Both the position numbers and the translations under genes were made by a program. 64,000 nt of DNA from Micromonospora echinospora (lineage in GTDB: Bacteria; Actinomycetota; Actinomycetes; Mycobacteriales; Micromonosporaceae). The notes beneath the pieces are model-generated. The model did not search any database, was not told where the DNA came from, and saw only the letters and a program-made list of their open reading frames with translations. Positions within the stretch are counted from its first letter, which is position 1. Every line of letters begins with the position of its first letter. Below are positions 1-64,000 of the stretch, one piece after another. The stretch spans positions 3,994,001 through 4,058,000 of the forward strand of contig NZ_JACHJC010000001.1 of assembly GCF_014203425.1 (NCBI RefSeq), in the 5' to 3' direction.

Positions 1-495
1 GCGCAGCCGGTCGCCGATGACCCGGGCCAGTCCGGTGGCGACCTGCCGGCTGGTGCCGGTGACCACCTGCTGGATGCCGGGGTGGCCGGACTCGTGCACC
101 AGGAACCGGTAGAGCGAGGGCTCGAACTCCACCACGCTCAGGTACGCGTCGATGGTCGCCTCGACCAGCGCCCGCTCCTCGCGGACCTGCTCCACGGCGG
201 GCGCGACCGCGGCCACCACGCGCTCGGCGACCATCTCGCTGACCGCCAGCCAGAGCTGCGCCTTGTCGGCGAAGTAGCGGTAGAGCACCGGTTTGCTGAC
301 CCCGGCGGTGGCCGCGACCTGGTCCATGTCGACGCTCGGGCCGTGCCGCAGCAGCGCCTGGACGGCGGCGGCGATGAGTTCCTGCCGGCGCTGCTCGCGG
401 TGGTCCGCCCAGCGGTCGCGCCGCCCACCGGAGCGGGGCGGGGACGGCTCGCGGGGAGCGTCGGGGCCATTGACATCGGTGGTGGTGCGTCGCAT
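1..495 (-). CDS. TetR-family transcriptional regulator, 3' end outside window
   Basis: The first 165 codons of a TetR repressor are present; the C-terminal end runs off the left edge. After about 30 polar residues, an N-terminal helix-turn-helix carries the typical motif VSKPVLYRYFADK at about residues 68-80. The start is ATG at 495, the first ATG of the frame, because the reading continues unbroken from there to the window edge. The gene is divergent from the diiron oxygenase at 544, with only 48 bases between the starts and a palindrome in that gap, so it probably represses itself and the oxygenase. The ligand cannot be told from the sequence. Confidence 0.9.
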   Translation of the reverse strand, partial: MRRTTTDVNGPDAPREPSPPRSGGRRDRWADHREQRRQELIAAAVQALLRHGPSVDMDQVAATAGVSKPVLYRYFADKAQLWLAVSEMVAERVVAAVAPAVEQVREERALVEATIDAYLSVVEFEPSLYRFLVHESGHPGIQQVVTGTSRQVATGLARVIGDRLR

Positions 496-505
496 GCTAC
501 CACTC

Positions 506-526
506 GTAACAGTTACTGGAAGTTAC
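506..526. promoter_or_regulatory. Probable TetR operator between divergent genes
   Basis: GTAAC-A-GTTAC (506-516) is a perfect inverted repeat, followed ten bases on by another GTTAC (522-526). It lies in the short gap between the TetR start (495) and the oxygenase start (544), the usual place for an operator serving both. TetR control is inferred from position. Confidence 0.5.
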
Positions 527-543
527 GTCAACATGGAGGGGCC

Positions 544-1446
544 ATGGAGCGGACGACGGCCGGATTCCCGCGCGAGGCGGTCGCCGATCGCCTCCTCACC
601 GCCTCCGTGCGCACCAGCTACGACCCCATGGTGGACATCGACTGGTCGGCGCCGCCCGCGCCCGGCGCGTACTGGCTGCCGCCGGAGCGCAGCAGCCTCT
701 ACGGCACGCCCCTGTGGGACGCGATGACCGAGGAGCAGCGGATCGAGCTGACCAAGCACGAGGTCGCCAGCGCCGCCAGCGCCGGGATCTGGTTCGAGAC
801 GATCCTCATGCAGATGCTGATCCGGCAGTACTACGACGCGGATCCGACCAGCCGGCACGCCCAGTACGCGCTCACCGAGGTCGCCGACGAGTGCCGGCAC
901 TCCATCATGTTCGGCCGGCTCATCGAGGCCACCGGCGCGCCCGTCTACCGCGCCGAGCCCGTCGACCACCTGCTCGGGCGCTGGCTCAAGGCCACGGCGA
1001 CCGGCCCGCAGATGTACGCGGCCATCCTCATCGCCGAGGAGATCCTCGACGCGTTCCAGCGCGAGATCATGGCCGACGAGTCGCTGCAGCCGCTGATCCG
1101 GATGGTGTCCCGCATCCACGTGGTCGAGGAGGCCCGGCACGTGCGCTTCGCCCGCGACGAGCTGGCCCGGCAGGTGGAGGCGTCCGGGCCGGTCGCGCTC
1201 GCGTACGCACGGCTGGTGATCGGGCGGGCCGCGTACTCGATCACGCGGCGGCTGGTGCACCCCCGGGCGTACGCGGCGGTCGGGATCGACCCGGCGGCCG
1301 GTCACGCCGCGGCGCGGGCCAACCCGTACTGGCGGGCCACGCTGCGCTGGTCGGCCCAGCGGATCGCCGACCACCTGACCGAGCTGGGCCTGGTGGCCGG
1401 GCCGGGCCGGCTGCTGTGGCGCCGGGCCGGGCTGATCGAGGGCTGA
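544..1446 (+). CDS. AurF-like diiron oxygenase (PF11583 type)
   Basis: A 300-residue all-helical protein of the AurF-like diiron oxygenase family. AurF itself oxidises p-aminobenzoate to the nitro compound. Ligands are visible as E85, two E-x-x-H motifs (E116-x2-H119 in DECRH and E196-x2-H199 in EEARH) and the EE pair at 165-166. This matches the carboxylate/histidine pattern of the family. The frame is open further upstream, but ATG 544 was chosen because it sits just after the divergent operator. Actinomycetes carry many uncharacterised AurF homologues beside TetR genes and not in antibiotic clusters. No biosynthetic genes lie nearby, so the substrate is unknown. A perfect hairpin at 1445-1484 separates it from the convergent GH5 gene. 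Confidence 0.85.
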   Translation: MERTTAGFPREAVADRLLTASVRTSYDPMVDIDWSAPPAPGAYWLPPERSSLYGTPLWDAMTEEQRIELTKHEVASAASAGIWFETILMQMLIRQYYDADPTSRHAQYALTEVADECRHSIMFGRLIEATGAPVYRAEPVDHLLGRWLKATATGPQMYAAILIAEEILDAFQREIMADESLQPLIRMVSRIHVVEEARHVRFARDELARQVEASGPVALAYARLVIGRAAYSITRRLVHPRAYAAVGIDPAAGHAAARANPYWRATLRWSAQRIADHLTELGLVAGPGRLLWRRAGLIEG

Positions 1447-1484
1447 CCGGCGGCGACCCGAAGGGGAAAGGATCGCCGCCGGTC
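1445..1484. terminator. Bidirectional hairpin terminator
   Basis: GACCGGCGGCGA (1445-1456) pairs perfectly with TCGCCGCCGGTC (1473-1484) around a 16-base purine-rich loop, between the convergent oxygenase and cellulase genes. There is no U-tract, as is common in high-GC actinobacteria. Confidence 0.6.
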
Positions 1485-1490
1485 GCCCGG

Positions 1491-2942
1491 TCAGGAGGTC
1501 GGGAAGTTGTCGGGGGTACGGATGCGGTCGCGCATGTACGCGCCGGACTGCGTCAGCACCGACGTCCCGCTGAACGAGCCGGACGCGCACGTGCCCGGCC
1601 GCAGCGCGGCCGAGCCCTCGGGGGCGTCGGAGAACGTCCAGTTGGCGTAGCTGATCTTCAGACGGTCGAGCAGGTCGAGCCAGGCGTTGCTGCTGGCGGT
1701 GTCGACAGCGCCGTCGCCGGTGTAGGTGACGGTGCCGAACTCGGTGACGAACAGCGGCAGCCGGGAGGCGGCCCGCTGCACCTCGTTGCGGTAGTTGTCC
1801 TGGTGCGAGGCGGCGTAGAAGTGGAACGTGTACATGATGTTCTGCGCCCGCACCGGGTTGTTCACGATCTCGTCGGAGTTGCTGCCGTCGGACACGCCCA
1901 GCGAGGACCAGCCGCGGGTGCCGACGATGACCACCGCGTCCGGGTCGTTGGCCCGGATCACCGGGATGACCTGCTCGGCGTAGTTGCGGATGGTCGACCA
2001 GCTGACCCCGTTGGGCTCGTTGGTGATCTCGTAGATCACGTTCTTCTTTGCCGCGTTGCGCGCCGACACGTTGGCGAAGAACGTCTTGGCCCGGTCCAGG
2101 TTGTACATCGGGTCACCGGGAGTCAGGGTGTGGAAGTCGATGAGCGCGTACATGCCGCGGGCCTCGGCCTTGTCCACGAGCGTGTTCACCTGGGCGGTGA
2201 AGGCGGCCGGGTTGGTCTCGTAGCCCTGCTCCTGCACGTACATCGAGATGCGCAGCAGGTCCGACTGCCACTCGTCGGCCAGCACGTTGAGCGAGGTGTC
2301 GGTGTAGCAGTTGGCGAACCACTGCAGGCCGTGGGTGCTCATGCCGCGCAGCTGGATCGGCCGTCCGTACTGGTTGCAGAGGTTGACCCCGCAGACCTGG
2401 AGCTGGCCGTTGATCGCGACCGGGGTGGTGCCGGTCGGCGGCGGCGTCGTGGGCGGGGGAGTGGTCGGCGGCGGGGGCGTGCTGGGCGGCGGGGTGCTCG
2501 GCGGCGGCGTGCCGGTGCCGCCGGTGCAGACCGTGCCGTTGAGCGTGAACGAGGTGGGGCTCGGGTTCGACCCGGTCCAGGAGCCGTTGAAGCCCACCGT
2601 GGTGCTCGCGCCGGTGCCGAGCGCGCCGTTGTAGTCGACGCTGCGCGCGGTGACCGAGGAGCCGCTCTGCTGCCAGGTCGCCGACCAGCCCTGCACCACG
2701 CGCTGGCCCCCGTCGGGGAAGGTGAAGCCCAGCGTCCAGTTGCTCACCGGGTCGCCGAGGTTCTTCACCGCGACGGTGGCGGTGAAACCGCCGGGCCACG
2801 AGTTGGTGGTGTAGGTGACGGCACAGCCGGTCGCGGCCATCGCGTTCGCCGACGGCAGGACGGCCGTCGCCGCCAGGGCGAGCGCGCCGACCGCGCCGCC
2901 GACGAGCAGGTGCCGCCGCGACGGCCGGGGAATTGAGAACAT
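1491..2942 (-). CDS. Secreted GH5 endoglucanase with N-terminal CBM2
   Basis: A 483-residue secreted cellulase. A signal peptide (about 1-37, twin Arg and hydrophobic core) is followed by a family 2 cellulose-binding module (about 40-140), a Pro/Thr linker of PPPSTPPP type (about 143-172) and a GH5 catalytic domain. Catalytic glutamates are E309 (acid/base, in ITNEPNG) and E401 (nucleophile, in FVTEFG), as expected for retaining clan GH-A enzymes. It should cut beta-1,4-glucan outside the cell. ATG 2942 puts the signal peptide at the N-terminus; an in-frame ATG at 2957 is possible, and neither has a strong ribosome site. A CebR-type box at 3022-3035 lies about 80 bases upstream, so cellobiose-responsive repression is likely. 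Confidence 0.92.
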   Translation of the reverse strand: MFSIPRPSRRHLLVGGAVGALALAATAVLPSANAMAATGCAVTYTTNSWPGGFTATVAVKNLGDPVSNWTLGFTFPDGGQRVVQGWSATWQQSGSSVTARSVDYNGALGTGASTTVGFNGSWTGSNPSPTSFTLNGTVCTGGTGTPPPSTPPPSTPPPPTTPPPTTPPPTGTTPVAINGQLQVCGVNLCNQYGRPIQLRGMSTHGLQWFANCYTDTSLNVLADEWQSDLLRISMYVQEQGYETNPAAFTAQVNTLVDKAEARGMYALIDFHTLTPGDPMYNLDRAKTFFANVSARNAAKKNVIYEITNEPNGVSWSTIRNYAEQVIPVIRANDPDAVVIVGTRGWSSLGVSDGSNSDEIVNNPVRAQNIMYTFHFYAASHQDNYRNEVQRAASRLPLFVTEFGTVTYTGDGAVDTASSNAWLDLLDRLKISYANWTFSDAPEGSAALRPGTCASGSFSGTSVLTQSGAYMRDRIRTPDNFPTS

Positions 2943-3021
2943 GCGGGAAGGTCCCATCTGGTGGATGGTGATCGGACGATGCCCGTCGTGAACCTGCCCG
3001 GAAAGTCCGACGCGGCGACCT

Positions 3022-3035
3022 GGGGAGCGCTCCCA
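3022..3035. promoter_or_regulatory. CebR-like operator upstream of GH5 cellulase
   Basis: GGGGAGCGCTCCCA matches the published Streptomyces CebR box TGGGAGCGCTCCCA at 13 of 14 bases and contains the perfect palindrome GGGAGCGCTCCC. It lies upstream of the GH5 start, so the organism probably has a cellobiose-sensing LacI repressor, not encoded here. A second copy is at 33073. Confidence 0.75.
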
Positions 3036-3081
3036 CGGCCGAGCGTAGAGGCGGATGCCGATGCGTGCAACCGCCGGCGGC

Positions 3082-3372
3082 TCAGCGGCCGCCGCGCCGC
3101 CCGCCGTAGAGCCGCAGCGCGTTGCAGACGTCGAACACACCCGGCACGTCCCAGGCCAGCTCGGCGGCGACCAGGCGGGTCTCCGGGTCGGCCACCAGGC
3201 CGGCGAGGATCACCACGCGGTTCTGCACGGTGACGGTGATCTGCTGCCGCCGGGTGGTCCAGTCGGCGCTGAGCCGCTGGGCGACGAGGGAGGCGAGCCG
3301 GCTGTCCGCGTCGTCGGGCTCGGGTCCGCGGCCGGTGTACGGGAACTCGGGGTACGGCCAGGGCATCACCAC
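3082..3372 (-). CDS. BON-domain protein
   Basis: A 96-residue protein whose C-terminal two thirds form a BON domain: an alpha-beta unit with hydrophobic strands ITVTVQNRVVILAGLV, then helix and strand. BON domains occur in OsmY-type stress proteins and are thought to bind membranes or lipids. No signal peptide is seen, so it is probably cytoplasmic. GTG 3372 has AAGGAG eight bases upstream; an ATG at 3366 is the alternative. It is the last gene of the operon running 4614 to 3082 with two STAS proteins and a GlsB-like membrane protein, a set that suggests general stress physiology. The function is not proven. Confidence 0.8.
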   Translation of the reverse strand: MVMPWPYPEFPYTGRGPEPDDADSRLASLVAQRLSADWTTRRQQITVTVQNRVVILAGLVADPETRLVAAELAWDVPGVFDVCNALRLYGGRRGGR

Positions 3373-3394
3373 GGGGAGGGCTCCTTCTGTTCGG

Positions 3395-3931
3395 TCATGA
3401 CCGCGCGCCGGACGCGGATCGCGGCGCCGGGACGCGGCCGTCGACGACTGTGAAGACGCCGTCGAGCCGCATGGTGTGCAGCACGGTGAGCACGAAGCGC
3501 GACGGCGACAGCAGGCACAGCCGGCGACCGTCGCGCCGGGCGTCCTGGTGCGCGCGCACCAGCAGGCCGAGACCGGCCGAGTCGATCACCTCGAGCGCGG
3601 ACAGGTCGACCAGCTCGCGGTCGCCGCGTACGGAGCGCTCCGCGAGCGCGCGGCGTACCGCCTCGGCGGGATCGACGTCGGCGACGGCCGGGCTGCCGCC
3701 CACCTGCTCCAGGTCCTCCGTGCCGAGGCCGTCCTCGGCGACCGTGGCCCGGACGCTGCACCGGGGGCAGTGGTGCGGGCCGGACGCGAAGGGCGAGCCG
3801 ACCCAGTCGTGCTCGAACACGAGCGTCCACACCACCTCGGCGTCGGGCAGCGTGGCGCCCGCGCCGGTGACGCTGTCGCCGCAGCCGTCGCAGATGAGCA
3901 TCATCAGGTGGTCCGCGGGGACGACTGTCAC
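3395..3931 (-). CDS. STAS-domain protein with N-terminal zinc-ribbon-like Cys pairs
   Basis: A 178-residue protein. The N-terminal 60 residues hold two CxxC pairs (C14/C17 and C55/C58), resembling a treble-clef or zinc-ribbon fold. The C-terminal half (about 85-170) is a STAS domain of the anti-sigma-antagonist type, with S118 in the motif VIDSAGLG at the usual phosphorylation position. In the SpoIIAA/RsbV family this Ser is phosphorylated by an anti-sigma kinase. GTG 3931 overlaps the upstream gene's TGA by four bases (GTGA) and has GGAGGAG directly before it. The Cys-pair plus STAS arrangement is unusual and could add metal or redox sensing. No kinase partner is encoded nearby. Confidence 0.8.
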   Translation of the reverse strand: MTVVPADHLMMLICDGCGDSVTGAGATLPDAEVVWTLVFEHDWVGSPFASGPHHCPRCSVRATVAEDGLGTEDLEQVGGSPAVADVDPAEAVRRALAERSVRGDRELVDLSALEVIDSAGLGLLVRAHQDARRDGRRLCLLSPSRFVLTVLHTMRLDGVFTVVDGRVPAPRSASGARS

Positions 3932-4239
3932 ACCTCCTCCTTCCGTCGGGCGCCCGGATCGGGCGCCTGCCCGTCCGTCTCCGTGCGGCCCGCCGCCACC
4001 ACGGCCAGCACGACCGCCACGGCGGCGAACGCGGTCTGCGTCATCAGGGACAGCAGCGGCGAGGTGTCGGGACGGCGGTCCACCAGGCCGACCACGATCG
4101 CGCCGAGGAGCGCGGCGGCCACGCCGAGCGCCAGCGTCAGCCAGACCGGGACGGCCTTGCGTCCCGGCACGACGAGACGGCCCACGCCGCCGACGGCGAG
4201 GCCCACCACGAGCGCTCCGACAAGCGTGCTTCCGGTCAC
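3928..4239 (-). CDS. GlsB/YeaQ/YmgE-like small membrane protein
   Basis: A 103-residue protein with three hydrophobic segments: about 5-20, 32-53 and 65-83. The pattern of a Gly-rich first helix, the short basic turn VPGRK and a second long helix resembles the GlsB/YeaQ/YmgE (transglycosylase-associated) stress family. The C-terminal tail is charged and ends RRKEEV. GTG 4239 follows GAGGAGG. It is translationally coupled to the downstream STAS gene by a four-base overlap. The family assignment rests on hydropathy and length, so it is moderate. Confidence 0.65.
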   Translation of the reverse strand: MTGSTLVGALVVGLAVGGVGRLVVPGRKAVPVWLTLALGVAAALLGAIVVGLVDRRPDTSPLLSLMTQTAFAAVAVVLAVVAAGRTETDGQAPDPGARRKEEV

Positions 4240-4248
4240 GGCCCCTCC

Positions 4249-4614
4249 TCAGCGGGGTGCGGACGCGACCCGGGCCCGGCCGCGCGCGGCCGGACGGGGC
4301 GTGTCGACGACGGGTACGGCGCCCAGCCCGGAGGTCTGCAGGATGCGCCGGATCCGCGGGTGCGGGTTGCTCAGCGTGAGCACGCCGTCCTGCCGCGCCA
4401 GCCGCCGGTGCACGTCCAGCAGCAGCGCCACCGCGGCGGCGTCCACCTGTCGGCACTCGGCGAGGTCGATCGTCAGCTCGCGGGGACGGAGCGCGAGGAT
4501 GCGGTCCAGCACGTGCGCGACCTCGGGCAGCCCGGCGAGGTCCAGCTCGTCGGTGATGTCCACCCGCACGTGCGGCACGGCGGACTCCGGCGGGGACGGC
4601 AGGGTTGCGGGCAT
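4249..4614 (-). CDS. STAS-domain anti-sigma-factor-antagonist-like protein
   Basis: A 121-residue single-domain STAS protein. Strand ELTIDLAECRQVDAAAVALL carries the conserved loop, but the phosphorylatable Ser/Thr is replaced by Ala (D58-A59-A60). It therefore probably cannot be switched off by a serine kinase and may act as a constitutive antagonist or as a partner in a larger complex. It is first in the operon, with ATG 4614 preceded by GGAAG. The promoter lies in the 150-base gap shared with the divergent response regulator at 4765. Confidence 0.85.
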   Translation of the reverse strand: MPATLPSPPESAVPHVRVDITDELDLAGLPEVAHVLDRILALRPRELTIDLAECRQVDAAAVALLLDVHRRLARQDGVLTLSNPHPRIRRILQTSGLGAVPVVDTPRPAARGRARVASAPR

Positions 4615-4740
4615 CAGGTCGCTTCCGTGGTGGGATCAGTGTCGATCCCCACTCTGCGCAGCGATCTTGGAGGTCGCCGGACGGTTGTATGACGGTTCGA
4701 TGACAAAAACCACGAACGGCCCACGCGATTGGGCGACCCG

Positions 4741-4754
4741 TGACCGGCCGGTCA
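4741..4754. promoter_or_regulatory. Palindrome before response regulator
   Basis: TGACCGGCCGGTCA is a perfect 14-base palindrome ending ten bases before the response-regulator start at 4765, in the region divergent from the STAS operon. It could be an operator for autoregulation or overlap the start of transcription. No good Shine-Dalgarno is seen for 4765, so the leader may be very short. Confidence 0.4.
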
Positions 4755-4764
4755 TGATGCCCAT

Positions 4765-5439
4765 ATGACGGCCGTACTGGTGATCGAGGACGACGACCGC
4801 ATCCGGCTCGCGCTGCAGCTCGCCCTGGAGGAGGAGGGCTACGAGGCGTACGGCGCCCCGACCGCGGAGGACGGGCTGCGACGGCAGCGGGAGAAGCCGG
4901 CGGACTACGTGCTCGTCGACCTGATGCTGCCCGGCATGAACGGGTTCGACTGCATCCGTCAACTGCGCCGCGACGACGACGTGCCGGTCGTGGTGATCAG
5001 CGCCCGCGACGACACCCACGACATCGTCGCCGCGCTGGAGGCCGGCGCCGACGACTACGTGGTGAAGCCGGTCGCGATCAAGGAGCTGTCCGCCCGGCTG
5101 CGGGCGCTGCGCCGGCGGGTACGCACCGTGTCCGGGCCCGCGCCCGCCCAGTTCTTCGGCGACCTGGAGATCAGCGCCGAGGCCGGCGAGGTGCGCCGTT
5201 CCGGACGGCCGGTGCCGGTCACCCGGACCGAGTTCCGGCTGCTCTGCGAGCTGGCCGAGCACGCCGGCCGGGTGCTGTCCCGCCAGCAGCTGCTCAGCCG
5301 GGTCTGGGGCTACGAGACCGGCGACGAGCGGCTCGTCGACGTGCACGTCGGCCGGCTGCGGCAGAAGATCGAGTCGGACCCGGCGAACCCCCGCCACCTG
5401 GTCACCCTCCGCGGCCTCGGCTACAAGCTGCAGCGATGA
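4765..5439 (+). CDS. OmpR/PhoB-family response regulator
   Basis: A 224-residue two-domain regulator. The receiver domain (1-115) has acidic residues D9/D10, the phosphoacceptor D52 in VDLMLPG, and K101 in VVKPV. A winged-helix DNA-binding domain (about 130-224) ends with the usual GYKLQR. It overlaps the histidine kinase start by four bases (ATGA), so the two form a cognate pair. The arrangement regulator, kinase, GerMN lipoprotein recalls the MtrA-MtrB-LpqB and CseB-CseC envelope systems of actinobacteria. Which of these it matches cannot be settled from this sequence alone. Confidence 0.95.
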   Translation: MTAVLVIEDDDRIRLALQLALEEEGYEAYGAPTAEDGLRRQREKPADYVLVDLMLPGMNGFDCIRQLRRDDDVPVVVISARDDTHDIVAALEAGADDYVVKPVAIKELSARLRALRRRVRTVSGPAPAQFFGDLEISAEAGEVRRSGRPVPVTRTEFRLLCELAEHAGRVLSRQQLLSRVWGYETGDERLVDVHVGRLRQKIESDPANPRHLVTLRGLGYKLQR

Positions 5440-6785
5440 CCCGTCCCGGACTGCGCGCCCGCGTCACCGCGGCGTTCGCCGTCGGCGCGCTGCTGCTGTC
5501 CGCGCTGATGGCCCTCTTCTCGTACGACCTGACCCGGCGCTCGCTGCTCGACGAGCGGGAGCGCACCGCGGTGCGGGCCGCCTACTACGACGCGGCGGTG
5601 GTCCGCTCCGGGCTGGACACCGGCACCCCGGACGTGGTGGCGGTGCTGCGCTCGCTCGACACCGGCAGCGCCCGCCGGCCGCTGCTGCACCTGCCCGACG
5701 GCTGGTACGCCCGCACCGCCGACGTGGGTGCCAGCTCGGTGCCGATGGAGTTGCAGCGCATGGTCGCCGAGGGCAAGCCCGCGGTGCAGCGGATCCGGCT
5801 CGACGGTCAGCCCGCGCTGCTGGTCGGCGTGCCGCTGCCCGGCGCGCTCGGCTACTACGAGCTGACCTCGCTGCGGGAGGTGGAGGAGACCGTCCAGGTG
5901 GTGGGGCTGGCGCTGATCGCCGTGGCGATCATGGTCGCCGGGGCCGGCGCGGCGCTCGGCTGGTATGCCACCCGGCACAGCCTGCGGCCACTCACAGCGG
6001 TCGCCGACGCGGCGGAACGCATCGCGGGAGGCGACTTCGCCACCCGGCTCGACCCGACCACCGATCCGGATCTCACCCGCCTGTCCAGCTCGTTCAACGA
6101 GATGGTCGACAAGCTGGTGCAGCGCATCGACCGGGACCGCCGCTTCGCCGCCGACGTGAGCCACGAGCTGCGCTCGCCGTTGCAGACGCTGGCCGCGGCG
6201 GCGAGCGTGCTGCACCGCCGCCGCGAGCACCAGGACGAGCGCACCGCGACCGCCGCCGGCCTGGTGGCCGACGAGGTGACCCGGTTCCAGCGGCTGGTCG
6301 ACGACCTGATCCAGCTGGCCCGCACCGAGCAGCCCGCGCACCGCGAGACCGTCGACGTGGTCGAGCTGGCCCGGGCCACCTGCCGGGAGCGGTCGCTGCC
6401 GGTGAGCCTGGTGGAGGTGGCCGACGGCGTCCCGCGCGAGTGGTGGGTCGACCGGCGCCGGTTCGCACAGACGCTGCTGAACCTGGTGGAGAACGCCGAG
6501 CGCTACGGCGGCGGTCCGGTCGCCGTACGCCTGGGCGGGCGCGACGGCGTGGGCGTGCTGGAGGTCGACGACGACGGACCGGGCGTGCCGCCGGGCGACC
6601 GGGAGATCATCTTCGACCGGTTCGTGCGGGGCCGGGCGGCGCACGATCGGGCCGGCACCGATGGCACCGGTCTCGGCCTCGCCCTGGTGGCGCAGCACGC
6701 CGACGCGCACGGCGGGTCGGCGCGGGTGCTGGACCGCGGGCCCGGCGCCCGTTTCCGGGTCGAGTTGCCCGGAGCGCTCCGGTGA
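5436..6785 (+). CDS. Sensor histidine kinase, partner of 4765 regulator
   Basis: A 449-residue membrane kinase. One transmembrane helix (about 10-28) and a second (about 155-178) flank an extracytoplasmic sensor of about 125 residues. A HAMP linker follows (about 180-235). The dimerisation helix carries phosphoacceptor H243 in VSHELRSPLQTL. The ATPase domain shows N-box residues (LNLVENAERYG), the G1 box VDDDGPGVPPGD and the G2 box GTGLGLALV. It should phosphorylate D52 of the preceding regulator in response to an envelope signal. Its TGA overlaps the GTG of the lipoprotein gene, so all three genes are translationally coupled. Confidence 0.95.
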   Translation: MTRPGLRARVTAAFAVGALLLSALMALFSYDLTRRSLLDERERTAVRAAYYDAAVVRSGLDTGTPDVVAVLRSLDTGSARRPLLHLPDGWYARTADVGASSVPMELQRMVAEGKPAVQRIRLDGQPALLVGVPLPGALGYYELTSLREVEETVQVVGLALIAVAIMVAGAGAALGWYATRHSLRPLTAVADAAERIAGGDFATRLDPTTDPDLTRLSSSFNEMVDKLVQRIDRDRRFAADVSHELRSPLQTLAAAASVLHRRREHQDERTATAAGLVADEVTRFQRLVDDLIQLARTEQPAHRETVDVVELARATCRERSLPVSLVEVADGVPREWWVDRRRFAQTLLNLVENAERYGGGPVAVRLGGRDGVGVLEVDDDGPGVPPGDREIIFDRFVRGRAAHDRAGTDGTGLGLALVAQHADAHGGSARVLDRGPGARFRVELPGALR

Positions 6786-7345
6786 GCCGGCGGCGGCTCC
6801 TGCCCGGCCTGCTCGCCGTGGCGCTGCTCGTCGGCTGCGGGGTGCCGGTGGACGACGAGCCCCGGCTCGTGCAGACGCCGCCCGGGGCGTTCCCGACGCC
6901 GGCGGTGTCCTCGACCGTCGACGGGGACGGGCGGGTGGACGAGCCGTTCTGCTTCGTCCGGGACGACGGACTGGTCGTGGTGAACCGCCGGGTGGACGGC
7001 CTGCCGGGGGTGGACACGCACCTGCAGCACCTGCTTGCCGGGCCGGGTCCCGGCGAGCGTCGTCAGGGGCTGGCCACGGCGCTGCCGGGCACGGTGGCGG
7101 TGGCCGGGGCCACACTGGCCGGCACCGTGGCGACAGTCGACGTGCGCCAGGCCGGGGAGGAGACCGGCCGCAACGACGAGGTGCTGGCCTTCGGGCAGAT
7201 CGTGTGCAGCCTCACGCAGCGGCCGGACGTGTACAGCGTCGCGTTCCGCCGGGGCGGGCAGCCGCTCGAGGTGCCGCGCGCGGACGGAAGCCTCTCGGTG
7301 TTGCCGCTCACCGCTGCCGACTATCGGCCGTTGATGCCACGCTGA
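6782..7345 (+). CDS. GerMN-domain lipoprotein
   Basis: A 187-residue lipoprotein. A short basic start and hydrophobic core end in the lipobox LVGC (lipidated C19). Residues of about 55-170 look like a GerMN domain: a repeated alpha/beta unit with PGPGERRQGLATALP and later a secretin-like VEV-type strand. In LpqB of Mycobacterium and Streptomyces a GerMN domain is followed by a large propeller; here only the GerMN part is present. The gene overlaps the kinase stop by GTGA. LpqB modulates MtrB, so this small protein may tune the neighbouring kinase, which is an inference from synteny. Confidence 0.75.
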   Translation: MSRRRLLPGLLAVALLVGCGVPVDDEPRLVQTPPGAFPTPAVSSTVDGDGRVDEPFCFVRDDGLVVVNRRVDGLPGVDTHLQHLLAGPGPGERRQGLATALPGTVAVAGATLAGTVATVDVRQAGEETGRNDEVLAFGQIVCSLTQRPDVYSVAFRRGGQPLEVPRADGSLSVLPLTAADYRPLMPR

Positions 7346-7402
7346 TCGCCGTTGCTCGCCCCTATGTCCGGATATGAGGGTAAAACTCCATCGTCCGTTC
7401 GG

Positions 7403-7432
7403 TTGATTTGGCCATGGCCTTTGGTCTAGTGT
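7403..7432 (+). promoter_or_regulatory. Candidate promoter of the sigma factor gene
   Basis: TTGATT (7403-7408) and TAGTGT (7427-7432) are separated by 18 bases, a plausible -35/-10 pair about 55 bases upstream of the sigma factor start. The match is modest and was judged by eye. Confidence 0.35.
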
Positions 7433-7487
7433 GGCTGGCACGACCGGTGTGGGAGGCCACCCGTTCTCCGAGGACAGGAAGGGCAGC

Positions 7488-8297
7488 ATGACCACGATGA
7501 CCATGGCACCGACCGCGACCGAGGTGCAGCGCGCGCCGCAGACCGGTGAGGAGTCCCGTGCCAGCGAGCTGATCGCGGCGCTCGCCGCGCTGCCCGCCGG
7601 CCACCCGCAGCGGGCCGCCCTGCGCAACCAGGTCATCGAGGCGTGGCTGCCGCTGGCGAACCACCTGGCCGCCCGCTACAGCGGGCGCGGCGAGCCGGCC
7701 GGTGACCTGGCGCAGACCGCGGCGCTGGGCCTGATCAAGGCGGTGGACCGGTTCGACGCCTCGCGCGGCGTCGACTTCGCCGGGTTCGCCATCCCGACCA
7801 TCCTCGGTGAGATCAAGCGGCACTTCCGCGACCGCACCTGGAACATCCGGGTTCCGCGCCGCCTCCAGGAGCTGCGGCTGCGCATCTCCGAGGCGAACAG
7901 CACGCTGACCCAGACGCTCAACCGGGCCCCGACCGTCGCCGACATCGCCGCCCACCTCGACGTCACCGAGGAAGAGGTGCTCGAAGGTCTGGAAGGCGCC
8001 CGCGCCTACAACGCGGTGTCGCTGTCCACCCCGATCGGCGACGGCGACAGCGCCACCGAGCTGGGCGACACCCTCGGCGCCGAGGACAACGAGTACGAGC
8101 TGGCCGACCTGCGCGCCTCCCTGGGCCCGGCGCTGGCCACGCTCGACGAGCGCGAGCAGAAGATCCTCACGCTGCGCTTCTACGGCAACCTGACCCAGAG
8201 CGAGATCGCCGCTCGGGTCGGCGTCTCCCAGATGCACGTGTCCCGGCTGCTCGCCCGCGCCCTGACCAAGCTGCGCGGCCAGCTCACCGAGGCCTGA
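7488..8297 (+). CDS. SigB/SigF-family alternative sigma factor
   Basis: A 269-residue sigma-70 group 3 factor. Region 2 includes DLAQTAALGLIKAVDRFD, ending in the SigB/SigF-type FAIPTILGEIKRHFRD. Region 3 follows (about 120-180). Region 4 carries the helix-turn-helix LTQSEIAARVGVSQMHVSRLL at the C-terminus. Such factors drive general stress or developmental regulons and are controlled by anti-sigma kinases and STAS antagonists. No anti-sigma gene is adjacent, but the STAS operon at 3082-4614 is only 3 kb away. ATG 7488 follows AGGAAGGG at good spacing, and the upstream in-frame extension lacks such a site. Confidence 0.92.
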   Translation: MTTMTMAPTATEVQRAPQTGEESRASELIAALAALPAGHPQRAALRNQVIEAWLPLANHLAARYSGRGEPAGDLAQTAALGLIKAVDRFDASRGVDFAGFAIPTILGEIKRHFRDRTWNIRVPRRLQELRLRISEANSTLTQTLNRAPTVADIAAHLDVTEEEVLEGLEGARAYNAVSLSTPIGDGDSATELGDTLGAEDNEYELADLRASLGPALATLDEREQKILTLRFYGNLTQSEIAARVGVSQMHVSRLLARALTKLRGQLTEA

Positions 8298-8309
8298 GCC
8301 ACACGTACC

Positions 8310-8342
8310 GCGACCCCCACCGGCCCGGCCGGTGGGGGTCGC
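8310..8342. terminator. Bidirectional hairpin terminator
   Basis: GCGACCCCCACCGG (8310-8323) pairs perfectly with CCGGTGGGGGTCGC (8329-8342) around a 5-base loop. It sits between the convergent sigma factor gene and the GH87-type gene ending at 8351, so it probably stops both. Confidence 0.8.
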
Positions 8343-8350
8343 GTCGTGTG

Positions 8351-10348
8351 TCACCAGTGCGAGGGCGGGGGCGGCGGTACCACCGGCGGGCGGTCGTCGC
8401 ACGTGATGGTGTTCGGCAGCAGCCACGGGGCCAGCCAGCCGCCGTCGTTGCCGCCGAGGTCGGTCAGGGTGAACTCCGACCCGGCCGGGGTGAAGTGGAA
8501 CGACCCGCAGTTGTTCACGCCGACCGCGCCCACGTGGCGGGCGTCGACGTCGGCGAAACGCGCCCCGCCGGCCGCGCGCGCGCTGACCACCGACGTCCCG
8601 GCGCCGTCGACCCGGATGCCGCGGAAGCGGACGTTGTCGATGCGGACCCGGTCCTTCACCGGCCAGTCGCTGACCAGCATGATCGCGTTGTAGGTGCTGT
8701 CCAGGTACGCGTCGCCGCTCACCAGGACGTCCGCGTCGATGCTGCGGTCGAGCGCGTAGAACCAGATCGCGCCGAGGCCGATGTTCCAGTTCAGGTCGTA
8801 CGTGCCGGCCCGCACGGTGGTGTTGCCGGTGATCCGCAGCCGGCCGGCGAACGGCTCCGCACCGAAGCGGGCGCCCACCTGGATCGCGCTGCCCTCGCGG
8901 ACCGGATCGGCGATCAGGTTGTGCGCGACGGTCAGGTCCGTGCCGCCGTACAGCGCGATGCCGTTGGCGAGCACCGGTGACTGCACGGTGTTGTACGCGA
9001 ACGTGTTCGACGCGTTCGCCGTCCCCTCCGACCACATCGCCAGCGCGTCGTCGCCGCTGTTGCGGACCACCGAGTTCGTCACCGAGGAGTGGGTGACGCC
9101 GGTGTGGAAGTTCAACCCGTCCGCGACCTGGTCCGCGATCACGGTGTTCGTGACCCGCAGCCCGGTCATCGGCCCGTCGAACCACATGCCGACCTTCGTG
9201 TGGTGCAGGTAGAGGCCGTCGATGGTGCTGTGGCTGAGCGCCCCGCCGATGGCGTTGACCTGGTCGGTGTCGATCCGCTCGCGTACGTCGCCCTCGATCG
9301 CGAAACCGGACAGGTGCACGTTGCTGCTGCCGCCGTCGGCGGCGTCGCGGCCGTAGAAGCCGACGCCCGTGTGCCGGGAGCCGTCGGGCGCGGGCGTGTC
9401 CAGCGCGACCTCACGCCCCCGCACGATCGTGTGCCAGCTGCCCGCCCCGGCGATCGTCACGTCGTCGACGACGATGTGCCGGTTGACCTGGTAGGTACCC
9501 GGCGGCAGGTAGAGCGGGCGGTCCACCCGTCGGGCGTGCGCGATCGCCCGGTCGAACGCGTCGGCGGACTCCCGCCGGCCGGTCGGGTCGGCGCCGAACG
9601 ACAGCGCGTTCACCGCGCGGGGGACCGCCCGGGGCGGCGCGACCAGATGCGCGTCCACCAGGTCGATCACCGTCCAGGCGGCGGCCGTGCCGCGCGGCGC
9701 GGTCAACCGGACCACCTCACCGGCCCGGTGGGTACGGCCGAGCAGCAGCCGCTGCTCCTCGTAGAAGTGGTGCGGCCGGAACGGCTTGGTGATCACCGGC
9801 GCGGGCGTGGTGGCCGCCGGGACGCAGGAGCACTCGGTGATCCACCAGTCCGGGTGCAGCAGGTCGGCGCCGGGGTCGTTGGTGAACGGGTACTGGTTGT
9901 AGAGCCAGGCGTACTGCGAGGTGAGCGTCACGGTGCGGGCGGGCGAGCGGCCGACGGAGACCCGCAGCGGCGCGGTGATCCCGCCGCCGCCCGGCGCGTC
10001 CGGGATGCTGTACCGCACGGTGAGCGCGTTCGTCGGCCGCGGGAGTGTCAGCTCGACGTACTGGCCGGGCAGCAGGCGCACGGCCCGGCGGCCGGACGCC
10101 TCACCTGCGAGTGCGTACGCCGACCGGTCCGGCCCGATCACGACGCCGGTGGTCCGGCCGTGCTCGGCCTCCTGCTCGACGTAGTCCACTGTGGCGCCGC
10201 GACCGGCAACCAGCGCGGGGTCGAGCCCGGCGCGTGTCACCACCGGGGCCGGTCCGCGCGGCGGGCCCGCCGCGGCGGCGCCGGGCGGGATGAGCAGGGC
10301 GGCGGTGACCAGCGCCGCCGCGAGGATCCTCGGCACGCTCCGCGACAT
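8351..10348 (-). CDS. Secreted GH87-type alpha-1,3-glucanase/mycodextranase, C-terminal module absent
   Basis: A 665-residue secreted enzyme. A signal peptide (about 1-28) is followed by a CBM6/35-like beta-sandwich (about 45-240, motif GRGATVDYVEQEAE), then a parallel beta-helix of GH87 type (about 255-645). The catalytic triad is recognisable from spacing: D410 in ADGLNFH and D433/D434 in GDDALAMW. This D-x22-DD spacing agrees with the three essential Asp reported for Bacillus and Paenibacillus alpha-1,3-glucanases. It ends in a short Pro run (PPVVPPPPPSHW), exactly where the paralogue at 17209 begins its linker and discoidin module. ATG 10348 gives a proper signal peptide; an in-frame ATG at 10414 is the alternative. 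It is divergent from the LacI gene. Confidence 0.85.
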   Translation of the reverse strand: MSRSVPRILAAALVTAALLIPPGAAAAGPPRGPAPVVTRAGLDPALVAGRGATVDYVEQEAEHGRTTGVVIGPDRSAYALAGEASGRRAVRLLPGQYVELTLPRPTNALTVRYSIPDAPGGGGITAPLRVSVGRSPARTVTLTSQYAWLYNQYPFTNDPGADLLHPDWWITECSCVPAATTPAPVITKPFRPHHFYEEQRLLLGRTHRAGEVVRLTAPRGTAAAWTVIDLVDAHLVAPPRAVPRAVNALSFGADPTGRRESADAFDRAIAHARRVDRPLYLPPGTYQVNRHIVVDDVTIAGAGSWHTIVRGREVALDTPAPDGSRHTGVGFYGRDAADGGSSNVHLSGFAIEGDVRERIDTDQVNAIGGALSHSTIDGLYLHHTKVGMWFDGPMTGLRVTNTVIADQVADGLNFHTGVTHSSVTNSVVRNSGDDALAMWSEGTANASNTFAYNTVQSPVLANGIALYGGTDLTVAHNLIADPVREGSAIQVGARFGAEPFAGRLRITGNTTVRAGTYDLNWNIGLGAIWFYALDRSIDADVLVSGDAYLDSTYNAIMLVSDWPVKDRVRIDNVRFRGIRVDGAGTSVVSARAAGGARFADVDARHVGAVGVNNCGSFHFTPAGSEFTLTDLGGNDGGWLAPWLLPNTITCDDRPPVVPPPPPSHW

Positions 10349-10515
10349 CGGAGCACCCACTTTCTCGGGGGACGGGTGGCCTCGGCGGCGCAGGCCATCG
10401 ACAAGGGTCCTCATGTTATTCCGGCGCTCTGTTCCCTTTCAAGCATCAATCTGCTCGCATCTTTCGGGCCGGTTGCCGCCCTTCGGGGCAAGAAGTGACC
10501 CGTCCGGTTGTTCAT

Positions 10516-10527
10516 TTCTTGCAAGAA
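10516..10527. promoter_or_regulatory. LacI operator, copy 1
   Basis: TTCTTGCAAGAA is a perfect 12-base palindrome, 20 bases upstream of the LacI start at 10548 and in the gap shared with the divergent GH87 gene. The central CG/GC-type symmetric core is typical of LacI-family operators. The related site at 11877 (CTTGCATGCAAG, also preceded by CATTTC) supports a common regulator, most simply the LacI protein encoded here. Confidence 0.65.
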
Positions 10528-10547
10528 TCCGACGTACGATTGCCGCC

Positions 10548-11549
10548 GTGACGAAGCGCCTGACCGAGGTCGCCCGCAAGGCGGGTGTCAGCGAGGCCAC
10601 CGTGAGCCGCGTACTGAACGGCCGCGGCGGCGTGTCCGAGGCGACCCGGACCGCCGTGCTGACCGCCCTCGACGTGCTCGGCTACGAGCGCCCGAGCAAG
10701 CTGCGCGGCGAACGCGCCCGCCTGGTCGGCCTGGTGCTTCCGGAGTTGCAGAACCCGATCTTCCCGGCCCTGGCCGAGGTGGTCACCGGATCCCTCGCCC
10801 AGCGCGGCTTCACCCCGGCGCTGTGCGCCCGCACCATCGGCGGCGTGCCGGAGTCCGGGTACGTGGAGATGTTGCTCGACCACCAGGTCAGCGGCGTCAT
10901 CTTCGCCGGTGGCTCGTACGCGCTCGCCGACGCCTCGCACGAGCACTACCGGCGCCTCACCGACCGGGGCCTGCCGGTGGTGCTGGTCAACGCCGGCGTC
11001 GAGGAACTGGGCTTCCCGCGCGTGTCCACCGACGACGCGGTCGCCGTCGAGCAGGCGTACGGGCACCTGCGCTCGCTCGGCCACGACCGGATCGGCCTGG
11101 TGCTCGGCCCGGCTGACCACGTGCCCTCGCGCCGCAAGCTCGACGCGATGGTCCGGGCCGCCGGCTGGGGAGACGACCGCTCCCTGGTGGAGCGGTCGAG
11201 CTTCTCGATGGAGGGGGCGCGGGTCGCCGCCACGAAGCTGATCGAGCGCGGCGTGACCGGCATCGTCTGCGCCAGCGACGTGCTCGCGCTGGGCACCATC
11301 CGGGCCGCCCGGCGCCTGGGCTGCGCGGTGCCGGCCGACGTCTCGGTGGTCGGCTTCGACGATTCGGCGTTCATGACCTGCACCGACCCGCCGCTGACCA
11401 CTGTGCGGCAGCCGATCGAGACCATGGGACAGGCCGCTGTGGACCTGCTGGTCACCCAGATCGAGGGCGCCGGGGTGCTGCACGACGAGCTGCTGTTCGA
11501 GCCCGAGCTGGTGGTACGCGGCTCCACCGCCCCCGCCCTCCGCCGCTGA
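10548..11549 (+). CDS. LacI-family regulator of the alpha-glucan locus
   Basis: A 333-residue LacI/GalR repressor. The N-terminal helix-turn-helix reads LTEVARKAGVSEATVSRVLN (about 4-23), with the hinge region near 45-58. The periplasmic-binding-protein-like sugar domain follows, with CASDVLALGTIRAARRLG and DVSVVGFDDSAF near the C-terminus. GTG 10548 lacks a strong ribosome site, so the transcript may be nearly leaderless. It lies between the divergent GH87 gene and the ABC importer. It probably binds the palindromes at 10516 and 11877 and is released by an oligosaccharide of the imported alpha-glucan, possibly nigerose or nigero-oligosaccharides. Confidence 0.92.
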   Translation: MTKRLTEVARKAGVSEATVSRVLNGRGGVSEATRTAVLTALDVLGYERPSKLRGERARLVGLVLPELQNPIFPALAEVVTGSLAQRGFTPALCARTIGGVPESGYVEMLLDHQVSGVIFAGGSYALADASHEHYRRLTDRGLPVVLVNAGVEELGFPRVSTDDAVAVEQAYGHLRSLGHDRIGLVLGPADHVPSRRKLDAMVRAAGWGDDRSLVERSSFSMEGARVAATKLIERGVTGIVCASDVLALGTIRAARRLGCAVPADVSVVGFDDSAFMTCTDPPLTTVRQPIETMGQAAVDLLVTQIEGAGVLHDELLFEPELVVRGSTAPALRR

Positions 11550-11683
11550 CCCCCGGGCCTACTCACTCACCCACCTCGGCCGGCTACGCCCCGTCGGGCG
11601 GTGCCCGGCACTGCCGCCCCGGCGCCGGCGGCCCTCGACCTCTCCGGTGTCCCGTCCCTCGTGGAGCCACACAAACGCCGCAT

Positions 11684-11762
11684 CCGTCGATCTTGGAGTT
11701 GTGGCGCCCGGAATGTGGCCCTAATCCCGGTATCTGAGGTGCCACAACCCCAAGATCGACGG
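11684..11762. repeat. REP-like palindromic repeat, subfamily A, copy 1
   Basis: A 79-base element with 22-base terminal arms differing at one position. The left arm begins CCGTCGATCTTGGAGTTGTG; the right arm ends CAAGATCGACGG. The same arm sequence returns at 24151-24222. It is non-coding and lies between LacI and the ABC operon. Confidence 0.8.
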
Positions 11763-11876
11763 TTTCCCGACGGCGACTGCGGCGTCGGGAGGCCGTGCAC
11801 CAGGGCTGAGGCCGTATGGCCGCGCTCCCACGGTGGCAGCTGGCCGCCTCCGGGCTTTCCGTCGTCGAGTTCATTT

Positions 11877-11888
11877 CTTGCATGCAAG
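11877..11888. promoter_or_regulatory. LacI operator, copy 2, before ABC operon
   Basis: CTTGCATGCAAG is a perfect 12-base palindrome about 180 bases before the binding-protein gene. It shares the CATTTCTTGCA half with the site at 10516. It probably controls the importer/GH13/GH87 operon. Confidence 0.6.
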
Positions 11889-12068
11889 CGTCCGCATCTT
11901 GCTGCGATTCGTTCGCGTCGCTACAGTGACTCCACTCACACCTGACCCGGGCCGCGGTTTCCGGAGGCAGGGCGCGTGCCGGCTGCCGTTGCACCACCAG
12001 AGGCAGCCGCGCGGTCACCGCACATCAGTGAAGGCCATGGATACACCCGTTCCCGAAGGGATGGACAG

Positions 12069-13445
12069 ATGTCCGTACCGCAGTATCGGAAGGTCGCGGC
12101 GCTCGCGCTCGCGACCGGCCTCGGGCTCAGCCTTGCGGCGTGCTCCACCAAGAGTGACGACAGCAGCGACGCCGGCGGCAAGGTCACCATCACCGTCGAC
12201 TGCCAGCCGGTCGGCGCGCAGAAGGAGCTGCTGAAGAACTGGAACGACGACGTCGCCGAGTTCCAGCGGCAGAACCCGGACATCGTCGTCAAGAGCGTCA
12301 GCGTCGGCGAGCAGTGCAACAACCCGCCGGACTTCACCGCCCGCCTCGCCGGCGGCACCGTCACCGACGTCTTCTACGGATACATGACCGACGTGCAGCA
12401 GGTGCTGGACTCCGGCCAGGCGATGGACATCGGCCAGTACGCCACGAAGGACACCATCCCCACCTGGGACAGCGTCGACCCGGCGCTCAAGGAGGTCTTC
12501 ACCGACGGCGGCAAGCTGTACGCCGTACCGGTGAAGAACTACTCGATGGGCCTGATCTACAACAAGGCGCTGTTCCAGCGGGCCGGGCTCGACGTCGACA
12601 ACCCGCCGAAGACCTGGCCGGAGGTGCGGGCCGCGGCCAAGAAGATCGCCGCGCTCGGCGACGGCATCGCCGGGTACTCCGAGTACAGCGCCGGCAACAC
12701 CGGCGGCTGGCACTTCACCTCGCTGCTCTACTCCCAGGGCGGCCAGGTGCTCAGCGCCGACGGCAAGAAGGCCGACTTCAACAACGCGATGGGCAAGCAG
12801 GTCCTGCAGAACCTCAAGGACATGCGGTACGGCGACAACAGCATGGGCAGCCGGCAGCTGCTCCAGTGGGGTGACCTGCTCACCAACGCCGGCGCCGGCA
12901 AGGTCGGCATGTTCATCGGCGCGCCGGACGCGACCCAGGCGATCGTCAGCCAGTTCCAGGGCAAATACCAGGACTGGGCGATGGGCCCGCTGCCCGGCCA
13001 GGACGGGCAGGCCAAAGCCACGCTGGGCGGCGGCGAGGGCTACTTCTTCAAGGAGGGCCTGAGCCCGGAGCAGGTCAAGGCCGGACTGAAGTGGCTCGCG
13101 TACCAGAAGCTGACGCCTGGTAAGGGCCAGTTCGACTACGTGCGCGCCAAGCCGCAGAACTATCCGGTCGGCCTGCCCCAGCCACTGCTGTTCACGAACG
13201 GCAGCGACGCGCAGAAGCAGGAGCTGGACCTGCGCAAGGCAAACGCCAACGTGGACACCACCAACTTCGCGGTCTTCGAGGCCAACCCGGTGCCGATCAA
13301 GGGGGAGCCGCGCAACGCGCAGGCCGTCTACGCGGTGCTCGACGCGGCGATGTCCGGGGTGCTGACCAACCCGAACGCGAACATCGACGCGCTGCTCAAG
13401 ACCGCCGAGGACAAGGTCAACCAGCTGCTGGCCGCCGGCAGCTGA
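12069..13445 (+). CDS. ABC sugar transporter, substrate-binding lipoprotein
   Basis: A 458-residue family 1 extracellular solute-binding protein. A signal peptide ends in the lipobox SLAAC (lipid-modified C25). A typical two-lobe binding protein follows, with WPEVRAAAKKIAALG at about 185 and an aromatic-rich cleft. It should capture oligosaccharides released by the secreted GH87 enzymes and deliver them to the permeases at 13506 and 14469. ATG 12069 has GAAGGG at about 8-10 bases; upstream in-frame extensions do not start with a signal peptide. It is the first gene of the operon and is followed by a strong hairpin at 13453, which may keep its mRNA more abundant than the permease part. No ATPase is encoded nearby, so a shared MsiK-type ATPase is likely. 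Confidence 0.93.
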   Translation: MSVPQYRKVAALALATGLGLSLAACSTKSDDSSDAGGKVTITVDCQPVGAQKELLKNWNDDVAEFQRQNPDIVVKSVSVGEQCNNPPDFTARLAGGTVTDVFYGYMTDVQQVLDSGQAMDIGQYATKDTIPTWDSVDPALKEVFTDGGKLYAVPVKNYSMGLIYNKALFQRAGLDVDNPPKTWPEVRAAAKKIAALGDGIAGYSEYSAGNTGGWHFTSLLYSQGGQVLSADGKKADFNNAMGKQVLQNLKDMRYGDNSMGSRQLLQWGDLLTNAGAGKVGMFIGAPDATQAIVSQFQGKYQDWAMGPLPGQDGQAKATLGGGEGYFFKEGLSPEQVKAGLKWLAYQKLTPGKGQFDYVRAKPQNYPVGLPQPLLFTNGSDAQKQELDLRKANANVDTTNFAVFEANPVPIKGEPRNAQAVYAVLDAAMSGVLTNPNANIDALLKTAEDKVNQLLAAGS

Positions 13446-13452
13446 CCCGACC

Positions 13453-13484
13453 GGAGGTGGGGCCGGCGAACCGGCCCCACCTCC
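13453..13484 (+). terminator. Intercistronic hairpin (attenuator/stabiliser)
   Basis: GGAGGTGGGGCCGG (13453-13466) pairs perfectly with CCGGCCCCACCTCC (13471-13484) around the tetraloop CGAA. It lies between binding-protein and permease genes, where such stems usually cause partial termination or protect the upstream mRNA. Confidence 0.75.
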
Positions 13485-13505
13485 CCGAGCACCGCAGGAG
13501 TCGCC

Positions 13506-14465
13506 TTGGCGCTCACCACCGCCCCCGGCGCCACCCGCCGTACCGGCCCGGTCGCGCCGACGCCGTCGCGTACCGCCGCACGCCGCGCCGGCCTCGGCCG
13601 CAAGGTACGGGACAACCTCACCGGGCACGCGTTCCTCATCGGCGCGGTCGCGTGCTTCGCCGTCTTCTCCTGGTACCCGATGGTCCGCGGCGTCGTGATG
13701 AGCTTCCAGCGCACCCGGCGCGGCGAGACCACCTGGGTCGGCTGGGACAACTACAGCCGGATCATCGCCGATCCGAGCTTCTGGACCGCCTGGAAGAACA
13801 CGTTCGTCTTCACCGGCCTGGCGCTGGTGCTCGGCTACGCCGTGCCGTTCTTCGTGGCGATCCTGCTCAACGAGCTGCGCCACGCCAAGGGCTACCTGCG
13901 GGTGCTCGTCTACCTGCCGGTGATGCTGCCGCCGGCGTCCGCGTTGTTCCTGTTCAAGTTCTACGCGTACGACCCGAGCGAGGCGGGGCTGTTCAACGCG
14001 ATCCTCACCGCGCTGGGACTGCCCACGTCGGAGTGGATGCAGTCGCCCACGATGACGATGCCGGCCATGGTGATCGCGTCGACCTGGATGAACATGGGCG
14101 GCGCCGTGCTGATCTACCTGGCCGCGTTGCAGAACATCCCCGGCGAGCTGTACGAGGCCGCCGAGATCGACGGCGCCGGGGTGTGGCGGCGCATCCTGCA
14201 CGTGACGATCCCGCAGACCCGGCTGATCCTGGCGCTGCTGGCGATGCTCCAGATCGTCGCGACCATGCAGTTGTTCATCGAGCCGTTGATCCTCGCCAAC
14301 GGCGCCGGCACGCAGGACTCGGCGACCTCCGTGGCGTACCTGATCTACCAGCACGGGTTCTTCCAGAACGACCTCAACGGCGCCGCCGCGCTCGGCGTGA
14401 TCATGCTGGTGGTGCTGGCCGGGTTCTCCGCCGTCTACCTGCGACTGACCGCGAGACAGGACTAG
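13506..14465 (+). CDS. ABC sugar transporter permease, MalF type
   Basis: A 319-residue inner-membrane permease with six predicted transmembrane helices. The cytoplasmic EAA loop (ELYEAAEIDGAGVWRRI) contacts the ATPase. A basic N-terminal tail of about 45 residues precedes the first helix. TTG 13506 is used, with GCAGGAG five bases upstream. It pairs with the MalG-type permease that starts three bases after its stop, forming the channel for oligosaccharide import. It is co-transcribed with the binding protein and the GH13 enzyme. Confidence 0.93.
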   Translation: MALTTAPGATRRTGPVAPTPSRTAARRAGLGRKVRDNLTGHAFLIGAVACFAVFSWYPMVRGVVMSFQRTRRGETTWVGWDNYSRIIADPSFWTAWKNTFVFTGLALVLGYAVPFFVAILLNELRHAKGYLRVLVYLPVMLPPASALFLFKFYAYDPSEAGLFNAILTALGLPTSEWMQSPTMTMPAMVIASTWMNMGGAVLIYLAALQNIPGELYEAAEIDGAGVWRRILHVTIPQTRLILALLAMLQIVATMQLFIEPLILANGAGTQDSATSVAYLIYQHGFFQNDLNGAAALGVIMLVVLAGFSAVYLRLTARQD

Positions 14466-14468
14466 GAC

Positions 14469-15356
14469 ATGGCCGCCGACAGCACCACCCGCACCCTCAT
14501 CTCCCACGCCCAGCTACGCCGTGGTCGCGGCCGCGTCCTCTACTGGGCGGTGCTCTCCGTGGTCGTCGCCGGGTTCACGCTGGTCTTCCTCGGCCCGCTG
14601 TACTGGATGGTCACCGGCGCGCTGAAGTCCGGCCAGGAGATCGCCCAGACCCCGCCGACGCTGTTCCCGCGCGATCCGCAGCCGCGCAACTACGTGGACG
14701 CCTGGACCAACCTGGAGCTGGCGAAGCTGCTGTTCAACACGTTCTACTACGCGACCGGGGCGGTGCTGTTCCAGCTCGTGTTCGACACCGCCGCGGCGTA
14801 CGCGCTGTCGAAGCTGCGCCCGGTGCTGGGCAAGCTGATCCTCGGCATGATGCTGGCGACGCTGATGATCCCGGCGATGGTGCTCATCGTCCCGCAGTAC
14901 GTCACGGTGATCGACCTGCCGATCGTGCACGTCAACCTGCTCGACTCGCCGTTCGCGATCTGGCTGCCGCTGGTGGCGAACGCGTTCAACATCTTCCTGC
15001 TGAAACGGTTCTTCGACTCGATCCCGGAGGACCTGATGGCCGCCGCCGTGATGGACGGCGCCTCGCCGCTGCGCACGCTCTGGTCGATAGTCCTGCCGAT
15101 GTCCCGCCCGATCCTCGGCGTGGTGGCGATCTTCGCGGTGACGGCGGTCTGGAAGGACTTCCTCTGGCCGAAGCTGGTCATGCCGTCGCCGGAGACGCGG
15201 ACCGTCAGCGTCGGCATCTACGCCTTCGCCGGCGGCACCCCGATGAACGTGGTCATCGCCGCGTCGGTGATCGCCGCGATCCCCACTGTCGTGCTGTTCC
15301 TGATCTTCCAGCGCAACATCATGTCCGGCCTGACCACCGGCGGCCTCAAGGGCTGA
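14469..15356 (+). CDS. ABC sugar transporter permease, MalG type
   Basis: A 295-residue permease with six transmembrane helices. The EAA-type loop reads DLMAAAVMDGASPLRTLW. It follows the MalF-type permease with a three-base gap, and the N-terminus has the short cytoplasmic stretch usual for the MalG subgroup. It completes the heterodimeric channel of the importer. The GH13 alpha-glucosidase follows after 68 bases, so imported sugars are cleaved in the same operon. Confidence 0.93.
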   Translation: MAADSTTRTLISHAQLRRGRGRVLYWAVLSVVVAGFTLVFLGPLYWMVTGALKSGQEIAQTPPTLFPRDPQPRNYVDAWTNLELAKLLFNTFYYATGAVLFQLVFDTAAAYALSKLRPVLGKLILGMMLATLMIPAMVLIVPQYVTVIDLPIVHVNLLDSPFAIWLPLVANAFNIFLLKRFFDSIPEDLMAAAVMDGASPLRTLWSIVLPMSRPILGVVAIFAVTAVWKDFLWPKLVMPSPETRTVSVGIYAFAGGTPMNVVIAASVIAAIPTVVLFLIFQRNIMSGLTTGGLKG

Positions 15357-15424
15357 CCGGGCGCCGCCGCAAGCCCGCCGCATGCCCGCCGCCGCAGTAC
15401 CGACCCCGCAGAAAGCAGGTGCCC

Positions 15425-17056
15425 GTGTCCATGGCCGACAACAGCCCGTGGTGGCGCTCCGCGGTTATCTACCAGGTCTATCCGCGCAGCTTCGCCGACG
15501 GAAACGGCGACGGGATCGGCGACGTCGCCGGCATCCGGTCCCGCCTGGAGCACCTCGCCGCGCTCGGCGTCGACGCGATCTGGTTCAGCCCCTGGTACCC
15601 GTCGCCGATGGCCGACGCCGGCTACGACGTGTCCGACTACCGCGACATCGACCCGGTCTTCGGCACGCTCGCCGAGGTGGAGGCGCTGATCGCCGAGGCG
15701 CACGCGCTCGGCATCCGCAGCATCGTCGACGTGGTGCCCAACCACTGCTCCGACGCGCACCAGTGGTTCCGGGCCGCCCTGGACGGCGGGCCGGGCGCGC
15801 CCGAGCGGGACCTGTTCTGGTTCCGCCCCGGCCGGGGACCGGGCGGTGAGCTGCCGCCCACCGACTGGACCGGCGAGTTCGGCGGACCGACCTGGACCCG
15901 CACCACCGACCCGGACGGCACGCCCGGCGACTGGTACCTGCACCTGTTCGCCCCGCAGCAACCCGACTTCAACTGGGACCACCCCCGGGTACGCGACGAG
16001 TTCGAGGACATCCTGCGGTTCTGGTTCGAGCGGGGCGTGGACGGCATCCGCATCGACTCGGCCGGGCTGCTGGTCAAGGACGGCGCGCTGCCGGAGGTCC
16101 ACCCGGACCGGCCGCACCCGTTCCGCGACCGGGACGGCGTGCATGACGTCTACCGCGCCTGGCGGCGCATCGCCGACTCCTACCCGGGCGGGCGGGCGCT
16201 GGTCGGCGAGGTGTGGCTGCCCGACCGGGAGCGGTTCGCGAACTACCTGCGCCCGGACGAGCTGCACACCGCGTTCAACTTTGACTTCCTCGGCTGCGCC
16301 TGGGACGCCACGGCGCTGCGGGACAGCATCAACGGCACGCTCGCCGCGCACGCCCCGGTCGGCGCCCCGGCCACCTGGGTGCTGTCCAACCACGACGTGA
16401 CCCGCCACGTCACCCGGTACGGCCGCGCCGACACCCGGTTCAGCTTCGCCGCCAAGCGTGAGGGCATCCCCACCGACCTGGAGCTGGGTACCCGACGGGC
16501 CCGCGCCGCCGCGTTGCTGTCCCTCGCGCTGCCCGGCGCAGCCTACGTCTACCAGGGCGAGGAGCTGGGCCTCTGGGAGGTCGAGGACATCCCGTACGAG
16601 CTGCGGCAGGACCCGATGTGGGAGCGGTCCGGGCGGGTCGACCCGGGCCGCGACGGCTGCCGGGTGCCGCTGCCCTGGCAGGGCGACACGCCGCCGTTCG
16701 GGTTCAGCCCCGATGGCGCGGCCGCCGCGCCCTGGTTGCCGCAGCCGGCCGACTGGAAGGACCGCACCGTCCGCGCCCAGACCGGCGACCCGCACTCGAT
16801 GCTGGAGCTGTACCGGGCCGCGCTGGCGTTGCGCCGTGCCGAACCCGCGCTCGGCGACGGCACGCTGGCCTGGCTGCCCGCACCGGACGGCGTGCTCGCG
16901 TTCGCCCGCGAGCCCGGCTTCACCTGCCTGGTCAATTTGCGCGACGCAGCAGTGCCGCTGCCCGGGCACGACGAGCTGCTGCTCGCCAGCGGGCCACTCG
17001 ACGACGACCGGCTGCCGCCGGACACCGCGGTCTGGCTGCGTACCCGATCGGCCTGA
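15425..17056 (+). CDS. GH13 alpha-glucosidase, cytoplasmic
   Basis: A 543-residue GH13 enzyme of the oligo-1,6-glucosidase/alpha-glucosidase subgroup, without signal peptide. The family regions are clear: VVPNHC (region I), nucleophile D211 in GIRIDSAG, acid/base E262 in VGEVW, and D324 in SNHDVTRH. The N-terminus WWRSAVIYQVYPRSF and the segment GDGIGDVAGI are typical. It should hydrolyse imported alpha-gluco-oligosaccharides to glucose. The linkage preference (1,3, 1,4 or 1,6) cannot be read here, but the neighbours suggest nigero-oligosaccharides. GTG 15425 has AGCAGG at five bases spacing; ATG 15431 is two codons later. A perfect hairpin follows at 17059-17094. Confidence 0.93.
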   Translation: MSMADNSPWWRSAVIYQVYPRSFADGNGDGIGDVAGIRSRLEHLAALGVDAIWFSPWYPSPMADAGYDVSDYRDIDPVFGTLAEVEALIAEAHALGIRSIVDVVPNHCSDAHQWFRAALDGGPGAPERDLFWFRPGRGPGGELPPTDWTGEFGGPTWTRTTDPDGTPGDWYLHLFAPQQPDFNWDHPRVRDEFEDILRFWFERGVDGIRIDSAGLLVKDGALPEVHPDRPHPFRDRDGVHDVYRAWRRIADSYPGGRALVGEVWLPDRERFANYLRPDELHTAFNFDFLGCAWDATALRDSINGTLAAHAPVGAPATWVLSNHDVTRHVTRYGRADTRFSFAAKREGIPTDLELGTRRARAAALLSLALPGAAYVYQGEELGLWEVEDIPYELRQDPMWERSGRVDPGRDGCRVPLPWQGDTPPFGFSPDGAAAAPWLPQPADWKDRTVRAQTGDPHSMLELYRAALALRRAEPALGDGTLAWLPAPDGVLAFAREPGFTCLVNLRDAAVPLPGHDELLLASGPLDDDRLPPDTAVWLRTRSA

Positions 17057-17058
17057 CC

Positions 17059-17094
17059 GCGGCGCCGGCGGCCCCGTCCCGCCGCCGGCGCCGC
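17059..17094 (+). terminator. Hairpin between GH13 and GH87 genes
   Basis: GCGGCGCCGGCGGC (17059-17072) pairs perfectly with GCCGCCGGCGCCGC (17081-17094) around an 8-base loop, just after the GH13 stop. It probably gives partial termination, so the secreted enzymes downstream may be expressed at a different level from the importer. Confidence 0.65.
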
Positions 17095-17208
17095 AGCGAC
17101 ACCCGGCGGCCCGTCCCGGCCGCCGCCACGCCGCACACCTGGGGAGGAGGAAGGAGAGGCAACGCCGCACGGGGGATCTGGCCACCGACGAAAGGGAGCA
17201 CACCCCGC

Positions 17209-19617
17209 ATGGCCGAGCACCGCACCGCCCACCGCCACCGCACCACAGGCGTGGCCGCCCTGGCCGCCGCCGCGCTCGCCGCCTCGACACTCGTCGTGGT
17301 GGCGCTGACCACGACCGCCACTCCGGCGTCCGCCGCCGGACTGTCCCCGTTCGACATCGCCGGCCGCGGCGCCACCGTGCCGTTCCGGGAGCAGGAGGCC
17401 GAGCAGGCCGCCCACAACGGCACGAAGATCGGCCCCGACCGGCGCTACGGCACGCTGCCGTCCGAGGCGTCCGGCCGCGAGGCGGTCACCCTCGACGCCG
17501 TCGGCGAGTACGTCGAGTTCACGCTCACCGCCCCGGCGAACGCGGTCACGTTCCGGTACAGCCTGCCGGACAACGCCGCCGGCACCGGCCGGGACGCCAC
17601 CATCGACCTGCGCGCCAACGGCACGCTGGTCAAGGCGGTGCCGGTCACCTCCCGGTACGGCTGGTACTACGGCGGCTACCCGTTCAACAACAACCCGGGC
17701 GACACCAACCCGCACCACTTCTACGACGAGACCCGCACCATGTTCGGCGCCACCTACCCGGCCGGCACGAAGATCCGCCTCCAGGTCTCCTCGACCGCCC
17801 AGTCACCCACGTTCACCATCGACCTGGCCGACTTCGAGCTGGTCGGGGCGCAGATCACCAAGCCGTCCGGCGTGCTGGACGTGGTGACCGACTTCGGCGC
17901 CGACCCGACCGGCGCCACCGACTCGACGGCGAAATTCCAGGCCGCAGTGGACGCCGGCAAGGCGCAGGGCCGGGCGGTGTGGATCCCGGCCGGCACGTTC
18001 ACGCTCTGGGACCACGTGGTGGTCGACGGCGTGACGTTGCGCGGCGCCGGCCCCTGGTACTCGGTGCTCGGCGGCCGGCACCCCACCGACCGCAAGCGTG
18101 CCGCCGGCATCTACGGCAAGTACGTGCCGGGCGGCGGCTACTCCGGCGAGATCCGGCCGCACGAGGCCGGCGGGCCCAGCCGCAACGTCACGCTGCGGGA
18201 CTTCGCGATCATCGGCGACATCCGCGAACGCGTGGACGAGGACCAGGTCAACGCCGTCGGCGGCGCGATGACGAACTCGGTGGTGGACAACCTGTGGTTG
18301 CAGCACACCAAGGTCGGCGCCTGGATGGACGGCCCGATGGACAACTTCACCATCCGCAACAGCCGCATCCTCGACCAGACCGCCGACGGGGTGAACTTCC
18401 ACTGGGGCGTCACCAACTCCACAGTCACCAACACGTTCGTCCGCAACACCGGTGACGACGCGCTGGCCATGTGGGCGCAGAGCGTGCCGAACGTCGGCAA
18501 CTCCTTCACCCGCAACACCATCGGCGTCACGATCCTGGCCAATCACCTGGTCACCTACGGCGGGCGGGACATCACCATCGCCGACAACGTCACCGCCGAC
18601 TCGGTCACCAACGGCGGCGGCATCCACGTGGCCAACCGCTACCCGGGCGTCACCGGGCCGACGGCGGTGGCCGGCACGATCACGGTGGCCCGCAACACGC
18701 TGATCCGTAACGGCAACTCCGACTACAACTGGCAGTTCGGCGTGGGCGCGATCTGGTTCTCCGCGCTCAACGAGCCGATCCAGGGTGCCACCGTCACCGT
18801 GACCGACACCGACATCCTGGACAGCTCGTACGCGGCGCTGCACTGGATCGAGGGGCAGACCAGCGGCATCTCGTTCGACAACGTGCGCATCGACGGCGCG
18901 GGCACGTACGCGCTCCAGGTGCAGGCGCCCAGCCAGGTCCGGTTCACGAACGTGCGGGCCACCGGCATCGCCCAGTCCAACCCGATCCACAACTGCGTCG
19001 GCAGCGGCTTCCAGATCACCCAGGGCACCGGTAACTCCGGCTGGTACACGTCCACCCCGTACTGCGGGCCGTGGCCGCAGCCGCAGTGGGGCAACGGCCC
19101 GTCCAGCCCGCCGCCCACCAGCCCGCCGCCGCCCACCACCGCGCCGCCGACGACAGCGCCCCCCACCACGGCACCACCGACCACGCCGCCGCCGGCCGGC
19201 GGGAACCTGGCCCTGGGCCTGCCGGCGACCGCCACCAGCACCACCCAGACGTACGCCGCCGGCAACGCTGTCGACGGCAACGCCGCCAGCTACTGGGAGA
19301 GCGCCAACAACGCGTTCCCGCAGTCGGTGACGGTCGACCTGGGCAGCGCCCGGCCGGTGGCCCGGGTGGTGCTGAAGCTGCCCCCGTCGGCGGCCTGGCA
19401 GACCCGTACCCAGACAGTGGCGGTGCTCGGCTCCACCGACGGCTCGTCGTTCTCGACGCTCAAGACGGCGGCGGGCTACACGTTCGACCCGGCGGGCGGC
19501 AACAGCGTGTCGATCGCGCTGCCCGCCGGTGACAGCCGCTTCGTGCGGCTGACCTTCACCGGCAACACCGGCTGGCCGGCCGGCCAGCTGTCCGAGTTCG
19601 AGGTGTACGCCTCCTGA
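17209..19617 (+). CDS. Secreted GH87-type alpha-1,3-glucanase with C-terminal discoidin module
   Basis: An 802-residue secreted enzyme. A signal peptide (about 1-43) is followed by a CBM6/35-like domain (about 48-220), the GH87 beta-helix (about 222-620), a Pro/Thr linker with TTAPP repeats (about 630-662) and an F5/8 discoidin/CBM32 domain (about 664-802). Catalytic residues by spacing and context are D393 (ADGVNFH) and D416/D417 (GDDALAMW). GH87 enzymes are endo-alpha-1,3-glucanases or mycodextranases; discoidin modules in such enzymes bind insoluble alpha-1,3-glucan. ATG 17209 follows GGGAG at ten bases. It is a paralogue of the 8351 and 19717 products and lies in the importer operon. A purine-rich GGGGAGGAGGAAGGAGAGG about 50 bases upstream is unexplained. 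Confidence 0.9.
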   Translation: MAEHRTAHRHRTTGVAALAAAALAASTLVVVALTTTATPASAAGLSPFDIAGRGATVPFREQEAEQAAHNGTKIGPDRRYGTLPSEASGREAVTLDAVGEYVEFTLTAPANAVTFRYSLPDNAAGTGRDATIDLRANGTLVKAVPVTSRYGWYYGGYPFNNNPGDTNPHHFYDETRTMFGATYPAGTKIRLQVSSTAQSPTFTIDLADFELVGAQITKPSGVLDVVTDFGADPTGATDSTAKFQAAVDAGKAQGRAVWIPAGTFTLWDHVVVDGVTLRGAGPWYSVLGGRHPTDRKRAAGIYGKYVPGGGYSGEIRPHEAGGPSRNVTLRDFAIIGDIRERVDEDQVNAVGGAMTNSVVDNLWLQHTKVGAWMDGPMDNFTIRNSRILDQTADGVNFHWGVTNSTVTNTFVRNTGDDALAMWAQSVPNVGNSFTRNTIGVTILANHLVTYGGRDITIADNVTADSVTNGGGIHVANRYPGVTGPTAVAGTITVARNTLIRNGNSDYNWQFGVGAIWFSALNEPIQGATVTVTDTDILDSSYAALHWIEGQTSGISFDNVRIDGAGTYALQVQAPSQVRFTNVRATGIAQSNPIHNCVGSGFQITQGTGNSGWYTSTPYCGPWPQPQWGNGPSSPPPTSPPPPTTAPPTTAPPTTAPPTTPPPAGGNLALGLPATATSTTQTYAAGNAVDGNAASYWESANNAFPQSVTVDLGSARPVARVVLKLPPSAAWQTRTQTVAVLGSTDGSSFSTLKTAAGYTFDPAGGNSVSIALPAGDSRFVRLTFTGNTGWPAGQLSEFEVYAS

Positions 19618-19620
19618 CCC

Positions 19621-19656
19621 GGCGCGGCGGGGGCCACCGCCGGTCCCCGCCGCGCC
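19621..19656 (+). terminator. Hairpin after GH87 gene
   Basis: GGCGCGGCGGGG (19621-19632) pairs with CCCCGCCGCGCC (19645-19656) around a 12-base loop that can itself fold. It may reduce read-through into the next gene. Confidence 0.6.
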
Positions 19657-19716
19657 ACCGCACCCCCACCCCCGAACGCCTCTCCACCTCCCCCGGGAAG
19701 AAGGTGTCCGTCCACC

Positions 19717-22700
19717 ATGTCCAGACTCCGTACCGGAATCGTCGCGGTGCTCGCTGCGGTCGGCCTGGTCGTCACCGCGGCCCCCGCCCCACCGGCCCTC
19801 GCCGCCGGCGGCCCGAACCTCGCCGCCGGGCGCACCGCCGCCGCCAGCAGCGTCAACGGCCCCTACGTCGCGGCCAACCTGACCGACGGCAACCAGGGCA
19901 GCTACTGGGAGAGCAGCGGCGCGCTGCCGCAGTGGGCGCAGGTCGACCTCGGCACCGGCCGCGCCGTCGACCAGGTCGTGCTCAAACTCCCGGCCGCCTG
20001 GGAGGCCCGCAACCAGACGCTGTCCGTGCAGGCCAGCGCCGACGGCAGCGGCTTCACCACTGTCGTCGCGTCCGCCGCCCGCACGTTCAGCCCGGCCGCC
20101 GCCAACACCGTGACGCTCGGCTTCACCGCCACCGACGCCCGCTACCTGCGGGTCGTGATTACCGCGAACACCGGCTGGGCCGCCGCGCAGCTCGCCGACC
20201 TGGAGGTGTACGGCGCGGCCACCTCCTCGACCAACCTGGCGCTCGGCCGGACCATGACCGAGAGCGGCCACGCCGACGTGTACGGCGCGGGCAACGCCAA
20301 CGACGGCAACGCGGCCACCTACTGGGAGAGCCCGAACAACGCGTTCCCGCAGTGGATCCAGGCCGACCTGGGCGCCGCCACCAGCGTCAACCGGCTGGTG
20401 CTGCGGCTGCCGTCCGGCTGGGGCGCACGCACCCAGACGATCACCGTGCAGGGCAGCACGAACGGCTCCACGTTCGGCACGCTCGTCGGCTCCGCGTCGT
20501 ACGCGTTCGACCCGGGCGGCGGCAACACGGTGACGGTCACCGTGCCCACCGCCTCCACCCGCCACCTACGGCTGCTGTTCACCGCGAACAGCGCCTGGCC
20601 CGCCGGGCAGCTCGCCGAGCTGGAGATCTACGGCCCGGTCACCGGCGACACCCAGGCGCCCAGCGCGCCGGGCAATCTCGCGTTCACCGAGCCGTCCACC
20701 GACCAGGTGCGGCTGACCTGGACCGCGTCGAGCGACAACGTCGGCGTCACCGGTTACGACGTGTACGCGAACGGCGTGCTGCGCACCACTGTCGGCGGCT
20801 CCACGCTGACGTACACCGACACCCAGCCGGCCGGGACCACAGTGGCCTACCACGTGCGGGCGCGGGACGCGGCCGGGAACGTGTCGGCGAACAGCAACAC
20901 GGTGACCCGTACCGGCAACACCGGTGACACGGTTGCCCCGACCGCGCCCGGCAACCTGGCCTTCACCCAGCCGGCGAGCGGGCAGGTCCGGCTGACCTGG
21001 ACCGCGTCGAGCGACAACGTCGGCGTCACCGGCTACGAGGTGTACGCCAACGGCACGCTGCGCACCACAGTCAGCGGCTCCACGCTCACGTACACCGACA
21101 GCCAGCCGGACAACGCCACCGTCTCGTACCACGTGCGGGCCCGTGACGCCGCCGGGAACGTGTCGGCGAACAGCAACACCGTCACCCGTACCGGCAGCAG
21201 CACGGGCGGCACCAACCTGGCGGCCGGCAAGCCCGCCACCGCGTCGTCGATGGTGCACGTGTTCGCCGCCGCCAACGCCGTCGACAACGACGTCACCACG
21301 TACTGGGAGGGCGCGCCCGGCGCATACCCGAGCACGCTCACCGTCGCGCTCGGCGCCAACGCCGCCATCAGCGCGGTAGTGGTGAAGCTGAACCCGGACC
21401 CGGCGTGGGGCGCGCGCACCCAGACGTTCCAGGTGCTCGGCCGGGAACAGTCCGCGTCCGGGTTCACCAGCCTGGCCGGCTCCGCCACGTACTCCTTCAA
21501 CCCGAACAGCGCCAACACGGTGACCGTCCCGGTCTCGGCGACCGCCGCCGACGTCCGGCTCCAGTTCACCGCGAACTCCGGCTCCTCCAACGGCCAGGTC
21601 GCCGAACTCCAGGTCATCGGCGTCCCGGCGCCGAACCCGGACCTCACCGTCACCGCCGTCACCGCCGCGCCGTCCGCGCCGGTGGAGACAGACGCGATCA
21701 CGCTGTCCGCCACCGTGCGCAACGCCGGCACCGCGGCCTCCGCCGCCACCACTGTCAACCTCTACCTGGGTACGACGAAGGTCGGCACCGCCGCCGTCGG
21801 CGCGCTCGCCGCCGGGGCGTCGAGCACCGTCTCGGCGACCATCGGCGTACGCGACGCCGGCAGCTACCCGCTCACCGCGAAGGTCGACGAGGCGAACGCG
21901 GTGATCGAGCAGAACGAGGCGAACAACTCGTACACCAGCCCGACCCCGCTGACTGTCAGCCCGGTCGCCAGCTCCGACCTGGTCGCCTCCGCCGTCACCT
22001 GGTCACCCGGCACGCCGAGCGCCGGCGCGGCCGTCTCCTTCGCGGTGACGCTGCGCAACCAGGGCACCATCGCGTCGGCGAGCGGCGCGCACGGCATCAC
22101 GCTGACAGTGCGCGACCAGTCCGGCGCGGTCGTCCGCACGCTCACCGCCTCGTACAGCGGCACGATCGCGGCCGGGGGCACCGCCGGCCCGGTGTCGCTT
22201 GGTACCTGGACGGCCGCCAACGGCCGGTACACGGTGCGGGTGGTGCTCGCCGACGACACCAATGAACTGCCGGTGAAGCGGCAGAACAACACGAGCGAGC
22301 GCGCGCTGTTCGTCGGCCGCGGGGCGAACCTGCCGTACGACGCCTACGAGGCCGAGGACGGCACGACCGGCGGCGGCGCGCAGGTGATCGGCCCGAACCG
22401 CACCATCGGCGACCTCGCCGGGGAGGCGTCCGGCCGCCGCGCGGTCACGCTCAACACCACCGGCGCGTACGTCGAGTGGACCACCCGCTCGGCAGCGAAT
22501 GCGCTGGTCGCCCGCTTCTCCATCCCGGATGCCCCGGGCGGCGGCGGGATCGACTCGACGATCAACGTCTACGTCAACGGGGTGCTGCACAAGCCGATGA
22601 GCCTCACCTCGAAGCACATCTGGCTGTACGGCGCCGAGGCCGGGCCGAGCGACTCGCCGAGCGCGGGCGCGCCCCGGCACCTGTACGACGAGGCGAACGT

Positions 22701-24003
22701 GCTGCTCGACGCCACGGTCCCGGCGGGCAGCCGGATCCGGCTCCAGAAGGACCCGGCGAACACCACCACGTACGCGATCGACTTCGTCAACACCGAACTG
22801 GTGTCGCCGCGCGCCAACCCCGACCCGGCCCGCTACAAGGTGCCCACCGGGTTCAGCCACGCCGATGTGCAGAACGCGCTCGACGCGGTACGGATGGACA
22901 CCACCGGCACGCTGATCGGCGTCTACCTGCCCACCGGCACGTACGAGACGGCGCAGAAGTTCCAGGTGTACGGCAAGGCGGTGCAGGTCGTCGGCGCCGG
23001 CATGTGGTTCACCCGGTTCCAGACGCCACGCAACCAGCAGAACACCGACGCCGGCTTCCGGGTCGAGTCCTCGGCGAGCGGGTCGACCTTCGCGCACCTG
23101 GCGTTCTTCGGCAACTACACCAACCGGATCGACGGTCCCGGCAAGGTGTGGGGCGAGCTGAAGGACGTGGACGACCTGACGCTGGACAGCGTCTGGGTGG
23201 AGCACACCGTCTGCGCGTACTGGGGGGTGAGCGTGGACGGGCTGACCATCCGGGACAGCCGGTTCCGCAACACCTTCGCCGACGCCGTGAACATGACAAA
23301 CGGCAGCACGAACAACCTGGTCACCAACTCGGAGGGCCGCTCCAACGGCGACGACGCGTTCGCGTTGTTCTCCGCCACCGACCAGGGCGGCTCCGGCGGC
23401 AACCACGGCAACGTGTTCGAGAACCTGACCGCCACGCTGACCTGGCGGGCGGCCGGGCTGGCGGTGTACGGCGGCCACGACAACGTGTTCCGCAACCTGT
23501 ACATCGCCGACCAGCTCACGTACTCGGGCATCACGATCAGCTCGCTGGACTTCGGCTACCCGTTCGTCGGGTTCGGCGCCAGCCCGCCCACCCGGTTCGA
23601 GAACATCTCGCTGATCCGCTCCGGCGGGCACTTCTGGGGGGCTCAGACGTTCCCCGCGATGTGGTTGTTCTCCGCGTCGAAGGAGTTCCGTGGCATCCGG
23701 GTGAGCGATGTGGACATCGTCGATCCGACGTACTCGGGGATCATGTTCCAGACCAAGTACAACGGCAGCCAGCCGGAGAACCCGATCACCGACACGGTGC
23801 TGACGAACGTGTCGATCTCCGGGGCGCGGCGCAGCGGTGACGCCTTCGACGCGAAGTCCGGCTTCGGTATCTGGGCAAACGAGATGCCCGAGGCGGGCCA
23901 GGGCCCCGCTGTCGGCGCGGCGACCTTCACCAACCTCCGCTTGACCGACAACGCCCAGGACATCAAGAACACCACAACAACCTTCACCCTCACCCGCAAC
24001 TAA
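19717..24003 (+). CDS. Giant multimodular secreted GH87-like glucanase
   Basis: A 1428-residue secreted protein, the largest in the window. Order of domains: signal peptide (1-30); discoidin/CBM32 (33-166); discoidin (168-307); FN3 (309-400); FN3 (402-493); a third discoidin (497-638); two CARDB-like beta-sandwiches (641-748, 751-862); a CBM6/35-like domain (865-1031); GH87-like beta-helix (1034-1428). The two FN3 repeats are close duplicates at DNA level. The catalytic spacing holds: D1189, then D1212/D1213 (NGDDAFALF). The loop after the first Asp differs strongly (ADAVNMTNGS in place of ADGVNFHWGV), so specificity may differ. It looks designed to hold on to insoluble glucan such as fungal cell wall. 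ATG 19717 follows GAAGAAGG. It probably belongs to the importer operon. Confidence 0.88.
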   Translation: MSRLRTGIVAVLAAVGLVVTAAPAPPALAAGGPNLAAGRTAAASSVNGPYVAANLTDGNQGSYWESSGALPQWAQVDLGTGRAVDQVVLKLPAAWEARNQTLSVQASADGSGFTTVVASAARTFSPAAANTVTLGFTATDARYLRVVITANTGWAAAQLADLEVYGAATSSTNLALGRTMTESGHADVYGAGNANDGNAATYWESPNNAFPQWIQADLGAATSVNRLVLRLPSGWGARTQTITVQGSTNGSTFGTLVGSASYAFDPGGGNTVTVTVPTASTRHLRLLFTANSAWPAGQLAELEIYGPVTGDTQAPSAPGNLAFTEPSTDQVRLTWTASSDNVGVTGYDVYANGVLRTTVGGSTLTYTDTQPAGTTVAYHVRARDAAGNVSANSNTVTRTGNTGDTVAPTAPGNLAFTQPASGQVRLTWTASSDNVGVTGYEVYANGTLRTTVSGSTLTYTDSQPDNATVSYHVRARDAAGNVSANSNTVTRTGSSTGGTNLAAGKPATASSMVHVFAAANAVDNDVTTYWEGAPGAYPSTLTVALGANAAISAVVVKLNPDPAWGARTQTFQVLGREQSASGFTSLAGSATYSFNPNSANTVTVPVSATAADVRLQFTANSGSSNGQVAELQVIGVPAPNPDLTVTAVTAAPSAPVETDAITLSATVRNAGTAASAATTVNLYLGTTKVGTAAVGALAAGASSTVSATIGVRDAGSYPLTAKVDEANAVIEQNEANNSYTSPTPLTVSPVASSDLVASAVTWSPGTPSAGAAVSFAVTLRNQGTIASASGAHGITLTVRDQSGAVVRTLTASYSGTIAAGGTAGPVSLGTWTAANGRYTVRVVLADDTNELPVKRQNNTSERALFVGRGANLPYDAYEAEDGTTGGGAQVIGPNRTIGDLAGEASGRRAVTLNTTGAYVEWTTRSAANALVARFSIPDAPGGGGIDSTINVYVNGVLHKPMSLTSKHIWLYGAEAGPSDSPSAGAPRHLYDEANVLLDATVPAGSRIRLQKDPANTTTYAIDFVNTELVSPRANPDPARYKVPTGFSHADVQNALDAVRMDTTGTLIGVYLPTGTYETAQKFQVYGKAVQVVGAGMWFTRFQTPRNQQNTDAGFRVESSASGSTFAHLAFFGNYTNRIDGPGKVWGELKDVDDLTLDSVWVEHTVCAYWGVSVDGLTIRDSRFRNTFADAVNMTNGSTNNLVTNSEGRSNGDDAFALFSATDQGGSGGNHGNVFENLTATLTWRAAGLAVYGGHDNVFRNLYIADQLTYSGITISSLDFGYPFVGFGASPPTRFENISLIRSGGHFWGAQTFPAMWLFSASKEFRGIRVSDVDIVDPTYSGIMFQTKYNGSQPENPITDTVLTNVSISGARRSGDAFDAKSGFGIWANEMPEAGQGPAVGAATFTNLRLTDNAQDIKNTTTTFTLTRN

Positions 24004-24031
24004 CCCCACCCCCGCCCCGCCCCTTCCCACC

Positions 24032-24109
24032 CCCGCGATCTTGCACTTCCGGCCCCGGCGATGCCGGATTGCTCCTGGTATGAGGGGCACCAAACTGCAA
24101 GATCGCGGG
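24032..24109. repeat. REP-like palindromic repeat, subfamily B, copy 1
   Basis: A 78-base inverted repeat. The left arm is CCCGCGATCTTGCACTT; the right arm ends CTGCAAGATCGCGGG. It is followed about 40 bases later by a subfamily A copy, and both fill the gap after the giant GH87 gene. Confidence 0.8.
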
Positions 24110-24150
24110 CTTGGGGGCGGGGTGGGCGTGAGGGCGGGCGGGCCGAACGC

Positions 24151-24222
24151 CGATCTTGGAGTTGTGGCACCTCTGATAGCGGGGCGAAGTCGACAATATG
24201 AGGCACCACAAGTCCAAGATCG
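24151..24222. repeat. REP-like palindromic repeat, subfamily A, copy 2
   Basis: A 72-base inverted repeat. The left arm CGATCTTGGAGTTGTGG equals that of the copy at 11684; the right arm ends CCACAAGTCCAAGATCG. Arms match at 19 of 22 positions. It lies between two convergent genes. Confidence 0.8.
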
Positions 24223-24247
24223 ACGGCGGTGTGAGCCGTCGCCGCGG

Positions 24248-25639
24248 TCAGTGGGGGAGGGTGGTGGAGAGGCGGCGGATCGCCTCGTCCATCTGCTCGG
24301 GTGGGGCGGCGGCGTAGGTGAGGCGCAGGTGCGGGGCGGGGGGTTCTGCCGCGTGCCAGGGGCGGCCGGGGAAGACGGTGACGCCCGCCGCGGCGGCCGC
24401 CGCTGTCACCGCTACGTCGTCGGCGCCGTCGGGCAGGCGTACCCACAGGTGCAGGCCGCCGCGCGGGACGTCGCGCGGGGTCAGCGACGGCAGATGTCGG
24501 TCCAGCGCGGCGAGCAGCGCCTCGCGGCGGGCCCGCAGCTGCACGCGCAGGCTGCGGCGGTGCCGGTCCCAGGCCGGCGCGGTGAGGAACTCCACTGTGG
24601 CCTGTTGCAGCGGTCCGGCGACGAAGAGGTCGTCGAGCAGGCGGGTGGCGCGCAGCCGTACCCCGGCGGGTCCGCGCGCGCCGATCGCGGCGATGCGCAG
24701 GCCGGGCGCTGTGGACTTGGTCAGCGAACGCAGGTAGACGACGTGCCCGTCCGGGTCGTCGGCGGCCAGCGGTGGCGGGGCCTCGCCGTCGATGGTCAGG
24801 TCGCGGGCGTAGTCGTCCTCGATGAGGAACGCCCCGGCCTCCCGCGCCGCCTCGGCGACCTGGGTGCGCCGTGCGGGGGAGAGCGTCGCGCCGTGCGGGT
24901 TGGCGTACAACGGCTGGCAGTAGAATAGGCGGGCGCCGGTGCGGGCGAACGCGGCGGCGAGCTGGTCGGGGCGTACCCCGTCGGCGTCGGCGGGCACGGG
25001 CACCACCCGCAGCCCGGCGGCGCGCGCGGCGGCGAGCGCGCCCAGGTAGGTGGGGGACTCGACCAGCACCGTGTCGCCGGGAGTGGTGAGCGCCCGCAGC
25101 GTCGAGGAGAGCGCGGCCTGCCCGCCCGGGCAGATCACCATGTCCTCGGCGCGCAGGCCGCCGCCTGCCTCGCGGGCGAACCAGGCGCGCAGGTCGAGGC
25201 GCCCCTCGACCGGGCCGCGCTGCCACGCGGCCGGCTGCCGGGCCGCGCGGGCGAGCGCAGCACCGAGCGCGGCGGCCGGCTGGAGGTCCGGGTCCAGGTA
25301 GCCGCCGGTCAGCGGGATCGCGCCGGAGGGCGGTAACGCCAGCAGGGCCTGCATCTCGTCCTCGCCGCCCCGCCGCGAGCCCAACGCGACGGTCTGCCAC
25401 GACAGGTCCGCCCGTGGCGGGTCGGCGCGGCGGTTCGCCACGTACGCGCCACGGCCCGGCCGTGTCTCGATCAGGCCGTCGGCGACGAGCCGCCGGGTCG
25501 CCTCGGCGACGGTGACGGGGGAGACGCGATGGTGCGCCGTCAGCTCCCGTACCGACGGCAGCCGCGTGCCGGGGGCGGCATCCGAAGCCAGCGCACCCAG
25601 ATGCCGGACGACACGCTCGATAGCGCTACCATCATTCAT
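24248..25639 (-). CDS. MocR/PdxR-type GntR regulator with aminotransferase domain
   Basis: A 463-residue fusion. A winged-helix GntR domain (1-72; LPSVRELTAHHRVSPVTVAEA) is joined to a class I aminotransferase fold (about 105-463). The PLP lysine is K308 in SLTKSTAPGLRIA, and PLYANPHG precedes the cofactor-binding Asp region IEDDYARD. MocR proteins sense PLP or amines. ATG 25639 overlaps the start codon of the divergent EamA exporter, and two copies of a TAGCGCTAC motif flank the starts. It therefore probably controls the exporter and itself. The effector is unknown. Confidence 0.9.
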   Translation of the reverse strand: MNDGSAIERVVRHLGALASDAAPGTRLPSVRELTAHHRVSPVTVAEATRRLVADGLIETRPGRGAYVANRRADPPRADLSWQTVALGSRRGGEDEMQALLALPPSGAIPLTGGYLDPDLQPAAALGAALARAARQPAAWQRGPVEGRLDLRAWFAREAGGGLRAEDMVICPGGQAALSSTLRALTTPGDTVLVESPTYLGALAAARAAGLRVVPVPADADGVRPDQLAAAFARTGARLFYCQPLYANPHGATLSPARRTQVAEAAREAGAFLIEDDYARDLTIDGEAPPPLAADDPDGHVVYLRSLTKSTAPGLRIAAIGARGPAGVRLRATRLLDDLFVAGPLQQATVEFLTAPAWDRHRRSLRVQLRARREALLAALDRHLPSLTPRDVPRGGLHLWVRLPDGADDVAVTAAAAAAGVTVFPGRPWHAAEPPAPHLRLTYAAAPPEQMDEAIRRLSTTLPH

Positions 25640-25660
25640 GACGGCACAGAGTAGCGCTAC
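25620..25660. promoter_or_regulatory. Two MocR operator half-sites flanking overlapping starts
   Basis: ATAGCGCTAC (25620-25629) and GTAGCGCTAC (25651-25660) are near-identical 10-mers with starts 31 bases apart, about three helical turns. The overlapping start codons CATG (25637-25640) of the divergent regulator and exporter lie between them. MocR dimers commonly bind spaced repeats. Assignment to this regulator is by position. Confidence 0.6.
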
Positions 25661-26675
25661 TGCACCAACGACGGTAACGGTGAGGCCGGGCGCCGGCGTC
25701 GTCCTCGGCGCGCTGGGTGTGCTGGCCTTCAGCATGTCGCTGCCGGCCACCCGCGTCGCGGTGCACACGCTCGACCCCTGGTTCGTCGCGTTCGGACGGG
25801 CGGTCGGCGCGGCGCTGCTCGCGTGGGCCTACCTGCGGGTGACCGGCGCCCCACGCCCCACCCGGGACCAGTGGCGACGGTTGTCGATAGTCGCGCTCGG
25901 CGTCGTGGTCGGCTTCCCGCTGTTCACCTCGCTGGCGCTCACCACACAGACATCGGCGCACGGCGCGGTGGTGGTCACCGTGCTACCCGCCATGACCGCG
26001 GTGTTCGCGGTGCTGCGGGCCGGGGAACGGCCGCCGCCGCTGTTCTGGATCGCCAGCGCCGCCGGACTGGCGCTGGTGCTCGCGTTCCTCGCCGCCGGCG
26101 GCTCGATCCGCGGGACGCTGGCGCCCGCCGACCTCTTCCTGCTCGCCGCCGTGGTGCTCTGCGGACTCGGGTACGCCGAGGGCGGCCGGCTGGCCCGCGA
26201 GCTCGGTGGCGCCAGGACGATCTGCTGGGCGTTGCTGCTGTCGCTCCCGGTCACCGTGCCGGTCACGGCGGTTGCCGCGTTCGTCCACCGGCCGCAGGGC
26301 GGCGTCGCCGCCTGGACCGGGTTCGGCTACCTCACAGTGGTCTCGATGTTCCTCGGCTTCTTCGCCTGGTACGCCGGGCTGGCCCGGGGCGGCATCGCCC
26401 GGGTGGGTCAGATCCAGCTCGCCCAGCCGGTGCTCACGCTGATCTGGTCGGCAGTGCTGCTCGGTGAGGCGGTCACGCCGGGCGCGCTCGTGGTGGCGGG
26501 TGCGGTGCTCGCCTGCGTCGTGCTCATCCAGCGCACCCGCAGCGGCGCGACGCCGGCGCGCGCCCGGGGCGGGTCGTCCTCAGCAGGCCGGCCTACCCCG
26601 GGCGGGGCGTCGTCAGCAGGGCGCGATGGTGCCGGTCACGCTGGAGACGTACGCGTGGCTGACGAAGTGTCCTGA
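25638..26675 (+). CDS. EamA/DMT-family membrane exporter
   Basis: A 345-residue protein with ten hydrophobic helices in two EamA repeats, the architecture of drug/metabolite transporters such as RhaT and YdcZ-like exporters. The C-terminal 45 residues are Gly/Ser/Ala-rich and probably cytosolic. ATG 25638 shares two bases with the ATG of the divergent MocR regulator, leaving no room for a ribosome site and suggesting leaderless mRNA. GTG 25680 is an alternative start, also without a good site. It probably exports an amino acid or amine sensed by the regulator. Its 3' end overlaps the convergent SH3 gene by 63 bases. Confidence 0.85.
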   Translation: MTAQSSATAPTTVTVRPGAGVVLGALGVLAFSMSLPATRVAVHTLDPWFVAFGRAVGAALLAWAYLRVTGAPRPTRDQWRRLSIVALGVVVGFPLFTSLALTTQTSAHGAVVVTVLPAMTAVFAVLRAGERPPPLFWIASAAGLALVLAFLAAGGSIRGTLAPADLFLLAAVVLCGLGYAEGGRLARELGGARTICWALLLSLPVTVPVTAVAAFVHRPQGGVAAWTGFGYLTVVSMFLGFFAWYAGLARGGIARVGQIQLAQPVLTLIWSAVLLGEAVTPGALVVAGAVLACVVLIQRTRSGATPARARGGSSSAGRPTPGGASSAGRDGAGHAGDVRVADEVS

Positions 26676-27827
26676 CGCGAGGCGGTTCCACTGGCTGGTG
26701 GTCCGGTACGGGCCGCTGACCGACTGGCCGGTGACGGAGCACTCGATCGGCACGTTGGCGTAGGTGGCGGCCAGGCCGACGACGGGATTGCCCGTGCCGG
26801 GGCCGGAGCGGATGTTGAGCGGGCCGCTACCGATCCGGCCCCGGGGGCCGGTGCCGGTCCACAGGTAGGCGACGTCGACCCAGGCGTTGTCGGTCAGCAG
26901 CAGACCGTCCCAGAACGTGCCGTCGGCGAGGTCGATGCCGGCCGGGCTGCCCACCACGCGTCCGAACTGGTCCCGGCCGCCGTTGTAGCCGCTCTGGTAC
27001 GCCGCCTGCGCCTCGGGCCGGCCCTGCGGCAGGTCCTTCCACATCTCCCGGACGCTGCCCGGGTTCCAGTAGTCGTCCTTCGTGTTCCACGGCCCCATGT
27101 CCCAGACCGGGGCGTACTCGCAGCGGCTGCGGGTCGTGGTGCAGACCCGCACGGTGTAGTCGCCGGTGTTCTTCGGCGCGAGTCCGCGGGCCGAGGGCAG
27201 CGCGACGAAGTGGTCCCGCGAGACGATGACGTGCCCGTTGGCGGTGGTGCCGCCGACGAGCCCTTCGCGGGTGGCGTACACCCGGTAGGTGAGGCCCGGT
27301 GTGGCGGCCGTGACGGCGGCGACCGAGTCGGCGGTGAGCCGGACCGTGCGCAGGCTGGGCGTGGCGGACGGCCGGTCGGCGGTGAGGACCACCCGGATCT
27401 GCACCAGGGTGACCGGCTGGTCGAAGACGGCCGCTCCGGTCACCGTCCGCCATTCGGTCCACGCGCCGGATCGCCAGCCGCGCGCCGCCACCTCGACGGC
27501 GCCGTCGCGGGCGGGCCCTGCGACGACGTCGGCCCGGACCCGGTTGGCCGGGGCGGCGAGTGAATGCGGCGCGACGACGAGCGTGCCCTCGGCCGCGATG
27601 CCGCGCCGGGCCGCGGGCCGGTGCGCCGCGTCGGCGAGGCGGAGCTCCGTGCCCGTCCAGCGGACGTTGACGTCGTCGGAGTCGATTCCGGCCAGGTCGG
27701 CGCTCCAGGTGTTGCCGGCGGCCGCCGCGGTCTCCAGGGGCGCGGCGAGGGCCGGCGAGGCGGCCAGGACGGCGGCGACCGCGCCGGCGACTGCCGCCGA
27801 CGTACGGGTCCTGCGGGATCGGGACAT
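26613..27827 (-). CDS. Secreted protein with C-terminal SH3-like domain
   Basis: A 404-residue secreted protein of unknown role. A signal peptide (about 1-29) is followed by a beta-rich N-terminal half. A conserved-looking middle segment holds WDMGPWNTKDDYW and GYNGGRDQFGR. The last 65 residues form a bacterial SH3-type domain (GPLNIRSGPGTGNPVVG at the start, Cys near the end). Such SH3 domains often bind cell wall peptides. ATG 27827 follows GAGGAG at good spacing, and longer in-frame starts precede it without a signal peptide. It overlaps the convergent exporter at the 3' end by 63 bases. No catalytic motif was recognised. Confidence 0.75.
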   Translation of the reverse strand: MSRSRRTRTSAAVAGAVAAVLAASPALAAPLETAAAAGNTWSADLAGIDSDDVNVRWTGTELRLADAAHRPAARRGIAAEGTLVVAPHSLAAPANRVRADVVAGPARDGAVEVAARGWRSGAWTEWRTVTGAAVFDQPVTLVQIRVVLTADRPSATPSLRTVRLTADSVAAVTAATPGLTYRVYATREGLVGGTTANGHVIVSRDHFVALPSARGLAPKNTGDYTVRVCTTTRSRCEYAPVWDMGPWNTKDDYWNPGSVREMWKDLPQGRPEAQAAYQSGYNGGRDQFGRVVGSPAGIDLADGTFWDGLLLTDNAWVDVAYLWTGTGPRGRIGSGPLNIRSGPGTGNPVVGLAATYANVPIECSVTGQSVSGPYRTTSQWNRLASGHFVSHAYVSSVTGTIAPC

Positions 27828-28156
27828 GGCGCTCCTCGTGGGGGCATGAGTAGACAAACGTCGATGCGAGGGTGAGGTGCAGGCAACCATCGATCTCGCA
27901 TCGCGTCAAGGTGGCGCCCCTGGCGTCCGGCCGCCCTGAGCAGTGCAAAAAACCTGCAAACGCTACCTCTTGCCCTGAGCGAAAGCGCTTTCATACGATC
28001 GCGTTACATCGATGTTTCGTTTGCGACCCGGGCATCGCAGATGACGACATCCGCCGGCGACGCGCCTGATCGCGTCGCGGCTCCTCGCTATCCCATTCGG
28101 TGACTAGCCGCTGCTCGGCGGCAATTCCCGCGTGCTCGAAAAAGGAATGAGGCGAC
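27828..28156. other. Divergent promoter region of SH3 protein and pectate lyase
   Basis: These 329 bases carry no gene. GC is lower than in the surroundings, with runs such as GCAAAAAACCTGC near 27943. They contain the operator at 27981-27992 and end with GGAATGAGG before the pectate lyase start. Confidence 0.7.
27981..27992. promoter_or_regulatory. LacI-type operator before pectate lyase
   Basis: GAAAGCGCTTTC is a perfect 12-base palindrome, in the context CGAAAGCGCTTTCA, close to the generic LacI/CcpA cre-type consensus TGAAAGCGCTTTCA. It lies 165 bases before the pectate lyase. The regulator is not identifiable here. Confidence 0.6.
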
Positions 28157-29737
28157 ATGAGAAGACCAGTCGCGCTGCGACTCCACGCGGCACTGGCCAC
28201 GGCGGTCGTCGGGATCGCCGTCGCCGTGGCGCTCCCGTCCCCGCAGGCGTCGGCGGCGGCCGGCAGCGCCACCGGCTACGCCACCCAGAACGGCGGCACC
28301 ACCGGTGGCGCGGGCGGGCAGACGGTACGCGCCACCACCGGCACCGCGATCCACGCGGCGCTGTGCGGGCGGGCCAGCAGCAGCACCCCGATCATCATCG
28401 AGGTGACCGGGACCATCAACCACGGCAACACCAGCAAGGTCTCCGGATCGAGCTGCAACACCGCCGACGGCGTGATCGAGCTGAAGCAGATCAGCAACGT
28501 CACCATCATCGGGGTGGGCAGCGGCGCCGTCTTCGACCAGCTCGGCATCCACATCCGCGACTCCCGCAACATCATCATCCGCAACGTGACGGTGCGCAAC
28601 GTCAAGAAGTCCGGCTCGCCCACCTCCAACGGCGGTGACGCGATCGGCATGGAGAGCAGCGTCCGCAACGTCTGGGTCGACCACGTGACGCTGGAGGCGT
28701 CCGGCGGGGAGTCGGAGGGCTACGACGGCCTGTTCGACATGAAGGACGACACCCAGTACGTGACGCTGTCGTACAGCATCCTGCGCAACTCCGGGCGCGG
28801 CGGCCTCATCGGGTCCAGCGAGAGCGACCGCGGCAACGGCTACATCACGTTCGAGCACAACCTGTACGAGAACATCGACTCCCGTACGCCGCTGCTGCGC
28901 GGCGGCATCGCCCACATGTTCAACAACCACTACACCGGGCTGCACGAGTCGGGCATCAACTCCCGGGCCGGCGCGCGGGCCAAGGTGGACAACAACTACT
29001 TCCGCAACTCCAAGGACGTGCTCGGCACGTTCTACACCAGCGAGCGTGGCACCTGGCAGGTCAGCGGCAACATCTTCGACAACGTGACCTGGTCCTCGCC
29101 CGGGAGCGACAACTACCCGGCGGGGCCGAACGTGACGTCCACGACCACCGTCAGCGTGCCGTACTCGTTCCGTCTGGACGCGGCGAGCTGCGTGCCGGAC
29201 ATCGTGCGGCAGACGGCGGGCCCGAACACCGGCCTGCGCGTCTCCGACGGCAACTGCACGCCGCAGTCCCCGGCCCCGACCACGCCGGGGCCGACCACGC
29301 CCGCCCCGACCACGCCCGCACCCACCACGCCGCCGCCCGGGACGACCACCCCGCCCCCGTCCGGCGGGACCAACCTGAGCCTCGTCTCCGGGGCCGGCGC
29401 CGACGGGTCCAGCAAGGCCGACGGCACCAGCTACGGCAACGTGCGCGACGGCAACCTGAGCACCTACTGGTCGCCGTCCGGGTCCACGGGCACCGTCTCG
29501 ATCAAGTGGGGGTCGGCCACCACTGTGTCCCGCGTGGTCATCCGCGAGCCGTCCGGCACCTCGGGCTCGATCGGGTCCTGGCAGCTCGTCAACAACGACA
29601 CCGGCGCGGTACTGGCCTCCGGTAACGGGGCCGGCCAGATCACCTTCGGCGCGATCTCGCTGAAGAAGATCAACTTCAAGATCAACAGCTCCAACGGTAC
29701 GCCGAGGGTCGGCGAGTTCGAGACGTACGCCAGCTAG
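28157..29737 (+). CDS. Secreted PL1 pectate lyase with C-terminal carbohydrate-binding module
   Basis: A 526-residue secreted enzyme. Signal peptide (about 1-35), then a PL1 parallel beta-helix (about 38-365) with the family motifs NVWVDHVTL, a calcium-binding acidic stretch FDMKDD, and RTPLLRGGIAHMFNNHY. Lys/Arg residues near RAGARAKVDNN are candidates for proton abstraction. A Pro/Thr linker (about 375-405, TTPAPTTP type) leads to a discoidin/RGL-like beta-sandwich (about 410-526). It cleaves polygalacturonate by beta-elimination outside the cell. ATG 28157 has GGAATGAGG upstream. It stands alone with its own operator at 27981 and terminator at 29751. Confidence 0.92.
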   Translation: MRRPVALRLHAALATAVVGIAVAVALPSPQASAAAGSATGYATQNGGTTGGAGGQTVRATTGTAIHAALCGRASSSTPIIIEVTGTINHGNTSKVSGSSCNTADGVIELKQISNVTIIGVGSGAVFDQLGIHIRDSRNIIIRNVTVRNVKKSGSPTSNGGDAIGMESSVRNVWVDHVTLEASGGESEGYDGLFDMKDDTQYVTLSYSILRNSGRGGLIGSSESDRGNGYITFEHNLYENIDSRTPLLRGGIAHMFNNHYTGLHESGINSRAGARAKVDNNYFRNSKDVLGTFYTSERGTWQVSGNIFDNVTWSSPGSDNYPAGPNVTSTTTVSVPYSFRLDAASCVPDIVRQTAGPNTGLRVSDGNCTPQSPAPTTPGPTTPAPTTPAPTTPPPGTTTPPPSGGTNLSLVSGAGADGSSKADGTSYGNVRDGNLSTYWSPSGSTGTVSIKWGSATTVSRVVIREPSGTSGSIGSWQLVNNDTGAVLASGNGAGQITFGAISLKKINFKINSSNGTPRVGEFETYAS

Positions 29738-29750
29738 CAGTCACACACGA

Positions 29751-29781
29751 GCGGAGGGCGGCCGATCCGGCCGCCCTCCGC
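29751..29781. terminator. Bidirectional hairpin terminator
   Basis: GCGGAGGGCGGCCG (29751-29764) pairs perfectly with CGGCCGCCCTCCGC (29768-29781) around a 3-base loop, followed by a pyrimidine stretch CCTTCTTCGTG. It separates the convergent pectate lyase and GH30 genes. Confidence 0.8.
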
Positions 29782-29798
29782 CCTTCTTCGTGTCCCGG

Positions 29799-31529
29799 TC
29801 AGAGGGTGAGCACGACGGTGGAGATGCTCCGCGCGCCGACGTTCACAGTGACCTGGTTGCCGTTCACGCCGACCGGCTGGCTCGCCGCGCTGGCGTTCTG
29901 AGACGTGGCCACGTACTCCGCCCGGCTGACGTTCTGCGGCGCCTGGATGATCGCGTTGTTCACCGCGCTGGTGGACCGGTTGAGGATCACCAGCGTGACC
30001 TTCCCGTCACCGGAGTAGGCGGTCACCTCCAGCGGCGACGCCTTGGAGCTCTTGGTCAGGGCGACCCGCTGGTAGCCGGGCCGGACGTACTTCGAGTACT
30101 GCGAGAACGCGTACCCGCGCTTGAGCGGCGCGCCCGCCACGGTGCCGTACGCGGACTCGCCGTCACCGATGAACGAGTAGTAGCGCTTGCCGTACCACCA
30201 GACGTACGCGCTCCAGTTCGACTCCATCGACTTGTGCACGGTGCGCATGATGTCGTCGAGCGTCTCGTTCCAGGCCGCGGCGTTGGCCGGGTTGCCCCAG
30301 ATGTTGGAGCCGCCGCCGTCGGCCTCGTGCAGGTTCCACTCAGTCATCCACACCGGCTTGTTGTACTGCTGCGCCAGCGTGTACGGCTTCAGCCGGCCGG
30401 ACGCCTCGGTGCCGTACAGGTGCCCGCCGATGTAGCCGATGTTGTTGCGGGCCGCCGCGTCGTTGAGCGTCGGGTCGGTGTAGCCGTAGTTCAGGTTCAC
30501 CGCCTCGGCGACCATCAGCTTGGTGTTCTGCACCTTGGCGCCCTGTTCCCGGACGAAGGTCTGCAGCTCGGTGCCGCTCCAGTCCATCGAGTCGTAGTCC
30601 GGGTGCCAGTCCGGCTCGTTCTGCACGGACGTGACGTCGATCGTCACGCCCTGGTTGCGCATGTACTGGACGTAGCTGTTGAGGTGGTTGGCGTAGTCGT
30701 CGTAGTAGTCGGTGCGCAGCTTGCCGCCGTTGACCCGGCTGTTGTTCGTCTTCCAGGCCGCCGGAGCGGTCCACGGCGACGCCATGATCTTCACGTTCGA
30801 CCCGTACGACTTCGCCGTCCGCAGCGCGCTGGCCTGGGTGCCCCACTCGCCGGACACCGGCGAGATGCCGGTGCGCACGATGGACAGGCCGAGCTGGTTG
30901 GGGCCGAGCCCGACGAGCGTCTGCGTCTCGGCCGTCGACCACGCGCCGCCCCAGATCGACACGGCGGCGCCGAACCCGTCGATCGTCTGGTAGCGGCTGG
31001 TGGTGTTGACGGTGATGTCCGCCGCCCCGGTGGGCGGCGGGCTGGTGGGCGAGCTGGTCGGCGAGTTCGTCGGTGAGGTGGACGGCGACGTGGACGGCGA
31101 CGTCGGCGTCGTGCCGCCGGTACAGGTCACGCCGTTGAGCGCGAAGCTCGTCGGCGCGGGGTTGCTGCTGGTCCAGGACCCGTTGAACCCGAACGACGTG
31201 TTGCCGTTCGTCGGGATGGACCCGTTGTAGTCGACGTTGCGGGCGGTCACAGCCGCTCCGCTCTGGGTAACAGTGGCGTTCCACGCCTGGGTGACGGTCT
31301 GACCGGCGGCGTAGGACCAGGTGAGCGTCCAGCCGTTGACCGGGTCACCGAGGTTGGTGACCGTGACGTTCGCGCCGAAGCCGCCCTGCCACTGCGACGA
31401 CACGGCGTAGGTCACCGCGCATCCGGCGGCGGCCGCCCCGGCCGGCAGCGCCGCGGCCATCGCGGTGGACGCCAGCAGGACCGCACCGGCCGACAACACC
31501 GCGGTACGGGTCGTTCTGTGCCTTCTCAT
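29799..31529 (-). CDS. Secreted GH30 xylanase with N-terminal CBM2
   Basis: A 576-residue secreted enzyme. Signal peptide (about 1-35), CBM2 (about 36-138), Ser/Pro/Thr linker ([11 protein letters not shown] type, about 140-165), and a GH30 (beta/alpha)8 barrel with side beta-domain (about 168-576). Catalytic residues: E305 (acid/base, SVQNEPDW) and E397 (nucleophile, VWMTEWN). The sequence is closest in style to GH30 subfamily 8 glucuronoxylanases of XynC type, so glucuronoxylan cleavage is the best guess. ATG 31529 follows GAGGAGAGAAGG. It begins only 27 bases after the GH62 gene, so both are one operon under the CebR-like box at 33073. Its CBM2 is very similar to that of the GH62 protein. 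Confidence 0.9.
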
Positions 31530-31556
31530 TCGACCTTCTCTCCTCGACGGTCCGGC

Positions 31557-32987
31557 TCAGTGCTGGAGGGTGAGCAGTCCGGGGCGGTAGGGCAGGAGGC
31601 CGTAGTCGCCGCCGGAGTTGGGGGAGCGGCCTTGGTAGAGCAGTTGGAGGTTGCAGGGGTCGACGGTGAAGGTCTGGTCGGCGGTGGTGCGGATCAACTC
31701 GCCGTGGCTGATGTCGTTGGTCCAGGTGGCGCCGCTGTTGGCCTTGCCGGCGAACGGGTTGGACTCGGTGGCGGCCTGCGGGGTCCAGGAGCCGCCCAGG
31801 CTGGTGGCGGTGAAGGACCGGAAGTAGCGGCCCTGGGAGCCGATGGCCTCGACGATCATCAGGTAGCGGGTCTGGCCTTGCAGCTTGTAGACCTGCACGG
31901 CTTCGAACAGGTTGTTCGTGGTGTCGCTCATGATGGTGGTGTAGTTGGAGCCGAAGCTGCCGGGGAAGTTGCCCAGGGGCATGCTGGAGCGGTAGATCTT
32001 GCCGTTGTCACCGGCGAAGAACAGGTACATGTTCTGGTCGTCGGCGATCAGGGTCTGGTCGATCGGGCCGGTGCCGGAGCCGGAGATGCTGCCGGTGAAC
32101 AGCGGCTGCGCCGAGGACCATCCGTTGGGGTTGGTGGGGTCGTTGGAGGTGCGGTAGGAGAACGCGGTCGGTCCCCACTGGTAGGCCAGGACCCAGATGT
32201 TGCGCGGCGCGAAGTAGAACAGCGTCGGCGCCACGGTGCCCGAGGACATCGCGTTCTGGCTGGCGGAGGCCATCTGCGACCAGTTGGAGAACAGGCCGAA
32301 GTTCATCGACCCCCACCTCGTCCCGGTGTCGTGCGTGGTGGCGTAGACCAGGTGCTGCCCGTTGTAGGGCACCACTGTGAAGTCCTTCAACGACACCCAG
32401 CCCGAGCGCGGCTGCGCCAACACGCCGGAAGACGACCACCGGTACGACGACGGCAGGTTGCAGGTACCGCCCGGCGGAGGCGTCGTGGGAGGCGCAGTGG
32501 TCGGCGGCGCCGTGGTCGGCGGCGCCGTGGTGGGTGGCGCGGTGGTCGGTGCGCCGGTCGGCGTCGTGGTGCCGGTGCAGGTCACGCCGTTGAGCGCGAA
32601 GCTGGTCGGCACCGGGTTGCTACTGGTCCAGGAACCGTTGAATCCGAACGACGTGTTGCCGTTCGTCGGGATCGACCCGTTGTAGTCGACGTTGCGCGCG
32701 GTGACCGCGGACCCGCTCTGGGTCAGGCTCGTGTTCCACGACTGGGTCACCGTCTGCCCGGCACCGAACGACCACGTCAGCGTCCAGCTCGACACCGGGT
32801 CGCCAAGGTTCGTGATGGTGACGTTGGCGCCGAAGCCGCCCTGCCACTGCGACGAGATCGCGTAGTTCACCGAGCAGCCCGCGGCGGCGGCCCCGGCGGG
32901 CAGCTGCGCCACGGCGACCGACGCCGACGCGAGCAGCGCGGCGCCGGCCGATGCCAATATGGCATTGACTGACCTGGATCTGTACAT
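31557..32987 (-). CDS. Secreted GH62 arabinofuranosidase with N-terminal CBM2
   Basis: A 476-residue secreted enzyme. Signal peptide (about 1-37), CBM2 (about 38-140), linker of [12 protein letters not shown] repeats (about 145-170), GH62 five-bladed propeller (about 175-476). The three acidic catalytic residues are visible: D202 (SLKDFTVV), D310 (GPIDQTLI) and E362 (LFEAVQVY). GH62 enzymes remove arabinose side chains from arabinoxylan, which helps the GH30 xylanase encoded next. ATG 32987 has a perfect AGGAGGT at seven bases; the frame extends further upstream without a signal peptide. The upstream region has a CebR-like box (33073-33086) and a GTTAAC-containing AT-richer stretch. Confidence 0.93.
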
Positions 32988-33072
32988 GAATTTACCTCCT
33001 GCGGGGGCGGCGGCTCTGGCATTGGCGGTGGCGATTGTTTTGTGAGCGTTAACAGCCGCGTCAGGGATGTTA

Positions 33073-33086
33073 CGGGAGCGCTCCCA
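33073..33086. promoter_or_regulatory. CebR-like operator before GH62-GH30 operon
   Basis: CGGGAGCGCTCCCA matches the CebR box TGGGAGCGCTCCCA at 13 of 14 bases, about 86 bases before the GH62 start. Together with the 3022 copy it places cellulase and xylanase genes in one probable regulon. Confidence 0.75.
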
Positions 33087-33174
33087 TGCACTCAACAACT
33101 CATTTCCGCACCCACCGCATCAAGGCCCGCGCCCCCACGCGCCGGAAGCCACGCCCGCCCTCGCCCGGACCGAC

Positions 33175-33230
33175 GATCATGAAGTTGGCCGCCGTCAATG
33201 CGGACGGAACCGCGGTTCAACCTCATGATC
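33175..33230. repeat. REP-like palindromic repeat, subfamily C
   Basis: GATCATGAAGTTG (33175-33187) and CAACCTCATGATC (33218-33230) are inverted arms with one mismatch, and the centre holds a second small hairpin (CCGTC...GACGG). Length and layout resemble the A and B repeats, but the sequence is different. It lies between the GH62 promoter and the end of the next gene. Confidence 0.65.
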
Positions 33231-33268
33231 AGCGCGGTGAAAGGGGGGTGGGGCGGGGAGTGTGAGGG

Positions 33269-34336
33269 TCAGGCGGGGGTGCAGGGGGTGCTGTCGGCGG
33301 CGCAGCCGGCGGGGGCGTTGTGCGACGGGTCGGGGTCGCGCACGTCGAACCGGATGGTGACGGACCCACCGCCCGGCAACGCGGCCCCGGTGAACGTGAC
33401 CACGCTGCCGTCCTGTGCCGCCTCGGCCCCGTTGACGCTGCCCACCGTCGCGCCGCCGTGCAGGGTCACGGTGACCGTCCACTCCGGGCGCGGCGCGGGA
33501 CCCGGATTGCGCAGCACCACCTCGCCCCGGTAGCCGAACAGCCGGTCGTTGACCGTCTCGTACGTGGCGCTCAACGGAGCCGTCACCACAGTGGAGGGCG
33601 TCGGGCTCGGCGTACGGCTGGGGGTGGGCGACGGGGACGAGGAGGGTGAGGCGCTGCGGCGGCTGGCGCTCGGCGTGGGCCGGGCCGTGGTGGGCCGGGC
33701 GGCGGGCTCGGCCTCCGACGGCACGGCGAGCGGGGCCGACGGCGGCAACGCGGCCGGCGCGCTCGGGTTGTCACCGGTGGCCCACAGCGCCGCTGCGGCG
33801 CCCGCGGCGGCGAGCAGCGTCACCGCGCCGGCCGCCAGCAGCACCGGGCGTCGCCGGGAGCGGCGGCGCTCCTCGCCGAGCAGCCGCACCACAGGCAGTT
33901 CGGCGGTCAGCCCGCCCTCGGCCCGGCGCAGGTCCACGTTCTGGAACGCCAGCCAGTCGAGAATGGCCGGCAGCCGCCCGGTGACCGCCTGCTCGTGCTG
34001 CTCGGCTCGGGCGTCGGCGTCCCAGTCGCCCTCTTCGAGCACTTCGCGCACGGACAGTCGGGTGCCGTGTGCCGTGGGGGTCAGGTCGCAGGCCAGGCGG
34101 GTGGCCCGGCCGGCCTCCCGGCAGCGGACGACCAGCCGGTGCGGCGCGCGCAGTTCGACGGTCTCGACCTCGGTGTCGGTGTCGTACCCGGGCAGCGCGG
34201 CGGTGGCCAGCACCCACCGGTCGGACCCGGGCGAGCTGTCGGCGAACCACTTGGCCAGCAGCGCGCGTTCCGTCAGCGCCCGCCAGGTCCGGGCGGGCGG
34301 GTGGAACAGGTCGACCTCGGTGACGATCTCGATCAC
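33269..34336 (-). CDS. Membrane protein: cytosolic SRPBCC domain, TM helix, external CBM2-like domain
   Basis: A 355-residue protein with an unusual architecture. Residues 1-140 form an SRPBCC/AHSA1-type domain (starts IEIVTEVDLFHPPARTW; TRLSVREVLEEGDW near the end). A single transmembrane helix lies at 165-187, preceded by the stop-transfer-like RRRSRRR, so the N-terminus should be inside. A Pro/Ser/Thr linker (190-250) follows. The C-terminal 105 residues resemble a CBM2 sandwich: W286, Gly/Thr strands and a Cys pair C345/C352. SRPBCC domains bind hydrophobic ligands or act as co-chaperones. The combination suggests a surface sensor or anchor near polysaccharide, but no function is known. 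GTG 34336 is the start. Confidence 0.75.
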   Translation of the reverse strand: MIEIVTEVDLFHPPARTWRALTERALLAKWFADSSPGSDRWVLATAALPGYDTDTEVETVELRAPHRLVVRCREAGRATRLACDLTPTAHGTRLSVREVLEEGDWDADARAEQHEQAVTGRLPAILDWLAFQNVDLRRAEGGLTAELPVVRLLGEERRRSRRRPVLLAAGAVTLLAAAGAAAALWATGDNPSAPAALPPSAPLAVPSEAEPAARPTTARPTPSASRRSASPSSSPSPTPSRTPSPTPSTVVTAPLSATYETVNDRLFGYRGEVVLRNPGPAPRPEWTVTVTLHGGATVGSVNGAEAAQDGSVVTFTGAALPGGGSVTIRFDVRDPDPSHNAPAGCAADSTPCTPA

Positions 34337-34357
34337 GCGGAGACTCTAGGGCCTGTG

Positions 34358-35689
34358 TCAAGGTCGGTGCGGGGCGCTGTCACCGTCGTCGCGCCAGCGG
34401 GCCCGCCAGGCAGCTTCGCTCTCCTCGGCGCTCGCCTTCTCCTCGTGCATCAGCCGGCGCAACGCGACCCGGGAATCGGCGAAGATCACCAGTTCGGCCG
34501 CGACGAGGGCCACGCAGATCGCGGTGAGCAGGCCCAGCGCGCCGAGCGCCGGCAGGTGCTGCCCGACCGGCAGCACAGCGGCGAGCAGGAGCAGGGTGCC
34601 GAGCCGGGTCCAGGACAGCGTCCGCAGCGCGCGCCACTGGAACGCCATGTTGGCGGCGAGGTAGACGAGCACACCACCGAAGAGCAGCGGCACCGCCGGC
34701 CCGTGGCCGCGCTCCATCGCTCCGCCGGCCGGGTCGGTGACGATCCGCACCAGCTCCTCGGCGCCGATCGCGAACAGGATCACGCCGGCGATCATGGGCA
34801 GGTAGAGGTAGGCGTACGCGTCGCGGGCCAGCGTCACCCGCGCGTGGCCCTGGGCGGCGTGCAGCGCGATCCGGGCGGCCGGGCCGATCATGTCGAAGTG
34901 CGCCCACCAGAGCGCGGCGGTGAACAGGATGCCGAAGATCGCCGCCGGGATCGCCGGCCAGGTCACGGGCTGACCGAGCAGGTTGCCGCCCACGCCGACC
35001 GAGATGACCGACTCGCCGAGCGCGATGATCAGGATGAGGTCGTACCGTTCGGTCCAGTGCTCGGCCGAGGTGATCTTCCAGCCGTCGGTGCCGGCGAGCA
35101 GCCCGCTGCTGTACTGGATGGCCACCACGGCGATCCACAGTCCGTCGCGCAGCCACGGGCCGACGTCCGCGGGTACCCGCGGCGGCAGCAGCGCCGCCAC
35201 CAGGAGCAGGGCGGCCGAGATCAGCGCCTCGGGCAGGAACAGCCGCAGCTTGCGGCGGGCCGGCGGGTCGTCGCCGGTGGCGTACCAGTACAGCGCGGTG
35301 TGCACGGCCCTGATCACCACGTAGCTGACCGTGACCAGGATCGGCCCGGCGCTGCCCTTGTCCAGGTCACCGAACGTCTGCGGCAGCGCGAGCGCGAACG
35401 TGAACAGCGCGATCATGCCGACCACCATGAGGATCGGCACGAAGCCCTCGCCGAGGCGCAGCCGGGCGGCCACCGCGCTGTGTACCACCCAGCACCACCA
35501 CAGCACGGCGAGCACCAGCAGCGCGTGCAGCAGCTCCCGCAGCGTCACGTTGGCGGCGGTGGCGCGCGTGATGATGAAGAAGGACACCACGAAGACGAGG
35601 TCGAAGAAGATCTCGAACCGGTCGACCCGGGTGGCGGGGGCGACGCCGGTCGCCGGCCCGAGCCCCTTGCGCCACCGGTCGCCACCCAC
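34358..35689 (-). CDS. LtrA-family low-temperature-requirement membrane protein
   Basis: A 443-residue polytopic membrane protein (about 11-12 hydrophobic helices) of the bacterial LtrA family (PF06772). Typical segments are VDRFEIFFDLVFVVSF near the N-terminus and TERYDLILIIALGESVISV in the middle. The original Listeria gene was linked to growth at low temperature; the biochemical role is unknown. GTG 35689 is used. It lies 21 bases before the SRPBCC gene, so the two may be co-transcribed. Confidence 0.9.
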   Translation of the reverse strand: MGGDRWRKGLGPATGVAPATRVDRFEIFFDLVFVVSFFIITRATAANVTLRELLHALLVLAVLWWCWVVHSAVAARLRLGEGFVPILMVVGMIALFTFALALPQTFGDLDKGSAGPILVTVSYVVIRAVHTALYWYATGDDPPARRKLRLFLPEALISAALLLVAALLPPRVPADVGPWLRDGLWIAVVAIQYSSGLLAGTDGWKITSAEHWTERYDLILIIALGESVISVGVGGNLLGQPVTWPAIPAAIFGILFTAALWWAHFDMIGPAARIALHAAQGHARVTLARDAYAYLYLPMIAGVILFAIGAEELVRIVTDPAGGAMERGHGPAVPLLFGGVLVYLAANMAFQWRALRTLSWTRLGTLLLLAAVLPVGQHLPALGALGLLTAICVALVAAELVIFADSRVALRRLMHEEKASAEESEAAWRARWRDDGDSAPHRP

Positions 35690-35778
35690 CGGGCGAGTGT
35701 GTCAGCCCAGGTCAGGCGGGGTGCGGCATTCGCCGGCCATTCCACCGCTCCGACCGGGTGCGGCGGACGGGGGTGCGC

Positions 35779-36369
35779 TCAGCCGGCCGCCGGAGCGGCG
35801 TGCGCGAGCACGTCGCGCAGCACGTCGCGCAACGGCCGCCCGGGGTGCTCCAGCCATTCCTGGGCGGCGATCCGCAGGGACGCGAGGAACGTCGCGGCGA
35901 TGATCCGGGCCCGCAGCGCCGCCTGGGGTCCGTCGAGACGGCGGGCCAGCTCCGCGGCCATCTCCCGCTCCAGTGCGGCGTACGCGGCGACCTGGTGGGC
36001 GGCCAGGCTCGGCTGGCCGTGCAGTCGCCGGCGCCGGTTGAGCCAGGGCTCGGCCGGGTCGTCGTAGCCGTCCTCGGCCTGGGTCAGGGCGGCCCGGGTC
36101 AGCGCGGCCCACGGTGGCAGCTGCGCCGGTTGCTCCGCGACCAGCGCGAGGAGCCGGCGCAGCCGCAGCGTGTCGCCGTGGAAGAGGGCCTCCTCCTTGC
36201 CGCTGAAGTAGTTGGAGAACGTGCGCCGCGAGACGTTGGCGGCGTCGGCGATCGCCTCGACGGTGATCCGGTCGGGGCCGTGCTCGACGGCGAGGGACAG
36301 CGCCGCCTCGTGCAACGCCTGACGCGTCGCCGCCTTCTTCCGTTCGCGCAGCCCGGTGCACTCCTCCAT
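35779..36369 (-). CDS. TetR-family regulator of the divergent MFS exporter
   Basis: A 196-residue TetR repressor. The helix-turn-helix includes ITVEAIADAANVSRRTFSNYFSGKEEAL (about 34-61); the C-terminal helices form the ligand pocket. ATG 36369 fits the usual short N-terminus of the family, whereas longer in-frame starts run into the operator. It is divergent from the EmrB-type exporter at 36493, with GGGCAA/TTGCCC repeats in the 123-base gap. It most probably represses the exporter and is released by a toxic substrate. Confidence 0.92.
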   Translation of the reverse strand: MEECTGLRERKKAATRQALHEAALSLAVEHGPDRITVEAIADAANVSRRTFSNYFSGKEEALFHGDTLRLRRLLALVAEQPAQLPPWAALTRAALTQAEDGYDDPAEPWLNRRRRLHGQPSLAAHQVAAYAALEREMAAELARRLDGPQAALRARIIAATFLASLRIAAQEWLEHPGRPLRDVLRDVLAHAAPAAG

Positions 36370-36400
36370 GGCGACAAGCGTAGGTGAGCCATTTCTCAAT

Positions 36401-36424
36401 GGGCAAACTTGCCCGACGGGCAAG
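36401..36424. promoter_or_regulatory. TetR operator before MFS exporter
   Basis: GGGCAA-AC-TTGCCC (36401-36414) is an inverted repeat, overlapping a second one, TTGCCC-GAC-GGGCAA (36409-36423). The nested symmetric motif lies between the divergent TetR and MFS genes and could hold two dimers. Confidence 0.7.
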
Positions 36425-36492
36425 GTTTGGTGTTGATTGCTTTAGGCAACGAAGCGGCCAAACCCGCATCGACACACCTGGAGGACGCGCGC

Positions 36493-38133
36493 ATGAGCGC
36501 ACCCACCGCGACGGCCGAGGCCGCGCCCATGAGCAAGCGGCAGACGCTGGAGGCGCTCAGCGGTCTGCTGCTCGTGCTCTTCGTGGCCATGCTGAGCAGC
36601 ACCGTGGTCTCGACAGCTCTGCCGAAGATCATCGGAGCGCTCAACGGCTCGCAGACCCAGTACACCTGGGTGGTCACCGCCACCCTGCTCACCGCGACCG
36701 CGACCACCCCGATCTGGGGCAAGCTGGCCGACCTGTTCAACAAGAAGCTGCTGATCCAGGTCGCCATCGTGGTGTTCCTGGTCGGGTCGGTCGCGGCCGG
36801 CTTCGCGCAGAGCGCCGGGCAGCTCATCGGCGCCCGGGCCTTCCAGGGCATCGGCGTGGGTGGCCTCCAGGCGCTGGTCCAGGTCGCCATCGCGGCCATG
36901 ATCCCGCCGCGCGAGCGGGGCCGCTACAACGGCTACCTGGGCGGCGTGATGGCGCTGGCCACCGTCGGCGGCCCGCTGCTCGGCGGCCTGATCGTGGACA
37001 CCTCGTGGCTCGGCTGGCGCTGGTGCTTCTTCGTCGGCGTGCCGGTTGCGGTCGTCGCGCTGTTCCTGCTCCAGGTCACCCTGAACCTGCCCACCGCGCG
37101 CCGGGACAACGTCAAGATCGACTACCTGGGCGCCGCGCTGATCGCCGCCGGGGTCAGCGTGCTGCTGATCTGGATCTCGTTCGTCGACGACTCGTTCGCC
37201 TGGGCCTCCTGGCAGACCGGCGCCATGGTCGGCGGCGCGGTGCTGCTGCTCGCGCTCGCCGTCTGGGTGGAGTCGCGGGCCGCCGAGCCGGTGGTGCCGC
37301 TGCACATCGTCCGCGAGCGCACCACCGCCCTGGCGATCCTCGGCAGCCTCGCGGTCGGCATGGCGATGTTCGGCGGCGCGGTCTTCCTCGGCCAGTACTT
37401 CCAGATCGGCCGCGGCTACAGCCCGACCGAGGCCGGTCTGCTGACCATCCCGATGATGGTCGGCGTGCTGATCTCCTCGATCGTGGCGGGCCGGATGATC
37501 ACCGCCACCGGGAAGGTCAAGCCGTACATCGTGTTCGGCGCGGTCGTGCTGGTCATCGGGTTCGCCATGCTCGGCACGATCGACCACGACACGTCGCTGG
37601 TCTTCGTCGGCATCGCGATGTTCATCGTCGGCGTGGGCGTCGGCATGACCATGCAGAACCTGGTGCTCGCGGTGCAGAACACCGTGGCGCTCAAGGACAT
37701 CGGCGCGGCCAGCGCCAGCGTGGCGTTCTTCCGCTCGCTCGGCGGCACCATCGGCGTGTCGGTGCTCGGCGCGGTGCTGGCCCGCCGGGTCACCGACCGG
37801 ATCACCGGCGACCTCGCCGCGGCCGGCATCCCCGCCTCCGGCGGAGGCGGCGGCAGCACGCTCAACCTCGACGCGCTGCCCGAGCCGGTACGGCAGATCG
37901 TGCGGGCCGCGTACGGGGACGCAACCGGGCATATCTTCCTGATCTCGGCCGCCATCGCGGTGGTGGGTATCGTGGCGGCGCTGCTGCTGCGCCCGGTCAC
38001 CCTGCGTTCCAGCCTCGATCTGCCGGACAGCGGCCGGTCGGTGGCGGTGGGAGCGGACGCCGTCGACGGCGCGCCCGCCTTCGACGAGGTGAGCGTGGAC
38101 TCGGCCGGCCGGGAGGAACGCGCCCGCCGCTGA
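36493..38133 (+). CDS. MFS multidrug exporter, EmrB/QacA (DHA2) type
   Basis: A 546-residue transporter with 14 predicted transmembrane helices. Signature segments are the motif A-like GKLADLFNKK after helix 2 and the motif C-like GGVMALATVGGPLLGG in helix 5. The C-terminal tail of about 45 residues is soluble and acidic. ATG 36493 has GGAGG eight bases upstream. The divergent TetR and its nested operator point to inducible drug efflux. A hairpin follows at 38145-38176. Confidence 0.93.
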   Translation: MSAPTATAEAAPMSKRQTLEALSGLLLVLFVAMLSSTVVSTALPKIIGALNGSQTQYTWVVTATLLTATATTPIWGKLADLFNKKLLIQVAIVVFLVGSVAAGFAQSAGQLIGARAFQGIGVGGLQALVQVAIAAMIPPRERGRYNGYLGGVMALATVGGPLLGGLIVDTSWLGWRWCFFVGVPVAVVALFLLQVTLNLPTARRDNVKIDYLGAALIAAGVSVLLIWISFVDDSFAWASWQTGAMVGGAVLLLALAVWVESRAAEPVVPLHIVRERTTALAILGSLAVGMAMFGGAVFLGQYFQIGRGYSPTEAGLLTIPMMVGVLISSIVAGRMITATGKVKPYIVFGAVVLVIGFAMLGTIDHDTSLVFVGIAMFIVGVGVGMTMQNLVLAVQNTVALKDIGAASASVAFFRSLGGTIGVSVLGAVLARRVTDRITGDLAAAGIPASGGGGGSTLNLDALPEPVRQIVRAAYGDATGHIFLISAAIAVVGIVAALLLRPVTLRSSLDLPDSGRSVAVGADAVDGAPAFDEVSVDSAGREERARR

Positions 38134-38144
38134 GCCCGTACCCC

Positions 38145-38176
38145 CAGGGCCGTCGCCGACCCCGGCGGCGGCCCTG
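38145..38176 (+). terminator. Hairpin after MFS gene
   Basis: CAGGGCCGTCGCCG (38145-38158) pairs with CGGCGGCGGCCCTG (38163-38176) with a single T-G wobble and a 4-base loop. Confidence 0.65.
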
Positions 38177-38207
38177 TTCCGTGCCGGGAGGCACCGAAGG
38201 AGGAGTC

Positions 38208-39056
38208 GTGGACACCACGCGGGCCGTGCCCCCGCGCCTCGCCGCATGGCGGCGGGCCGCGCGTGAGCTGGCGCTCGTCGCCGTGCTCTTCCTCGTCTAC
38301 AAGGCGGGCCGGCAGGTGGTGGCCGACCACGCCGACCTGGCCCTGGCCAACGGCGAGTGGATCTGGCGGCTGGAGCGGCTGCTGCGCCTGCCGGACGAGG
38401 CGGCGGTGCAGGCCCCGCTGCTGCCGCACGAGGTGCCGGTGCGGCTGGCGAACGTCTACTACGCCTACGTCCACTTCCCGGCCACGGTGCTCTGCCTGGT
38501 CTGGCTCTGGCTGCGCCGCCCGGCCCACTACCTGCGGCTGCGGCGGGCCCTGGCGGCGCTGACCGCCGTGGCGCTGGTGCTGCACGTGTGCGTCCCGCTC
38601 GCCCCGCCGCGGCTGACCGCGCTCACCGGCATGGTCGACACCGGCACCCGGTACGGCCCGAGCGTCTACGGACCGCCCGACACCGACCAGCTCAGCAACC
38701 AGTACGCGGCGATGCCGTCCCTGCACGTGGGCTGGGCGCTGGCGATCGCGCTGGCGCTGATGGCGGTCACCGCCGGACGCCGCCGCTGGCTCTGGCTGGT
38801 CCATCCACTGGTGACCGCGTTCGTGGTGGTGGTCACCGGCAACCACTACTGGCTCGACGGCCTCGTCTCGATGGCGCTGCTCGTGGTGATCCTGGCCGTG
38901 CTGCCCCGGCCCGCGCCGGACCGGCCCGCGCTCCTCGAGGCGGCCGGACCGGTGCGTCCGCACCTGGTCCCCGCGCCGCGCCGCGCCGGCCACCGCCGGA
39001 ACCCGAGGGTCCCGGCGGCGGCCGACGTGCGGCTCCGGCCACCCGGCCGGGGCTGA
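38208..39056 (+). CDS. PAP2-superfamily membrane phosphatase/transferase
   Basis: A 282-residue membrane protein with about six hydrophobic helices. Two of the PAP2 motifs are visible: PSLHVGW (about residues 170-176) and the third motif as GNHYWLDG (about 213-220), with their catalytic His. This variant matches the PAP2/inositol-phosphotransferase-like family (PF14378) common in actinobacteria. It probably acts on a lipid phosphate or transfers phosphoinositol; the substrate is not known. GTG 38208 has a strong AAGGAGGAG. The basic, Pro-rich C-terminus is cytosolic. It follows the exporter by 74 bases with a hairpin between. Confidence 0.85.
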   Translation: MDTTRAVPPRLAAWRRAARELALVAVLFLVYKAGRQVVADHADLALANGEWIWRLERLLRLPDEAAVQAPLLPHEVPVRLANVYYAYVHFPATVLCLVWLWLRRPAHYLRLRRALAALTAVALVLHVCVPLAPPRLTALTGMVDTGTRYGPSVYGPPDTDQLSNQYAAMPSLHVGWALAIALALMAVTAGRRRWLWLVHPLVTAFVVVVTGNHYWLDGLVSMALLVVILAVLPRPAPDRPALLEAAGPVRPHLVPAPRRAGHRRNPRVPAAADVRLRPPGRG

Positions 39057-39063
39057 CCGCCGG

Positions 39064-41121
39064 TCAGTGCAGGGTGCAGACGGTCCCGTTGAGGCGGAAC
39101 GCGCCCGGCGGCACGTTCGGTCCGCTGTACGCCCCGACGAACCCGACGGTCGTGCTCCCGCCGTCGGCGGCGAGCCGCCGGTTGTCGTCGGTGGGCGTCA
39201 CCCGGACCTGTCGGCCCTCCTGGTTCCAGGTGGCGCTCCACCCGCTGTTCACCTGCTGCCAGGCCGTCGGCCAGGTCCAGGTGAGCGTCCAGCCGTCCAG
39301 CGCCTTCGCGCCGGTGTTGATCACCTCGACGTTGGCCACGTACCCGTTGCCCCAGTCGTTGTCGTCGTTGAAGCGCACCGCGCAGGAACTCTCGGCCGGG
39401 CTGCCGGTGGCGAAGGTCAGCGGCGGCGACGACCACGAGACCCGCCCGGCGGTGTCCCGGGCCAGCACGTTGACCGTGTAGCGGGCGCCCGGCTCGAGGT
39501 TGCCCACCGTCAGCGACGTGCCGGCGGTCTCGCCGAGCTGCTCGCTGACCGCGCCGTACTGCCTGTGCACCTCGTACTTGGCGATCGGGGACGCGCCCGG
39601 CGTGGCCGCCGGCCAGGAGATGGTCGCCGCGCGGTCGGTCACCGCGCTCGCCGTCGGCCGGCCCGGGGCGCCGGGCCGCCCGGCCGAGCTGCCGGCCGGT
39701 CGCAGCACGAGCGTGGTCAGCGAGTACGGCGGCAGCGTGCGCACGGTGGCGCTGCCCGAGCGGCCGGTGCTGATCCCGGTCGCGCCGTTGGCGAGGGTGT
39801 GCACGGTCGGCGCCTCGTCGGCCGGGGTGAACCCGGCGTAGTCGAGCGCCACCGGGTACGCCGTGTCCGGGTCCTTGTTGAGCAGCAGGACCGCAACGGT
39901 GCCGTCCGGCCGCCGGACCGCGTGCGCGGCGACGAGCGGCTGGTCGGTCCCGGCGCGGACGAGCTGGTCACCGGGCCGGGCGAACAGGTTCATCATGGAC
40001 ATCGCGTGGTACGGCGCGAACGGGGTGTTGAACGGCGGCTGGCACACCTCGCCGTCGCTCGTGCAGTTGCCGCTGGACAGCATCCCGAAGTCGCCGTAGT
40101 CGGTCTGCCCGGCCACCTCGGAGACCGTGCCGATGCCGTTGTGCACGTTCCACCACTGCACGGTGAAGACGCCCTGCTCCAGCAGGCCGCTGTAGGCGTC
40201 GGCGAGGAACAGCGCGCCGGGCGCGGTGGTGCGCCCGGCGTCCACGTTCAGCTCGGTGAAGCTGATCCCGATCCGGTCGGCGCCGGGGCCGGCGTACCGG
40301 GCGATCTGCTGGCGCAGCAGCCAGGCCGCGTCGGGCAGGTGGTTGGTGCGGGCCAGCGAGTCGGCGGCGTTGCCGCCCGGGTACCAGTGCACGTCCACGA
40401 AGTCGATCTTCGGGCCGGCGAGGGAGAGCACGGTCTGGTTCCACGGTCCCGGGTCGGACCCGGCGGTGATCCCGTCGGGCCAGTTGCCGGGCATGGTGAG
40501 CACCGCGCCGACCTTGATGCTCGGGTCGACCGCCTTCATCGCGTCGGCGTACTCGATCACCAGCCGCGCGTACTGGGAGGCGCTCTTGTCCGGGTGGTCG
40601 TCCGCCTCCCAGGCCGAGCCGTAGTGGCCGTTGCCGTAGTTCTCGTTGCCGACGGTCCACCACTTGGCGCCGTAGCCCTTGGTGACGTTGGCGTAGCGGA
40701 CCCAGGCCGCCGCCTCGGCGGGCGTGCCGGTGCCGTAGTTCGCGATGATCATCGGCTCGGCGCCGACGCGCCGGGCGCCGGCCATGAACGTGTCGAAGTC
40801 GGTGTTCGGCGCGACGTAGCCGCCGGGCGCGGTGTGCGTCTCCCAGTGGTAGATGTCGGCGTACGAGCCGCCGGGGTAGCGCAGCATCTTCACGCCCGCC
40901 GCCTTGAGCAGGTCGGACGTCTCGGCGCTGCCGAGCTGCGCGTCCCAGATGGCGTGGTTGACGCCGAGCGCGGTGGCCGGGACGGTGGCCAGCCCGGCGC
41001 GGGTGTTCACGGTGACGGTGACCGGACCGGTGGGGTCGGCGGCGGCGACCGGCCCGCCGACGGTGCTGAGCGCGGTGGCGAGCAGCAGCAGGCTGGCCGC
41101 GAACGCAGTGGGTCTTCTCAT
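39064..41121 (-). CDS. Secreted clan GH-A hydrolase with FN3 and CBM2
   Basis: A 685-residue secreted protein. Signal peptide (about 1-30), then a (beta/alpha)8 hydrolase (about 35-380) with N-E motif WWTVGNENYGN (E160, acid/base) and ISFTELN (E290, nucleophile), the arrangement of clan GH-A. A side beta-domain (about 380-485), a fibronectin type III domain (about 495-580) and a C-terminal CBM2 (about 585-685) follow. The sequence is nearest to alpha-L-arabinofuranosidase (GH51-like) proteins but lacks the exact GH51 signature, so the substrate is left open. ATG 41121 gives a clean signal peptide and follows GAAGGA. It is divergent from the LPMO gene, sharing a low-GC promoter region. Confidence 0.8.
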   Translation of the reverse strand: MRRPTAFAASLLLLATALSTVGGPVAAADPTGPVTVTVNTRAGLATVPATALGVNHAIWDAQLGSAETSDLLKAAGVKMLRYPGGSYADIYHWETHTAPGGYVAPNTDFDTFMAGARRVGAEPMIIANYGTGTPAEAAAWVRYANVTKGYGAKWWTVGNENYGNGHYGSAWEADDHPDKSASQYARLVIEYADAMKAVDPSIKVGAVLTMPGNWPDGITAGSDPGPWNQTVLSLAGPKIDFVDVHWYPGGNAADSLARTNHLPDAAWLLRQQIARYAGPGADRIGISFTELNVDAGRTTAPGALFLADAYSGLLEQGVFTVQWWNVHNGIGTVSEVAGQTDYGDFGMLSSGNCTSDGEVCQPPFNTPFAPYHAMSMMNLFARPGDQLVRAGTDQPLVAAHAVRRPDGTVAVLLLNKDPDTAYPVALDYAGFTPADEAPTVHTLANGATGISTGRSGSATVRTLPPYSLTTLVLRPAGSSAGRPGAPGRPTASAVTDRAATISWPAATPGASPIAKYEVHRQYGAVSEQLGETAGTSLTVGNLEPGARYTVNVLARDTAGRVSWSSPPLTFATGSPAESSCAVRFNDDNDWGNGYVANVEVINTGAKALDGWTLTWTWPTAWQQVNSGWSATWNQEGRQVRVTPTDDNRRLAADGGSTTVGFVGAYSGPNVPPGAFRLNGTVCTLH

Positions 41122-41281
41122 CCGGGGAAGTCCTTCGGGGGAGTGGAACGACGGGGAGATGCCCGGTTCTGCGTCGTCCTCCCGGAGCCGTGACGGCGGC
41201 GGGATGCCCACGAACGACGATCGGCTCCGCGCGGCGAGCCATCGACGAGGATCATACGCCCGGCGTTGGGGAGTGCAGGGC

Positions 41282-41327
41282 TTAATTTATAGACAGGAGT
41301 CTTTACTGTTAACAATGTTTAATTTAT
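41282..41327. promoter_or_regulatory. Low-GC promoter region of LPMO
   Basis: TTAATTTAT occurs twice (41282-41290 and 41319-41327, 37 bases apart), flanking the palindrome TGTTAACA (41307-41314). The stretch is far richer in A/T than the rest of the window, as expected for a strong regulated promoter. A comparable GTTAACA lies upstream of the GH62 gene near 33047. Confidence 0.55.
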
Positions 41328-41367
41328 GTTCGGGGCACCTTCCGTTTCCCCTGAAGGAGTTGCCACC

Positions 41368-42117
41368 ATGCGCCGAAGAATCACCCTCCCGCTGCTCACC
41401 GCCGGCGCCGTGACCGGCACGCTGGCGCTCGCCGCGCCCGCGCAGGCCCACGGCTACGTCTCGTCGCCGCCCAGCCGCCAGGCGCTCTGCGCGCAGAACC
41501 GGGTGCCCGACTGCGGCCAGATCAAGTACGAGCCGCAGAGCGTCGAGGGCCCCAAGGGCCTGCGCAGCTGCCACGCCGGCATCGCCCAGTTCGCGGTACT
41601 CAACGACGACAGCCGCAACTGGCCGGCCACCTCGGTGGGCAGCACCGCCACGTTCACCTGGGTCAACACGGCCCGGCACGCCACCGCAAACTGGGAGTAC
41701 TGGATCGGCGGCACCCGGGTCGCGGTGGTCGACGGCGGCGGCCGCCAGCCCGGCGCGACCGTGTCGCACACGGTCAACCTGGGTGGCTTCTCCGGCCGGC
41801 AGAAGCTGCTCGCCATCTGGAACATCTCCGACACCGCCAACGCCTTCTACTCCTGTGTCGATCTGCAGATCGGCGGCGGTGGCGGCAACCCGACCCCGTC
41901 GCCCACCCCGACGGCGGCGCCGACCACCCCCGCGCCCTCACCCACGCCCACCCGGACCAGCACGCCGGCGCCGGGCGGCACGTGGACGGCCGGGCGGACG
42001 TACCAGGTCGGCGACACGGTGACCTACGACGGCCGCACCTACCGCTGCCGCCAGGCGCACACCGCCATCGCCGGCTGGGAGCCGCCGAACGTGCCGGCGC
42101 TGTGGCAGCAGGTCTGA
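41368..42117 (+). CDS. AA10 lytic polysaccharide monooxygenase with CBM5/12
   Basis: A 249-residue secreted copper enzyme. The signal peptide is cut after AQA, exposing H28 as the mature N-terminal histidine; with H104 (ARHATANWEYW) it forms the copper histidine brace. The AA10 domain (28-170) has paired Cys. A Pro/Thr/Ser linker (about 175-203) leads to a small CBM5/12 chitin-binding domain (WTAGRTYQVGDTVTYDG; about 205-249). It oxidatively cleaves crystalline chitin or cellulose. The binding module suggests chitin, although many neighbours are cellulolytic. ATG 41368 has AAGGAG at good spacing. The DUF305 gene overlaps its end. Confidence 0.93.
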   Translation: MRRRITLPLLTAGAVTGTLALAAPAQAHGYVSSPPSRQALCAQNRVPDCGQIKYEPQSVEGPKGLRSCHAGIAQFAVLNDDSRNWPATSVGSTATFTWVNTARHATANWEYWIGGTRVAVVDGGGRQPGATVSHTVNLGGFSGRQKLLAIWNISDTANAFYSCVDLQIGGGGGNPTPSPTPTAAPTTPAPSPTPTRTSTPAPGGTWTAGRTYQVGDTVTYDGRTYRCRQAHTAIAGWEPPNVPALWQQV

Positions 42118-42734
42118 GGCCGCGTACCCGCGCGGCGGAGCCGGCCGGTCCCCGGCTCCGCCGCGCGTCCGCCGCCGCCCTGCTCGGCGTGGTGCTGGCC
42201 CTGCCCGGGTGCGGCGGGCCGCCCGCCGCTGATCCGTCCCCGCCGGTCCCGTCCGCCACGGCCTCGGTCCCGCCCGGCGCGGACGCCACGGTCAGCGGGA
42301 TCGACGCGCTGTTCCTGGCCATGCTGGTGGCCCACACCGAGCAGACGCTGGAGATCGTCCGGCTCGGCCTCGACCGCGTCACCGATTCGCACATCCGCAC
42401 GCTGATCGCCGCCGTGCGGGCCACCGAGACCGACGAGCTGGTCACCATGCGCGAGTGGCTGCGCGACGCCGGCCCGTCGGCCGCCGCCGCGGCCGCCCGG
42501 CACGACCACTCCGGGCACAGCGACGCCGCCGCCGGACTGGCCCGGCTGCGCGCCGCCGCGCCCGCCGACGCCGACCGGGTGCTGCTCGACGTGCTGAGCC
42601 GGCACCAGCGCGCCGCGGCCGAGCTGGCCCGCGCCCAGATCACCGCCGGCACCAGCGAGCGGGTACGCGAGCTGGCCCGCCGGGTCGAGCGCTCCCGGAC
42701 CGCCGAGATCGAACTGATGGGTCAGATGGGCTGA
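42102..42734 (+). CDS. DUF305 lipoprotein
   Basis: A protein of about 210 residues with lipobox LALPGC near residue 36, followed by a DUF305 helical domain (about 65-210). DUF305 is a ferritin-like or four-helix family often found with copper genes. A His cluster, HDHSGH, is present in mid-domain. The start is uncertain: GTG 42102 lies inside the LPMO 3' end. CTG 42114 (overlapping the LPMO stop) and GTG 42189 are alternatives, the last giving only a very short signal. Overlap with an LPMO, a copper enzyme, is suggestive of copper handling for its maturation. Confidence 0.65.
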   Translation: MAAGLRPRTRAAEPAGPRLRRASAAALLGVVLALPGCGGPPAADPSPPVPSATASVPPGADATVSGIDALFLAMLVAHTEQTLEIVRLGLDRVTDSHIRTLIAAVRATETDELVTMREWLRDAGPSAAAAAARHDHSGHSDAAAGLARLRAAAPADADRVLLDVLSRHQRAAAELARAQITAGTSERVRELARRVERSRTAEIELMGQMG

Positions 42735-43045
42735 AACGGCGCGTCGGCATGCACCCCGAGCTGCCCGGACGCGTGATGACCTTCGTCACGTCGCCGTTGC
42801 GCCCGCCGTCCCGCCCAGCCGCCCGAATCGGCGCGCAACCACCCTTTTCCGTGAGCCGCCGGCCCGCCGTGCGGCCGTGCGCAGGTCCGGGACGTTCGTC
42901 AGTCGGCAAAACCCGCCGCGGCGCGTCACCGGTCGTGGTTAGGCTTCCCGCCGGACGTCGCCCCGCCGCGCGTTCCGCCCGCGCCCGGACGGTGCGTGGC
43001 GACCCCCGCCTTCCCCGCAGCCGAACCGGATCCAGGAGACCGTAA
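42735..43045. other. Gap before MFS exporter
   Basis: These 311 bases contain no gene. An imperfect inverted repeat CGTGATGAC/CGTCACG lies at 42772-42790 and a possible -10 element TAGGCT at 42940-42945. The regulator of 43046 is not evident. Confidence 0.5.
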
Positions 43046-44635
43046 GTGACCCAGCAACCCGTCGCGACGTCGACGAAACTCGACGCCGCGGTGCTCAAGG
43101 TGGCCGGCGTCGTCGTGCTCGGCGCGATCATGTCGATCCTCGACGTGACAGTCGTCAGCGTGGCGCTCCCGACGTTCCAGAGCGACTTCGACGCCTCGTA
43201 CGCGCGCGTCGCGTGGACCATGACGGGCTACACGCTCGCGCTGGCCACCGTGATCCCGCTCAGCGGCTGGGCCGCCGACCGGTTCGGCACGAAACGCCTC
43301 TACATGGTGGCGCTGGCGCTGTTCACCATCGGCTCCGGGCTGTGCGCCACGGCCGACTCGATCGGTGAGCTGATCGCCTGGCGTGTGGTCCAGGGTCTCG
43401 GCGGCGGCATGCTCATGCCGCTCGGCATGACGATCATGACCCGGGCCGCCGGCCCGCACCGCATCGGCCGCCTGATGGCCGTGCTCGGCATCCCGATGCT
43501 GCTCGGCCCGATCACCGGCCCGATCCTCGGCGGCTGGCTGATCGACGTCGCCAGCTGGCACTGGATCTTCCTGATCAACCTGCCGATCGGCGTGGTCGCG
43601 CTGATCTACGCCCAGCTCGCCCTGCCGAAGGACAACGCCGAGCCGTCCCAGTCGTTCGACTTCCTCGGCATGCTGATGCTCTCGCCGGGCCTGGCCCTGT
43701 TCCTGTACGGCATCTCCACGCTGCCGGAGACCGGCACGATCGCCGACACCAAGGTCTGGCTGCCGATGCTGGCCGGCGGCGCGCTCGTGGTCGCCTTCGT
43801 GGCCTACTCGTTCCGGCCCCGGCACCCGCTGCTCGACCTGCGGCTGTTCCGCAACCGCAACCTCACCGTCGCCGCGATCACCATGTTCGTGTTCATCATC
43901 GCGTTCATGGGCGCCGGCCTGCTGTTCCCGAGCTACTTCCTGCAGGTACGCGGCGAGACGACGCTCGCGGCGGGCCTGCTGATCGCGCCACAGGGCATCG
44001 GCGCCATGCTGACCATGCCGATCGCGGGCATGCTCGCCGACCGGGTGCCGGTCGGCCGGACGGTCCCCTTCGCGCTGGTGCTCATCGCAGCCGGGTTCTT
44101 CACCTTCACGCAGCTCGGCACCGACACCTCGTACTGGCTGCTCTGCGGCTCGCTGTTCGTGATGGGCCTCGGCATGGGCGGCACGATGATGCCGATCATG
44201 ACCTCGGCGCTGAAGACACTCAGCGCCGCCGAGGTGGCTCGCGGCTCCACGCTGGTCAACATCCTCCAGCAGATCGGCGGATCGATCGGCGCCGCGATCA
44301 TGTCGGTCATCCTCACCAGCGAGCTGAACGGCTCGCGGCCGATCCCGGGCGTGACCGACCCGGGCACCGGCGCCCCGCTGACCGAGTCCCAGCTCGCCAT
44401 CGCCGCGCAGCAGCGGCCCGAGCTGATCCAGCAGTTCCCGGTGCCGCCGTCGCTCATCGAGCGAGGGCTCGACTACGCCGCGGGCGCCTTCTCGACCACG
44501 TTCTGGGTCGCGTTCGGGCTGGTGCTGCTCACCTTCGTCCCGGCCGCCTTCCTGCCGCGCCGGCGCGAGCCGTCGCACCTGCTCGACGGCGAGACGGGCG
44601 AGGACAAGCGCCCGATGGCGGTGCCGATCCACTGA
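43046..44635 (+). CDS. MFS multidrug exporter, EmrB/QacA (DHA2) type
   Basis: A 529-residue transporter with 14 predicted transmembrane helices. It shows AIMSILDVTVVSVALPT in helix 1, GWAADRFGTKRL (motif A) and GPITGPILGGWLID (motif C). It differs from the exporter at 36493, and no TetR gene is next to it. GTG 43046 has CCAGGAGAC upstream. The substrate is unknown; antiseptics or antibiotics are typical. A very strong hairpin follows. Confidence 0.93.
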   Translation: MTQQPVATSTKLDAAVLKVAGVVVLGAIMSILDVTVVSVALPTFQSDFDASYARVAWTMTGYTLALATVIPLSGWAADRFGTKRLYMVALALFTIGSGLCATADSIGELIAWRVVQGLGGGMLMPLGMTIMTRAAGPHRIGRLMAVLGIPMLLGPITGPILGGWLIDVASWHWIFLINLPIGVVALIYAQLALPKDNAEPSQSFDFLGMLMLSPGLALFLYGISTLPETGTIADTKVWLPMLAGGALVVAFVAYSFRPRHPLLDLRLFRNRNLTVAAITMFVFIIAFMGAGLLFPSYFLQVRGETTLAAGLLIAPQGIGAMLTMPIAGMLADRVPVGRTVPFALVLIAAGFFTFTQLGTDTSYWLLCGSLFVMGLGMGGTMMPIMTSALKTLSAAEVARGSTLVNILQQIGGSIGAAIMSVILTSELNGSRPIPGVTDPGTGAPLTESQLAIAAQQRPELIQQFPVPPSLIERGLDYAAGAFSTTFWVAFGLVLLTFVPAAFLPRRREPSHLLDGETGEDKRPMAVPIH

Positions 44636-44645
44636 CCGCCGCCGT

Positions 44646-44683
44646 GGCACGGGGCCGGACGCCCAGGCGTCCGGCCCCGTGCC
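44646..44683 (+). terminator. Strong hairpin terminator
   Basis: GGCACGGGGCCGGACGCC (44646-44663) is perfectly complementary to 44666-44683, giving a stem of about 17 base pairs with a minimal loop, just after the MFS stop. Confidence 0.8.
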
Positions 44684-44762
44684 GTGTCCGCGCAGCCAAC
44701 CCGCCACCCGGGCCGCGACGAGCGCCTACGATCGGCACAGGAGCAGGGGAGAGGCGGGCAGC

Positions 44763-44987
44763 GTGAGCGCAGACGACGCGCAGCGGTCGGCGCGACGGCG
44801 TAACCGCCTGCTGCTCGCGGGTCTGCTCGCCGTCGTCGGGATCATCCTGCTGCTGCTCGGCCTCACCGTCGCCACCGGCACGGTCGCCGGCGTCGAGGTG
44901 GTGCTGGCGCTGCTGCTCCTGGTGAGCAGCTACGCGATCCAGCGCCTGGCCCGCCGCGAGACCGTGTACCGCGACGAGCGGCGCTGA
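44763..44987 (+). CDS. Small two-helix membrane protein
   Basis: A 74-residue hypothetical protein. A basic, polar N-terminus (about 1-15) is followed by two hydrophobic helices (about 16-36 and 40-58) and a charged tail ending RRETVYRDERR. GTG 44763 has GGGGAGAGG upstream, which supports a real gene. Both ends are predicted cytosolic. It lies between the MFS exporter and the NYN-LOTUS gene. No function is recognised. Confidence 0.75.
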   Translation: MSADDAQRSARRRNRLLLAGLLAVVGIILLLLGLTVATGTVAGVEVVLALLLLVSSYAIQRLARRETVYRDERR

Positions 44988-45022
44988 CCGGCGCGGCGGC
45001 CCGGCCGGGCTAGGCTGCCAGT

Positions 45023-46108
45023 GTGGATCACGAAGACCGCATCGCGCTTTTCCTCGACTACGAGAACCTGGCCCTGGGCGTACGCGACCACCACGGTGGC
45101 GGAGCGTTCGACTTCCGGCCGATCGCCGACGCCCTCGCCGAGCGAGGGCGGGTGGTGGTGCGCCGGGCGTACGCGGACTGGTCGTACTTCGACGAGGACC
45201 GGCGGATGCTCACCCGTTCGCACGTCGAGCTGATCGAGATTCCGCAGCGGATGGGCGCCTCCCGGAAGAACGCCGCGGACATCAAGATGGCGGTGGACGC
45301 GGTCGAGCTGGCGTTCGAGCGCGGCTACATCTCCACGTTCGTGATCTGCACGGGTGACAGCGACTTCACCCCGCTGGTCCACAAGCTGCGCGAACTCAAC
45401 AAGCGGGTGATCGGCGTCGGGGTGGAGAAGTCCACCTCCGCGTTGCTGCCGCCGGCCTGCGACGAGTTCCTCTACTACGACCGCCTCGAAGGCGTCGACG
45501 TACCGCCGCCGGCCGCCCGCCGGTCGCGTCCGGCCCGGACGACGCCGCCCGGTCCGGCGGCGGAACCGGCAGTGGAACCGCTGGCGGAGGCCGCGCCGGC
45601 CGAGGAGGGGCGGGCACGGGACGTCGACACACTCGCCGTCCAGCTCGTGCAGACAGTGGCCGGTATGCAGGGCAGCTCGAGCGGCGACGTGACCGCCTCC
45701 GCGCTCAAGCGCGCCCTGCTGCGGAAGGACCCCACGTTCAGCGAGTCCGACTACGGCTTCCGTACGTTCGGCGAGCTGCTGCGCCACCTCGCCGCGCGCA
45801 ACGTGGTGGAGCTGGCGGCGGGGCCGGCAAAGGGTGACCCGGAGGTGTCGCTTCCGGAGCAGGGAGACCGGGACGTCGCGTTCGGGCTGCTGCGTTCCGT
45901 GGTGGTGGACCTGGCCGGCGAGGGCGGCACTGTGGCGCTGTCCGGGCTGAAGGACCAGCTCCGGCGCGCCCGGCCCGACTTCAGCGAGAAGAAGCTCGGA
46001 TATCGCGGCTTCCTGCAGTTCTGCAAGGCGGCCGCGACGGGCGGCGTCGTGGAGCTCCGCTGGAGCCCCGAAGACGGCGACTACCTGCTGACCCCCCAAA
46101 CCCCCTGA
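45023..46108 (+). CDS. NYN-domain ribonuclease with two OST-HTH/LOTUS domains
   Basis: A 361-residue protein. The N-terminal NYN (PIN-like, LabA/DUF88) domain spans about 1-155, with acidic residues D12 (ALFLDYENLA), D87 or near (NAADIKMAVD) and ICTGDSDFTPL, which bind metal for RNA cleavage. A disordered Pro/Ala linker (about 157-195) leads to two LOTUS/OST-HTH domains (about 196-270 and 285-355) that probably bind RNA or G-quadruplexes. The order is the common bacterial arrangement. A -10-like TAGGCT lies 7-12 bases before GTG 45023, so the mRNA may be leaderless. RNA decay or stress roles are likely, but the targets are unknown. Confidence 0.9.
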   Translation: MDHEDRIALFLDYENLALGVRDHHGGGAFDFRPIADALAERGRVVVRRAYADWSYFDEDRRMLTRSHVELIEIPQRMGASRKNAADIKMAVDAVELAFERGYISTFVICTGDSDFTPLVHKLRELNKRVIGVGVEKSTSALLPPACDEFLYYDRLEGVDVPPPAARRSRPARTTPPGPAAEPAVEPLAEAAPAEEGRARDVDTLAVQLVQTVAGMQGSSSGDVTASALKRALLRKDPTFSESDYGFRTFGELLRHLAARNVVELAAGPAKGDPEVSLPEQGDRDVAFGLLRSVVVDLAGEGGTVALSGLKDQLRRARPDFSEKKLGYRGFLQFCKAAATGGVVELRWSPEDGDYLLTPQTP

Positions 46109-46138
46109 CCCCACCCACCCACCCGCCCCTCGGTCCCG

Positions 46139-46208
46139 CGATCTTGCACTTTCGGCCCGCCTGAAGCGGGATGAATCCGGCATGTGCGGGGCGTCAAGTG
46201 CAAGATCG
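46139..46208. repeat. REP-like palindromic repeat, subfamily B, copy 2
   Basis: CGATCTTGCACTT (46139-46151) and AAGTGCAAGATCG (46196-46208) are perfect inverted arms, the same as at 24036 and 24096 with small changes. The element lies between convergent genes. Confidence 0.8.
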
Positions 46209-46293
46209 ACGGCGTGGGTGAGGCGCGGTGACCGCGAGGGCGGGCGTGGCGACTGCGGGCGAGAGGGCGCGGGAGAACGGCGTGGGGACGGCG

Positions 46294-47532
46294 TCAGGGG
46301 AGCGTTGCGTCTGCCTGGGCTGTTGCGCCGGAACTGACGTCCAGGCCGAGGGGCAGGCCCATCAGGTCCAGGATGCTCGGCTCGGCTGATGCGGCGGACG
46401 GGCTCGGCTCCGCTGTCGGACCGGGCTCCCCGGTCGGAGCCGGATCAGCCGTCGGGCTCACGCTCGGCGCCGGGATCCCCGGATCGGCGGGTGGGCCGGA
46501 CGATTCGACGATCACGGGCGTACGGCCGCTCAAATGGGTCGACGGGGAACCGGCGGCAGGTGGCGCGGTGGTGAGGACTCGATCACCCGAACCGGCGGCC
46601 GGAGGTCGCGGCGCGGGCCGGGGCGGCCGGGGCGCCGGGGGAGCCGACGGGCCGACCGGAGTCGCCGCGGGCGGCGCTGACGAGACGGCCGGCGCGGGAG
46701 CAGTCGCCGGGTGGGTCGCGGTTCGGCCTGCCGGATGGGTCTGCCCGGCGGTCGCCGTCCAGGTGCCGGCCGAGGTGACGCCCAGCAGCACGGCCACCGC
46801 CGTGACGCCCGCCGCCGCCAGCCGTTGGTTGAGCGCTCGTTCGGCAGGGGCGTCGTACGGCCCGAGCGGCCGGGGCGGCCGGGGCCGGGCGGCCCGGTGG
46901 GCCGACCACAGCGCCTCGACGTCCTCGACCACCGCCTTCCGCGTGCCGGTGGCGTCGGCGTGGGCCAGGGTGAGGTAGAACCGGGCGTTCGCCGCGCCCG
47001 GCGCCGGCACGCGCAGGCCCGCCGGTGCGCCGCCGTCGGCGCCGTGCAGCAGGGTGACCGGACGGCCGGGGTGGTGCCCGGGGCCGCGCAGACTCCGCAG
47101 GGGCCACTCCCGCCCGACGTCGGGCCCGGCGAAGGCCACCCGCCGGTCGGTCACCACCGCGGCGCCGCTGGCGACCACGCGCAGCCCCGCTGGTAGCGGG
47201 CCTTCGGCCGGGTCGAGACAGCCGGCGAGCGTGCCGCCCGGCACCGACAGTCCGGGCAGGTGCCGGGCCGTGGCCTCGACCAGGTCGACGGTGGGCAGGA
47301 TGCGGTAGACGACCTCGCCGTCGTCCAGCGGCACCGGTAGCGCGGTGCCCGGCAGGACGCATCCGCGGAAGTCTGCCGCTTCGATCCGCAGCCGGTCGAG
47401 GTGCTCCGCGCGCCGCCGCCAGGCCCGCGCCGCCGCCTCGTACGCCTGGCGCCGGCGCTCGTTCTCGCGCCGCGCCCAGGCCAGCCGCCGCCGGGGATGA
47501 GCCCCGATCGCGTCGGGTCGCCTCGCCGTCAC
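46294..47532 (-). CDS. Membrane protein with Pro-rich tail, unknown function
   Basis: A protein of about 412 residues. The N-terminal part is basic and helical (RRLAWARRENERRRQAYEAA, coiled-coil-like), then an alpha/beta region (about 50-235) resembling no family I recognise. A single transmembrane helix (about 238-256) is followed by a long Pro/Ala/Thr-rich exported tail (about 260-412). Start GTG 47532 was chosen because upstream codons would overlap the divergent MOSC gene; other GTG codons are possible. The base composition and third-codon GC fit a real gene. It may be a surface or wall-anchored regulatory protein. Confidence 0.65.
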   Translation of the reverse strand: MTARRPDAIGAHPRRRLAWARRENERRRQAYEAAARAWRRRAEHLDRLRIEAADFRGCVLPGTALPVPLDDGEVVYRILPTVDLVEATARHLPGLSVPGGTLAGCLDPAEGPLPAGLRVVASGAAVVTDRRVAFAGPDVGREWPLRSLRGPGHHPGRPVTLLHGADGGAPAGLRVPAPGAANARFYLTLAHADATGTRKAVVEDVEALWSAHRAARPRPPRPLGPYDAPAERALNQRLAAAGVTAVAVLLGVTSAGTWTATAGQTHPAGRTATHPATAPAPAVSSAPPAATPVGPSAPPAPRPPRPAPRPPAAGSGDRVLTTAPPAAGSPSTHLSGRTPVIVESSGPPADPGIPAPSVSPTADPAPTGEPGPTAEPSPSAASAEPSILDLMGLPLGLDVSSGATAQADATLP

Positions 47533-47623
47533 ACCTGGTACAACGGCCTGCTCGCGGCACGGATACGTGAGCGCGGCTATCGTCCGGTTTGGCGATGGTA
47601 TGCCCACGATTACACTTCGGGGC

Positions 47624-48097
47624 ATGCCGCGGATCGTCCAGTTGCTGGCCTCGCCCGTGCACCGGTACGTGGGCCGCCCCGCGGACGGGCCCGCCCCCGC
47701 GCCGCCGGGTGAACTGGTCGAGCGGGTGGAGGTGCGCGCCGGACTCGGCATCGTCGGTGACCGCTACTTCGGCCGCCCGGCGCACCGGCAGGCGAGCGTC
47801 ACGCTGATCGCGCGGGAGTCGCTGCCGCCCGGCGCGGACCTCACCCAGTTGCGGCGCAACGTGCTGACCGACGGCATCCCGGTGGACGAACTCGTCGGCC
47901 GGGTGCTCACCCTCGACTCCGGCGACGGTCCCGTCCGCCTGCGGGTGCACCGGGCCGCGCCGCCGTGCGCCTGGCTCGACGTGGTGGTCGCGCCCGGCAC
48001 CTGGAAGGCGATGCGACGCCGGAGCGGCGTGCGCTGCGCGCCGCTCACCGACGGCGTCCTGCGGGTCGGGCCGGTCACCGTCTGCGTCGACGACTGA
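47624..48097 (+). CDS. MOSC-domain protein
   Basis: A 157-residue protein resembling the MOSC (molybdenum cofactor sulfurase C-terminal) fold. Typical features are GLGIVGDRYFGRPAHRQA (metal/substrate loop), the strand LRRNVLTDGIPVDELVG, and a Cys in APPCAWLD that would carry a persulfide. Stand-alone MOSC proteins can be molybdenum cofactor sulfur carriers or detoxify N-hydroxylated bases. ATG 47624 follows a -10-like TACACT by only seven bases, so a leaderless or very short-leader mRNA is likely. It is divergent from the Pro-rich membrane protein. Confidence 0.85.
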   Translation: MPRIVQLLASPVHRYVGRPADGPAPAPPGELVERVEVRAGLGIVGDRYFGRPAHRQASVTLIARESLPPGADLTQLRRNVLTDGIPVDELVGRVLTLDSGDGPVRLRVHRAAPPCAWLDVVVAPGTWKAMRRRSGVRCAPLTDGVLRVGPVTVCVDD

Positions 48098-48249
48098 CCG
48101 GTTCGGGAACTTTTCCGGGCGGCCGGCCGACCAACCGGTGGTCGCCGACAGTCAGGCCCGGTGGCAGGAGGGACGCCAGGGATGAACCGAGCGGGCTGCG
48201 GATCCGTACCGTCCGGCATGACCATGTCGGGCCTTGGGGCCGGCCGCCG

Positions 48250-48816
48250 ATGAGCCCGGACGCCGACGACGAGCAGGTGACCGGGTGGGCCCGGCGCGCC
48301 GCCCGCGGCGACCGGCTGGCCGCCGCCGCGTTCGTCCGTGCGCTCCAGGCGCCGGTGTGGCGGTTCCTCGCCCACCTGGCCGGACCGGCCGAGGCCGACG
48401 ACCTGGCCCAGGAGACGTTCCTGCGCGCGCTGCGCAGCCTGCCCGGATTCGCGGGCCGGTCGTCGGCGCGTACCTGGGTCTTCACCATCGCCCGCCGGGT
48501 CGCTGTGGACCACGTCCGGGCGGCGACCGCGCGGCCCCGGACGGCCGCGCTGGCGGACTGGCAGACCGCCGCCGAGGCGGCCGGGGCGGTGACCCGCGGC
48601 GGGGAGGACGGGGTCGTGTTGCGCGGGCTCATCGCGGCGCTCGCCCCGGACCGGCGGGAGGCGTTCGTGGCCACCCAGGTGCTGGGCCTGTCCTACGCCG
48701 AGGCCGCCGAGGTGTGCGGCTGCCCGGTCGGCACCATTCGGTCCCGGGTCGCCCGCGCCCGGGAGGACCTGGCCGCCGCCTGGTCCGGCGACGTCCGCGA
48801 CCGCCGGGCCCGCTGA
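48250..48816 (+). CDS. ECF-family sigma factor
   Basis: A 188-residue ECF sigma factor. Region 2 shows AEADDLAQETFLRALRSLPGF and region 2.4 RTWVFTIARRVAVDHVR. Region 4 has LSYAEAAEVCGCPVGTIRSRVARARE. It should recruit RNA polymerase to envelope or metal stress promoters. ATG 48250 lacks a strong ribosome site. The convergent gene at 48936 encodes a zinc-finger anti-sigma-like membrane protein, the likely partner even though it is on the opposite strand. Confidence 0.93.
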   Translation: MSPDADDEQVTGWARRAARGDRLAAAAFVRALQAPVWRFLAHLAGPAEADDLAQETFLRALRSLPGFAGRSSARTWVFTIARRVAVDHVRAATARPRTAALADWQTAAEAAGAVTRGGEDGVVLRGLIAALAPDRREAFVATQVLGLSYAEAAEVCGCPVGTIRSRVARAREDLAAAWSGDVRDRRAR

Positions 48817-48859
48817 CACCCGCGCGGCGTCACCGGCCGCCCGCGCCGCGCCGCCGGCC

Positions 48860-48948
48860 CGGTGGCGCAGACCCCGCGCGGCATCACGTCAGGCGGCGCC
48901 GAGCCGGTGGCTCAGGCCCCGCGCGGCATCGCGCGTCAGGCGGCGCGC
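48860..48948. repeat. Imperfect tandem repeat at the end of the anti-sigma gene
   Basis: Two adjacent copies of about 44 bases share CGGTGGC, then GCGCGGCATC, then TCAGGCGGCGC. The second copy contains the last codons and stop of the anti-sigma gene, so its 3' end was probably duplicated, leaving the first copy as non-coding relic. Confidence 0.55.
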
Positions 48949-49673
48949 CGGTCGCGGGCCTGTGCGGGGTACGGGCCGGGGCGTACCAGCCGCAGCGGCG
49001 CCGGCGCGGCCGGTTCCTCGGCGCGCAGCGCCCACCGCGATCCGCTCGACCGGCCCCGCCCGGGTGGCGTGTCGCCGGGGCGCCAGCCCGGCCGGGACAG
49101 CACCAGCATCACGGCCCAGCCGACGAGCAGGAAGCCGTGGCTGACCAGCCGGGTCATCGCGACCTGACCGGTGATCAGGTCGTTCACCGACAGCAGCACC
49201 AGCGTGGCGACGAACGCGCTGAGCATCGGCAGCAGGCCGGACGGCGTGGACCGGCGTGCCGCCACGTAGAGGAACCCGGCGCCGACTGCCACGTTCCACG
49301 CCGCGGACTCGTGCCACAGGTGCTGGCCGGAGGCGTGCGCGTGCGCGACGACCGCCTCCCGGCCGATCTGGGCCAGGCCGAGCACGAGCTGCACCGCACC
49401 GAGCAGCCCGAGCGCCCCGCGCAGTCCGAGCGCGATCCGCTGGCGGCGGCTCGGCCGGGGCGGCGGCGCGGCGGCGAGCACCGCGTCGACCAGGTCGGGT
49501 ACGCGCGGGGCGAGCTGCGTACGGGCCCGCCGGGTGACCGCCGCGGCCGAGTCGAACCAGCCCCGGCAGCCGGCGCACCCGGTCAGGTGCGCCTCGGCCG
49601 CCTCGATCTCCGAGCGGGACGCCTCACCGTCCAGCTGTGCCGACAGGATCTCCCGCCACTGCTCACACGCCAT
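48936..49673 (-). CDS. Zinc-finger anti-sigma-like membrane protein with His-rich loop
   Basis: A 245-residue protein. The N-terminal ZAS-type zinc finger has C3 and H29-x3-C33-x2-C36 (HLTGCAGC), which bind sigma factors in the RsrA/ChrR group. Four hydrophobic helices (about 80-103, 124-141, 147-167, 177-194) follow. The loop after helix 1 carries H111, H113, H118 and H121 (HAHASGQHLWHE), a possible metal-binding cluster facing outside. The tail is Pro/Arg-rich. It is convergent with the ECF sigma at 48250, whereas co-directional anti-sigma genes are the usual layout. Metal sensing is an inference. Confidence 0.8.
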   Translation of the reverse strand: MACEQWREILSAQLDGEASRSEIEAAEAHLTGCAGCRGWFDSAAAVTRRARTQLAPRVPDLVDAVLAAAPPPRPSRRQRIALGLRGALGLLGAVQLVLGLAQIGREAVVAHAHASGQHLWHESAAWNVAVGAGFLYVAARRSTPSGLLPMLSAFVATLVLLSVNDLITGQVAMTRLVSHGFLLVGWAVMLVLSRPGWRPGDTPPGRGRSSGSRWALRAEEPAAPAPLRLVRPGPYPAQARDRRAA

Positions 49674-49722
49674 GTAGGGATAGTCGTCGGGAGGGGCGCG
49701 CTGGTTCCCGGCGGGGTACGGG

Positions 49723-51129
49723 TCACGTCTCGGTCAGCAGGGTCTTCTGCACCTTGCCCATCGCGTTGCGGGGCAGCGCGCCGACCAGCCGCACCTGCCG
49801 GGGGCGCTTGTGCGCGGACAGGTGCCGCGCCACGAAGTCGATCAGCTCCGCCTCGGTCACGCCGTCGCCGACCACGTACGCGGTGACCTGCTGCCCCAGG
49901 TCGGGGTGGGGCGTGCCGACCACCGCCGCCTCCCGCACGCCCGGATGGGCCAGCAGCGCGTCCTCGACCTCGCCCGCCCCGATCCGGTACCCGCCGCTCT
50001 TGATCAGGTCGGTGGCGGCCCGGCCGACGATGCGGTGGGCGCCGTCCGGGTCGACCGTCGCGACGTCGCCGGTGCGGAACCAGCCGTCGGCCGTTCGGGT
50101 GGCCGCGTCGGCGTCCGGCCGGTTCAGGTAGCCGTCGAAGAGCGTGCCGCCGCGTACCTGAAGCTCACCCATGGCCGCGCCGTCGGCCGGCAGCGGGCCG
50201 CCGTGCTCGTCGCGCACCCGCGTGTGCACGCCGGGCAGCGGCACGCCCACAATGCCGGGCCGCCGGGGACCGTCCGCGCGGGCGCTCACCGTCACCAGCG
50301 TCTCGGTCATGCCGTACCGCTCCAGCGGCCGGTGCCCGGTCAGCCCGGCCAGCGCCGTGAAGACCGGCTCGGGCAGCGCCGCGCTGCCGGACACGAGCAG
50401 CCGGGCGCCGCGCAGCGCCCGCGCCGCCGCCGGTTGCGCCGCGATCCGCGACCAGATGGTGGGTACGCCGAAGTACAGCGAGCCGCCCGCGCCCGCGTAC
50501 CGCTCGGGGTGCGGACGGCCCACGTGGCGCAGCCGGCTGCCGACGCGCAACGGGCCGAGCACGCCGAGCACCAGCCCGTGCACGTGGAACAGCGGCAGGC
50601 CGTGCACCAGCAGGTCGTCCGGCGTCCACGCCCAGGAGTCGGCGAGCCCGTCCAGGCAGGCGGCGACCGCCCGTCGGGACAGCACCGCGCCCTTGGGCGC
50701 GCCCGTGGTGCCGCTGGTGTAGAGGATCAGCGCGGTGGCCGCCGGGTCGGGTTCGGGGTGCCTGGTGTCCGAGCGCCGGGCCAGGTTCAGCGGCACGAGC
50801 GGCGGCGAATCGGCTTCCCGCGTGCCCGGCACCGCCAGCAGCAGCTCCGCGCCGGAGTCGCGCAGGATGTGGTCGCGTTCCATCGGGCCCGCGTCGGGCG
50901 GCACCGGCACCACTGCCGCGCCGGCGAGCAGCCCGCCGACCACGCCGACCACCGTCTCCAGGCTCGCCGTGGCGGGCACCGCCACCCGGGTCGCGCCGCG
51001 CAGGTCGTCTGCGACCGCGGCGGCCGCCCGGCGCAGCTCCACCCAGGACAGCGACCGGTCCTGCACCCGGATCGCGCCCGGACGCTCGTCGGTGGCCTCG
51101 GCGAGCCGGCTGAGCAGCGGCACGGGCAC
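49723..51129 (-). CDS. MatB-like malonyl-CoA synthetase / acyl-CoA ligase
   Basis: A 468-residue adenylate-forming enzyme. The P-loop motif A3 is ILYTSGTTGAPKGAVLS. The middle motif is YGMTETL and the late ones are WFRTGDVATVDPDG and RATDLIKSGGYRIGAGEVE. The C-terminal catalytic lysine is in MGKVQKTLL. Length, the conserved GTTGAPKG and the shape LFHVHGL match malonyl-CoA synthetases (MatB), which load malonate or methylmalonate onto CoA. Specificity was not checked at residue level. GTG 51129 has GGGG six bases upstream. It is divergent from the CaiB-type gene at 51240, suggesting one pathway. Confidence 0.85.
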   Translation of the reverse strand: MPVPLLSRLAEATDERPGAIRVQDRSLSWVELRRAAAAVADDLRGATRVAVPATASLETVVGVVGGLLAGAAVVPVPPDAGPMERDHILRDSGAELLLAVPGTREADSPPLVPLNLARRSDTRHPEPDPAATALILYTSGTTGAPKGAVLSRRAVAACLDGLADSWAWTPDDLLVHGLPLFHVHGLVLGVLGPLRVGSRLRHVGRPHPERYAGAGGSLYFGVPTIWSRIAAQPAAARALRGARLLVSGSAALPEPVFTALAGLTGHRPLERYGMTETLVTVSARADGPRRPGIVGVPLPGVHTRVRDEHGGPLPADGAAMGELQVRGGTLFDGYLNRPDADAATRTADGWFRTGDVATVDPDGAHRIVGRAATDLIKSGGYRIGAGEVEDALLAHPGVREAAVVGTPHPDLGQQVTAYVVGDGVTEAELIDFVARHLSAHKRPRQVRLVGALPRNAMGKVQKTLLTET

Positions 51130-51137
51130 CCCTTTCC

Positions 51138-51157
51138 CGGTACGTCCCGACGTACCG
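51138..51157. promoter_or_regulatory. Operator-like palindrome between MatB and CaiB genes
   Basis: CGGTACGT-CCCG-ACGTACCG is an inverted repeat with 8-base arms, only nine bases upstream of the MatB-like start (51129). It could bind a regulator of both divergent genes. No regulator gene is nearby. Confidence 0.5.
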
Positions 51158-51239
51158 TGACCGTAGCCGGACGGGCCACCCCTGCCCGGTCCGCCGTCAG
51201 GAATGTGTCATCGTGGTCGGCGGCGAGGGAGGGATGGGC

Positions 51240-52367
51240 ATGTCGGGTCCGTTGCACGGGGTGCTGGTCGCCGACTTCTCCCGGATCCTCGCCGGGCCGT
51301 ACGCGACGATGCTCCTGGCCGACCTCGGCGCGGACGTGGTCAAGGTGGAGTCGCCGGGCGGCGACGACACCCGGGGCTGGCGGCCCCCGGTGCGCGACGA
51401 CGTCTCCACCTACTACCTGGCGGTCAACCGCAACAAGCGCTCACTGGTCCTCGACCTGACCGACCCCGGCGACCTGGCGCTGGCGCACCGGCTGGCCGAC
51501 CGGGCCGACGTGCTGATCCAGAACTTCCGCCCGGGCGCGCTGCGCCGCTTCGGCCTCGACCACGACACGGCCACCGCCCGCAACGCCCGCCTGGTCTACG
51601 CCTCGATCAGCGGCTTCGGCGCCGCCGGGGGCGCCGACCTGCCCGGGTACGACCTGATGGTGCAGGCCGCCGCCGGGCTGATGAGCCTCACCGGGGACGC
51701 GGACGGCCCGCCCTACAAGGCCGGCGTCGCAGTGTTCGACGTGATCGCCGGGCTGCACGCGGCGGTCGGGATCCTGGCCGCCCTGCGGCACCGCGAGTCG
51801 ACCGGGCGCGGGCAGCACGTCACCGTCGACCTGCTCTCCTCGGCGTTGTCCGGGCTGGTCAACCACACCAGCGCGCACGTGGCCGGGGCAGCGCAGCCGC
51901 ACCGGATGGGCAACGCGCACCCGAGCATCGTGCCGTACGAGCCGCTGCCCACCGCCGACGGCGAGCTGGTGGTGATCGCCGGCAACGACGCGCAGTTCCG
52001 TACCCTCTGCCGGGTGCTGGGCGTGCCGGAGCTGGCCGACGACGAGCGGTTCCGGCGCAACGCCGACCGCACCGCGCACCGCGACGAGCTGCGGCCGCTG
52101 CTGGTGGCGGCGCTGTCCCGGCGCGGCAGCGCGCAGTGGTTCGGCGAGCTGCGCGCGGCGGGCGTGCCGTGCAGCCCGATCAACTCGGTGGCCGAGGGCG
52201 TGGCGCTGGCGCAGGGGCTGGGCCTGGAGCCGGTGGTGACGACCGGCGGGGTGCCGGGGATCCGGAACCCGATCGGCCTGTCCGGGGCGCCGCCCCGCTA
52301 CGACCTGCCGCCGCCGGAGCTGGACGAGCACGGCGACCAGCTGCGCGCCTGGCTCGCCGGCCCGTGA
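51240..52367 (+). CDS. CaiB/BaiF family III CoA-transferase
   Basis: A 375-residue family III CoA transferase. It has the N-terminal Rossmann-type segment VLVADFSRILAGPYATMLLA, the strand NPIG near the end, and the catalytic Asp region GYDLMVQAAAGLM (about 140-152). Such enzymes move CoA between carboxylic acids (formyl-CoA, carnitine, succinyl-CoA types). ATG 51240 has GGGAGGG six bases upstream; an ATG six bases earlier leaves no space. Being divergent from a MatB-like ligase suggests dicarboxylate CoA-ester metabolism, but donors and acceptors are unknown. Confidence 0.88.
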   Translation: MSGPLHGVLVADFSRILAGPYATMLLADLGADVVKVESPGGDDTRGWRPPVRDDVSTYYLAVNRNKRSLVLDLTDPGDLALAHRLADRADVLIQNFRPGALRRFGLDHDTATARNARLVYASISGFGAAGGADLPGYDLMVQAAAGLMSLTGDADGPPYKAGVAVFDVIAGLHAAVGILAALRHRESTGRGQHVTVDLLSSALSGLVNHTSAHVAGAAQPHRMGNAHPSIVPYEPLPTADGELVVIAGNDAQFRTLCRVLGVPELADDERFRRNADRTAHRDELRPLLVAALSRRGSAQWFGELRAAGVPCSPINSVAEGVALAQGLGLEPVVTTGGVPGIRNPIGLSGAPPRYDLPPPELDEHGDQLRAWLAGP

Positions 52368-52392
52368 GCCGGCCCGTGAGCCCGGCACGTGG

Positions 52393-52809
52393 TCAGAGCG
52401 TCTCGACCAGGCGGAAGCGCTCCAGCACGGCCAGGGTGTCGTCGTCGACCGTGAACGCGGGGTCGCCGAGCCAGCCGCGGTAGTCGTCGCCGTGCCAGAA
52501 CCGCTCGTGACCGGCCCGCCAGGCGGCGACAGTGTCGAACCCTTCGCCCTCGTCCCGCGCGTGGTCGAGATCGACGTCGCCGAGGCGGGCGACACGGACC
52601 TCGACCAGCTCGATCACCGCCACCGCCCGGCCGTCGGAGTCGATCACCGCCGACCGGGTGCCGACTGCCGGCAGCGGCTCACCGTCGATCTCGTAGTCCT
52701 GGAGCAGCCCGGTGGTGGTGGTCTTGCTGCCGTCGAGCACGGCGGCGACGAGCTGGTCGCGCAGCGGGCCGGGAAAGGCGAACTCGAAGGTGGGCAGATC
52801 GGCGTCCAT
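52393..52809 (-). CDS. ASCH-domain protein
   Basis: A 138-residue ASCH (PUA-like beta-barrel) protein. Conserved residues include DGSKTTTTGLL near 27-37 and the RNA/nucleotide-binding barrel strands SAVIDSDGRAVAVIEL. The last third carries Trp residues (FWHGDDYRGWLG). Bacterial ASCH proteins include N4-acetylcytidine amidohydrolases and possible RNA-binding factors. It is convergent with the CaiB gene. The function is uncertain. Confidence 0.85.
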   Translation of the reverse strand: MDADLPTFEFAFPGPLRDQLVAAVLDGSKTTTTGLLQDYEIDGEPLPAVGTRSAVIDSDGRAVAVIELVEVRVARLGDVDLDHARDEGEGFDTVAAWRAGHERFWHGDDYRGWLGDPAFTVDDDTLAVLERFRLVETL

Positions 52810-52869
52810 GCGCGGCAGCGTAGCCGGGTCACGCGGGGTGGGCGACCGCCTGTTGCGGCGCCCGGCCGC

Positions 52870-53745
52870 TCAGCCCGGCGGCAGCGTCCGGTCCAGCCAG
52901 TCGAGCAGCAGCCGCTCGTACTGCGGGCTGACGCCGTCCAGATCCTCGCTCTCGCCGAGCGTGGGGGCGTGGTCGCAGCCGGCCAGCCGGGCCACTGTCA
53001 GCTCGATGTTCCGGGCCGTCCGCCGCCACACCGCGAGGCTGTCCTCGATCGGGATCCAGGCGTCCGTCTCGCCGTAGCAGAGCAGCACCGGGCCGGTCAG
53101 CCGCGCCAGCACCGGCGCCGGGTCGTGGTCCATGTCGGTCCAGGCGCCGGGCCGCTCCGGCAGCTCGTCGGGCAGGAACGTCAGCGGGAACCACCGCCGC
53201 CGCGCCGCCGCGTCCAGCGCCGCCTGCGCCGCCGGGCGGGACACCTCGCCGCGCTGGTAGCCCTCGGCCAGCCGGCGCAGCTCGGCCAGCTCGGCCAGGT
53301 CGGCCGGCCCGTAGCCGTGGCGGCGGAGCTGCTCGGCCGTCGCGTAGCGCATCTGCGCGGCCGGGCTCACAGCACTGCACCCGACCAGGACCAGGAAGTC
53401 GACCGGACAGCGGGTGGCGGCGAGCGTCGCCGCCCACGCGCCCTGGCTGAACCCCCAGAGCCCGACCGGAACCGCCCCGACGTGCCGGCGCAGCTCGGCG
53501 AGCGCGGCGCAGGCGTCCTCGGCCTGGTCGGCAAGTGGCACGTCGTGCCCGTCGACGCGGGGGCGGCGGTCGTAGCGCAGCACCGCGATCCCGGCCGGAG
53601 GCAGCAGCCGGGCCAGGTGCGCGTACAGGAAGTGGGAACGCTGCCCGGCGTGCGAGCCGTGCAGCACCACCAGGCCGCCGCGTACCGGCCCGGCCGGCAG
53701 GTCCAGCATCCCCGGCAGTCCCGCCGCGCCGATCGTCGTCTCCAT
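52870..53745 (-). CDS. Alpha/beta-hydrolase (dienelactone-hydrolase-like)
   Basis: A 291-residue alpha/beta hydrolase without signal peptide. The nucleophile Ser sits in LWGFSQGAWAA (GxSxG). The oxyanion loop is VVLHGSHAG. A late Asp (YGETDAWIP) and a late His (GCDHAPTL) complete the triad. A lid region of about 60 residues (about 160-215) is inserted. ATG 53745 is supported by the N-terminal strand. The substrate is unknown; small esters or peptides are likely. Confidence 0.85.
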   Translation of the reverse strand: METTIGAAGLPGMLDLPAGPVRGGLVVLHGSHAGQRSHFLYAHLARLLPPAGIAVLRYDRRPRVDGHDVPLADQAEDACAALAELRRHVGAVPVGLWGFSQGAWAATLAATRCPVDFLVLVGCSAVSPAAQMRYATAEQLRRHGYGPADLAELAELRRLAEGYQRGEVSRPAAQAALDAAARRRWFPLTFLPDELPERPGAWTDMDHDPAPVLARLTGPVLLCYGETDAWIPIEDSLAVWRRTARNIELTVARLAGCDHAPTLGESEDLDGVSPQYERLLLDWLDRTLPPG

Positions 53746-53853
53746 GCCGGGCAGTGAACCACCAGCCGTCCCGCCCGGTGGTCCCGGCCGCCGTCCGCGA
53801 CGCCCGCGTGCGTACCCTGACCAGGTACGCAGTCGCGACCGTGGAGAACCGCC

Positions 53854-54390
53854 ATGACCAGCCCCGCATCCCGTGCCGTCCGGGTCGCCCGCCCCGACGA
53901 CGTGGCCGCCCTCGTCGACCTGATCGAGTCGGCGTACCGGGGTGAGCGCAGCCGGCAGGGCTGGACCCACGAGGCGGACCTGCTGGCCGGGCAGCGCACC
54001 GACCCGGACATGGTCGCCTCGGCGGTCACCGCCGCCGACGGCGTGGTGCTGGTCGCCGAGCAGGACGGCGACCTGCTCGCCTGCTGCCAGCTGGAACGCC
54101 GCGACGACCACGTCTACTTCGGGATGTTCGCGGTCAGCCCCGGCCGGCAGGGCGGTGGCCTGGGCCGGGAGTTGCTGGCCGAGGCCGAGCGCTACGCGGC
54201 CGAGCAGTGGCACGCCGGGGAGATGCGGATGACCGTGATCGTCCAGCGCGACGACCTGATCGCCTGGTACGAGCGGCGCGGCTACGTCCGCACCGGCGAG
54301 CTGAGCCCGTTCCCGTACGGCGACGAGCGCTTCGGCCTGCCGCTGCGGCCGGACCTGGCGTTCGAGACGCTGCGCAAGAAGCTCGGCTGA
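53854..54390 (+). CDS. GNAT N-acetyltransferase
   Basis: A 178-residue GNAT protein. The acetyl-CoA-binding motif A is visible as FAVSPGRQGGGLGRELLAEA (about 90-109), preceded by the beta-4 strand DHVYFGMF. The motif B region includes IAWYERRGYVRTGE. It probably acetylates an amine or a protein N-terminus; the substrate is unknown. ATG 53854 is the first codon. Its stop and the MmcQ-like gene's end are convergent and one base apart. Confidence 0.9.
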   Translation: MTSPASRAVRVARPDDVAALVDLIESAYRGERSRQGWTHEADLLAGQRTDPDMVASAVTAADGVVLVAEQDGDLLACCQLERRDDHVYFGMFAVSPGRQGGGLGRELLAEAERYAAEQWHAGEMRMTVIVQRDDLIAWYERRGYVRTGELSPFPYGDERFGLPLRPDLAFETLRKKLG

Positions 54391-54391
54391 C

Positions 54392-54802
54392 TCAGCCCGG
54401 CCGGTCGACGAGCGCGACCAGCTTCTTCGGGGCCAGCACGCAGTAGCTCTCGGTGAGCAGCTCGGCGACCTCGGTCCAGTCCGTGTCGGCGTCCAGCCGC
54501 AGGCCGACCACGTCGGCGGCCCAGTCCGGCTTGAAGAAGTGCGGCCCGGCCGCGAGCAGCCCGGCGATCTCGTCGCCGGGGGAGCGGAACGTCATCACAC
54601 AGACCGGTTCGTCGGTCGCCGCGGCCCGCGCGTACGCGGCCTGGTGGCCGGGGTCGACGGTGAGCACGTGGGCGAACGTCCGGCCGCGGACACGCCACCG
54701 CACGCCCACCCAGGCCGGCTCCTCGTAGGCGTCCGGCAGGCCGAGGCAGACCGGGCGCAGGTGGTCGAGGTGCTCGGGCGGAACGTCTCCGGGGCCGGTC
54801 AT
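54392..54802 (-). CDS. MmcQ/YjbR-family protein
   Basis: A 136-residue MmcQ/YjbR-like protein. The CyaY-like alpha/beta fold is suggested by the order: helical N-terminus [14 protein letters not shown], the strand [16 protein letters not shown], and later [15 protein letters not shown] with [12 protein letters not shown] at the end. Members may bind DNA or serve in stress; none is well characterised. It is convergent with the GNAT gene. Confidence 0.85.
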
Positions 54803-54966
54803 GCCCGCAGGCTAGCCGCGGCCCCCGACAATCCCGCCGCTCCGGCGTGGCGCGCGGGCCCTCGCGCGTGCGGCGGAGAAATGTCACAGCCGGGGAGTAC
54901 CACGACGATGAGTTTCGGCAGGGCGCGCGGTCAGTGCAGGGAAGACACCTGGATGGAGGACGAGAC

Positions 54967-56082
54967 ATGAGCGGCGTACGGGTACTTGTCGGCACGCGCA
55001 AGGGCGCGTTCATTCTGACGTCGGACGGCAAGCGCGACGACTGGACGGTCGACGGACCGCACTTCGGCGGATGGGAGATCTACCACCTCACAGGTTCACC
55101 TGTCGAACCGGACCGGCTCTACGCGTCCCAGTCCGGCGGCTGGTTCGGGCAGCTGATCCAGCGCTCGGACGACGGCGGCCGGAACTGGACGACAGTCGGC
55201 AACGACTTCGCCTACAGCGGCGAGGTGGGGCAGCACCTCTGGTACGACGGCACCCCGCGCCCGTGGGAGTTCAAGCGGATCTGGCACCTGGAGCCGTCCC
55301 GCCACGACCCGGACACCGTGTACGCGGGCGGTGAGGACGCCGCCCTCTACCTGTCCACCGACGGCGGCCAGAAGTGGTCCGAGCTGACCGCCCTGCGGCA
55401 GCATCCGACCGGCCCGTCCTGGCAGCCCGGCGCGGGCGGGATGTGCCTGCACACGATCATCCTCGACCCGGCCGACCGGGACCGGATCTACGTCGCGATC
55501 TCGGCGGCCGGCGCGTTCCGCAGCGACGACGGCGGCGCGAGCTGGCTGCCGATCAACAAGGGACTGCGTTCCGGCGAGATCCCCGACACCGACTCCGAGG
55601 TCGGGCACTGCGTGCACCGCCTCGCCCAGCACCCGTCCCGGCCGGACACGCTGTTCATGCAGAAGCACTGGGACGTCATGCGCACCGACGACGCCGGCGG
55701 CAACTGGCGGGAGATCAGCGGCGACCTGCCGACGGACTTCGGGTTCCCGATCGCGGTGCACGCGCACGAGCCGGAGACGGTCTACGTGGTGCCGATCACC
55801 AGCGACTCGCTGCACTACCCGCCGGAGGGCAAGCTGCGCGTCTACCGCAGCCGCACCGGCGGTGAGCACTGGGAGCCGCTGACCGAAGGGCTGCCGCAGT
55901 CGCACTGCTACGTCAACGTGCTGCGCGACGCGATGGCCGTCGACACGCTCGACCCCTGCGGAATCTACTTCGGCACCACCGGCGGTCAGGTCTACCACTC
56001 GGCCGACGGCGGCGACACCTGGGCGCCGATCGTGCGTGACCTGCCGGGAGTGCTCTCGGTCGAGGTCCAGGTGCTGCCGTGA
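54967..56082 (+). CDS. BNR/sortilin-type beta-propeller protein
   Basis: A 371-residue cytoplasmic (no signal peptide) protein with repeated BNR/Asp-box units of the form [32 protein letters not shown] and SADGGDTW, about 60-80 residues apart. Such units build VPS10/YCF48-type propellers, sialidase-like in fold. There is no sialidase active site to see. ATG 54967 has GGAGGA at seven bases. It overlaps the MoaD-like gene by four bases, so the two proteins probably act together. The pair also occurs in other bacteria in my recollection, but no function is established. Confidence 0.88.
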
Positions 56083-56375
56083 TCCGGGTGGTGTTACCGG
56101 CGCACCTGAAGAACCTGGCGCACGTCACCGGCGAGGTACGCGTCGAGGTGGCCGGGCCGCCCACCCAGCGGGAGGTGCTCGACGCGCTGGAGGCGGCGTA
56201 CCCGATGCTGCTCGGCACGATCCGCGACCGGCACAGCGGGAAGCGCCGGCCGTTCGTCCGCTTCTACGCCTGCGAGCTGGACCTGTCGAACGAGTCGCCG
56301 GACGATCCGCTGCCCGAGGAGGTCGTCACAGGCAAGGAGCCGTTCATCGTGCTCGGCGCGATGGCCGGCGGCTGA
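56079..56375 (+). CDS. MoaD/ThiS-family ubiquitin-like protein
   Basis: A 98-residue beta-grasp protein with the diagnostic Gly-Gly C-terminus (MAGG), the site where MoaD/ThiS proteins are adenylated and thiocarboxylated. The N-terminal strand [13 protein letters not shown] is also typical. GTG 56079 overlaps the BNR gene stop. No MoeB, cysteine desulfurase or molybdopterin synthase large subunit lies nearby, so a role other than cofactor synthesis is possible, such as sulfur donor or protein modifier. Confidence 0.85.
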
Positions 56376-56423
56376 GCGCATGCGGCCGGGAACCGTGCTC
56401 GCCGCGGCCGCGTCTGACGGTCC

Positions 56424-58373
56424 ATGACGTGTCGCAGATCCCGGACGATCGGATGGACGATGGCCGCCGCGCTGGCCCTCGGTGGCTGCACCGCGTCACC
56501 GCCGGCCGATCAGCCGCCCACCGGCCGGCCCGTTCCGGCCGGTGGATTACGGCTCGTCGCCTTCGACTCCTGCGACGAGGCGCTGCGGCAGATCCGGGCG
56601 GCCGCGCGGGCCGCGGTGGGACCGTGGGGTCTCGGGCCGAACCACGACATGCTCCGGTTCAGCGCGGAGTCCGGGGTCGACGGCGGCGCCGCGAAAGCGG
56701 CCGGGCCGGCGTCCACGCCGGACTTCTCCGGCACGAACGTGCACGAGGCGGGCGTGGACGAACCGGACCTGGTCAAGACCGACGGCCGGCGCATCGTCAC
56801 GTACGGCCGGGGCGTGCTGTCGGTCGTCGACCCGGTGACCCGCCGGCAGACCGCCCGGCTGGCGCTCGACCCGGCCGCCGAGCGGTTCTCCGGTCAGGAG
56901 GGCAACCTGCTGCTGCACGGGGACCGCGCGCTCGTGCTGCTGCGCGCCGGAACGGTCCCCAAGTCCGCGGTGCCTGGTCGGCGTCCCGCACCCGGCATGG
57001 TCGGGCAGGCCCGGCTGGTCCTGGTCGACCTCGCCGCAGCGCCGCGCGTCGTCGGCGAGTACTGGATCGACGGCCGGATGGTCGACGCCCGGCAGGTCGG
57101 CGCGACCGCCCGCATCGTGATCAGTTCCGGTCACCGGCTCGAATTTCCGCAGCCTTCGGGAAAGCGTACCGACGCGCAGCGGACCGCCGCGAACCGCGCG
57201 GTCGTCGACAAGGCCACGCTCGACGACTGGCTGCCCCGGTACGAGGTCCGCGACAGCGTCCGCACGGTCGGCAGCGGTCGGGTCGGCTGCGACCGGGTCA
57301 GCCGGCCGGCCGGCTTCTCCGCCGCCTCGATGCTCACCGTGCTCAGTTTCGACCTGGCCGCGCCCGCGCTCGGTGCCGGTGACCCGGTCACCGTGTTCGC
57401 GGACGGCGACACCGTGTACAGCAACGGTCAACGCCTCTACATCGCCAACGACCAGCGCTGGCGGGCGTGGCGCGCTCCGTCACCGGCGGCGCGCGACGAC
57501 GGCACCGAGATCTACCAGTTCGACACCGCTGCGGGCACGCCGCGCTACGTCGCCGCCGGATCAGTGCCCGGCTGGCTGATCAACCAGTACGCGCTGTCCG
57601 AGTGGGACGGTCACCTGCGGGTCGCCACCACCATCGGCGACAGGTGGGGCCGGGGGAACGCCTCGCAGTCCGGCGTGTACGTGCTGCGCGCCGACGGTCC
57701 CACGCTCAAGCGGGTCGGCGCGGTCACCGGCCTCGGCAAGGGCGAGCGGATCTACGCGGTCCGGTTCATCGGCGGCACCGGGTACGTGGTGACGTTCCGG
57801 GAGACCGACCCGCTGTACGGCGTGGACCTGCGGGACCCGGCCAAGCCCCGGGTCACCGGCGAACTGAAGATCAACGGGTATTCGGCGTACCTGCATCCGG
57901 CCGGCGACGGCCGGCTGATCGGGGTCGGGCAGGACGCGACCGACCGAGGGCGGGTGACGGGCACCCAGGTGTCGTTGTTCGACGTCGCCGACCCGGCCCG
58001 GCCGGCGCGGATCGCCCAGCACCACGTCGCCGGCGGCTGGTCCGAGGCGGAGCACGACCCGCACGCGTTCCTCTACTGGCCGCCCGAGCGGCTGATGGTG
58101 ATCCCGGTACGGCAGCCGGGCGTGGACACCGATCGGCCCGACGGCACGAAGCGCCCGCCGTCCGGTGGTGTGCTGGCGTTGCGGCTCGGCGACAAGGGCT
58201 TCACGGTGGCCGGCGCGGTGGACCATCCGGGGAGCGTGGCCGACGGCGGCGAGTGGGTGGCGATCCGCCGTTCGCTGATGATCGACGGTGTGCTCTGGAC
58301 GGTCTCCGAAGCCGGGCTCAAGGCGACCGCCCTGTCCGGCATGACCACCCTGGCCTGGGTGCCGCTGGCCTGA
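56424..58373 (+). CDS. Beta-propeller lipoprotein (PF09826 type)
   Basis: A 649-residue exported lipoprotein. The signal peptide ends in the lipobox LGGC (C22). The bulk resembles secreted beta-propeller (Beta_propel) proteins: FSGTNVHEAGVDEPDLVKTD near 103, repeated strands with DPxxP elements such as DLRDPAKPRVTGELKING, and GTQVSLFDVADPARPA. The function of this family is unknown; anchoring on the membrane surface fits. ATG 56424 supplies the complete signal peptide. A hairpin follows at 58379. Confidence 0.85.
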   Translation: MTCRRSRTIGWTMAAALALGGCTASPPADQPPTGRPVPAGGLRLVAFDSCDEALRQIRAAARAAVGPWGLGPNHDMLRFSAESGVDGGAAKAAGPASTPDFSGTNVHEAGVDEPDLVKTDGRRIVTYGRGVLSVVDPVTRRQTARLALDPAAERFSGQEGNLLLHGDRALVLLRAGTVPKSAVPGRRPAPGMVGQARLVLVDLAAAPRVVGEYWIDGRMVDARQVGATARIVISSGHRLEFPQPSGKRTDAQRTAANRAVVDKATLDDWLPRYEVRDSVRTVGSGRVGCDRVSRPAGFSAASMLTVLSFDLAAPALGAGDPVTVFADGDTVYSNGQRLYIANDQRWRAWRAPSPAARDDGTEIYQFDTAAGTPRYVAAGSVPGWLINQYALSEWDGHLRVATTIGDRWGRGNASQSGVYVLRADGPTLKRVGAVTGLGKGERIYAVRFIGGTGYVVTFRETDPLYGVDLRDPAKPRVTGELKINGYSAYLHPAGDGRLIGVGQDATDRGRVTGTQVSLFDVADPARPARIAQHHVAGGWSEAEHDPHAFLYWPPERLMVIPVRQPGVDTDRPDGTKRPPSGGVLALRLGDKGFTVAGAVDHPGSVADGGEWVAIRRSLMIDGVLWTVSEAGLKATALSGMTTLAWVPLA

Positions 58374-58378
58374 CGTCG

Positions 58379-58419
58379 GCCGGGCCTCGCCGCGCGGTGG
58401 ACGCGCGACGAGGCCCGGC
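58379..58419. terminator. Bidirectional hairpin terminator
   Basis: GCCGGGCCTCG (58379-58389) pairs with CGAGGCCCGGC (58409-58419), with an inner GC stem in the loop. It separates the convergent propeller and ABC permease genes. Confidence 0.65.
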
Positions 58420-58422
58420 ACG

Positions 58423-59037
58423 TCACTGTTCCAGCGCCGCCTCGGCCGCCGCGACCTGCGGGCCCACCCGCAGCGCGTACGCGACGACGCCGCCGAGAAG
58501 GAACGTCGTGGCGGTGACCGCGGCGATCCGGTTGCCCGGCTCCTGCGCCATCCACAACGCGACCTGCCGCCATTGCGGTCCGCCCGGCGCGGCCAGGAAC
58601 GCCCCCAGCGCGGCCCAGGCGGTGGGCACCTGCCAGGCGGCCCGCGCGCCGGCGAGCGCGGCGCCGAGTCCGACCAGCCCGATCAGCCCGGCCGTGTTGC
58701 GGGCCAGCACGGACAGCGGCCCGAAGTCGGCGCCGAGGGCGCGGGCGGCGGCCAGCAGCCCGACCACCACCACGCCGTACGCGAGCAGGTGCCCGGCCCG
58801 GCGCGGCGCCCACTGCCACGCGGCGGTCCGCTCCAGCGCCGGGTCGGTGCCGGCGAGCGTCGGCCCGAGCGGCGCGACCGCCAGCGCGGTGGTGAGCACG
58901 GCGAGGCCGGCCGGCACCTCGGGCCGGTCGGTGAAGGCGGCCCAGGAGACGGCCATCACGGCGACGGCGACCGCGGATCCGGCCAGGGCGGCGGGCAGCC
59001 GGCGGGACCGCACGTACAGCGGCAGCCAGCGGGTCAC
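58423..59037 (-). CDS. Membrane protein, second permease-like subunit of ABC operon
   Basis: A 204-residue membrane protein with about six hydrophobic helices and short loops. It overlaps the preceding permease-like gene by four bases (GTGA at 59037-59034) and is last in the operon with an ABC ATPase and an ECF sigma/anti-sigma pair. It probably forms part of an ABC exporter. No family was recognised with certainty. Confidence 0.75.
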   Translation of the reverse strand: MTRWLPLYVRSRRLPAALAGSAVAVAVMAVSWAAFTDRPEVPAGLAVLTTALAVAPLGPTLAGTDPALERTAAWQWAPRRAGHLLAYGVVVVGLLAAARALGADFGPLSVLARNTAGLIGLVGLGAALAGARAAWQVPTAWAALGAFLAAPGGPQWRQVALWMAQEPGNRIAAVTATTFLLGGVVAYALRVGPQVAAAEAALEQ

Positions 59038-60383
59038 GGCGCGGCCCGTCCGGTGAGCGCCGGCATCAGGTCCGGCTCGCAGCGCGCGGCCGCGTCCCGC
59101 AGCGCGGTGACCCGCCGCAGTTGCTCCGGCTCGGGCAGCGCGCGCAGTTGCCGCACCCCGGCCCGGATCTCGTCCTGCTGCTCGTCGGCGTACCGGTATC
59201 CGGTCCAGGAGTCCCAGAGCCGTACCGTCTCGGCGTCCAGCAGCCAGGCCGCGGCGATCGCCGGGGCGATGTCGTCGCCGCTGCGCCCGCAGCCGGACCA
59301 CATGGTGCCGCCGCCCAGGGCGATGCGCTCGGCCACGTCGGCGGCCCGGCCGGTGTCCGGGTCGACCTCCAGGAGGAACTGCACGGTGCCCGGTGCCGGC
59401 TTGGGCCGGTGCCACTGCTCGCTGTCGTTGCTGCCGATGGTGTCCAGCCGCAGTTCCACCGCGCGGGTCGGCGCGTTCGGCAGCTTCGCCAGCGCGCGCA
59501 GTCCCCGGCGGGCCTCGGTGGTGACCTCGGGCAACAGGTGCGCGTTGACGGCGGTGACGCACACCTGCGGCGTGCCGTCGGCGCAGACGTAGCGGCGCGC
59601 TCCCGCGTCGAGCTGCCAGATTCCGGCCGGGCCGGGCACGCCGATCAGCACGAGACCCGCCACGCCGCCGGCGAGGCTCGCGAACGCGCCGGCCCGGGTC
59701 AGCCACGACCCGCCCGCCGCCAACAGCAGCCCGGCGAGCACCAGCCCGGCCCCCAGCGCCAGCCGGCTGAGCAGCAGCCGGTCCGACAGCGTCTCCCAGG
59801 GCGTGTCCGGCGGCCAGTTGATCATGAGCGACGGACTCGACAGCGTGCTGTCGACGCCCGCGATCAGGGACGTGCCCTCCTGCGCCACCAGCGCGGCGGC
59901 GGCCAGCAGCGGGGGCAGCAGCGGCGAGGACCACAGGCGGCCAACGGCCGTGCCGCACCAGGCCGCGCCGACGAGCACCAGCACGTCGACCAGGGGCCCG
60001 GCGAGCCCGCGTACGCCGAGGTAGGCGCCACCGGTGGCGACCAGCGCCGCGCCGCCGGCGAGCACGAGCAGGTGCGCGGCCGCGACGGCGACGCCGAGCG
60101 CGGTCATCGCGGGCAGCGCGCGTTGCCAGCGGGGCCGGCCGGTGCTGTTCATCAGCTCGTCGGCGCGGGTACGCCGGTCCCGGCGACCGAGTACCGCGCC
60201 GCCGGCCAGCGCCAGTGGCATCAGGAAGAACATGGCGGAGGAGTGCACGTAGCCCAACCGCAGCCACTGTCCCTGCCAGAAGCTGTACATGCTCGCGACG
60301 CCGAGGATCCCGATGGCGAGGAGCAGCACCGCCACGGCCGGGGCGTTCGAGCGGCGCAGTTCGACGCGTACCTGTCGGATCAT
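59034..60383 (-). CDS. ABC-transporter permease-like protein with extracytoplasmic domain
   Basis: A 449-residue protein. An ABC-2-like membrane part (six hydrophobic helices, about 18-260) is followed by a C-terminal soluble domain (about 265-449) with Cys residues and the motif VNAHLLPEV. The latter part resembles a peptidase-like or lumenal domain of unknown role. ATG 60383 shares one base with the stop of the ATPase gene, so they are coupled. It is likely the membrane component of the exporter powered by the ATPase at 60383-61177. Confidence 0.8.
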   Translation of the reverse strand: MIRQVRVELRRSNAPAVAVLLLAIGILGVASMYSFWQGQWLRLGYVHSSAMFFLMPLALAGGAVLGRRDRRTRADELMNSTGRPRWQRALPAMTALGVAVAAAHLLVLAGGAALVATGGAYLGVRGLAGPLVDVLVLVGAAWCGTAVGRLWSSPLLPPLLAAAALVAQEGTSLIAGVDSTLSSPSLMINWPPDTPWETLSDRLLLSRLALGAGLVLAGLLLAAGGSWLTRAGAFASLAGGVAGLVLIGVPGPAGIWQLDAGARRYVCADGTPQVCVTAVNAHLLPEVTTEARRGLRALAKLPNAPTRAVELRLDTIGSNDSEQWHRPKPAPGTVQFLLEVDPDTGRAADVAERIALGGGTMWSGCGRSGDDIAPAIAAAWLLDAETVRLWDSWTGYRYADEQQDEIRAGVRQLRALPEPEQLRRVTALRDAAARCEPDLMPALTGRAAP

Positions 60384-61177
60384 CAGGCGCCCCGGTGCTG
60401 CTGGAGGAGGTACGAGTAGCCGCGCTCGGCGGCGCTGTCGCCGACGCCGCCGGTCTCGCCGTGGCGGATCAGGTCGGCGGGCAGACCCTGGAAGACGCGG
60501 GCGCCGTGGTCCATCAGGATGACGTCGGAGCAGGCCGCCACCACGTCCTCCACCAGGTGGGTGGAGACCAGCACGCAGGCGTCCGTGCCGAGTTCGCGGA
60601 TCAGCTCACGGAACTCGACCCGCTGCTCCGGGTCCAGGCCGACAGTCGGCTCGTCGAGCAGCAGCAGGTCCGGCTCGTTGACGATCGCCTGCGCGATGCC
60701 GGCGCGGCGCAGCATCCCGCCGGACAGCGACTTGAGCTTGGCGTCGGCCCGGTCGGTGAGGCGTACCCGGTCGATTGCCCGCTGGGCCGCGGCCGGCACC
60801 GCCGAGGCCGGCATCTCCCGCAGCCAGGCCACGTACTCGACGTACTCCCGGACGGTGAACCGCGGGTAGTAGCCGAACTGCTGCGGCAGGTAGCCGAGCC
60901 GGCGGCGCACCGGCCGCAGCTCCCGGCTGGCGGTGGCGTCCGCGCCGAGCAGCCGCAGCACGCCGCCGTGCGGCTTGACCACAGTGGCCAGCGCGCGCAT
61001 CAGCGTGCTCTTGCCGGCGCCGTTCGGGCCGAGCAGCCCGTGCACGCCGGCGCCGAGCGTCAGGCCCAGGTTGTCGACGGCCAGGTGTCGTCCGGCCTTC
61101 ACCGACAGTCCCACCGCCTCGATCCGCCAGGCGTGCCGGGTCGGCGCCACCTCGTCGGCGCTCACTGCGCGTACCAA
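60383..61177 (-). CDS. ABC-transporter ATP-binding protein
   Basis: A 264-residue ATPase. Walker A is GLLGPNGAGKST, the signature is LSGGM, Walker B is LLLLDEPTVGLD, and the H-loop is STHLVED. It is the CcmA/BcrA type used by ABC-2 exporters. TTG 61177 follows AAGGAG at six bases spacing, whereas later GTG codons leave poor spacing. It powers the two membrane proteins encoded downstream. It lies 74 bases after the anti-sigma gene, so one operon with the ECF sigma is likely. Confidence 0.95.
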   Translation of the reverse strand: MVRAVSADEVAPTRHAWRIEAVGLSVKAGRHLAVDNLGLTLGAGVHGLLGPNGAGKSTLMRALATVVKPHGGVLRLLGADATASRELRPVRRRLGYLPQQFGYYPRFTVREYVEYVAWLREMPASAVPAAAQRAIDRVRLTDRADAKLKSLSGGMLRRAGIAQAIVNEPDLLLLDEPTVGLDPEQRVEFRELIRELGTDACVLVSTHLVEDVVAACSDVILMDHGARVFQGLPADLIRHGETGGVGDSAAERGYSYLLQQHRGA

Positions 61178-61251
61178 TGTCGTCTCCTTCTCGGGCACTG
61201 TCGGTCGCGGCGCCGGGCGGGCGCCGTGTGGTCGTTTCATGGGGTGCGGAG

Positions 61252-62067
61252 TCAGCGCCAGCCGGGTCGTCGCAGGTGGTCGGCGCGCAGAACGGACAGC
61301 ACTGTGAGCACGACGGCGGCCGTCGCCCAGACGGGCATGGTCGCGGGCCGGATCAGGGCCTCGGTCGCGGCGGCCGCGCGGGCCAGGTCGGGCCCGCCGG
61401 CGAACGACAACGCGGCGACCGCCGCGAGCCAGCCGCCGCCCAGCACGGCGGCCGCCAGCGGCACGCCGACGCGGCTGCCGAGCAGCAGCGTCGCCGCGAC
61501 GAACGTCAGGCACGGCAGCAGCCACAGCACGGGGTTGCGGCCGACCGCCAGCCCGGCCACCGCCAGCACTGGCGCCACCAGGAGCAGAACCGCGAGGGTA
61601 CGGCGCAGCAGCAGTTCCAGTCCGGCGCGGGCGGTGCCGGCGACCACCTCCCAGGCCGGGTTGGCCCGGTGGGACCAGGCCACCGCGAGCCCGGCCAGCG
61701 GCGCGACAGGGGCCAGCAGCAGCACCGCCGAGGGGCGGTCCGGGTAGTTGCGGTCCAGCAGCACCGCGGCGAGGATCGCGGTGCCCGTCAGGGCGGCCCA
61801 GGCCAGCAGCGACCAGTCGGTCCAGCGCAGCCACCACCGCCGCAGCGGTCGCCGGGGCGTCGGTCGTGGCCCGGTGCGGGCCTGTTCCAGGATCGCCTCC
61901 CGGGCGTCGCCGAGCAGCGTCCGCAGCGGCGGGGCGGCCAGCTCGCCGAGCCGGTGACGGCACTCGGCGCAGCCCTCCAGGTGCACCTCGACCGTCCAGG
62001 TGGCGGCGTCGTCAGGGCTGCCCGCGGCGTACGCCGCCAGGGCCGACTGTGGTACGTGAGCGGTCAT
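61252..62067 (-). CDS. Anti-sigma-like zinc-finger membrane protein
   Basis: A 271-residue protein. The N-terminal ZAS-like motif HLEGCAEC (H29, C33, C36) is followed by about six hydrophobic helices from residue 88 on. The many helices are unusual for an anti-sigma factor, which normally has one. It overlaps the ECF sigma stop by four bases (ATGA), so it is the probable cognate regulator. It may hold the sigma factor at the membrane and relay a signal linked to the ABC exporter downstream. Confidence 0.85.
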   Translation of the reverse strand: MTAHVPQSALAAYAAGSPDDAATWTVEVHLEGCAECRHRLGELAAPPLRTLLGDAREAILEQARTGPRPTPRRPLRRWWLRWTDWSLLAWAALTGTAILAAVLLDRNYPDRPSAVLLLAPVAPLAGLAVAWSHRANPAWEVVAGTARAGLELLLRRTLAVLLLVAPVLAVAGLAVGRNPVLWLLPCLTFVAATLLLGSRVGVPLAAAVLGGGWLAAVAALSFAGGPDLARAAAATEALIRPATMPVWATAAVVLTVLSVLRADHLRRPGWR

Positions 62068-62648
62068 GCCAGCGCCTCCCGTAGCGCGTTGCGGGCACGC
62101 CGCGCCCGGCTCTTCACGGTGCCCTCCGGCACCCCCAGCAGGACCGAGGTCTCCCGGACCGTCAGCCCGTCCAGGACCATCGCGGCCAGCACCGCCCGCA
62201 GTTCCGGGGCCAGCGCGTCCAGGGCGGCGCCCAGTTCCAGGCTCATCGACCCGGCGAGCGCCTCGTCCTCGGCGGCGGGCGCGCTGCGTACCGGCAGCAC
62301 GTCGGTGGGCACCTCCTGGACGCGGGCGCGGCGGCGCAGCGCGTCGACCAGACGCCGGGCCGCGATGGTCCAGATCCAGCCGGCTGCCGAGCCGCCCGGC
62401 GCGTCCGACCCACCGGAGCGCCGGATGCCGGAGAACGAGCCGGCGGCCCGCCACACGGTGAGGTACGTGTCCTGGAGGACCTCGGCGACGATGCCGTCGT
62501 CCGCGCAGCGTCGTCGCAGCCGGATCGCGAGCCACGGCGACGTACGCCGGTACAGCTCGTCGAACGCGTCCAGATCGGCCCGCGCGACCCGCCGCAGCAG
62601 CCGCTCCTCGTCCTGTTTGCTTCCTCCCACGCCTAGATGGTCGTCCAC
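62064..62648 (-). CDS. ECF-family sigma factor
   Basis: A 194-residue ECF sigma factor. Region 2 shows DLDAFDELYRRTSPWLAIRL with VAEVLQDTYLTVWRAAGSF; region 4 has LTVRETSVLLGVPEGTVKSR. GTG 62648 is preceded by GGAGGGG. It is the first gene of a five-gene operon (sigma, anti-sigma, ATPase, two membrane proteins) and probably controls its own operon. The inducing signal is unknown. Confidence 0.93.
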   Translation of the reverse strand: MDDHLGVGGSKQDEERLLRRVARADLDAFDELYRRTSPWLAIRLRRRCADDGIVAEVLQDTYLTVWRAAGSFSGIRRSGGSDAPGGSAAGWIWTIAARRLVDALRRRARVQEVPTDVLPVRSAPAAEDEALAGSMSLELGAALDALAPELRAVLAAMVLDGLTVRETSVLLGVPEGTVKSRARRARNALREALA

Positions 62649-62712
62649 GGCCCCTCCGACGGATCACGGCGCGGCGTGACCTGGGTCACACCGCGCCGTG
62701 TGTGGGTGTCCG

Positions 62713-63879
62713 TCACTCCGCTGCGGCGAACGGTCCCTTCGGTCCGAACGCCAGTGCGGCGAACCGTTCGCCGATGCGCCGGTCGGTGGCCGGGTCGGGG
62801 TGCAGCTCGTCGGGCAGCGGCAGCTCGGCGTAGTCGGCCTCGCCGTACAGCTCCAGCCCGTCGAGGTAGTGCAGGTTCGGGTCGGCGTCGGCCCGGGACG
62901 CCACGATCCGGGCCAGCTCGGCGCGGATGACGCGCAGCGTGAGCCGGCCGGACGCCACGTCGGCCGGGTCGCCGGTGGCCCGGAACCGCACCCTGCCGTC
63001 GACGAACTCGACGGCGCCCGGGCCGGGCGTGTCCTCCTGGATCGGGCACAGAATTGACGACACGACAAGCAGCGGGGTCCGCGGATGCCCCTCCCGGATG
63101 GTGTCCAGGAAGCCGTGCACGGCCGGGCCGAACGCGCGCAGCCGCATCAGGTCGCTGTTCACCACGTTGATGCCGATCTTGACGCTGATCAGGTCGGCCG
63201 GGGTGTCGCGCATCGCCCGGGCGGTGAACGGGTCGAGCAGCGCGCTGCCGCTGAACCCGAGGTTGACCAGCTCCACGCCGGCCAGCGTGGCGGCCACCGC
63301 CGGCCAGGTGCCGGTGGGGCTCTCCGCGTCCGAGCCGTGGCTGATCGAGCTGCCGTGGTGCAGCCACACCCGGCGGCCACCCGTGTCGGCCGGCTCGACC
63401 GGCGCGTCCGTGCGCAGCGCCACCAGCTCGGTGATCTCCCGCTGCGGCAGCCAGATCACCACCTCCTTGTCGGTGGCGGGCAGGTCGGTGAAGCGCACCG
63501 TGCCGACCGGCCCCGGCTCGATGCCGGACGTGCCGGTGGCCAGGTCGATGGTGAGCACCTTGCCGCCACCGGCGGTGGCCTGCCCGGCGAGGCGACCGTC
63601 GACAACCAGGTCGTAGCGGCCGTCCGGACGTGGCCCGGTGCCCCGGTAGACCATCTTCATGGGCAGCACGTCAAGCTCGACTGTGGTGGCGCGGGTGCGG
63701 AACACCAGCCGTACGCCCGAGGGCATCGCCTCCGCCGTCATCAGCTGCGGGTCGATGTTCTGCGCCCGGGCCCACGCGGGCAGCCGGTGCGGCAGCACCC
63801 CGTCGGCGGTCTGTTCCAGGTCGAGCGCGCCGCGCAGCAGGTCGGGAGTGATCGGAGTGGTGAGGTGCGGGGATGCCAT
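62713..63879 (-). CDS. SGNH/GDSL-type esterase, two-domain
   Basis: A 388-residue protein without signal peptide. The N-terminal 165 residues form a jelly-roll like that of two-domain carbohydrate esterases. The SGNH hydrolase domain (about 168-388) has the block I serine in HHGSSISHGSD, a block III-like Asn in KIGINVV, and the terminal Asp/His in DELHPD. This matches the GDSL-like family PF14606/PF14607. It probably removes acetyl or acyl groups from carbohydrates. ATG 63879 is a clean start. Confidence 0.85.
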   Translation of the reverse strand: MASPHLTTPITPDLLRGALDLEQTADGVLPHRLPAWARAQNIDPQLMTAEAMPSGVRLVFRTRATTVELDVLPMKMVYRGTGPRPDGRYDLVVDGRLAGQATAGGGKVLTIDLATGTSGIEPGPVGTVRFTDLPATDKEVVIWLPQREITELVALRTDAPVEPADTGGRRVWLHHGSSISHGSDAESPTGTWPAVAATLAGVELVNLGFSGSALLDPFTARAMRDTPADLISVKIGINVVNSDLMRLRAFGPAVHGFLDTIREGHPRTPLLVVSSILCPIQEDTPGPGAVEFVDGRVRFRATGDPADVASGRLTLRVIRAELARIVASRADADPNLHYLDGLELYGEADYAELPLPDELHPDPATDRRIGERFAALAFGPKGPFAAAE

Positions 63880-63952
63880 GATCCCGATCCTGCCCCCGGG
63901 TCGGGGGACCGGCCACCTGATTTATCCGACAGGCCGGACTCGTCACGCCCGG

Positions 63953-64000
63953 TCAGTCGGTGAGCACCAGATCCACATACCGGGCGATCATGGTGGCGAG
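63953..64000 (-). CDS. C-terminal 15 codons of a gene outside the window
   Basis: The last 48 bases read in the minus frame as an open stretch ending IARYVDLVLTD and TGA at 63953-63955. It looks like the C-terminal end of a TetR-like or similar helical protein, but identification is not possible from this fragment. Confidence 0.4.
   Translation of the reverse strand, partial: LATMIARYVDLVLTD

Follow-up and report, generated by a model that had tools for sequence, protein, structure and literature searches.

The described systems that come closest to the locus reported here belong to two other bacteria. As set out in the accessible part of PMC9061262, a gene cluster of Lachnoclostridium phytofermentans combines a GH65 nigerose phosphorylase with GH31_u1, and the accessible text of PMC13421300 presents a predicted locus of Prevotella melaninogenica with a GH87, a GH97 and a GH71/99 enzyme. 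The latter paper, from 2026, states in the same text that, to its authors' knowledge, no GH87-containing locus has been characterised experimentally. A catalytic role for three aspartates of GH87 enzymes is described in the available portion of PMC10696023. In our survey of the GH87 literature, which covered titles and the first lines of abstracts and had most subscription journals outside its scope, we found no description of the present locus.

We analysed a 64,000-nucleotide stretch of DNA of the soil bacterium Micromonospora echinospora (the window), in which positions 8351–24003 encode three GH87 proteins, a LacI regulator, a solute-binding lipoprotein, two permeases and a GH13 α-glucosidase (Table 1). 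A profile search of the ORFs of the locus supported the LacI, the binding protein, both permeases and the GH13 enzyme with Pfam matches. The parts list of the initial annotation (a LacI, an importer, a cytoplasmic GH13 and three secreted GH87-like proteins) is present in full, with Pfam matches, although its description of the locus as complete is too strong because no ATPase gene is encoded there. The starts given for GH87-1, LacI, the binding protein, GH13 and GH87-2 are likely starts, revised by eye. The SusC/SusD pair of a Bacteroidota-type polysaccharide utilization locus had no Pfam match in the 18 ORFs scanned, and a sigma-70 scan returned one promoter-like site, near GH87-1, where shuffled sequences give 0.4.

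Table 1. Genes and candidate control sites of the locus, in window coordinates.
Feature	Position	Strand	Description
GH87-1 (GH87a)	8351..10348	-	665 aa; looks secreted; oriented divergently to lacI; start may instead be 10414
TTCTTGCAAGAA perfect 12-bp palindrome, candidate operator	10516..10527	.	upstream of lacI
LacI-family regulator	10548..11549	+	333 aa; PF00356 and PF13377
Candidate CTTGC-type direct repeat	11877..11902	+	half-sites 21 bp apart, upstream of binding-protein gene
Solute-binding lipoprotein, CUT1-type sugar importer	12069..13445	+	458 aa; PF01547; lipobox-like LAAC
ABC permease F	13506..14465	+	PF00528
ABC permease G	14469..15356	+	PF00528
GH13 α-glucosidase-like enzyme	15431..17056	+	541 aa; without obvious signal peptide; PF00128
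GH87-2 (GH87b)	17209..19617	+	802 aa, secreted-looking; catalytic domain and C-terminal F5/8 type C domain
GH87-3 (GH87c)	19717..24003	+	1428 aa; looks secreted; catalytic domain preceded by F5/8 type C, fn3 and CARDB modules

We think it likely that this is a nutrient-acquisition locus for glucans with α-1,3 links, for example fungal cell-wall glucan or mutan, and including nigeran. We infer its substrate and its induction as follows. The three presumably secreted GH87s, assigned to their family by sequence, would cut the insoluble polymer; the binding protein and the two permeases would import short oligosaccharides with the help of an ATPase encoded elsewhere; the cytoplasmic GH13 enzyme would free glucose; and the LacI protein, through operators that are candidates only, would repress the locus until bound by the imported sugar.

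Both models of the GH87 catalytic domain scored above the Pfam curated cut-off (27 bits for PF22815 and for PF22816) in all three proteins, with scores taken from the ORFs as first listed: 110.1 and 71.5 bits for GH87-1, 163 and 65.7 bits for GH87-2, and 254 and 354.5 bits for GH87-3, PF22815 being given first. The three GH87 aspartates are catalytic, and the D-x22-DD spacing that the initial annotation had noticed is borne out, with exactly one match in each protein (at residue 410 in GH87-1, 393 in GH87-2 and 1189 in GH87-3), each within the stretch aligned to the solved GH87s 6k0m or 7c7d. The motif alone is weakly specific, given that among three other proteins of the locus it occurs once in LacI and not in the binding protein or GH13. 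The best PDB relative of both GH87-1 (E 5e-91) and GH87-2 (E 1.1e-114) is 7c7d, and that of GH87-3 is 6k0m (E 5e-122), which we take to be Agl-FH1. By eye, the N-termini of all three proteins look signal-like. 6k0m is listed in the PDB as an α-1,3-glucanase, and the accessible part of the literature on 7c7d identifies it as an α-1,3-glucanase of Streptomyces thermodiastaticus. The three GH87s would hydrolyse α-1,3-glucan or nigeran.

The GH13 enzyme has a PF00128 match of 318 bits (in the longer ORF), and its residues D209, E260 and D322, which are presumably the catalytic D/E/D of GH13, are invariant in 17 sequences. Its best PDB relatives are 8yif and 8yie, both named 'Alpha-glucosidase' (535.7 bits), and two docking papers, in their accessible parts, treat 8yie as an α-glucosidase. 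A structure model, built from 17 closely similar sequences, reached a mean pLDDT of 62 and was set aside as evidence. An α-glucosidase of this family would fit fragments containing α-1,4 links, which bears on a narrower case of the nutritional reading, namely that nigeran, or some other mixed α-1,3/1,4-glucan, is what the locus mainly targets, that GH87-1 and GH87-2 are mycodextranases and that the GH13 enzyme takes the α-1,4 fragments. Among the best 120 relatives listed for each of GH87-1 and GH87-2, some close ones do carry the record name 'mycodextranase', but these names are probably automatic, and the nearest solved relative of both proteins is called an α-1,3-glucanase. According to the accessible text of PMC13421300, mycodextranases are inactive on linear α-1,3 chains. 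We regard this narrower case as possible but tentative; the main reading covers nigeran and therefore overlaps with it.

The importer is of the CUT1 sugar type, with its binding protein and two permeases present by Pfam. No ATPase gene was found among the locus proteins scanned with Pfam, and the three PF17912 matches of the genome all lie elsewhere; not all CUT1 sugar importers require the ATPase gene within their own operon. Among solved structures the binding protein is closest to 7bvt, at a remote similarity (E 1.4e-21). 7bvt is a cyclic maltosyl-maltose binding protein, whose ligand is an α-1,4/1,6 cyclic sugar (PMC7676653).

Within the genus, importer and GH87 are strongly linked. Among the 61 genomes searched, an orthologue of the binding protein (>890 bits) is present in all 42 that have a GH87 and absent from 18 of the 19 that have none (Fisher p 1.4e-14, shared ancestry ignored). 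In 39 of 43 the binding-protein gene has a GH87 within 16 kb, and three GH87s are so placed in 10; this count used 122 PF22816 rows, and a further seven rows, which are fragments of listed genes or lie on other contigs, did not enter it. One genome, G191, has the core genes and no GH87 at E 0.001. A GH87 is present in the stretch for 69 of 73 distinct core loci and missing for 4, in a selection-biased sample: part was found through GH87b, part was picked for a binding protein and a GH87 close together on one contig (G191 excepted), and part was hand-picked from both. The unbiased linkage figures are the genus count of proximity and a survey of the family. In that survey, which took GH87 rows of at least 224 bits and binding-protein rows of at least about 377 bits, the strongest GH87 lies within 16 kb of the binding protein in 65 of the 112 genomes having both, farther away on the same contig in 16 and on another contig in 31. 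Counting against the nutritional reading are the α-1,4/1,6 cyclic ligand of 7bvt, G191, the core loci without GH87 and the distant GH87s of the family survey.

The locus is not peculiar to the M. echinospora genome and recurs in relatives. The statement that GH87 genes usually stand alone holds for the 29 Streptomyces GH87b loci, none of which has a linked core gene above 200 bits (the stretches covered reached up to 10 kb on either side, and 22 of the 29 measured 20 kb or more), and fails for the other non-Kitasatospora loci of the same GH87b list, 47 of 49 of which have all five core genes; the locus is therefore not exceptional among its relatives. A related importer occurs in all 23 Streptomyces and Kitasatospora genomes searched, and of the 12 importer regions fetched 8 contain a match to GH87 catalytic domains, the kind and the place varying, with none in the remaining 4.

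Two candidate control sites stand out. The TTCTTGCAAGAA palindrome has an expectation of 0.02 in the window and, at no more than one mismatch, a single match in the 7.1 Mb genome; a reversed-pattern control also gave one, so the genome count is not itself an enrichment. An exact copy is present in 17 of the 73 distinct loci. Compared with shuffles, its matches are in excess upstream of lacI and, to a smaller extent, in front of the binding-protein gene; those upstream of GH13 and GH87b barely exceed shuffles or do not exceed them. The CTTGC-type repeat occurs in 54 of 56 type-1 and 14 of 17 type-2 distinct loci, by a pattern written after viewing the same sequences. In 12 regions that had no part in making the pattern, where a longer stretch was searched, it was found in 4 and not in 8; all four matches have the expected spacing, where shuffles, which ignore relatedness, expect 0.01. 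Its downstream half coincides with a likely -35, followed 17 nt further on, in 62 of 73 loci, by a hexamer resembling TATAAT at four or more of six positions. On all these counts the repeat is only a candidate control site.

Two forms of the importer block occur; they are about 46% alike, and each lies between a similar LacI and GH13. Possibly, though we suggest this with reserve, the block of binding protein and permeases has been swapped as a whole, in place, between a conserved LacI and conserved enzymes, while the CTTGC-type control region stays. If so, differing combinations of GH87 and importer would identify lineages whose fungal or bacterial target glucans differ.

It is unlikely that the importer, GH13 and LacI form a general starch or maltodextrin system with the GH87 genes as mere neighbours. 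Such a system would suit the lacI paralogue (55.7% identical), which in another GH13 locus of the same genome (L179) is oriented divergently to importer genes, the core loci that lack a GH87, and the CTTGC core of the candidate operators, which resembles the AcrC/MalR half-site CTTGC(A/T)G given in the accessible part of PMC5526262. However, M. echinospora has two further GH13 loci, each with its own LacI and permeases, so this locus is not the only α-glucoside system of its genome; importer and GH87 also co-occur across the genus, and in Streptomycetaceae GH87s of different types are repeatedly found next to the importer. That the enzymes are directed against living fungi and that sugar is taken up only incidentally seems improbable: a Flavobacterium GH87 did remove α-1,3-glucan staining from live Aspergillus mycelia (accessible part of PMC10696023), but nutrition is the use suggested by the linkage of the present genes to an importer, an intracellular glucosidase and a regulator of the sugar type, and nutrition and fungal attack are not mutually exclusive. 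The nutritional reading, if right, would offer a Gram-positive pathway amenable to genetics for a fungal and biofilm polymer that is poorly understood; the regulator, importer and intracellular enzyme of that pathway could all be tested.

The catalytic domains of 7c7d and 6k0m align with the locus GH87s over most of their length and keep D-x22-DD, whereas their accessory modules differ and the accessible literature handles both as single enzymes. AcrC and MalR, as presented in the accessible part of PMC5526262, likewise belong to the LacI family, have CTTGC-type half-sites and adjoin importer genes, but their targets are acarbose, maltodextrin or amylase genes and the sites in this locus are candidates. 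In the accessible text on P. melaninogenica (PMC13421300), a GH87 is similarly grouped with a regulator, uptake genes and other glycoside hydrolases; that locus differs in its TonB-dependent transporter and surface binding protein, in its one GH87 and in being only predicted. The cluster of L. phytofermentans, in the accessible part of its description (PMC9061262), has GH65 and GH31 in place of the GH13 found here, and one GH87 is mentioned, but it shares with this locus the clustering of an ABC transporter, LacI regulators and α-1,3-sugar enzymes, and a putative GH87 lies close to its GH65 gene.

The three GH87 proteins proposed in the initial annotation are borne out by profile searches: each matches both GH87 catalytic-domain models, PF22815 and PF22816, above the curated cut-off. 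Pfam likewise recovers the LacI regulator, importer parts and GH13 enzyme claimed to accompany them. The D-x22-DD spacing described earlier occurs exactly once per GH87 protein, inside the stretch that aligns with solved GH87 enzymes. The LacI protein has one occurrence as well, so the spacing alone is insufficient for a GH87 assignment. The closest solved structure is 7c7d for GH87-1 (309.4 bits) and GH87-2 (387.9 bits), and 6k0m for GH87-3 (412.1 bits). A check of PMC12394665 gave no PDB name for 6k0m. Among the best 120 relatives of GH87-1, one Micromonospora sp. B006 protein is 97% identical and M. chalcea proteins reach 96%, which suggests that the host is a Micromonospora. The host genome, of which the window is part, is a single contig of 7.13 Mb; G+C is 0.68–0.75 in the locus and 0.68–0.78 in the whole window. 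The sigma-70 factor that adjoins GH87-1 has copies of more than 90% identity in 4 of 40 relatives' regions, which often stop short of that point.

Features of the locus and its flanks (window positions)
Feature	Position	Strand	Basis or placement
Sigma-70 family factor	7431-8297		Regions 2, 3 and 4 (Pfam); adjoins GH87-1
GH87-1		minus	Pfam
lacI, then binding-protein gene, two permease genes, GH13 gene, GH87-2, GH87-3		plus	Pfam
Inverted-repeat element, about 71 bp	11688-11758		Between lacI and binding-protein gene
Similar element, about 71 bp	24151-24222		Directly after GH87-3

Across the genus, GH87 and the importer occur together. A profile search found PF22816 matches in 42 of 61 genomes, all 42 of which carry a binding-protein orthologue (above 890 bits; 43 of 61 genomes, with weaker homologues in all 61). 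In 39 of these 43, GH87 lies within 16 kb of the binding-protein gene, as three genes in 10 genomes, two in 19 and one in 10. Three of the other four have GH87 on other contigs; the fourth, G191, has none in the stretch of its locus or, at E 0.001, genome-wide. That locus keeps lacI, importer and GH13. In a family set of 200 genomes, PF22816 was matched in 141 and the binding protein (E ≤ 1e-30) in 147. Taking only the strongest GH87 match (at least 224 bits) and binding-protein matches of at least about 377 bits, the two lie within 16 kb in 65 of the 112 genomes with both, farther apart on one contig in 16 and on different contigs in 31.

We compared 121 loci (40 relatives' regions, the best 80 of 538 named loci and the window). 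All five core genes (lacI, binding-protein, two permease and GH13 genes) are present in 85, or 73 distinct loci once duplicates are removed. GH13 is followed by GH87b (GH87-2) and then GH87c (GH87-3) in 52 of the 73, and at least one GH87 is present in 69; as the loci were mostly picked through GH87, these counts describe arrangement, not frequency. In some of the remaining distinct loci a contig end cuts through or one GH87 gene is absent. One locus (L052, genome G150) is rearranged: its importer and GH13 genes head towards a GH87c gene in the opposite orientation, on the far side of which lie lacI and GH87a.

The importer takes two forms. Among the 85 loci, drawn partly from the best 80 of 538, the binding protein is 75–100% identical to the window's in 65; in the other 20 it is 45–56% identical and the permeases 52–69%, with LacI at 68–89% and GH13 at 64–77% (56 and 17 loci without duplicates). 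Outside Micromonospora both forms stand beside similar regulators: LacI, binding protein and GH13 are 81%, 87% and 70% identical to the window's in L114, and 80%, 45% and 74% in L155. On the simplest reading, we infer, the binding-protein–permease block was exchanged in place.

Among the best 80 of 538 loci, none of 29 from Streptomyces has a core gene above 200 bits in the stretch; one of two from Kitasatospora has a core gene, and the full set of five occurs in 47 of the other 49. A binding-protein homologue (best 46–54% identical) was found in all 23 genomes searched of 31 from Streptomyces and Kitasatospora. Counting only catalytic-domain matches, GH87 lies near it in 8 of 12 regions examined, from 28 places listed, and is absent nearby in 4. 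Two Kitasatospora loci (L176, L177) hold a more distant importer, with a binding protein 43–44% identical; in these, a GH87 sharing about 40% identity with GH87b lies between the permease and GH13 genes.

Judged from its relatives, the target may be linear alpha-1,3-glucan or nigeran. Nigeran occurs in fungi, and public records name some of the best 120 relatives of GH87-1 and of GH87-2 'mycodextranase', but the closest solved enzyme is an alpha-1,3-glucanase. The walls of some fungi contain alpha-1,3-glucan (PMC11475409). The GH13 protein appears alpha-glucosidase-like, its closest solved relatives being the alpha-glucosidases 8yif and 8yie (535.7 bits). A general maltodextrin system is argued against by two other loci in the host genome, where a GH13 gene (product about 54% identical) sits beside a LacI gene and permeases.

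The importer comprises a lipoprotein and two permeases; a Pfam scan of the locus proteins found no ATPase. The nearest solved relative of the lipoprotein, at remote similarity, is 7bvt, which its own paper confirms as a cyclic maltosyl-maltose binding protein (PMC7676653). In actinobacteria, a solitary ATPase can serve several importers. Outside the locus, the host genome has three MalK-type matches. For the one at 25857, the 3.2 kb examined show nothing that matches the permeases or the binding protein of the window, and the protein fits the UgpC-type ATPase model, which makes it a candidate shared ATPase.

CTTGC-like half-sites spaced 21 bp from each other form a direct repeat ahead of the binding-protein gene in 68 of the 73 distinct loci, from which the pattern itself was derived, and in 4 of 12 loci outside that set. 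One half falls on a likely -35, and the core of this candidate repeat resembles AcrC/MalR half-sites (PMC5526262). A palindrome upstream of lacI has one genome match at no more than one mismatch, as does its backward-read control. The inverted-repeat element, with four half-site matches against 0.02 expected, looks like a small repeated element.

We have not seen described in the literature the breadth of the actinobacterial form, the GH87 sets with GH13 or the two importer forms. The idea of such a locus is not new, because a Lachnoclostridium cluster noted in PMC9061262 resembles the window locus in combining an ABC transporter, LacI and alpha-1,3-specific enzymes with GH87 nearby, and a GH87-containing locus is predicted in Prevotella (PMC13421300).
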